In this document: positions 1-25,378 of the stretch, one piece after another
How the letters are laid out: each line of letters starts with the position of its first letter
How positions within the stretch are numbered: the stretch's first letter is position 1
IMG/VR virus record: IMGVR_UViG_3300022905_000057
Location: 1 to 25,378 of that record
Source: a virus
Length of the DNA: 25,378 bases
Direction: 5' to 3' (one strand)
The notes under the pieces: model-generated
The model's database searches: none
What the model was told of the DNA's origin: nothing
Seen by the model: only the letters and a program-made list of their open reading frames with translations
Program-made: the position numbers and the translations under genes

Positions 1-399
1 ATTATTATTTACACTTTCTTCCTCCGCTTTAAGCTTATTAGGAATATCTTTTATTTTATCCGCTAATGTAGCTTCTTGCTCTACCGTTTCTTCATCCTGT
101 ACGAGCTCGAGCACTTGCTCTTCTGCTGTGCTTTCATCGTTATCGGTCCGTATTTCTCGGTCCACTCCCGCGCTATCTTCGGTTCGTTCGCCCACATCCA
201 CGCTTGTTGTTTCTTGCTCTTGAACGGCATCTATTTCTTCTTTAGGTTTTTTACGTAAATCTATTTTAATAGTACCATCATCTGATGTGGTAATATTAGT
301 ATCATCAACAATAGGCTCTTGTTGCTCTTGTTGTTCTTGTACTTGTTGTTCAACTGTTTCCTGTACAGTCTCTTCAACATTCGTTGTTTCTTCTGCCAT
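1..399 (-). CDS. Acidic Glu/Gln-rich protein downstream of portal, partial (possible scaffold)
   Basis: The frame is open from an ATG at 397-399 to the window edge, giving the first 133 residues of a longer protein. It begins MAEETTNVEETVQETVEQQ and is dominated by Glu, Gln, Asp, Val and Thr, with one short basic patch (IKIDLRKKPKEE) near residues 44-55. No membrane segment or catalytic motif is visible. It starts 32 bases after the portal stop codon and has an A/T-only leader without a Shine-Dalgarno. In tailed phages this position is commonly held by a scaffold or head-maturation protein, and acidic, low-complexity, helical composition fits a scaffold; that role is inference from place and composition only. 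Odd point: bases 61-240 are about 50% G+C against roughly 25-37% just beside them, with codons such as GTG, CTC, GAG, GCG and CGG that neighbouring codons avoid. Confidence 0.75.
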   Translation of the reverse strand, partial: MAEETTNVEETVQETVEQQVQEQQEQQEPIVDDTNITTSDDGTIKIDLRKKPKEEIDAVQEQETTSVDVGERTEDSAGVDREIRTDNDESTAEEQVLELVQDEETVEQEATLADKIKDIPNKLKAEEESVNNN

Positions 400-431
400 A
401 ATAAAATAATATAAAATTGGTTAAATAAAAA

Positions 432-2855
432 TTATCGAGGTTCAAACATTTCTAAGTTGAATCCGCTACCCATTGTATCATTTCCAGCAGATTCAAATTC
501 TTGTTCACCTTTTCTATCTTTTCTTTGCTCTATAAGTTTAGATTGTTGTGACGCTTGTATACGAGTTCTTTCGTCTTTACGATCCTCTTTATACTTTTCT
601 TTTTTGTCAATCACTTCATTTTCTTTATCTTTAAGAGCTATATTAAGATCAAACTCATATTTCATAAGTTCTTTCTTAAGTTCTTTTTCTTGTTGCATTT
701 TTTGCATCGCAAGATCATTTTCAATTTGAAGAAGCTGTGCTTTTTGATTTGTCATTGCTTCATTCTTTTGAACTTCCATTTGCGCTGCAACTTGCGTATT
801 CTGTGAATTAGCATTAGCCTGTGCTTGAATATTACGTTGTGTAATTTCTTGATCAGATTGTAATTTCTTTTTTCTACGAACCTTAAGAAGCTGATTAGCA
901 AGTTTAATATTCTTTATTTCTCTAATATCAATAGCATCTTCAAGATAAATTTGATCTTTAGCTAATGCTTGTTGAATATTGTTTTCAAGTAATTGCTTTT
1001 CTTCTTCGTCCGGTGCTAATTCAATAAATATACCAAAATCATGCAAGTGCATATTTTTAATATCTTCTAATGTGCCTACATTAAATCTACCTATACTAGA
1101 AATAAATGAATCTCTTGTTGGTGAAAATTCTAACACATCTGATATTCTCAAGCTAATAGCTTCTGCTGTTTTAGCGGTAAGATATAGACTTGATTGTAAT
1201 ATGTGACGTGTAGCAGTATTTGAATTTGCTGCCGCAAGTTTTTGTACACCGACCAGTGCGTTTTTATCTGGCATAGAACCATCTCTAGCCTCATTTAAAC
1301 CTGTCACGTCACGAATCATTTGTAAATAATAATTATAAGTACTTATAAGTGAACTTATTTTATTATTACCACCATTAGATGTTAATTCCTGAATTGGCAC
1401 TTTACCGGGATTTAAATCACCATCTTGGGTCATAGATCTACCAATAATAGATCCAGTTTGGAAAAACATGTTTAATGCTTCTTGAGGATTATAGTTTGTT
1501 CCATTACCCAAATCAATTTCAGCAAGACCATCAGCGTCTAAATAAACTCCATCTGGAATCATTCTTGCTAATACTTGCTGTAATTTTAAATGCGTTAATT
1601 GAATCATATCCGCAAAACTAGTTATACGGCTTACTAAAGATTCAATACGTCCTTTATAAATACGAGGAGCAACAACGTGGTAATTAAGCATTGCTTTTGT
1701 AGTATCACTTTTAGGACGAACCATATTTTTAGCAATTCCCCATTTAAGCATTTTCTTAGTACCAAGTACAAATGCTCCATCATAAACCACTTCAATTGAT
1801 CTTGATTCTTTTTCAAATCTTGATCTATCGTCTTTTGGTGGATTAAATTGATCGTTTTTAGGTATTGCTTTATCAGCACCAGATGCTGTTTTCTTTATTT
1901 TAAATACTTCGTTATTATAAGTCTTATAATTAAAGTATAAAATTTGAATAGTATTTGCGTCAAGTACGCTATCCTCATTAATAAATCTATTATGAGAAGC
2001 TGGTGTTTGTACACCTTGCTTAGTTAAATCACTTAAGTCTTCTTCAGTTAACTCAGGAAATTGTTGCTTTAACTCATTGATAGTCACGCTTTTAACTTCT
2101 CCAATATAATATATATCATCAAAATAAGGTGAATATGTATAAGAATAAACAATATCTGCTGGATCAACATATTTAAGTTTAATTCCTTCAGACTTATTAA
2201 ATTCATTTTTTACACAACCAATTCCAATAACTGTTAAATCATAATTGATTCTACGTTGTGTAAGATCATAATTATTTGCATTCATTACAGAATTAATAGC
2301 TTGCTCTTGAGCTATTTCAATAGCTTGTTTGTATTCAAGCTGCATATGTAATGACAGTTCTTCTTCTGATTCTGGTAATTTAGACGGATCGTTATTATAA
2401 ACGTTTATACCTAATTGTTGTTGAATCTGATCAGATATTTCCCTTGTTTGCATATCTTCAATAATAGACTCAACATATTTTGTTCTTTGAGCCACAGAAG
2501 ATGGGTCTTGAGAAAAAGCTTTAACATCGTAAAGCCTGTCAGACATACCGTTTACTACAATATCTACAAATTTAGGTATAATAGGTACAGGTTTCCAATC
2601 TAAATTTAAATAAGATAAATCACCATTAATAGATAATTCATCTTTATATTTTTTTACAGATTGTTCGCCTCTAGCATATAATCGTAATCTATGATATTCA
2701 TCTCTATTAGAATAAAATCTAGTAGCTCCAGAGTCTCTCTTGAACCATTCATGTTCAATAGCACGAGCTACTTCTAACCCATATTCTAAACTAGCCTTTT
2801 CAGCATCGCTTGCTATTTGACTTGGAAATGAACTTTTTAAAATTGTTTCAGCCAT
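432..2855 (-). CDS. Portal protein
   Basis: This 807-residue protein probably forms the dodecameric portal ring through which DNA enters and leaves the head. The central part (about residues 515-560) carries the stretch TGLNEARDGSMPD followed by ALVGVQKLAAANSN, which I recognise from large portal proteins of marine and Bacteroidota phages. The last 130 residues or so are strongly charged and Gln/Lys/Glu-rich (for example LAMQKMQQEKELKKELMKYE), consistent with long helices or a coiled coil. Length is at the high end for portals (often 450-750) but fits families with a C-terminal helical extension, including crAss-like phages. It follows the large terminase with one base between stop and ATG, the classic terminase-portal order. 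The start at ATG 2853-2855 has no Shine-Dalgarno. The portal call is strong; the exact lineage is not. Confidence 0.85.
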   Translation of the reverse strand: MAETILKSSFPSQIASDAEKASLEYGLEVARAIEHEWFKRDSGATRFYSNRDEYHRLRLYARGEQSVKKYKDELSINGDLSYLNLDWKPVPIIPKFVDIVVNGMSDRLYDVKAFSQDPSSVAQRTKYVESIIEDMQTREISDQIQQQLGINVYNNDPSKLPESEEELSLHMQLEYKQAIEIAQEQAINSVMNANNYDLTQRRINYDLTVIGIGCVKNEFNKSEGIKLKYVDPADIVYSYTYSPYFDDIYYIGEVKSVTINELKQQFPELTEEDLSDLTKQGVQTPASHNRFINEDSVLDANTIQILYFNYKTYNNEVFKIKKTASGADKAIPKNDQFNPPKDDRSRFEKESRSIEVVYDGAFVLGTKKMLKWGIAKNMVRPKSDTTKAMLNYHVVAPRIYKGRIESLVSRITSFADMIQLTHLKLQQVLARMIPDGVYLDADGLAEIDLGNGTNYNPQEALNMFFQTGSIIGRSMTQDGDLNPGKVPIQELTSNGGNNKISSLISTYNYYLQMIRDVTGLNEARDGSMPDKNALVGVQKLAAANSNTATRHILQSSLYLTAKTAEAISLRISDVLEFSPTRDSFISSIGRFNVGTLEDIKNMHLHDFGIFIELAPDEEEKQLLENNIQQALAKDQIYLEDAIDIREIKNIKLANQLLKVRRKKKLQSDQEITQRNIQAQANANSQNTQVAAQMEVQKNEAMTNQKAQLLQIENDLAMQKMQQEKELKKELMKYEFDLNIALKDKENEVIDKKEKYKEDRKDERTRIQASQQSKLIEQRKDRKGEQEFESAGNDTMGSGFNLEMFEPR

Positions 2856-2856
2856 G

Positions 2857-5064
2857 CTATTTAATTATTTGCGAATGCATTCCTTTATTATTAAATCTTT
2901 GTATTTTTATTCCTAATGATTGTTTTTCGTGTTTCGGTTTTGGATGATATAAATGCCTATTACAAGCCATAATAGCAAGCCCGGAACTAATAGTAGCGTC
3001 ATATTTTGTTCTTTTATTTATGTCAAACCTAGCCCAATCATTTAATGTTTTATTGAAATATATATTACCACTCCCGTTTTCATTATATCCAACATATTTA
3101 TCTATGTATGTTTCAATAGCGGCGGCATGAGCTTGTTTTATATCTTCAGATGTATTAGGTATTCCACCTATTTCTTTTTCTGTTATAGATAATTTATTCC
3201 AAATTTTATCAGGTCTGTTCATTGAAAAACCTCTATAACCTCTTCGTTTTAAATGATATAACAATCTTGGTTTGTTATTTTCTGCAAGTATTGGCATACC
3301 GTAAAAAACTAAAGCCATCAAAACATCTTCAAAAAATATTTCAGCAGTTTGAGGTCTAGCTATATATTCTAAAAAAAATGTATGCGGCGGGGCATCTTCC
3401 ATACTAAAGGTTGTTAACCCATGCAATGAACCTTTAGACCCTATACCATCTGTTGTACCTGATATATCATATGAGTCACATCCAAATGCACCAATATGTT
3501 CATTCCCCGGACACTTAGTGCCATTCTTTACTATTACATTGTTTTGCAGATTCTTAGACGGTACCCAGCTAATTAAAAATCTACCATTTGGATTTGGAGT
3601 AAATAATACTTTTGTATCTTTAATTCCGTTTTCCCAACTAAACGATCCTTTTGTTACAAGACCATCTCTTATAGCTGTTTCATTAAAATCAATTTGCTCG
3701 TATATTTTACTTAAATTGAATATACTATTTTTAGCTTCATCTCTAAACGCATGTTCCTCAGTACGAGGAAATTGACGATAATATTCATTTAAACCGTCAC
3801 TGTCATGTTTAAGACCTTCAACTTCATTTTCCCAAAAGTCTATTACGCCTGTGTCAATGTAGTCGCCTCCATTGCCAATGATGGGTTCTTCTGGCGTATC
3901 AAAGACAGGGTATCCAAAAGAATCAATGTATCCTTCGTAGTTCCATTCCATAGGTATGAACAAAGAATATAATCCCGAACTAGTCTGTCCATTTTTATTT
4001 CTTCTGGTAATGTCTGAGTCATAATAAAGTTTTTTGAAGTTATCACCACCTTTTTCTAATGCATTGGATGTTGATCCCATCATACACTTTCCTATAATTC
4101 TACTACCTAATCGTAGTGTTGTTTTTGTTACCCTCCAGTTGTTTAATATATTATCAGGTCTTTCCCATTTACCTGATTCATCATGAACTAATAACTTAAG
4201 CTTTTCACCATCATAACTGTTATCACCTGTATTTTTCCAGTCAATAGTAGTATCTAATCCTTCTAATATTTGTTTTTCATTGGTTTCTGTAATGGATTTT
4301 TTGGTAAGCTTTGATGCGGGTACTCTATACGCAAGCTCTGATTTTGGTCTGTCCATCCCGTCCTGTATTGGTTTGAAAAAGAACGGATAGTTGACGGATA
4401 TTGGTACAACCTTATCGGTAAACATTTTCTTTGCATCTGAACCTGTCTTGGATAAAATACCGAACCGAGCATCAGAGGTGATTGTAGCCTGATTAACGGT
4501 CTCGGCAGATGACATGAAGCTAAACCCAGATCGCCGATTTTTAAGGTAGCACATCCCATAGCATCTTTTATCTGCCTTGCATGCTTCCCAAAAAATAAAG
4601 AATAGTCTGTTGGCTTCTCTATAATCTGGTTTCCCAACATCAATTTTGGTGTGCTGCAAGTACATATAATGAGAACCAGTAATGTAAGTAGGAATGTTTT
4701 TGTTGTTAAACCAATAACCTTCTTCGCGTCTTGTAAACTCTCTATCAATGTATGCATACCATTTATTTTTAAATGAATCCGGATATGTTTCCCAATCAAA
4801 TATACTTTTAATGTTATTTAATTCTTTAGGAAATTCGTGCGGTTCCCATCTGTTATTATTATTATCAATTTCTTTTGGTTGCGGTGGCAATGCTATACAC
4901 AATCCCTGTATTTCAATAATTTCACCAATCTTACCGTTTTTGCTGATAACAATAATATCGTATTCTTTATTATAACCGTATTCCCATTTGTTATACCTAT
5001 TTAATCTTTTGATTACGTTAGGTTTAATTGGTGTTACGGTTTTAACTAATGTCTGTTCGTACAT
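2857..5064 (-). CDS. Terminase large subunit (packaging ATPase-nuclease)
   Basis: This 735-residue protein is the DNA-packaging motor that docks on the portal and cuts concatemeric DNA. Visible elements in order: a conserved lead-in (EEGYWFNNKNIPTYITG, 114-130); a Walker A-like loop KNRRSGFSF at 175-183 that lacks the usual GKS/T; a Walker B hydrophobic run ending in Asp295-Glu296 (LLVHDE); a motif III-like GSTSN at 330-334; then an RNase H-type nuclease half with candidate metal ligands Asp530 and Asp533 (FGCDSYD), Glu595 (ILAENNKP) and Asp689 (TKYDAT). Both halves therefore look intact. The start overlaps the preceding stop in TAATG, suggesting translational coupling, and the portal follows by one base. 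The region 4321-4560, encoding the ATPase core, is somewhat richer in G+C (about 43%) than parts of the flanks. The deviant Walker A is a feature of this terminase group as I remember it, not evidence of inactivation. Confidence 0.92.
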   Translation of the reverse strand: MYEQTLVKTVTPIKPNVIKRLNRYNKWEYGYNKEYDIIVISKNGKIGEIIEIQGLCIALPPQPKEIDNNNNRWEPHEFPKELNNIKSIFDWETYPDSFKNKWYAYIDREFTRREEGYWFNNKNIPTYITGSHYMYLQHTKIDVGKPDYREANRLFFIFWEACKADKRCYGMCYLKNRRSGFSFMSSAETVNQATITSDARFGILSKTGSDAKKMFTDKVVPISVNYPFFFKPIQDGMDRPKSELAYRVPASKLTKKSITETNEKQILEGLDTTIDWKNTGDNSYDGEKLKLLVHDESGKWERPDNILNNWRVTKTTLRLGSRIIGKCMMGSTSNALEKGGDNFKKLYYDSDITRRNKNGQTSSGLYSLFIPMEWNYEGYIDSFGYPVFDTPEEPIIGNGGDYIDTGVIDFWENEVEGLKHDSDGLNEYYRQFPRTEEHAFRDEAKNSIFNLSKIYEQIDFNETAIRDGLVTKGSFSWENGIKDTKVLFTPNPNGRFLISWVPSKNLQNNVIVKNGTKCPGNEHIGAFGCDSYDISGTTDGIGSKGSLHGLTTFSMEDAPPHTFFLEYIARPQTAEIFFEDVLMALVFYGMPILAENNKPRLLYHLKRRGYRGFSMNRPDKIWNKLSITEKEIGGIPNTSEDIKQAHAAAIETYIDKYVGYNENGSGNIYFNKTLNDWARFDINKRTKYDATISSGLAIMACNRHLYHPKPKHEKQSLGIKIQRFNNKGMHSQIIK

Positions 5065-5339
5065 TATTTTGATCTTCTTTCAGCAAATCCACCAAACGCT
5101 TCTTTCTTTTCAACGGGTTTATCTTCCATTATATTCTTTTCCGCTTCTATACGGCTAAGAATTTCAAAAGCATCGAATATTGCAAGTTTTTTTGTAGCAG
5201 CAGCATTCTTTAATCTATCAGCAGCTAATTCATCTTCACCGCCATCTACTATTATTTCTTCTTCTGCTACCCTTATAAGCTCGTGTACTGCCTTATAACC
5301 CGCTTGGATTATACTCGACTTCAGTTCCTTTGCGTTCAT
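5064..5339 (-). CDS. Small helical protein before terminase (candidate small terminase subunit)
   Basis: I place the start at ATG 5337-5339, giving 91 residues (MNAKELKSSIIQAGYKAVHE...). A longer version would need a TTG at 5390 and a 98-base overlap with the gene before, whereas the ATG has the A/T leader seen at other starts here (TTTAAATATG). The protein is predicted mostly helical with alternating charged and Ala/Leu-rich segments (DRLKNAAATKKLAIFDAFEI) and ends in a basic tail (GGFAERRSK). It sits directly upstream of the large terminase with stop and start overlapping by one base. Small terminase subunits, which recognise the packaging site, usually lie there and are short helical proteins, so this is the best candidate in the window. 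No helix-turn-helix can be assigned confidently by eye. It overlaps the end of the preceding gene by 47 bases. Confidence 0.6.
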   Translation of the reverse strand: MNAKELKSSIIQAGYKAVHELIRVAEEEIIVDGGEDELAADRLKNAAATKKLAIFDAFEILSRIEAEKNIMEDKPVEKKEAFGGFAERRSK

Positions 5340-5892
5340 ATTTAATTGAAATTGAATTAAGTGGTACTCTATATAATTTTTCTGAGTCAATTATAAACTC
5401 ATATTCGCTATTTGGTGTAAAACCAATCAAATCATTGTCTTGTAGTCCAAAAGCTTTTATATCGTCTCCTAAATGCTTTAAAACGCCTATTAATGGCTCT
5501 TCTTTAGCATCATCAAACATATTTAAGTTGTGTATTGGCTTTACAAAGCAGAAACCGCTTGGAGTATACCATTTACCGTTTCTTTTGTACAAAAATATTT
5601 GATCTGAAAAACAAAAATATTTGTTTTCTTCAAAAAAGTTACGACTGTTTTTTTCATTGCCGCGAATATCATAATATCTTCTAAATACATTGTGGTGAAT
5701 AATTACTTCATCACCTATTTGTAAATCATATTCGTCTTTAATAATAGGTGTTTCAATTATAACACCGTTCCTATTTACAAATTTATGATCTTCTATAGAT
5801 GTATTTAATATTAATTCTTTGTCTTCAACATTTTTCTTATTATTGTATCTACCATTAATTGGTTCTACAATATAAGCATGTGTATGTTTCAT
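5293..5892 (-). CDS. Protein of unknown function with possible tandem GroES-like barrels
   Basis: This 199-residue protein is not one I can name. It appears all-beta and soluble. The first half runs from a strand-like HAYIVEPI (5-12) through ELILNTSIEDHKFVNR (25-40) to LQIGDEVIIHHNVFR (57-71), then a strand ending in CFVKPI. The spacing of a mobile-loop-like region, a G-D-x-V-I turn and a final strand recalls GroES. The second half (IGVLKHLGDDIKAFGL, then NDLIGFTPNSEYEF, then EKLYRVPLNSISIKYE) repeats the latter part of that pattern. I therefore suggest one or two GroES-type barrels, as a weak structural inference with no sequence search behind it. Start and stop are tightly coupled: its ATG overlaps the previous stop as TAATG, and its end overlaps the next gene by 47 bases. 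Lying between fibre genes and terminase, it is likely a late structural or assembly gene. Confidence 0.8.
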   Translation of the reverse strand: MKHTHAYIVEPINGRYNNKKNVEDKELILNTSIEDHKFVNRNGVIIETPIIKDEYDLQIGDEVIIHHNVFRRYYDIRGNEKNSRNFFEENKYFCFSDQIFLYKRNGKWYTPSGFCFVKPIHNLNMFDDAKEEPLIGVLKHLGDDIKAFGLQDNDLIGFTPNSEYEFIIDSEKLYRVPLNSISIKYERKGTEVEYNPSGL

Positions 5893-6110
5893 TAATATTC
5901 TAAATTAAATTCAATTGATACCGCCATATTCTTATTAAAATGTTTCCATGGCAATATTTCGTCATTCTTCTTTATATATATTACGTATCCTTCTTCTTCT
6001 TCAAGTATTTCGGATATAGTATGTCCGCCAAATACTTCTTGATTAATTGAATAATGCATTGCATCATTTTTATAATCTCTACCAATTGATATTTTTCTTA
6101 TTAAATTCAT
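5892..6110 (-). CDS. Small conserved phage protein, unknown function
   Basis: This 72-residue acidic protein begins MNLIRKISIGRDYKNDAMHY. It contains a charged middle (ILEEEEGYVIYIKKNDEI) and a Trp-containing end (PWKHFNKNMAVSIEFN). The pattern suggests a small beta-sheet protein without membrane segment or cysteine motif. Its sequence is familiar to me as a short hypothetical protein beside terminase genes in marine phage contigs, but I know no function. The ATG is preceded by TAATTAAATAAA and no Shine-Dalgarno. It ends in a TAATG overlap with the following 199-residue gene, so the two are probably co-translated. The good A/T leader, coupling and lack of any opposing gene support it being real despite its size. 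Confidence 0.75.
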   Translation of the reverse strand: MNLIRKISIGRDYKNDAMHYSINQEVFGGHTISEILEEEEGYVIYIKKNDEILPWKHFNKNMAVSIEFNLEY

Positions 6111-6130
6111 TTTATTTAATTATATGTATT

Positions 6131-7114
6131 TTAAGCTGTATAAGTTCCGCTACTAGTGTAGCTTAATATTGTATCCGATCCATCAGTTGTAACAGTAGGA
6201 GAGCCAGTTGTAGTTCCAGAATAGTTTGCGGTAGGCATACGAAGTATAATCACTCCAGAACCACCAGATCCACCCTGAGTAGCTATAGAACTTGAACCTG
6301 TACCACCTCCACCTCCTCCTGTATTTGTTGTACCAGATGTGTATCCGCCTCCGTTTAAGCCACCAGTTCCTCCGCCACCTAATCCGCCAGATAGTGTACT
6401 ACCAGATGGATATTGACCACCACTTCCTCCCCCAGCATAATATGTAGATGACCCTGTTATTGTAGAAGAAGTTCCTATACCACCTTGTCTGCCACTTCCA
6501 GCAGCTCCTGCGCCACCGCCGCCACCTCCAACATCTCCAGGACCACCGCCACCTGTTGCTCCATCATTTCCTTGACCTAAAGTACCAGAACCGCCAGAAG
6601 TAGTTGCAGCATACGCTCCACCACCACCTGAACCGCCATTTTTAGCAGCATAAAAAGAATTTTTATATCCTGCGCCACCTCCACCGCCTATTGATGTTAT
6701 ACTTACAGAGCCTCCTAAAATGGAAGAATCATTTCCAGAAACACTTTCGCTTGTATTTACCCCTCCAGCACCTCCAGCACCTATTGTAATTGAATAAATA
6801 ATACCTGTAGATAAAGAAGTTGTTGATGACAAATAACCACCTGCTCCTCCCCCACCAGAACCTGTATATTGTGCGCCACCACCCCCACCAGCTACAACTA
6901 AATACTCTATGCTGTAAGGATAATCAGTAGTATCTATAGTAAGCCATTCGGTTCCATTGTAAGTTTCTAATACGTTGTCAGTAGTATTAAAACGAATATA
7001 TCCAGCAGAAGGGGATGCAGGGCGCTGTGCAGTCGTTCCTCTAGGAAGTGCAGTAGCCCCTGTGCTAGAATCTAATTCTAGTAACTCTGGATGGTCTATT
7101 TTATCTATAGCCAT
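6131..7114 (-). CDS. Glycine-rich tail-fibre adhesin, paralogue 1
   Basis: This 327-residue protein has three zones. Residues 1-60 hold a shared fibre head, with GTTAQRPASPSAGYIRFNT followed by an ETYNGTEWLTI strand. From about residue 70 (YLVVAGGGGG) to about 292 (GSGVIILRM) it is a glycine-rich domain full of GGGGAGG and GGSGG runs. The last 35 residues form a constant tail (SPTVTTDGSDTILSYTSSG). Glycine-rich domains of this kind in phage adhesins can fold as stacked polyglycine type II helices, as known for the S16-type gp38 tip adhesin, and bind host surface receptors. Here the role of a receptor-binding tip is inferred. Two close paralogues lie at 7506-8588 and 8592-9623. The DNA is dense in CCACC/CCTCC on the plus strand, which creates long but spurious open frames in other phases. 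Confidence 0.85.
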   Translation of the reverse strand: MAIDKIDHPELLELDSSTGATALPRGTTAQRPASPSAGYIRFNTTDNVLETYNGTEWLTIDTTDYPYSIEYLVVAGGGGGAQYTGSGGGGAGGYLSSTTSLSTGIIYSITIGAGGAGGVNTSESVSGNDSSILGGSVSITSIGGGGGAGYKNSFYAAKNGGSGGGGAYAATTSGGSGTLGQGNDGATGGGGPGDVGGGGGGAGAAGSGRQGGIGTSSTITGSSTYYAGGGSGGQYPSGSTLSGGLGGGGTGGLNGGGYTSGTTNTGGGGGGTGSSSIATQGGSGGSGVIILRMPTANYSGTTTGSPTVTTDGSDTILSYTSSGTYTA

Positions 7115-7116
7115 TT

Positions 7117-7494
7117 TTATTCAATTACAAGTTCAACCCAATTTCCAGCTTCTTCATCCCACTTATACATTTTACCATCTGTAGGATAAGGTACAGGAGA
7201 TTCCCATAAACAAGTATCCTCATTTAGAATCCAGCTATTAAAAGGTTGGGGCGGAATAAAAGCATCTCTTACCTCATCGTAAGTGTACCCTATTCCTGCA
7301 TAGTTTTTTCTTAAAGGCTCTTTGTCTGTAGATTCCTCTCCTGTTTCTGGATTGTAGTGTTTACCTCCTCTTGTGTTATAAGAAGTTTGAATCCATTTTC
7401 CAGGCGAGTCATCAACAAAGTTGTTAAAGAAGTCTGCTTCTGCAACAATTACTTTTGTTACTATACCATTTGAAACTTTTGCGTAATGTGCCAT
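7117..7494 (-). CDS. Small AHYAKV-type phage protein among tail-fibre genes
   Basis: This 125-residue protein starts MAHYAKVSNGIVTKVIVAE and is rich in aromatic residues. It contains GKWIQTSYNTRGG, then NYAGIGYTYDEVRDAF, and ends in a Trp-rich region (CLWESPVPYPTDGKMYKW). I recognise this as a common short protein of marine T4-like and pelagic phages, where it lies among structural or fibre genes; a biochemical role is not known to me. It looks like a compact soluble beta domain, without cysteine pairs, signal peptide or membrane segment. It sits between glycine-rich paralogues 1 and 2, with two bases to the next start, so it is probably expressed with them and could be a fibre component or accessory. 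The start is an ATG preceded by TAAATTA, without a Shine-Dalgarno. Confidence 0.82.
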   Translation of the reverse strand: MAHYAKVSNGIVTKVIVAEADFFNNFVDDSPGKWIQTSYNTRGGKHYNPETGEESTDKEPLRKNYAGIGYTYDEVRDAFIPPQPFNSWILNEDTCLWESPVPYPTDGKMYKWDEEAGNWVELVIE

Positions 7495-7505
7495 AATTTA
7501 ATTTA

Positions 7506-8588
7506 TTATGCGGTATATGTTCCGCTTGATGTATATGTTAAAATTGTATCTGTTCCGTCTGTTGTTACTGTAGGGCTCCCTGTATAAGTACCTGAATATG
7601 AAGCTGTAGCTATTCTTAAAATCACAACACCTGAGCCGCCTAAACCGCCTGGCCATTGAGGTGTTCCACTTCTACTTTTACCCCAAGTTCCTCCGCCTCC
7701 GCCGCCAGTATTTGCAGTTCCAGGGCCACCATCTGGATTACCACTTCCTGCTGCACCATAGCCACCGCCACCAATACCTCCAGAAGCGGTTCCGCCAGAA
7801 GTAGGTCCGTAAGAACCGCCTCCACCGCCGCCATAATTTATAGCTGAACCTATTATTGATACTGATAATCCATCCCCACCAGCCCCAGGAGCACAACAAG
7901 TTGACGCAACTCCAGCAGATGCTGTTCCACCGCCTCCAGAAGCTGGATAACTACTATTTCCACTACCTGAATTTGTTCCACCAGCATATCCTTGTCCTGC
8001 CGTTCCAGCACCACCAGATCGGTTATAAAGGTTTCCGCCACCACCGCCACATCCTCCAGCACTACCTGGAATGCCGTATGGAAGATTGAGTGGATTATAA
8101 CCACCACCACCAAATCCTCCTCCAAGGGATGTTATTGTTGTAATATCAGCGCCTGATATTGATGAATCGCTTCCATTGCCTTGACTTCCTCCACCACCTA
8201 CTGTTATTGTGTATGTGGTTCCGTTGCTCAATAATAAATCTGATTCTGCTGATGAACCACCTCCTGAAGTGCTACCATAAGAAGTTCGTAATCCTCCTGC
8301 TCCTCCTCCGCCAGTATTATTATGGTCAGCATTATTATTAGCAAGCCCCCCAGAGCCGCCTCCAGCGACTACAAGGTAAGAAGCAACAGGAGGTTCAAAT
8401 TTATTTACAGTAGCCCATCCAGTACCATTATAAGTTTCTAATTTTGTTTCCCCTATCTCGGTATTATGTCGTATCGTACCCTCTACTGGATTTGTAGGTC
8501 TTTGCGCTGTTGTACCACTAGGCAAAGCTAAAGCATCAGTAGAAACACTTAAATCTAATAAATCGTTTGTTACTTTTGTAATTGCCAT
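7506..8588 (-). CDS. Glycine-rich tail-fibre adhesin, paralogue 2
   Basis: This 360-residue protein has the same plan as its two neighbours. An N-terminal fibre head ends in GTTAQRPTNPVEGTIRHNT and an ETYNGTGWATV strand. A long glycine-rich region runs from about residue 72 (YLVVAGGGSGG) to about 325 (GSGVVILRI). The C-terminal tail is constant (SPTVTTDGTDTILTYTSSG). The middle differs most from its paralogues and includes an unusual Cys-Cys pair (ASTCCAPGAGG), absent from the other two. A receptor-binding role at the fibre tip is inferred from the glycine-rich architecture, which resembles polyglycine type II adhesin domains. It begins three bases after the end of paralogue 3. Related genes with constant ends and a variable glycine-rich core look suited to exchanging binding specificity, which is inference. 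Confidence 0.85.
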   Translation of the reverse strand: MAITKVTNDLLDLSVSTDALALPSGTTAQRPTNPVEGTIRHNTEIGETKLETYNGTGWATVNKFEPPVASYLVVAGGGSGGLANNNADHNNTGGGGAGGLRTSYGSTSGGGSSAESDLLLSNGTTYTITVGGGGSQGNGSDSSISGADITTITSLGGGFGGGGYNPLNLPYGIPGSAGGCGGGGGNLYNRSGGAGTAGQGYAGGTNSGSGNSSYPASGGGGTASAGVASTCCAPGAGGDGLSVSIIGSAINYGGGGGGSYGPTSGGTASGGIGGGGYGAAGSGNPDGGPGTANTGGGGGGTWGKSRSGTPQWPGGLGGSGVVILRIATASYSGTYTGSPTVTTDGTDTILTYTSSGTYTA

Positions 8589-8591
8589 AAT

Positions 8592-9623
8592 CTATGCTGT
8601 ATATGTACCAGAACTTGTATATGTTAATATTGTATTGCTACCATCTGTAGTAACTGTTGGAGAGCCTGTGGTTGTTCCTGTATAATTTGAAGTTAGCATT
8701 CTTAGTATTACTACTCCAGAGCCACCAGTCCCGCCTGCAGTTGCGGCAGTTGTGCCTCCTCCAGCACCCCCAGCACCTCCACCTGTATTAGCAGAACCAT
8801 TAGTTCCATCTAAACTTGTAGTTCCTCCTCTACCTGCACCGCCACCGCCTAAACCAGCAGCACCAGCAGTAGATTCTCCTGAACCTCCGCCACCTCCAGC
8901 ATAATACAAAGCACTACCTGTTATTGATATTTGAGTACCATTTCCTCCATCGCCCCCCGTTCCTAAACTTCCATTTGAACCAGCTACAGAAGCTCCCCCA
9001 CCTCCGCCACTAGCTGAATTTGAGCTATTTGGACTACTATTATCTCCATTTCCACCATTATTTCCTTGACCAATAGTGCCAGTACCACCTAAACTTCCAT
9101 TTGTTATATTAGTATAACCACTACCACCAGCTCCTGATCCTCCATCAACATAAGTTCTTGAACCATTCCAAGCAGAGCTTCCGCCACCACCAGTAGCTGT
9201 TATAGTATCAAATGAAGAATCAACTCCGTTTTTTCCGTCATCTGTGTATCCACTTACACCTCCTGCTCCTCCTGCACCAACTGTAATTGTGTATTGAGTG
9301 CCAGATGTTAATTCGTAGCCAGTAGAATAAAGTAATCCTCCAGCGCCACCGCCACCTGTATTTGCGTGAGTTGTTCCACCAGATCCACTACCACCGCCTC
9401 CAGCTACAACTAAATAGTCTATATCATAAGGAGGTATTTCAGCAAATACTAGTTTCCACTCTGTACCATTATAGTATTCTAAGGAATTTAAATCTGTATT
9501 CTCTCTAATCATACCAGCGACAGGAGAAGTAGGTCTTTGAGCAGTAGTGCCTTTAGGTAGGTTTAGACTTGCAGTACTTACTCCTAGATTTAATAGATCA
9601 TTTTTTACCTTAGTTAGCGCCAT
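8592..9623 (-). CDS. Glycine-rich tail-fibre adhesin, paralogue 3
   Basis: This 343-residue protein begins MALTKVKNDLLNLGVSTASL and carries the fibre-head signature GTTAQRPTSPVAGMIRENT. A EYYNGTEWKLV strand follows, then a glycine-rich core from about residue 72 (YLVVAGGGGSGSGG) to about 308 (GSGVVILRM), and the constant tail ending TYTSSGTYTA. Asn and Ser are frequent in the core, and no catalytic motif is visible. It is the first of the three glycine-rich genes to be transcribed, following the DUF7483-like gene after a 33-base gap that holds a possible seven-codon frame. A host-recognition role is inferred from the family architecture. Protein ends are well conserved between paralogues while third codon positions differ, so the copies are old or came from different sources rather than from a recent local duplication. 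Confidence 0.85.
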   Translation of the reverse strand: MALTKVKNDLLNLGVSTASLNLPKGTTAQRPTSPVAGMIRENTDLNSLEYYNGTEWKLVFAEIPPYDIDYLVVAGGGGSGSGGTTHANTGGGGAGGLLYSTGYELTSGTQYTITVGAGGAGGVSGYTDDGKNGVDSSFDTITATGGGGSSAWNGSRTYVDGGSGAGGSGYTNITNGSLGGTGTIGQGNNGGNGDNSSPNSSNSASGGGGGASVAGSNGSLGTGGDGGNGTQISITGSALYYAGGGGGSGESTAGAAGLGGGGAGRGGTTSLDGTNGSANTGGGAGGAGGGTTAATAGGTGGSGVVILRMLTSNYTGTTTGSPTVTTDGSNTILTYTSSGTYTA

Positions 9624-9629
9624 TTTCTA

Positions 9630-9653
9630 TTATTTTATTTTAAAATTTTCCAT
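9630..9653 (-). CDS. Possible seven-residue micro-ORF after fibre gene (weak)
   Basis: After the stop of the fibre gene at 9657 the repeated junction supplies an ATG followed by GAA AAT TTT AAA ATA AAA TAA, encoding MENFKIK. The frame at 12049-12096 starts similarly (MEQLKIYF). The shared ATG-GAA lies inside the 27-base repeat, so similarity of the first two codons is explained by the DNA repeat; the K-I at residues 5 and 6 is the only extra agreement. It may be an untranslated remnant of a former downstream gene. I list it only because it fills a gene gap. Confidence 0.15.
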   Translation of the reverse strand: MENFKIK

Positions 9654-9674
9654 TGTTTATGCTATTGCTAAATA
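9651..9674. repeat. 24-base stop-start junction repeat, copy 1
   Basis: Bases 9651-9674 are identical to 12094-12117 and 24449-24472. Read on the minus strand, the unit covers the last codons of the fibre gene (ending Leu-Ala-Ile-Ala), the stop TAA, two spacer bases and an AATG whose ATG begins the next frame. Copies 1 and 2 agree over three further bases (27 in all). The repeat crosses the coding end, so protein conservation alone does not explain it. Confidence 0.85.
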
Positions 9675-10682
9675 TATACAAGTATTGTTTGAATGATTAA
9701 ATGAATATGCGGTATTTATTGTAAATCCATCTGAATCAAAATTTATATCATAACCTGTATTTTCAGAATCAGCTTGGTCAGCTTTTAAATGTTTATTCCT
9801 TGGATTAGAAGTATTTCTTGCAGCATCGAAAATGTACCAATATTCTATATATCCAATATAAGTTTTAATCATAAGAAAACGTGGCTGGAATCCTGTTGTT
9901 ATTTTATTACCGACTGCTGATGTTCCTTGAAAGCTACCCACTTTCTGATATCCATCTACTGAATGGAAACAGTAGGCGATGTAATCCTTGTTGACTGTAC
10001 CTGATTCACCTGTATTTCCTATCGTAAAAACAGTACTTGTTGGTCTTGCCGTAGGACTACCAAAAATACTTCCTGAACCTGATTGAATAGCATAAAGGTT
10101 TAATTGTAAGAAATTACCATTAGTTAAATCCTTATGAAGTACTGACCAATCATTTGTAGTTTCTAATCCTTTTACAATAAGCAACTCTACAGTTGAACTC
10201 AATCCGTGTCCTACTGTAGCTGTACTTCCATTCCCAGTATACTTAACAATACTAAACCCTGCATCAGGATTTGCTGACACTTGAGAAGTAATTGTACCAT
10301 TTGTGTTTGATACCGCTGAACCTCCAGCCTTGAATGCATAGTAAACATATTTATCACTAGAACTACAGCGATTTGTTTGAGTGTATGCGCCTCCGTTTGT
10401 ACTTACGTTAAAACCTTCAGAATCAAATGTAAGCATATTTTGTGCTGGTGCAAGTGCATTTGTAAGTTGGGTTTGTAAATAACCATTTGAGGCTCCAATA
10501 ACAGTATCCCACGAAGACCAACCTTGGGCAACAGTGCGGTTTTTAATTAACACAAAATCTGCAGCGAAACCAGCATTTATTGATTGCGATGTACAATTAC
10601 CATCATAAAGCCCAACATTAAAATTATCTGTTGCGACTATTCCACCGCCAGCTTGGTCAATAAGTCTTTTATTTAATCCCAT
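9657..10682 (-). CDS. Tail-fibre protein with one DUF7483-like unit
   Basis: This 341-residue protein consists almost wholly of one repeat unit shared with 12100-15408 and 24455-25378. Diagnostic segments in order are FAADFVLIKNRT near residue 40, YYAFKAGGSAVSN near 113, NPDAGFSIVKYTGNG near 137, VGHGLSSTVELLIVK near 157, AYCFHSVDGYQKVGSF near 237, TGFQPRFLMIK near 263, and the terminal IYLAIA. I recognise this as a DUF7483-type domain found in phage fibre or tail proteins; the biochemical role is unknown, but a beta-rich virion surface protein is likely. It follows the 153-residue gene directly (stop TAA joined to ATG). Its last codons, stop and the bases just after are identical over at least 24 bases to the ends of two other such genes. 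It is member C' of a duplicated three-gene module. Confidence 0.85.
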   Translation of the reverse strand: MGLNKRLIDQAGGGIVATDNFNVGLYDGNCTSQSINAGFAADFVLIKNRTVAQGWSSWDTVIGASNGYLQTQLTNALAPAQNMLTFDSEGFNVSTNGGAYTQTNRCSSSDKYVYYAFKAGGSAVSNTNGTITSQVSANPDAGFSIVKYTGNGSTATVGHGLSSTVELLIVKGLETTNDWSVLHKDLTNGNFLQLNLYAIQSGSGSIFGSPTARPTSTVFTIGNTGESGTVNKDYIAYCFHSVDGYQKVGSFQGTSAVGNKITTGFQPRFLMIKTYIGYIEYWYIFDAARNTSNPRNKHLKADQADSENTGYDINFDSDGFTINTAYSFNHSNNTCIYLAIA

Positions 10683-11144
10683 TTATATAAAACTTGGAAG
10701 TTCGTAATCAATTACACTTGCCTTTGTTGTTAACGCATTTATATTTGTTTCGTGTGTTGCGCATTCAGTTCTTAATGCCGTTCTTGCATCAAGGATGTCT
10801 TGTGGAACGGCAGTTCCTTCTTGACCACGAATTATATACCAATCAGTTTTTGCAAGTTCACGGTTGTATAAATCTTTAAGATTTGCAATCTTTTGTTCTT
10901 TTAATTCAGCGACTGTTTGTGTATATGTTCTTGCTTCTACTGGGTATGTAAACACTTCAAGATTGGCATCAAAATATATTTCCCCAAGTTGTTCAGATTG
11001 TTTTGTTTCTGGCATTACAACATCGTAAAATCCAAGACCTTTTAAATCTTCATCCGACATATAATTAACCCCAAGAATATTACCCCAAGTTTTGGGAACT
11101 GAAGAATATGTTTTTATTGTACCGTTTAAGTTTATTCCTTTCAT
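10683..11144 (-). CDS. Small fibre-associated protein, copy B' (possible fibre chaperone)
   Basis: This 153-residue protein begins MKGINLNGTIKTYSSVPKTW. It has a middle LGFYDVVMPETKQSEQLGEIYFD and a helical C-terminal half with AELKEQKIANLKDLYNRELAKTDW split across residues 83-106, followed by IIRGQEGTAVPQDILDARTALR. The TDWYxxR and IxxxRxxLR pattern resembles tail-fibre assembly proteins (DUF4376 or Caudo_TAP type), which help fibre trimerisation or stay attached to fibres. I regard that as a plausible but unproven role. Its paralogue is the 160-residue protein at 15410-15892, in which DWYYIR, GTAVPQ and the IANLK segment are retained. Both lie immediately upstream of a DUF7483-like fibre gene, here with stop and start directly abutting, suggesting each partner acts on the fibre encoded next to it. 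Confidence 0.82.
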   Translation of the reverse strand: MKGINLNGTIKTYSSVPKTWGNILGVNYMSDEDLKGLGFYDVVMPETKQSEQLGEIYFDANLEVFTYPVEARTYTQTVAELKEQKIANLKDLYNRELAKTDWYIIRGQEGTAVPQDILDARTALRTECATHETNINALTTKASVIDYELPSFI

Positions 11145-11155
11145 TTTATATTATT

Positions 11156-12046
11156 TTAAGATGGGTCTGTGTCGCTTGTATATGTTGCAACCGAATAAAT
11201 TAATATTGCATCTGAATCATTATCATCAATACATACTACTTGAATATGGTTTGAAGAAGCACCATCATATACGCCGCTTCCAGCTTGATTTATAGTAGAA
11301 GTTGTAAAGTCGTCTGCCATTGTAATGGTTTGCGCTCCAGTTACTAAGATATCAATTACTTGCCCTTTTTTAAAGTTTTGAATATTTAAAGTGGTAGCTC
11401 CTGTCAAAGCAGAAGTGATTTCAAATATAGAATAAAGAGAAGTATCTAAATTAATTGTACCGCTTGTTGTTGCAATATCTTGTTTATCTGTAAATCTTGC
11501 ACCAAGTTTTTCGTATGATACAACATCGTCTGCTAAATGAACAGTATCAATACTTCCATCAACATACTGATCTGAATCAATAGCGTCAGCAGCCATTTTA
11601 GTATTTGTTATAGAGCCATCTGCTACAGTAGTAAGTGCTATTGCTTTAATATGTACTAAATCTATATCAGTTCCATTAGGAGGCGCTGTAGTAAATGTTA
11701 TAGTAGTTCCTGAAACAGAATAATTATCTTTTGATTGATATATCCCATCAAAATAAACTTGAGTATTATTTTTAGAATCTATACTTTGTGAAGCAGTAAA
11801 AGCAACTGTAGTGCCATCTCCTGTAAATGCATTATAGTATATAGTTGCTACATCTCCACCACCAATACCTCCCCATTCGGTAGTATATCCCTCAAATTCA
11901 TTTGTTGTTGTATTATATCGGAACATTCCAGCGGCAGGTACACTAGGTCTTTCTGCTGTAGTTCCTGAAGGGACTCCCATGCTTTCTGTACCAGCTAACT
12001 GTACATTTTCTTCTAAAACATGCTTTGTTACCTTAGTTAGTGCCAT
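11156..12046 (-). CDS. Tail-fibre protein with shared head, beta repeat and terminal domain, copy A'
   Basis: This 296-residue protein begins MALTKVTKHVLEENVQL. Residues about 27-62 hold the shared fibre head (GTTAERPSVPAAGMFRYNT, then a Gly-Trp-rich strand). Residues about 73-132 form one beta repeat (FTGDGTTVAFTAS, then NTQVYFDGIYQSKDNY, then SGTTITFTTAPPNG) of the type present three times in 16334-17992. The C-terminal part, from SYEKLGARFTDKQDI through DILVTGAQTITMADDF to IQVVCIDD, matches the 145-residue protein at 15895-16332. It is therefore a mosaic of modules found elsewhere in the block. No enzymatic motif is visible; a structural fibre role is likely. It is followed by the B' and C' genes in the same order as the A-B-C set at 16332-12100. 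Its ATG is two bases after a possible 15-residue micro-ORF. Confidence 0.83.
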   Translation of the reverse strand: MALTKVTKHVLEENVQLAGTESMGVPSGTTAERPSVPAAGMFRYNTTTNEFEGYTTEWGGIGGGDVATIYYNAFTGDGTTVAFTASQSIDSKNNTQVYFDGIYQSKDNYSVSGTTITFTTAPPNGTDIDLVHIKAIALTTVADGSITNTKMAADAIDSDQYVDGSIDTVHLADDVVSYEKLGARFTDKQDIATTSGTINLDTSLYSIFEITSALTGATTLNIQNFKKGQVIDILVTGAQTITMADDFTTSTINQAGSGVYDGASSNHIQVVCIDDNDSDAILIYSVATYTSDTDPS

Positions 12047-12048
12047 AA

Positions 12049-12096
12049 TTATTTATTTATTCTGTTATTTAAAAAGTATATCTTCAATTGTTCCAT
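12049..12096 (-). CDS. Possible 15-residue micro-ORF in fibre-gene gap (weak)
   Basis: The gap after the 1102-residue fibre gene is almost exactly filled by an ATG frame encoding MEQLKIYFLNNRINK and ending TAA two bases before the next ATG at 12046. The ATG belongs to the 24-base junction repeat shared with 9651-9674 and 24449-24472, and in the third location the same ATG begins a real gene. It could be a genuine micropeptide, a remnant of a displaced gene, or chance in A/T-rich sequence. No homologue can be judged by eye. Confidence 0.2.
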   Translation of the reverse strand: MEQLKIYFLNNRINK

Positions 12097-12117
12097 TGTT
12101 TATGCTATTGCTAAATA
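12094..12117. repeat. 24-base stop-start junction repeat, copy 2
   Basis: This copy lies at the end of the 1102-residue fibre gene. Its ATG opens a 15-residue frame that fills the gap to the next gene. It is identical over 24 bases to copies 1 and 3, and over 27 to copy 1. Confidence 0.85.
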
Positions 12118-15100
12118 AATCCAATCATATCCTGAATTATTATATGACTCTCCTGATAATGTAAATCCTGTTGATGTGAATGTATGGGTGTCACTTGCGG
12201 TGTACTCTGTATTGCTTCCGTTTGCTGTTGAAAACTTATTATTTGGTCTTACGGCATCAATCATATACCAACTTGAAGCAAGATTAGTAGCCTTAATCAT
12301 TACAAATCTTGGTTGAAATCCTGTTGTAATAGTTTGACCACTTACTCCAGTTCCACTATAATTCCCTATCTTCTGATACCCAGATACTGAATGGAAACAG
12401 TAGGTTATTTGTGTTTGACCTGAATTGTTGTTATTTCCTGTACCAACAGAAAATACTGTTGATGTAGGTGCGGTATTATTCCAAAAAGCTGTACTTGTTG
12501 CTGCCGCAGCAGAATCATTAAGATATAAACCTTTTGTAGCACCTGTAGCTGAAGAATAGACGTGCCAATCATACGCACCGCTTATAGATTTATTTATAAT
12601 CAATTCAGGAGTAGAAGAAAGTCCGTGGCCAACAGTTAATGTACTGCCGGTTCCTGTCCACTTCACAATACTAAACCCTGCAGCAGCATTCACACTAACA
12701 ACACTATCTATAGTTCCGTTTGTGTTTATCTGTGGTAGGTTGTCATCGTGGTCGCCTGCTTTCCAAACCCACGCTACATAGGTTGAAGAATTTCTGTTTA
12801 CACCTGCACTTGAAGAAAGAGTAAATCCATTTGAATCGAAAGAAGATATAGCTGAGTCAGAAGAAGGCGGATTTTCTGCACTTGTTAGATTAGAATATAA
12901 AGTATATCCTGCTCCTCTAATAGAATCGTTTAAGAAATGATTATCGGCAGCTGAACGACCTTTCACCCAAACCAAATCAGGCTTGAAGTCTGTATTAATA
13001 GTTTGAGTACTACCATTCCCTGTATAAGTAACAACATCAAAGCTATCCTCTACAACTGGTTCTGTTATATCAGGGTCTGCTGCTATTGCAAGGTAGATGT
13101 ATGTGCCACCTGAAGCGTTTCCATCACCGCCTGTAGTAATCATTTCAAATCCATTTGACAATAGATTAACGTCTTGTGGATTAACCACGCCCTCTGCCTC
13201 ATCAAGGTTTGGATATAGCCTTGCTTTTAAAGCAGAAGTTGCATTTCTTTCATTATCGTGCATTACCCAGTTTCCTGTAGCATCAGCTCTTTTGTACATT
13301 ATAAAAGCAGGTTCAAATCCTGTTTCTATATAGTTACCTGTTGCTCCTGTTCCTGTATAAGACCCTATTTTAGAATAATTTTCCACTGAATGGAAGCAGT
13401 AGGCGATGTGATTTGCACTACGACTTATTGCATAGTTACTTCTTACTCCAATACTCCCCACTGTAGATGTGTTATCATAAAACGTTTGTCCTGTAGGACT
13501 TCCAAGAGCATTTGTTGAATTTAAAAATAAAAAACCATCTTGGTTTAAGTCTTTATGTTGTACTCTCCAATCTCCTGAACCATCTAATATCTTATAAATT
13601 GTCATTTCAACAGGCGAATTTAATCCGTGTGAAATGTAATTCATAACTGCAGATGTTGAATTACTTGAAGTAAATTTAACTATACTAAACCCTGCATCAG
13701 GATTTGGTGACATTGTAACATTTGTAGCTTCACTACTTGTTCCTGTTACTGCTGAACCTCCTGCTTTCCAAGCCCAAGCAACGTAATTTACTCCATTTGA
13801 ATTTGTATGCTCCGCTCCTGTGCTACCTGTCTTTACTGTAAATCCATTTGTATCAAATGTATCTATAAAACCATATATACCATAAGTTCCTTCTGCAAGA
13901 GTTAAGTTAGGGTTTAAAGCAGTACTTTGACCCCCACCTCTTACTGAATCTTGTAAATTATGAGAATACGGACTTGTTCTTGCCTTCACCCAAACCAAAT
14001 CAGGTTGGAAATCTGTAGCTTTTTGGTAAGTTACGTTTGTAGCAGTACCATCATAAGCATAGATTACGTTAGTAGCCGCTCCATCATATAGTTGTTGCTC
14101 ATCTCTTGCATCTCCATCAAATTTATAGTGGGCAACAAGATTAGCAGTTGGTACACTTGATTCGTTGTATAAGTTAGTTATATCTGAACTACTTAATGCT
14201 GATGAATATATTCGGAATTGGTCTAATTTGCCAATATAATTAAAAAATATTCCACTACTTACACTTTTTCCAGAACCTATTGTATGAAATTGATAATTAG
14301 AATCTGTAAAATTTCTTATAGTACCATCATAAGACTGAGTTGTGTCTAAACTACCATTTACATATACTTTAATATTTGAACTATCATAAGTTACAGAAAC
14401 ATTATACCAAACATTATCAGAAAATGTTGTTGAAGATTGAAATTGCACATTTGTTCCATTACTTTGAACTAAATTAAATTGTATTTTTTTAGTTGCTAAA
14501 GTAAAATATGAAATATTAAAATTTTTAGAAAATTCAATTATTCTTCCATAATCATTATAAGTGCTATTATGCCAAAAAGAAATACTAAGTTCTCCGCTTG
14601 TATCAAATAAATTTCTTAAATTAAGGCTACTAACTTCAATGCTACTACTACTCCCATTAAATATAGCAGCACTTCCAAACTTACCACTTACACCCCCTGT
14701 ATCATTAGCGTTACCATCTAATTGGTATAAAGCAACCCCTGAATCATCATTAAATATATCTGTTACAGATTTAGATGTACTTGTAGCAGTTTCCCCATAT
14801 AGAGTAGTTACTTCTGAAGAGGATAATGCTTTGTCAAAGATTCTTACTTGGTCTAATTTATTATTGAAATGATAAACGCCTTGTGTGGCATCATACCATT
14901 CCCCTATTGAAATATATGAAGTTGTATTATAAGTAGCATTTTTTGTTTGCGTAGTAAATAAGCTCCCATCTATATATGCTTTAAATTCATTAACCCCATC
15001 CCAAGTTAAAACAAAATGATGCCATCCATTTGATAATGTAGGCAAAGTACCAAGATTAACATCGTGTGAAGAAGTAAACCCTTGTACATAAAATTGTCCT

Positions 15101-15408
15101 GTTGATTGGTCAAACCAAATACCAATACTCAACCCTGCAGTCCCCCATTGACCAGTACTAACTAATGTTCCAGCAGTTGTACCATTTGTGCACGCCCAAA
15201 CGCTATAAGAGCGAGCTGCATTTCCTGTGATAGCACTAAATGAAGTATTAATTATCCTACTACTACTCCCATTAAAAGCAGCACCTCTATTTATATACCC
15301 ACCAATACGTTGAGTTCCACCATTACCTGTATAGGTTACAGTATCAAAGTTTCGTGATGGAAGAAAAGCTGCTTCTGCACCTGTATTTATTAATTTTTTA
15401 CCAATCAT
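12100..15408 (-). CDS. Large chimeric tail-fibre protein: two LamG domains plus two DUF7483-like units
   Basis: At 1102 residues this is the largest protein in the window. After a short leader (residues 1-45, including DTVTYTGNGGTQRI) come two LamG / concanavalin A-like lectin domains. The first spans about 45-205 (AAFNGSSSRI ... WHHFVLTWDGVNEFKAYIDG ... LDQVRIFDKALSSSEV); the second about 240-435 (GSAAIFNGSSSSIEV ... WYNVSVTYDSSNIKVYVNGS ... LDQFRIYSSALSSSDI). Two DUF7483-like units follow at about 465-780 and 790-1102, each with PDLVWVK, AWKAGG or VWKAGD, AGFSIVK, AYCFHSV or TYCFHSV, and YLAIA. LamG domains commonly bind glycans, so a carbohydrate-recognition role on the fibre is likely. 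The first unit ends YLAIAADPDITEP and runs into the second without a stop, so two fibre genes appear fused. It is member C of the duplicated module, and the junction with the preceding gene is TAA-T-ATG. Confidence 0.88.
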   Translation of the reverse strand: MIGKKLINTGAEAAFLPSRNFDTVTYTGNGGTQRIGGYINRGAAFNGSSSRIINTSFSAITGNAARSYSVWACTNGTTAGTLVSTGQWGTAGLSIGIWFDQSTGQFYVQGFTSSHDVNLGTLPTLSNGWHHFVLTWDGVNEFKAYIDGSLFTTQTKNATYNTTSYISIGEWYDATQGVYHFNNKLDQVRIFDKALSSSEVTTLYGETATSTSKSVTDIFNDDSGVALYQLDGNANDTGGVSGKFGSAAIFNGSSSSIEVSSLNLRNLFDTSGELSISFWHNSTYNDYGRIIEFSKNFNISYFTLATKKIQFNLVQSNGTNVQFQSSTTFSDNVWYNVSVTYDSSNIKVYVNGSLDTTQSYDGTIRNFTDSNYQFHTIGSGKSVSSGIFFNYIGKLDQFRIYSSALSSSDITNLYNESSVPTANLVAHYKFDGDARDEQQLYDGAATNVIYAYDGTATNVTYQKATDFQPDLVWVKARTSPYSHNLQDSVRGGGQSTALNPNLTLAEGTYGIYGFIDTFDTNGFTVKTGSTGAEHTNSNGVNYVAWAWKAGGSAVTGTSSEATNVTMSPNPDAGFSIVKFTSSNSTSAVMNYISHGLNSPVEMTIYKILDGSGDWRVQHKDLNQDGFLFLNSTNALGSPTGQTFYDNTSTVGSIGVRSNYAISRSANHIAYCFHSVENYSKIGSYTGTGATGNYIETGFEPAFIMYKRADATGNWVMHDNERNATSALKARLYPNLDEAEGVVNPQDVNLLSNGFEMITTGGDGNASGGTYIYLAIAADPDITEPVVEDSFDVVTYTGNGSTQTINTDFKPDLVWVKGRSAADNHFLNDSIRGAGYTLYSNLTSAENPPSSDSAISSFDSNGFTLSSSAGVNRNSSTYVAWVWKAGDHDDNLPQINTNGTIDSVVSVNAAAGFSIVKWTGTGSTLTVGHGLSSTPELIINKSISGAYDWHVYSSATGATKGLYLNDSAAAATSTAFWNNTAPTSTVFSVGTGNNNNSGQTQITYCFHSVSGYQKIGNYSGTGVSGQTITTGFQPRFVMIKATNLASSWYMIDAVRPNNKFSTANGSNTEYTASDTHTFTSTGFTLSGESYNNSGYDWIYLAIA

Positions 15409-15409
15409 A

Positions 15410-15892
15410 TTATAAGCTTATGTCGTAAGTTACAACTGATGCTTCTGTTGTTAATGCATTAATTTCGGCTTCTTTTGTAGATACGGTTGTCATTATTGAC
15501 GCTCTATCATCTATAATTTGTTGCGGTACTGCTGTACCCAATGCTGTAAGTCTTATATAATACCAATCAGTTTCGGCAAGTTTAGAATTAGCTGATGATT
15601 TTAAGTTAGCTATTTTTTGCTCTTTAAGTTCATCTAAACTTTGTGACCAAGTTTTATCTGTCTTGTCGTAAGTAAATTGTGTATTAGCACTATCAAAATA
15701 TATTTCCCCTAAATTATGAATTCTTGAATCATAACCATCAGGAATAACAACATCAAACAATCCTGCTTCTTTTAATTGCCCTTCTGTCATTGCAGATGCA
15801 TTCAAATAAGTTCCTGTTGAAGAGTATAAAACTTTAGGTACTCCTTCGTAAACTTTTATTATACCGTTTTTATTTATTGCTTTCTTTCCCAT
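15410..15892 (-). CDS. Small fibre-associated protein, copy B (possible fibre chaperone)
   Basis: I choose ATG 15890-15892, giving 160 residues (MGKKAINKNGIIKVYEGVPK). An upstream GTG at 15925 would overlap the preceding gene, whereas this ATG is two bases after that gene's TAA and aligns with the start of its paralogue at 10683-11144. It shares with that paralogue the N-terminal N-G-x-I-K-x-Y segment, LFDVVIPDGYDSR beside LGEIYFD, the helical ELKEQKIANLK run, TDWYYIR, GTAVPQ and a closing NALTTEASVVTY. The pattern resembles small tail-fibre assembly or attachment proteins, but no function is demonstrated. It is followed, after a single base, by the large DUF7483/LamG fibre gene. The tight spacing on both sides suggests coupled translation with its fibre partners. 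Confidence 0.82.
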   Translation of the reverse strand: MGKKAINKNGIIKVYEGVPKVLYSSTGTYLNASAMTEGQLKEAGLFDVVIPDGYDSRIHNLGEIYFDSANTQFTYDKTDKTWSQSLDELKEQKIANLKSSANSKLAETDWYYIRLTALGTAVPQQIIDDRASIMTTVSTKEAEINALTTEASVVTYDISL

Positions 15893-15894
15893 GA

Positions 15895-16332
15895 TTATAC
15901 TGCTTCTTGACTTATAGATGCCCACTGTTCAGTTGCACCATTGGTTGCTACTATTTGAATTAGGTTTGATACTGTCCCGTCGTATGTTCCAGATATAACC
16001 TTAACTGATGCTGGAAGAGCTAATGTAAAGTCACCTGTGATTACAAGGTCTTTTACCATTCCAGTTGATACGTTTGAAAATGTCAATGTATCGTTTGCAG
16101 TTAATGTTTTAGTGAACACTTGAGCTGTACTAAAGTCTACATCACTTGCAGATAATACAGAAGCTGTTGTAAATTCATTTCCTAATTTTGTATAAGAAAC
16201 CGAATCATCAGCTACGCCAGCTCCATTGTATAGTTCAGTAAAATTATCATTTGTTTTATCAAATGCAGATCTTACTGACTCTCCAGTACCGTCATTTGCG
16301 GTTGTTCCGATATTAATTGATTGTTGTGCCAT
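15895..16332 (-). CDS. Short tail-fibre protein, copy A
   Basis: This 145-residue protein begins MAQQSINIGTTANDGTGESV, followed by RSAFDKTNDNFTELYNG. This is the NDGTG...AFxKxNxNFxELY signature I recognise at the base of many phage fibre proteins. From about residue 42 (DDSVSYTKLGNEFTT) to its end it parallels the C-terminal part of the 296-residue protein at 11156-12046, with KDLVITGDFTLALP and VISGTYDGTVSNLIQIV in the same order. It looks all-beta and structural, with no catalytic residues. It begins one base after the 552-residue fibre gene ends and is followed two bases later by the B gene, so it is the A member of the first A-B-C set. The ATG leader is ACATTAAA with no Shine-Dalgarno. 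Confidence 0.83.
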   Translation of the reverse strand: MAQQSINIGTTANDGTGESVRSAFDKTNDNFTELYNGAGVADDSVSYTKLGNEFTTASVLSASDVDFSTAQVFTKTLTANDTLTFSNVSTGMVKDLVITGDFTLALPASVKVISGTYDGTVSNLIQIVATNGATEQWASISQEAV

Positions 16333-16333
16333 T

Positions 16334-17992
16334 TTAATGTATTGTTTCGCTTACTTTATATGATGTTGAATCCGCAGTTAATAATGTTGAATCTGCTGTT
16401 GCTGGATAGTCTGGGCCTACATTATACCACCCAATACTATTCCATAATTCTAATTTTTTTGTATCTGTATTATATCTTGTATATCCCTCAACTGGAGAAG
16501 TAGGACGCTGTGCTGTTGTGCCTTTACCAATACTTATTTCAGCAACACTAATTTTTCCTACTGTAATAACTTCAATACTATAACCACTCAACGGTGCTGT
16601 ATCAAATGTTAATGTTGTTCCACTTATAGAATATGTGTCTTTTTCTTGATAAACGCCCTGTACAAATACAAAAGATGTATCAACGTCCACTGACTGTGTT
16701 AAAGTGAAATCTGTTTGCGACCCTGTACCAGTAAACTGGTTACTATTCAAAGTTGAATAAGTTGCGGGTGTAAAATGTACGACCTCTATTGCACTACCAC
16801 TTGCAGGTGCGGTGGAAAAAGTGATAGTAGTCCCAGAAGTCGTATAATTATCTTTAGACTGATAAACTCCGTCTATGTATACTTGTGTAACGTTTTCGTC
16901 TGTAACGTCATTAGAAGCCGTGAAATTGACCGTAGTATTGTCTCCAGTAAACGTATCTGTATAAACTTTTGATAATACAGATATAAAATGTATAATTTCA
17001 ACTTCAACTCCTGCAGCAACACCTGTTGAAAATGTTATTGTTGATCCGCTTGTTGTATAATTGCTTTTAGCTTGATATACCCCATTAATATACACCTGTG
17101 TGTTACTTGATGCGGTTATAGCTGATGATATTGTAAATGCAGTTTGATTTGCTGTAGCGGTAAATACATTTTTTTGTATTAAAAGCTCATTTCCACCACT
17201 TCCACCACCTGATCCAGCAATAGCACCCCATTGAGTACCATTGTATCCTTCAAACTGTGAATCATCTGAATTAAATCTAAACATACCAGCAACACCTGTT
17301 GGGCGCTCTGCTGTAGTTCCTGAAGGTAATTGAGCAGCCGTAGTATTATCACCGCTATTTTCCCAAACCTGTAATGTTGTATTATATGTAAGTAAATCTC
17401 CCGTTCCTAATGTACCTAGTTTTACATCATGCAAATCATGAATACCTTCGTTGGCTTGTACACGAACTTGTATTTTACCATTTGTTGCTGCATTTAAAAC
17501 TATTGCGGCAGCTATTTTATAGTTAGGTCCGTTAGGCTCTGTTAAAGTATAATCACCAGGATTTGCTGGGTCAAGCCAAAGAACATCACCATCATTCCAA
17601 GTTTGACCATTTTGACCTAAAGTATTAAACTGGTCAATTTCACCTAAATGAATAACTCTACCAATATCTCCATTGTCAAGGTCTGTTTCTAATACTCCAA
17701 TAAAGTATTTTGATTCTACAGAACCATCAGCAACCATTTCATCAATAAGAATATGCCCAGAGTTTCCATCTGTACCAACTGCTCTTACTGCTTTACCTTT
17801 AATTATTGTAGATCCCGAAGAGTTTTTTACATTGTAATATACAAGATTGGAATCTGCTGTAGCAACAGCAGCATCAACAAAGCTTAAATTACCAGCACCG
17901 TCTGTTGCTATTACCTGATCAGCAGTACCGTCCTGTGCGGGCAGTGTATACTCATCGTTTATTCTTATATTATTTAAGAAACGATTAGCCAT
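16334..17992 (-). CDS. Multi-domain tail-fibre protein with three beta repeats
   Basis: This 552-residue protein shows five zones. Residues 1-42 form an N-terminal segment (NIRINDEYTLPAQDGTADQV). About 45-185 is a beta domain with KGKAVRAVG, YFIGVLETDLDNGDIGRVIHLGEID and GKIQVRVQANEG. About 222-258 is the shared head (GTTAERPTGVAGMFRFNS). Three repeats follow at about 275-336, 347-407 and 419-477, each built on xxVYxxGVYQxKxxYxxSGxTxTF. About 490-526 is a second head copy (GTTAQRPTSPVEGYTRYNT). Finding the head both mid-protein and near the C-terminus suggests assembly by module shuffling. The role is a structural fibre, inferred. The second repeat uses more G/C-ending codons than the first, hinting that it came separately. 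It ends one base before the next start. Confidence 0.87.
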   Translation of the reverse strand: MANRFLNNIRINDEYTLPAQDGTADQVIATDGAGNLSFVDAAVATADSNLVYYNVKNSSGSTIIKGKAVRAVGTDGNSGHILIDEMVADGSVESKYFIGVLETDLDNGDIGRVIHLGEIDQFNTLGQNGQTWNDGDVLWLDPANPGDYTLTEPNGPNYKIAAAIVLNAATNGKIQVRVQANEGIHDLHDVKLGTLGTGDLLTYNTTLQVWENSGDNTTAAQLPSGTTAERPTGVAGMFRFNSDDSQFEGYNGTQWGAIAGSGGGSGGNELLIQKNVFTATANQTAFTISSAITASSNTQVYINGVYQAKSNYTTSGSTITFSTGVAAGVEVEIIHFISVLSKVYTDTFTGDNTTVNFTASNDVTDENVTQVYIDGVYQSKDNYTTSGTTITFSTAPASGSAIEVVHFTPATYSTLNSNQFTGTGSQTDFTLTQSVDVDTSFVFVQGVYQEKDTYSISGTTLTFDTAPLSGYSIEVITVGKISVAEISIGKGTTAQRPTSPVEGYTRYNTDTKKLELWNSIGWYNVGPDYPATADSTLLTADSTSYKVSETIH

Positions 17993-18000
17993 AATTTATA

Positions 18001-19116
18001 TTATAGTTTTGTAATAAGTACTCTTATATCGTTTGTTGTAGGAGCTACTGCAAATGAAATTGTTACATAATTAGTTGTTGTTCTAACAACATCTGCATAA
18101 ACAGTGTCATAAGATGACGCATCATATAATTGTACAATTACGTCTCTAGTCCCAAAATTGTGTGTAACGTCATAAGTAAGACTAGATCCATCACCTATTG
18201 ATGCTTTATAAGTAAAATCAGTTAAAACAAGTTCAAGGTCGTATGTTTTAATTCTATTGTCTGTACCAGATAATGTTTCTGTAACTGTTATACCGCTTCC
18301 TGCAGAAGATTGTACAGTGACATCTTCTATAGAATCTGCATATGTAGCAATCCTTTCGTAATTACCAGTTGCTTGTTGAATAACCCATTCACCAGCACTT
18401 TCATCCCAAAGTAAACTTCTGTTTGCTGCTGTACCCCGTTCAACTTCAATTCCAGCATCTTGTGATGGTGAACCTGTTTCATCAGCGTTTAAAGTGATTA
18501 TATTATCACCAATATTAACTATATTTGAATTAACTGATGTTGTAGTACCTTGTACTGTTAAATCACCACCAATTACTGTATTACCAGCAATATTAACTGT
18601 ATTAGCGGTTGTTGTACCTAAAGTTACATTACCATCTACATCTAAATCATTTGTTACAGTAAGATCATTACCAATAGTAACATCATCAGGTAATCCAATA
18701 GTTACAGTATCACCATCGCCTACAGTTCCATTAGTTACTTCAATTTCATTTGTAGTACCCTGAACAGTAAAAGAAATATTGCTAATACTATTTGTAACGT
18801 AGGTATAAATTTGATCACCAGTTGCTAAAGCAGTTCCTCCAGAGGTTATAGCTCCAGTTACAATTGCAATTGATGGATTTGGTCCATTAGGATCTGTTAC
18901 TGTTATTTGACCACTTGTAGTAGTTGTAACACTTTTAATATCTCCAGATGCATCAATCCAATTTGTTGCATCAAAGAAATACAATCTTTTATCTGTAGAG
19001 TTATAATAAATTTGTCCTTCTACAGGATTTAAAGGAGCAGTACCTAATACGTGTATAACCCCGTTTTGAACTTGATTTTTATTTAAATCAATGTTATTTA
19101 AAAAATTTAATGCCAT
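18001..19116 (-). CDS. Tail-fibre protein of the T4-like marine phage type
   Basis: This 371-residue protein begins MALNFLNNIDLNKNQVQNGV. The head (LGTAPLNPVEGQIYYNST then LYFFDATNWIDASG) resembles the one in neighbouring fibres. Around residues 150-205 it has a repeated strand pattern (VTIGNDLTVTNDLDVDGNVT, then VIGGDLTVQGTTTSVNS), followed by NIGDNIITLNADETGSPSQD and AGIEVERGTAANRSLLWDE. I recognise this series from long fibres of marine T4-like phages. The C-terminal 90 residues form another beta domain (YDVTHNFGTRDVIVQLYDA). No enzyme motif is present. It is expected to be part of a fibre shaft, on the outside of the virion. It starts after a short gap from the 111-residue gene, without a Shine-Dalgarno, and ends eight bases before the next gene. 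Confidence 0.87.
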   Translation of the reverse strand: MALNFLNNIDLNKNQVQNGVIHVLGTAPLNPVEGQIYYNSTDKRLYFFDATNWIDASGDIKSVTTTTSGQITVTDPNGPNPSIAIVTGAITSGGTALATGDQIYTYVTNSISNISFTVQGTTNEIEVTNGTVGDGDTVTIGLPDDVTIGNDLTVTNDLDVDGNVTLGTTTANTVNIAGNTVIGGDLTVQGTTTSVNSNIVNIGDNIITLNADETGSPSQDAGIEVERGTAANRSLLWDESAGEWVIQQATGNYERIATYADSIEDVTVQSSAGSGITVTETLSGTDNRIKTYDLELVLTDFTYKASIGDGSSLTYDVTHNFGTRDVIVQLYDASSYDTVYADVVRTTTNYVTISFAVAPTTNDIRVLITKL

Positions 19117-19123
19117 TTTTTTA

Positions 19124-19459
19124 TTAGTTTAAGTATGCTACTCCTGCAAAAGGTGCAGAAAATGTTAATATTATGTTATTGTTGTCTTGATAAAATGTTT
19201 CACCCATTATATGATTACCCGAAGAATCTACTATAGTTACCGAAGGATGTCTTTCCAAATCATGGTTAATAGTCCATACTGCATTTGGTGTAGCTTGATT
19301 AAACGTATATGTTAACCCTCCTAAATAAACGCGAATAAACTCAGCTATAGAATTTAAAGGAAAGTTTACCGTTGCGTTATTATTATCGTAATCAGTACCA
19401 ATTACTTTATCTTGTCCAGATAAATTAGTATCTTTTATATATGTGGATATTCTAGCCAT
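19124..19459 (-). CDS. Small phage structural protein, fibre-associated
   Basis: This 111-residue protein begins MARISTYIKDTNLSGQDKVI, with a following GTDYDNN. It carries a beta domain (WTINHDLERHPSVTIVDSSG, then IILTFSAPFAGVAYLN). The INHxLxxxPSVTxVDSxG pattern is familiar to me from C-terminal domains of phage fibre and tail proteins; a related version is visible in the last part of the 371-residue neighbour (YDVTHNFGTRDVIVQLYD). It is probably a small virion surface protein or the base of a fibre. Its ATG overlaps the end of the holin-like gene by eight bases, and it ends seven bases before the next start, so it is the first fibre-type gene after the lysis cassette. Confidence 0.8.
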   Translation of the reverse strand: MARISTYIKDTNLSGQDKVIGTDYDNNNATVNFPLNSIAEFIRVYLGGLTYTFNQATPNAVWTINHDLERHPSVTIVDSSGNHIMGETFYQDNNNIILTFSAPFAGVAYLN

Positions 19460-19919
19460 TCTTATCGTCTTTTTTTACAGCAGATCCAAAATAATATCCG
19501 AATATACTTAATGCTACGCCCTCAACAATACCTATCATATGAATAAATATTTCTTTATTTGTTTCGGGTACTTGTGTTGTAACAACAGTATAAACTAAAA
19601 ATGCAAAAGCAGTTAAACCAACAATACCAGTCAAAGACATCATCCAATCCTTTTTACCAGATGCAGCAATAGCCGCTTCACGCTTTCTTGCAGAATCTCT
19701 ATCTTCTACTTCTAGTCGATACAGTTCAACAAGTTGGTCATGAGCAGCTGCTTTTTCATCCTCTGTCATATCTGGATCAGTGTCAATTAAATTCTTAATT
19801 ACACCTAACACTCCAGAATTAGGTAATATTTTTGATGCCCCTTTAACAGCACCAGGCAAAACACTAAGTAATATTTTGCCTAATCCTGTTTCTTTGAATG
19901 GTTTTTTTGTTTCTGACAT
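19452..19919 (-). CDS. Holin-like membrane protein
   Basis: This 155-residue protein is likely to permeabilise the inner membrane for lysis. The N-terminal 45 residues are amphipathic and Gly/Leu-rich (GKILLSVLPGAVKGASKILP). A charged helical middle follows (DEKAAAHDQLVELYRLEVED, then RDSARKREAAIAASGKK), then two clear membrane segments at about 93-113 and 125-147, and a basic/acidic tail (KKDDKNG). The RDSAxxRE...SGKKDWM pattern before the membrane segments resembles the three-TM holin group that includes gene-transfer-agent holins. It lies close to the M15-type peptidase at 20613-21077, as expected for a lysis cassette, although no assay or search backs this. Alternatively it may be a phage membrane-anchored structural protein. 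It overlaps the next gene by eight bases. Confidence 0.72.
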   Translation of the reverse strand: MSETKKPFKETGLGKILLSVLPGAVKGASKILPNSGVLGVIKNLIDTDPDMTEDEKAAAHDQLVELYRLEVEDRDSARKREAAIAASGKKDWMMSLTGIVGLTAFAFLVYTVVTTQVPETNKEIFIHMIGIVEGVALSIFGYYFGSAVKKDDKNG

Positions 19920-19922
19920 TTA

Positions 19923-20201
19923 TTATTTTTTCTTCCTACCAGATCTTTCTTTACCAGTAACAGCAGATGGTAAATCGCCTAATTGATTACCAACTTCTTT
20001 TATAGCCTCTCCAACGTCTTGCATTTCTTGCGCAACGCGTTTAGCTCTATCTTTAATTGCTTGTGCAGTATCTTCTACTGAGTCTGCAATTAAATCTTTG
20101 TCACTATCTTTAATTTTACCTGTATACAGATAAATTAAATAAAAATTAAGTAAAATTGATAAAACTGAAATAACAGTTAAAATAATAGTAATAGTATTCA
20201 T
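19923..20201 (-). CDS. Single-TM protein with cytoplasmic/periplasmic helix (spanin-like candidate)
   Basis: This 92-residue protein has one N-terminal membrane segment (about residues 4-27, ITIILTVISVLSILLNFYLI). A charged helical stretch follows (DLIADSVEDTAQAIKDRAKR, then VAQEMQDVGEAIKEVGNQLG), and the tail is basic (GKERSGRKKK). This shape, an N-terminal anchor and a long helix, is that of inner-membrane spanins such as Rz, and it lies between holin-like and peptidase genes. No separate outer-membrane lipoprotein partner or lipobox is visible, so spanin remains a guess; it could instead be a second holin or an accessory membrane protein. It ends three bases before the holin-like start. 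The ATG leader is TAAATTTTTATT without a Shine-Dalgarno. Confidence 0.7.
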   Translation of the reverse strand: MNTITIILTVISVLSILLNFYLIYLYTGKIKDSDKDLIADSVEDTAQAIKDRAKRVAQEMQDVGEAIKEVGNQLGDLPSAVTGKERSGRKKK

Positions 20202-20215
20202 AATAAAAATTTAAA

Positions 20216-20620
20216 TTAACAATTCCATCTTCTACGTGCCGCTTTACCTCTTTCAGAAGTCCAGCTCTTTGAACGCGCACAAAATGATTTTCTTCTTTTT
20301 GCAGCTTTGCTATCCGGATCTAATTTACTAGGCGGAGTAGTTACAGCTGTTTGCAATTTGCTTCCTGGGTTATCTCTTTTATATTTGTTTACACCCTTTT
20401 GTGACATACCGCCCCCCGCAGCTGCACCAGTACCTGTCGGCTTTGCTTCATTGTAATAACCTAAACTCTTTTTTTTAGAAGGGGCAGGTGGCTTTGATTT
20501 TCTTTCAGCCCGTCTTGTTTGTCTTGCTTCTTTCCTTTCAGCACGTGCAGCCTGCCTTTCAGCTTTTGTTTTTTTATCTAAAGGAGAGCGTAGCACCCTT
20601 GAAGTAATTGGATTATTCAT
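20216..20620 (-). CDS. Highly basic small phage protein (DUF6321-like)
   Basis: This 134-residue protein is strongly basic. The N-terminal half is an Arg/Lys/Ala-rich helix (KKTKAERQAARAERKEARQT), followed by a Pro/Lys linker. The C-terminal part has GGGMSQKGVNKYKRDNPGSK, LQTAVTTPPSKLDPDSKAAK, and RRKSFCARSKSW, and ends in RWNC. I recognise the second half as the DUF6321 type common in marine cyanophages and related phages, which has two conserved cysteines (SFCAR and terminal WNC). Function is unknown; nucleic-acid binding, as with small virion-packaged basic proteins, is possible from charge alone. Its first eight bases overlap the end of the peptidase gene, so the two are probably coupled. 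Confidence 0.82.
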   Translation of the reverse strand: MNNPITSRVLRSPLDKKTKAERQAARAERKEARQTRRAERKSKPPAPSKKKSLGYYNEAKPTGTGAAAGGGMSQKGVNKYKRDNPGSKLQTAVTTPPSKLDPDSKAAKRRKSFCARSKSWTSERGKAARRRWNC

Positions 20621-21077
20621 TTGTAATGTCTATGTATTTTGTTCTACCGTTTTCTTTTATAGCCTTTAATACTCTTCTTCTATTGTTTCCAAGATTATAA
20701 CTTACATGTACCCAATCCGGCTGTTCATCATTCCCAAATTCCCATATAAGTTGATCAAAGTCTAAACGGTCTTTAATGTAATTAAAAAAATCTGCATTTG
20801 TTGTTTTGCTATACACGTCGTCAATATCTATTGCTTTACCTTCGCAATGCTGTGAATTTTTAGATCCACCAATTGCTTTATTTAATTGTTTGCAACGATA
20901 GAATGATGATATATATATAGGTTCACCAAAATGCATTCTAAGAGGTTCAAAAATAGTTTTAGCTAATACTTGCATATTAGAAAACTCTTCTTCAGACGGT
21001 ATATTTTCTATACCTAATCTTTTGGCTGTATTTGAACGTATTGCTTCTTTTAAAGTTATATGTTCACTTATATTCAT
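20613..21077 (-). CDS. M15-family peptidase, probable endolysin
   Basis: This 154-residue protein matches the compact M15A-type zinc peptidase fold used by phages to cut peptidoglycan cross-links. Visible are SSFYRC at 57-62, a first zinc site SQHCEGKAIDID at 76-86 with His77 and Asp84, a candidate catalytic Glu113 in QLIWEFG, and the second histidine His124 in DWVHVSY. All the key residues are therefore present, and the length is normal for the family. There is no signal peptide, so export through a holin is expected, consistent with the holin-like gene at 19452-19919. The alternative is a virion-associated peptidase used at entry. The ATG is preceded by CTTTAATTTAATTAA with no Shine-Dalgarno. 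Confidence 0.88.
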   Translation of the reverse strand: MNISEHITLKEAIRSNTAKRLGIENIPSEEEFSNMQVLAKTIFEPLRMHFGEPIYISSFYRCKQLNKAIGGSKNSQHCEGKAIDIDDVYSKTTNADFFNYIKDRLDFDQLIWEFGNDEQPDWVHVSYNLGNNRRRVLKAIKENGRTKYIDITNE

Positions 21078-21102
21078 TTAATTAAATTAAAGTATTATTT
21101 TT

Positions 21103-21243
21103 TTATCCTAAAATATCTTTTTTTATTTTTTTGTTGCCACGCATTTTACACCCGCAGCTACCAATTGGTTTCATACAGGTTTCACATACTGGAGCAGGTG
21201 ATTTTTTTCCTGCGTGCACTTTTTTTGTAATAGGTAAATCCAT
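21103..21243 (-). CDS. 46-residue CxxC protein, possible zinc knuckle
   Basis: This short frame begins at ATG 21241-21243 and ends TAA at 21103-21105. The product starts MDLPITKKVHAGKKSPAPV and then has C20-x2-C23 and C30-x-C32 (VCETCMKPIGSCGCKMRG), with a basic end (GNKKIKKDILG). Four closely spaced cysteines suggest a single bound zinc. It fits exactly between its neighbours: five bases after the end of the HExxH gene and 25 bases before the peptidase start. The leader is A/T-only (AATAATTATT), like other starts here. Function is unknown; a small zinc-binding regulator or virion protein are both possible. The second cysteine-rich small protein at 24194-24451 has a similar GCGC element but is otherwise different. 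Confidence 0.7.
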   Translation of the reverse strand: MDLPITKKVHAGKKSPAPVCETCMKPIGSCGCKMRGNKKIKKDILG

Positions 21244-21248
21244 AATAA

Positions 21249-21572
21249 TTATTTTTTTGATTGTCTTTTATATGCTTCGGCTTCCCACGCTAATTTTGGA
21301 AAACCTTCTTTCATTCCTTTTCTAGGATACTTTGTTCCTTCCCAATATACATAATTTTCATCATAGCTTAAATCTTTACGAAGTATTTGCTCTCTGTGAA
21401 CGCGTTCGTGTGATTCTGCTATTTTTTGTTGTACAGGCGAAAGATTTTTATTAATGATTATAGTACCATCATCAAGTGTAACTCCGTGTACACCAGGTTC
21501 CATTTTCTCTTTAATTGCAGGTTTACTTTCGTGTATTAGCGACATTATATCGCTTTTCATTTTATAACCCAT
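21249..21572 (-). CDS. Small HExxH (zincin-like) protein
   Basis: This 107-residue protein contains SHERVHREQ at 54-62, an HExxH motif with His55, Glu56 and His59. A downstream Glu97 or Glu99 in AWEAEAYKR could be the third zinc ligand as in gluzincins. Before the motif is a beta hairpin (GVTLDDGTIIINKN). The conserved-looking YPRKGMKEGF lies between the two motif parts. The whole is much smaller than a normal metallopeptidase but has the minimal order hairpin-HExxH-helix with Glu, as in phage-encoded zincin-like proteins. Substrate is unknown; a prohead or host-protein protease is conceivable. Its ATG overlaps the preceding stop (TAATG); a second ATG four codons later is equally possible. 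It lies in the small-gene group downstream of groES. Confidence 0.75.
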   Translation of the reverse strand: MGYKMKSDIMSLIHESKPAIKEKMEPGVHGVTLDDGTIIINKNLSPVQQKIAESHERVHREQILRKDLSYDENYVYWEGTKYPRKGMKEGFPKLAWEAEAYKRQSKK

Positions 21573-22012
21573 TATCTTTCTTTATCTTTATGCATATTGT
21601 CTATAGCTGCATTAAATACTTTATCACTATAGCTTTTGTTTTTATTAAACACGCTTCTGCTTGTTGTAGGTAAATCTTCTTGACCTAATAATATTCTGTA
21701 GATTCTCGATATTAAATGCTTGCATTTAGTTGAAACCTTATATATGTTATATTTAACTGTAGTATGGTTTCTTTTTGTATATATATCTATCCAACCGTCA
21801 TTTCGTAATCTTTCCCAACGGTGTTTATCCCAAGAATATATATATGTACCTTTTATGTAATCATTACGCGTAAAACGCCCAAGACAATCAAAATAAACTA
21901 ATAATTCAAGATCCGCATCATTTAGCTTGTATGTTTTGCAAGCCCACTTTCTAACTACTCTATAATATTTAAAAAGACCAATACGTCTAATATCATCAGA
22001 CTCAAGCCTCAT
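21572..22012 (-). CDS. Winged-helix-like protein, possible DNA-binding regulator
   Basis: This 146-residue basic protein looks mostly helical, with LNDADLELLVYFDCLGRFTR at about 31-50 and YSWDKHRWERLRNDGWIDIY at about 59-78, followed by a beta strand pair (TTVKYNIYKVSTK). The order helix, helix, recognition-like helix with WxRLxxxGWI and a two-strand wing resembles MarR-type winged helices. The remaining C-terminal 45 residues are Ser/Asn/Lys-rich. I have seen similar short proteins in marine phage contigs as hypothetical. DNA binding and a regulatory role are inferred from pattern only. Its ATG overlaps the groES stop by four bases (ATGA), so it is translated in the same unit as the chaperonin genes. 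Confidence 0.72.
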   Translation of the reverse strand: MRLESDDIRRIGLFKYYRVVRKWACKTYKLNDADLELLVYFDCLGRFTRNDYIKGTYIYSWDKHRWERLRNDGWIDIYTKRNHTTVKYNIYKVSTKCKHLISRIYRILLGQEDLPTTSRSVFNKNKSYSDKVFNAAIDNMHKDKER

Positions 22013-22269
22013 AACACAATTACAACGTCTTGTTCTTTTATAACTAATAAGTATTCTCCGTCGTAGTTTATGCCGTAACCAGCATGTCTGTCGTAATATA
22101 TGTTATCCCCTGGAGCAATTCCTTCAACATAATTACCAACAGAACGTACTTCAGCTTTTCTATATCGTATTTCATCTTGATGCTTTTCTGTAAGAATTAA
22201 ACCAGATTCATTAGGTTTAATTTCTTCTTTAATTGATTTAATTATAATAAATTTGTTTACAGCTTTCAT
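22009..22269 (-). CDS. groES: Co-chaperonin GroES
   Basis: This 86-residue protein is the lid for the GroEL chamber. It starts MKAVNKFIIIKSIKEE (bacterial equivalent: first barrel strand), then the mobile loop at about 16-33 with the hydrophobic triplet Leu24-Ile25-Leu26 after Gly23 (ESGLILTEKH), matching the GIVL of bacterial GroES. Then come AEVRSVGNYVEGIAPGD with Gly54-Asp55, and a closing EYLLVIKEQDVVIVL. Compared with bacterial GroES (about 97 residues) it is a little short, and the roof-loop region reads YYDRHAGYGINYDGE. The KAVNKF start and RHAGYGI section fit the phage GroES group I know from marine phages. The ATG overlaps the groEL stop as ATGA, giving groEL-groES order, opposite to bacterial groES-groEL. 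Coupled translation with groEL is likely. Confidence 0.9.
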   Translation of the reverse strand: MKAVNKFIIIKSIKEEIKPNESGLILTEKHQDEIRYRKAEVRSVGNYVEGIAPGDNIYYDRHAGYGINYDGEYLLVIKEQDVVIVL

Positions 22270-23819
22270 TGCTCTCTAACATTAGAAATTATACAATTTG
22301 CTGATAATATTGTTGTGGCAACTGAAACAGCATTCTTTAAAGCTGTTTTTGTAACTAATACAGGATCAATAATACCTTCTTTTATAAGATTAACACCTTT
22401 ACCAGTTACAACATTTATACCCCAGCCTTTATCCATATAAGGGCCATAGGCTATATCTGCATTTTCTAATATTTTTTTATATGGTGCTTTAATAGCTTCA
22501 AAAAGTATTTCATATCCAAGATTACCATCTTTTGAAATACTATCAGCAGCATTATGCAATGCAATACCAGCACCAGCTACAATACCTTCTTTTAAGGCTG
22601 CTTTTACAGCATAGATAGCATCTTCTACCCTGTCTTTCTTTTCTTTAAGCTCAATTTTAGAATTAGCCCCTACATATAACACGCCAACTGATCCGGAAAG
22701 CATTGCTTTTCTTTCTTCAAGCTTTTTAAGTAAATAAGGGTTCTTTTCTTCTTTTAATTGTTTTTCAATAACATCTATTCTGTCTTTAACTTCTTCGCTT
22801 AGCTCTTCAATAGTTATAACAGTGTTATTGTCGTCCGTAACGGACTTTTGAGCTTCACCTAGTACTGATTCATTAATTAAATCTAAATCGTCCCCTAACT
22901 CTTCTGAAATGACTTTTGCACCTGTTAAAGCAGCTAAGTCATCGAGCATATCTCTTCTTAAGTTAGAAAATCCAGGTGGATCAATAACATTTACTTTAAT
23001 GTTGCCTTTTACTTTATTCATTATAAGTGCTGATTGCACTTGAGGCGAAACATTACCAATAATTAGTATTGATCTTTTATTTTTAATAGCATACTCTAAT
23101 ACCGCTTGTATTTTTCTAATAGTTGAAATTTCAGAATCAACTAATAATATTAACGGTTTTTCAAGTTCTGCTTTATTTTTTTCTTTATCAGTTATTAAAT
23201 GCTGAGATTTTAAACCTGAATCAAATTGAACACCATCTATAATTTCTATAAACGTTTCATCAGTATCAGACTCTTCCATAAGGACCACGCCTCCTTCACC
23301 AACTTTTGTATATGCATCAGCTATTAATTTACCTAATACTTTATCATTGTTTGTTGAAATATTAGCGACGTGCTCAAGCATTGCACCCTTAACGGGCGTT
23401 GAAGAACTTTCTAGATAATTAATTACTTTATCAGTAGCTTCTAGTATTTGTTCTTTTGTAATTCTTGCATCAGCTACTTCTTTAGCAACATAACTTTTTA
23501 AAATGGAGTGTGCGAGGACAGTACTAGTTGTAGTACCATCGCCCGCTTCCTTCACTGTCTTTTGTGCTGCCTCTTTCACGAGGGTTGCGCCAATGTTTTC
23601 AATTGGATCCATTAACACCACACTATTCGCAACAGTCACTCCGTCTTTTGTAACAATCGGCTTTCCAAGCATGTCTTCATATATAACACATTTGCCCGAT
23701 GCACCTAGAGTTGATGACACAGCTTCAGCGAGCTTCTCAACTCCAGCCATAATTTTACTTTGAGCTTCATTGCCAAAACTAAGAGTTTTAACAATTTCAC
23801 TCGGATGATTAAATTCCAT
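22266..23819 (-). CDS. groEL: Chaperonin GroEL (phage-encoded)
   Basis: This 517-residue protein is a full-length group I chaperonin, folding proteins in an ATP-driven chamber with GroES. Equatorial ATP-site elements are present: KDGVTV with Asp59, GDGTTT at 93-98 with Asp94, the VEDAIYAV segment with Asp400 (equivalent of E. coli Asp398), and IIDP with Asp485. The apical domain is recognisable from about 195 to 375 (SALIMNKVKGNIKVNVIDPP, then GFSNLRRDMLDDLAALTG). Differences from E. coli GroEL: no Gly-Gly-Met C-terminal tail (it ends SNVREQ), TLGASG in place of TLGPKG, and GAGIAL in place of GGGVAL. The C-terminal tail loss and length suit a divergent phage protein. Codons 28-105 use many G/C-ending codons, then the next 35 have none. 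It starts 20 bases after the previous gene with leader TTTAATTTA. Confidence 0.95.
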   Translation of the reverse strand: MEFNHPSEIVKTLSFGNEAQSKIMAGVEKLAEAVSSTLGASGKCVIYEDMLGKPIVTKDGVTVANSVVLMDPIENIGATLVKEAAQKTVKEAGDGTTTSTVLAHSILKSYVAKEVADARITKEQILEATDKVINYLESSSTPVKGAMLEHVANISTNNDKVLGKLIADAYTKVGEGGVVLMEESDTDETFIEIIDGVQFDSGLKSQHLITDKEKNKAELEKPLILLVDSEISTIRKIQAVLEYAIKNKRSILIIGNVSPQVQSALIMNKVKGNIKVNVIDPPGFSNLRRDMLDDLAALTGAKVISEELGDDLDLINESVLGEAQKSVTDDNNTVITIEELSEEVKDRIDVIEKQLKEEKNPYLLKKLEERKAMLSGSVGVLYVGANSKIELKEKKDRVEDAIYAVKAALKEGIVAGAGIALHNAADSISKDGNLGYEILFEAIKAPYKKILENADIAYGPYMDKGWGINVVTGKGVNLIKEGIIDPVLVTKTALKNAVSVATTILSANCIISNVREQ

Positions 23820-23839
23820 TAAATTAAATTGATTTAAGT

Positions 23840-24133
23840 TTATTCAAAAGTTTTTACAACAACCGGACCGTCGGCTAATTTGATTTTTTTAGCATAGTGT
23901 TCAATTGAAGAATCAATTGCTTTTTCAGCGGCTTCTATTGTTTCTCTTCTTGTAACGCCTTTCCATTGGTCGTCAAAATCTTTCCATTCAGCTTGGTAAT
24001 AACCGTTATGTAATTCTGTTATTCTCCATAGCTTTTTGTCGGTATACCTTTCCCATAGTTCTAAGGTTTCTTTTGGGATTTGGTTTTCGCTGTGCTGTGA
24101 CCACGAATTGGTCTTGTAATAAAAATACGTCAT
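23840..24133 (-). CDS. Small hypothetical protein upstream of groEL
   Basis: This 97-residue protein begins MTYFYYKTNSWSQHSENQIP. It is rich in Trp and Tyr (LWERYTDKKLWRITELHNGY and YQAEWKDFDDQWKGVTRRET), then has a helical EAAEKAIDSSIEHYAKKI and ends LADGPVVVKTFE. It has no membrane segment or cysteine. I do not recognise a function. The tail of a helix with charged residues and the aromatic-rich front suggest a compact soluble alpha/beta protein. It sits between the cysteine-rich gene (60 bases away) and groEL (20 bases away) and is presumably co-transcribed with groEL. Its ATG has an A/T-rich leader (AAAAACCAAAAAC) and no Shine-Dalgarno, like most starts here. Confidence 0.72.
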   Translation of the reverse strand: MTYFYYKTNSWSQHSENQIPKETLELWERYTDKKLWRITELHNGYYQAEWKDFDDQWKGVTRRETIEAAEKAIDSSIEHYAKKIKLADGPVVVKTFE

Positions 24134-24193
24134 GTTTTTGGTTTTTAGGTTAATAAATAATTAATTGGTTATATGTTATATTACATATTTTGG
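24134..24193. other. Longest intergenic gap (60 bases), no recognised signal
   Basis: This is the largest space between genes in the window. It is strongly A/T-rich with an AATTAATT palindrome and nearby TTATT/AATAA repeats. Reading the minus strand, I could not find a clear Bacteroidota promoter (TTG at about -33 and TAnnTTTG at about -7) or a T4-like late TATAAATA box, nor a GC hairpin followed by U-run. It is the best place for a promoter ahead of the groEL group, but nothing in the sequence proves one. Confidence 0.3.
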
Positions 24194-24451
24194 TTACCAT
24201 TTACCGGCTGGACATTGTGCCTGCATGGATAATGTTTTAGCTGCTATATTGCATCCGCAGCCTTTAACTGTTTCTTTGGTTTGTATATGTTCAATTGTAC
24301 CCGAAGGATCACAAGTGTTGTTTTTTCTTATAGGGCATTTGTCGCAATGGCTAAGTCTTATAGTTGCCACAGCTTTAATTGTTGGGTCTAAAGAATTTAA
24401 TTTGTCTTTAATTAAATTACCCCACCCTTCTAGTATTTGATTAATAATCAT
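24194..24451 (-). CDS. Small cysteine-rich protein, possible zinc ribbon
   Basis: This 85-residue protein begins MIINQILEGWGNLIKDKLNS, an amphipathic helix. It continues with a cysteine-rich part, RLSHCDKCPIRKNNTCDPSG at about 33-52, GCGCNIAAKT at about 64-73, and CPAGKW at the end. It has six cysteines (two pairs in CDKC and CGC, plus single ones), consistent with two zinc sites or a zinc-ribbon-like fold. I recognise the GCGCxxxAK...CPxGKW pattern from small phage proteins, function unknown. The ATG is the one inside the 24-base repeat that also occurs after two other fibre genes, three bases downstream of the fibre gene stop. It may be a DNA-binding accessory, but no evidence favours that over a structural role. 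Confidence 0.78.
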   Translation of the reverse strand: MIINQILEGWGNLIKDKLNSLDPTIKAVATIRLSHCDKCPIRKNNTCDPSGTIEHIQTKETVKGCGCNIAAKTLSMQAQCPAGKW

Positions 24452-24472
24452 TGTTTATGCTATTGCTAAATA
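24449..24472. repeat. 24-base stop-start junction repeat, copy 3
   Basis: This copy lies at the end of the partial fibre gene at the right edge. Here the ATG inside the repeat is the start of the cysteine-rich 85-residue gene, so the repeat links a fibre end to an unrelated downstream gene. Confidence 0.85.
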
Positions 24473-25378
24473 TAGGTATGTTTGTCCATTGCTATTAATT
24501 TGACTATCTGTTTGTTTTATTTGAAAGCCTGTAGAAGACAATGTAATATCATATCTTCCAAAACCATCAGCAGTTTCGACATTTGCAGTATTAGGTGTTA
24601 ATATTCGGTCAATATCATCACCACCTTCTCTAACATTATCCCAAATAGTCCAGTTATCAGCAATAGAAGTTACTTTTACCATTATAAATCTTGGTCTAAA
24701 TCCTAATGTTACAATAGGACCTGTTGTAGAACCATTTCCTGTATAACTCCCTATTTTTTGATACCCCGCCACTGAATGAAAGCAGTAGGCAATAAAGTTT
24801 TCAGCACTATTAGCTATTGAATTATTATGCTCAAATGCAAATGTTGTTGCTGTAGTACCAGATAATCCTGTGGTTGTAATTTTAGCACCCCCATCATTTA
24901 AAACTAATCTGTCACCACCATCACCACCTAATGCCGTACCTACAACTGACCAATCTCTTACTGTATCTAAATTCTTTATAATAATTAATTCAGGGGCTGA
25001 ATCTAATCCGTGACCATAGGTATTACTAATATTGCCACCAAAATATTTTACAATACTAAACCCCGCGTCAACATTTGCACTTACTGTTGTTGTAACATTA
25101 CCATCAGTATTGCTGACAGCTGTTCCTCCTGCTTTCCACATCCAAGAAACATAGGTTTGACTTGAGGCATTGGTCGCCCCATTATTTCCTGTAGTAAAAC
25201 CATTAGAATCAAAAGAACTTACAGCATTTGTGGTAGTATATTCTGCTGCTGTTAAGTTACTTGATATTTGTTGTTGAACGCCTCTAACAGAGTCAAACCA
25301 AGCGTGGTCTTCTGTGCTGCTTCTTCGCTTTATCCAAACTAAATCAGGTTGGAATGAAGTTCCTACAAAACTTACATT
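24455..25378 (-). CDS. DUF7483-like tail-fibre protein, partial (5' end beyond window)
   Basis: The frame is open from the right edge to a TAA at 24455-24457, giving 307 visible residues; the methionine at 25141 is internal. In the edge part I read SFQPDLVWIKRRSSTEDHAW, SNLTAAEY, FDSNGF, and VSWMWKAGGTAVSN, then NVDAGFSIVKYFGG, YGHGLDSAPELIIIK, AYCFHSVAGYQKIGSYTGNG, TLGFRPRFIMVK and the terminal YLYLAIA. These match, in order, the two units in 12100-15408 and the unit in 9657-10682. This is therefore a fourth copy of the fibre unit, separated from the main fibre block by chaperonin and lysis genes. A virion surface role is inferred. The last codons, stop and following ATG form the third copy of the shared 24-base repeat. 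Confidence 0.85.
   Translation of the reverse strand, partial: NVSFVGTSFQPDLVWIKRRSSTEDHAWFDSVRGVQQQISSNLTAAEYTTTNAVSSFDSNGFTTGNNGATNASSQTYVSWMWKAGGTAVSNTDGNVTTTVSANVDAGFSIVKYFGGNISNTYGHGLDSAPELIIIKNLDTVRDWSVVGTALGGDGGDRLVLNDGGAKITTTGLSGTTATTFAFEHNNSIANSAENFIAYCFHSVAGYQKIGSYTGNGSTTGPIVTLGFRPRFIMVKVTSIADNWTIWDNVREGGDDIDRILTPNTANVETADGFGRYDITLSSTGFQIKQTDSQINSNGQTYLYLAIA

Follow-up and report, generated by a model that had tools for sequence, protein, structure and literature searches.

Two diverged three-gene fibre cassettes in a phage genome fragment and the parts that appear to travel together among their relatives

The virus record fragment analysed here over its full 25,378 bp (hereafter the window) carries two diverged fibre cassettes on its minus strand, A1-B1-C1 at 16332-12100 and A2-B2-C2 at 12046-9657. 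Judged by sequence comparison with related loci, the unit that is kept together in such cassettes is not a set of whole genes: it comprises the C-terminal domain of A (At), the small protein B and the tag, an N-terminal segment of C of about 12 codons. The genes discussed below follow one another on the minus strand as Y, Z, A1, B1, C1, A2, B2, C2, D, g8, g7 and g6. The window's terminase is 63% identical to that of an environmental phage and about 46% identical to those of Flavobacterium 'elemo' phages, which points to a probable kinship with flavobacterial phages; the relatives of this virus are uncultured. Elsewhere in the window, a third DUF7483 gene, missed by the first-pass annotation, occupies 24455-25378 (minus strand), its 5' end being cut off by the end of the record. 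A GroES-like gene (Cpn10, E 4e-9) adjoins a GroEL-like gene (Cpn60, E 9e-49) at 22009-23819 (minus strand), and a related locus, L131, seems to hold such a pair too.

All six open reading frames were recovered on the minus strand where the first-pass annotation had placed them, and the homology between the two sets, in the same A-B-C order, goes beyond chance. They are as closely packed as had been described, with 2 nt between A1 and B1, 1 nt between B1 and C1, 53 nt between C1 and A2, 11 nt between A2 and B2 and none between B2 and C2. Pairwise alignments confirmed that the members of each pair are homologous, but A and C are so over only part of their lengths. B1 (15410-15892, 160 aa) and B2 (10683-11144, 153 aa) align from end to end (49% over 155 aa, BLAST E 1e-43, shuffle z 59). 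For A1 (15895-16332, 145 aa) and A2 (11156-12046, 296 aa), only the C-terminal ~100 residues align (A1 40-129 with A2 171-272: 35%, E 1e-9, z 11). This region is the At domain, aa 40-145 of A1 (15895-16215) and aa 171-296 of A2 (11156-11536), the latter also matching the At profile. The N-terminal parts are unrelated: the head of A2 begins with MALTKV, as do D, g8 and g6, and A2 has a DUF4183-like domain that scores below its cut-off. C1 (12100-15408, 1102 aa) consists of the tag MIGKKLINTGAE (15373-15408), two LamG-like domains and two DUF7483 domains (Pfam E 4.9e-163), while C2 (9657-10682, 341 aa) carries the tag MGLNKRLIDQAG (10647-10682) and a single DUF7483 domain (E 1.5e-74); DUF7483 (PF24299) lies above the Pfam cut-off in both. 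The two proteins, which are receptor-binding-like, can be aligned only over DUF7483, and since C1 has two such domains, C2 matches it twice (44%, E 1e-59 and 40%, E 9e-48). The copies are thus strongly diverged, with LamG-like domains in C1 and differing heads in A1 and A2, as had been noticed from the sequence. Compared as DNA, the cassettes show patchy similarity, with short stretches mostly at 69-76%.

Three glycine-rich fibre genes, g6, g8 and D, with Gly_rich_2 domains, lie at 6131-9623 (minus strand). Their C-terminal ends are near-identical (GSPTVTTDG..YTSSGTYTA), and a small MAHYAK.. protein, g7, sits between two of them. Glycine-rich fibre genes often occur near the cassette in relatives. 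At L330 (2241-3480) and L332 (2729-4052), a second At gene has no B after it but a glycine-rich fibre that starts differently (MFGQ..L.FGGIAGG), together with a MAHFAK.. protein.

Nearly all relatives retain the A-B-C order. More than 150 loci were collected from two IMG/VR scans with B, and after B genes were made non-redundant at less than 90% mutual identity, 60 of 65 directly followed a gene ending in At. A second sample was started from At, found independently of B: here a full-length B came next after 66 of 69 non-redundant At genes, and the tag stood at the start of the third gene in 56 of 62 cases, the remaining six showing close variants, among them KRLV, KRIV and PKKL. Because contigs are partly shared by the two scans, these samples are independent by discovery route and not wholly by content. 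A scan of genome contigs gave one match, in a Bacteroidetes MAG. The earlier view that the unit evolves as a cassette agrees well with this conserved order, the parts travelling together. In L079-L084 (e.g. L083:5771-5998), a truncated B-like gene of 75-85 aa, corresponding to the N-terminal half only, directly precedes the full B.

The two cassettes of the window do not look like a duplication in place. In the B tree, B1 and B2 fall in separate well-supported (starred) clades, each with its nearest kin in other phages. Sister phages, with terminases 93-95% identical to that of the window, carry one cassette each. The C gene runs straight into the homologue of g5 in L088, L095, L089 and L099, and between C1 and g5 the window has about 6 kb extra (6122-12099) holding A2-B2-C2 together with the glycine-rich genes D, g8 and g6 and with g7. 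Thirty long records were compared, each with one full B; a window-type terminase (66-95%) was seen in 8 of them and in none of the other 22, which may be fragments. L360 and L361 are 99.6% identical over 3,408 bp up to the C stop and then diverge, L360 having at that point a further A-C unit in which a tag-like C directly follows At with no B of its own. Two cassettes are also present at L024, L068, L086 and L131, and at L086 the two types occur in reverse order relative to the window. The block difference between sister phages, the L360/L361 pair and the other two-cassette loci therefore indicate that cassettes are gained and lost as blocks. The two cassettes of L024 are separated by a gene (2536-3120) bearing NUMOD3, a motif associated with homing endonucleases.

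The first-pass annotation had described the three-gene unit as duplicated in tandem. Duplication in place followed by divergence would account for the homologous order and direct orientation of the two sets, but we consider it highly improbable given the separate starred clades of B1 and B2, the lack of the second cassette in the sister phages and the opposite order at L086; a recent event of this kind is rejected on the evidence of the B tree and the sister phages. On the sequence comparisons, the second cassette of the window is best read not as a fresh duplicate but as a block that was gained, or that the sisters lost. The two cassettes might still go back to an ancient duplication, with later exchange and loss.

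What is kept within a cassette and what is exchanged was measured on 96 unique A-B-C trios. Among pairs in which B was at least 90% identical, median identity was 0.89 for At and 1.0 for the tag, against 0.73 for the A head and 0.39 for the C body. Pairs whose B genes are similar but whose C bodies differ gave a concordant picture at the DNA level: identity stayed high until B ended, lay at 0.76-1.0 across C codons 1-14 and was about 0.39 from codon 26 on, with a modal breakpoint at C codons 10-13. The same transition is visible in the window, where the segment 10648-12015, extending from C2 codon 12 across B2 and A2, shares 80.6% identity with L042, a locus whose C body is unrelated to C2 and whose surroundings differ too. 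The DNA similarity of cassette 2 to L039, L042 and L045 ends at the end of the C2 tag (10648-10650). In L045 and L039, an A1-like At (identity 0.92 and 0.89) goes with a cassette-2-type B and tag. The suggestion that the unit has matched partners is thus borne out for the C-terminal domain of A, for B and for the first ~12 codons of C, and fails for the C body; a B that belongs with the C body is ruled out, since that body changes at high B identity.

Co-variation was evaluated by Spearman correlation on aligned sequences after redundancy reduction. At correlated at 0.50 with the N-domain of B versus 0.24 with its C-domain (95% range of the subsample difference 0.11-0.38), a relation to which physical linkage may contribute, At and the B N-domain being adjacent. 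For the tag, the difference between the two halves of B was not significant in this redundancy-reduced test (0.23 for the N-domain versus 0.14 for the C-domain), and a first-pass hint that the tag tracks the N-domain was lost. A strict pairing in which each B has its own C as sole client is therefore not favoured, as it is with the terminal domain of A that the B N-domain co-varies, and the client of B may, on this correlation, be A itself.

C displays a short conserved N-terminal peptide, basic-hydrophobic and of ~8-12 residues, in front of a variable body. The tag pattern was devised on the B set and then applied to the DUF7483 set, in which it was found in 11 of 12 genes with a full B upstream and in 0 of 47 without (Fisher 4e-11). 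DUF7483 proteins fell into groups. In type I, a full B lies upstream and the tag is present at the N-terminus; type II proteins have no tag, an 'E.PFKY.NAR'-like end and a B-like gene downstream, whose similarity is mainly to the helical half of B (profile match to B, 99.7%); pelagiphage-type proteins start with MAYTTI.... Where a B-like gene comes immediately after the DUF7483 gene, the latter always has a C-terminal 'AR' tail (33/33), but this tail is also present in 17 that lack such a neighbour. Our literature search returned no mention of DUF7483.

In sequence and fold, B shows weak yet consistent links to proteins of tail-fibre assembly. The AF2 model of B2 (pLDDT 95) places strands within residues 2-71 and helices at 78-146, that is, the N-terminal beta and C-terminal helical domains within ~150-200 aa that make up the Tfa layout. 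B1 matched PHROG 4912 'tail fiber assembly' at E 1e-4, and 34 of 61 B members hit this PHROG (best 9.4e-8), PHROGs having no curated cut-off. The curated Tfa family PF16778 was hit below its cut-off in 12/61 members (best E 0.0014), no NCBIfam chaperone matched B, and PDB sequence and fold searches with B gave nothing significant. In BFVD, B2 matched entries that bear the name phage tail assembly chaperone (TM 0.34-0.43, E 2.8e-4 to 9e-4). The Pam3 gp25 and phage Mu Tfa proteins (PMC9608196) resemble B in size (162 aa for gp25), in having a beta N-domain and a helical C-domain and in the adjacency of their genes to a fibre gene; in Pam3 gp25, the beta domain binds the fibre and the helices trimerise (PMC9608196). 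Unlike them, B has an N-domain that matches no solved one, scores below curated Pfam cut-offs and is encoded between the genes of a putative adapter and a putative receptor-binding protein.

The putative adapter likeness of A concerns both of its parts. The head of A1 resembles T4_gp9_10_N (PF07880; E 1.1e-4, 22.7 bits against a cut-off of 25), and A1 matches PHROG 677 'baseplate wedge tail fiber protein connector' at E 5e-12. In the AF2 model of A1 (pLDDT 91), At is a beta-sandwich for which VIA-align found phage tailspike and baseplate domains at middling Z scores of 6.5-8.5, among them CBA120 TSP4 79-180 (6.8) and chains of the KP1 baseplate (7.2). From its position after an anchor of ~80 residues, TSP4 79-180 should be the XD1 domain (PMC8825819), described as a spacer, the TSP4/gp10 docking sites being XD2/XD3 (PMC8825819). 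Many A heads resemble T4 gp9/10 N, and that of A2 is different. Unlike the T4 gp9 and CBA120 TSP4 adapters (PMC8825819), A is far smaller and its similarity is weak, and the role given to it is a predicted one. A likeness of A to cholera toxin B, the best in a profile search against PDB sequences, was taken as chance (E 0.3 and worse).

On balance we favour a model in which A would be a gp9/gp10-like adapter, B an assembly chaperone of the Tfa/Pam3-gp25 kind and C a receptor-binding protein docked by its tag, the window holding two such cassettes. A would be bound to the virion and present its C-terminal At beta-sandwich as the mounting end. The N-terminal beta domain of B would recognise the client and its helical domain would probably trimerise, and C would be attached through the tag peptide and a flexible Ala/Gly linker. 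Recombination would supply fresh C bodies, joined immediately after the tag, and fresh heads, joined ahead of At; specificity would thereby change around a persisting core of At, B and tag. A second possible receptor specificity would come from the second cassette, a block that the window acquired or that its sisters lost.

The tag-like C of L360, which has no B of its own, speaks against this model. It also weighs against a reading in which B is a permanent virion part bridging At and the C tag instead of a transient chaperone, as does the grouping of its helical half with tail-fibre assembly proteins. A bridge would suit the position of the B gene between A and C, the co-variation of its N-domain with At and the occurrence of the tag where a full B lies directly upstream, and the Mu and ur-lambda chaperones do remain in the virion (PMC9608196); we nevertheless hold it to be rather unlikely. 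Also rather unlikely is the proposal of a self-contained docking kit, made up of At, B and the tag and transferable as such, with B as a stable At-type-specific linker and any body with a matching tag of 8-12 residues displayed; if so, marine phages would stack several kits and gain tips by recombination behind the tag. That the tag is mere shared DNA for homologous recombination, with no function in the protein, would explain why breakpoints cluster just past it. This seems improbable to us, since the basic-hydrophobic motif recurs with different sequences across B clades, is nearly universal after B and is absent from DUF7483 proteins without a full B upstream; same-residue codon identity is moreover only slightly higher in the tag than in the end of B (0.88 versus 0.82, the lower bins being affected by the ungapped comparison).

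The adapter-chaperone-tag model makes the cassette a variant of already known kinds of system, and two diverged cassettes is a better wording for the window than a duplication. In invertible segments of the phage Mu G-loop type, one phage has two alternative fibre ends and a separate chaperone for each. The window resembles them in having two fibre-chaperone-like sets in one phage; both of its cassettes are on the minus strand and not in opposite orientation, so switching by inversion is not expected. In K1-5 and SP6, adapter-mounted receptor-binding proteins share only an N-terminal peptide of 7 or 11 residues, and similar peptide sharing has been proposed for Klebsiella phages, with MALxxLV in KP34 group A (PMC6872550). 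C is like these proteins and G7C gp66/gp63.1 (PMC6872550) in combining a variable body with a very short common N-terminal peptide, but the sequence of that peptide is unrelated, a chaperone-like gene intervenes, the likeness of At is to XD1 and not to the docking domains XD2/XD3, and no depolymerase was recognised here. In Alteromonas phages A5, V22 and P24, a fibre and its cognate chaperone move together between unrelated marine phages, according to the available part of PMC10579305; unlike the cassettes of the window, the modules described in that part have no tag with an exchangeable body downstream, and two divergent modules in one phage are not reported there.

These results define a widespread host-recognition cassette of uncultured marine phages and tell its putative mounting parts apart from an exchangeable tip. 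DUF7483, a family of unknown function, is now tied to predicted receptor-binding positions, and any tagged gene after B would offer a route from metagenomes to receptor-binding proteins. How phages can swap tips and yet keep them attached becomes a directly testable question.
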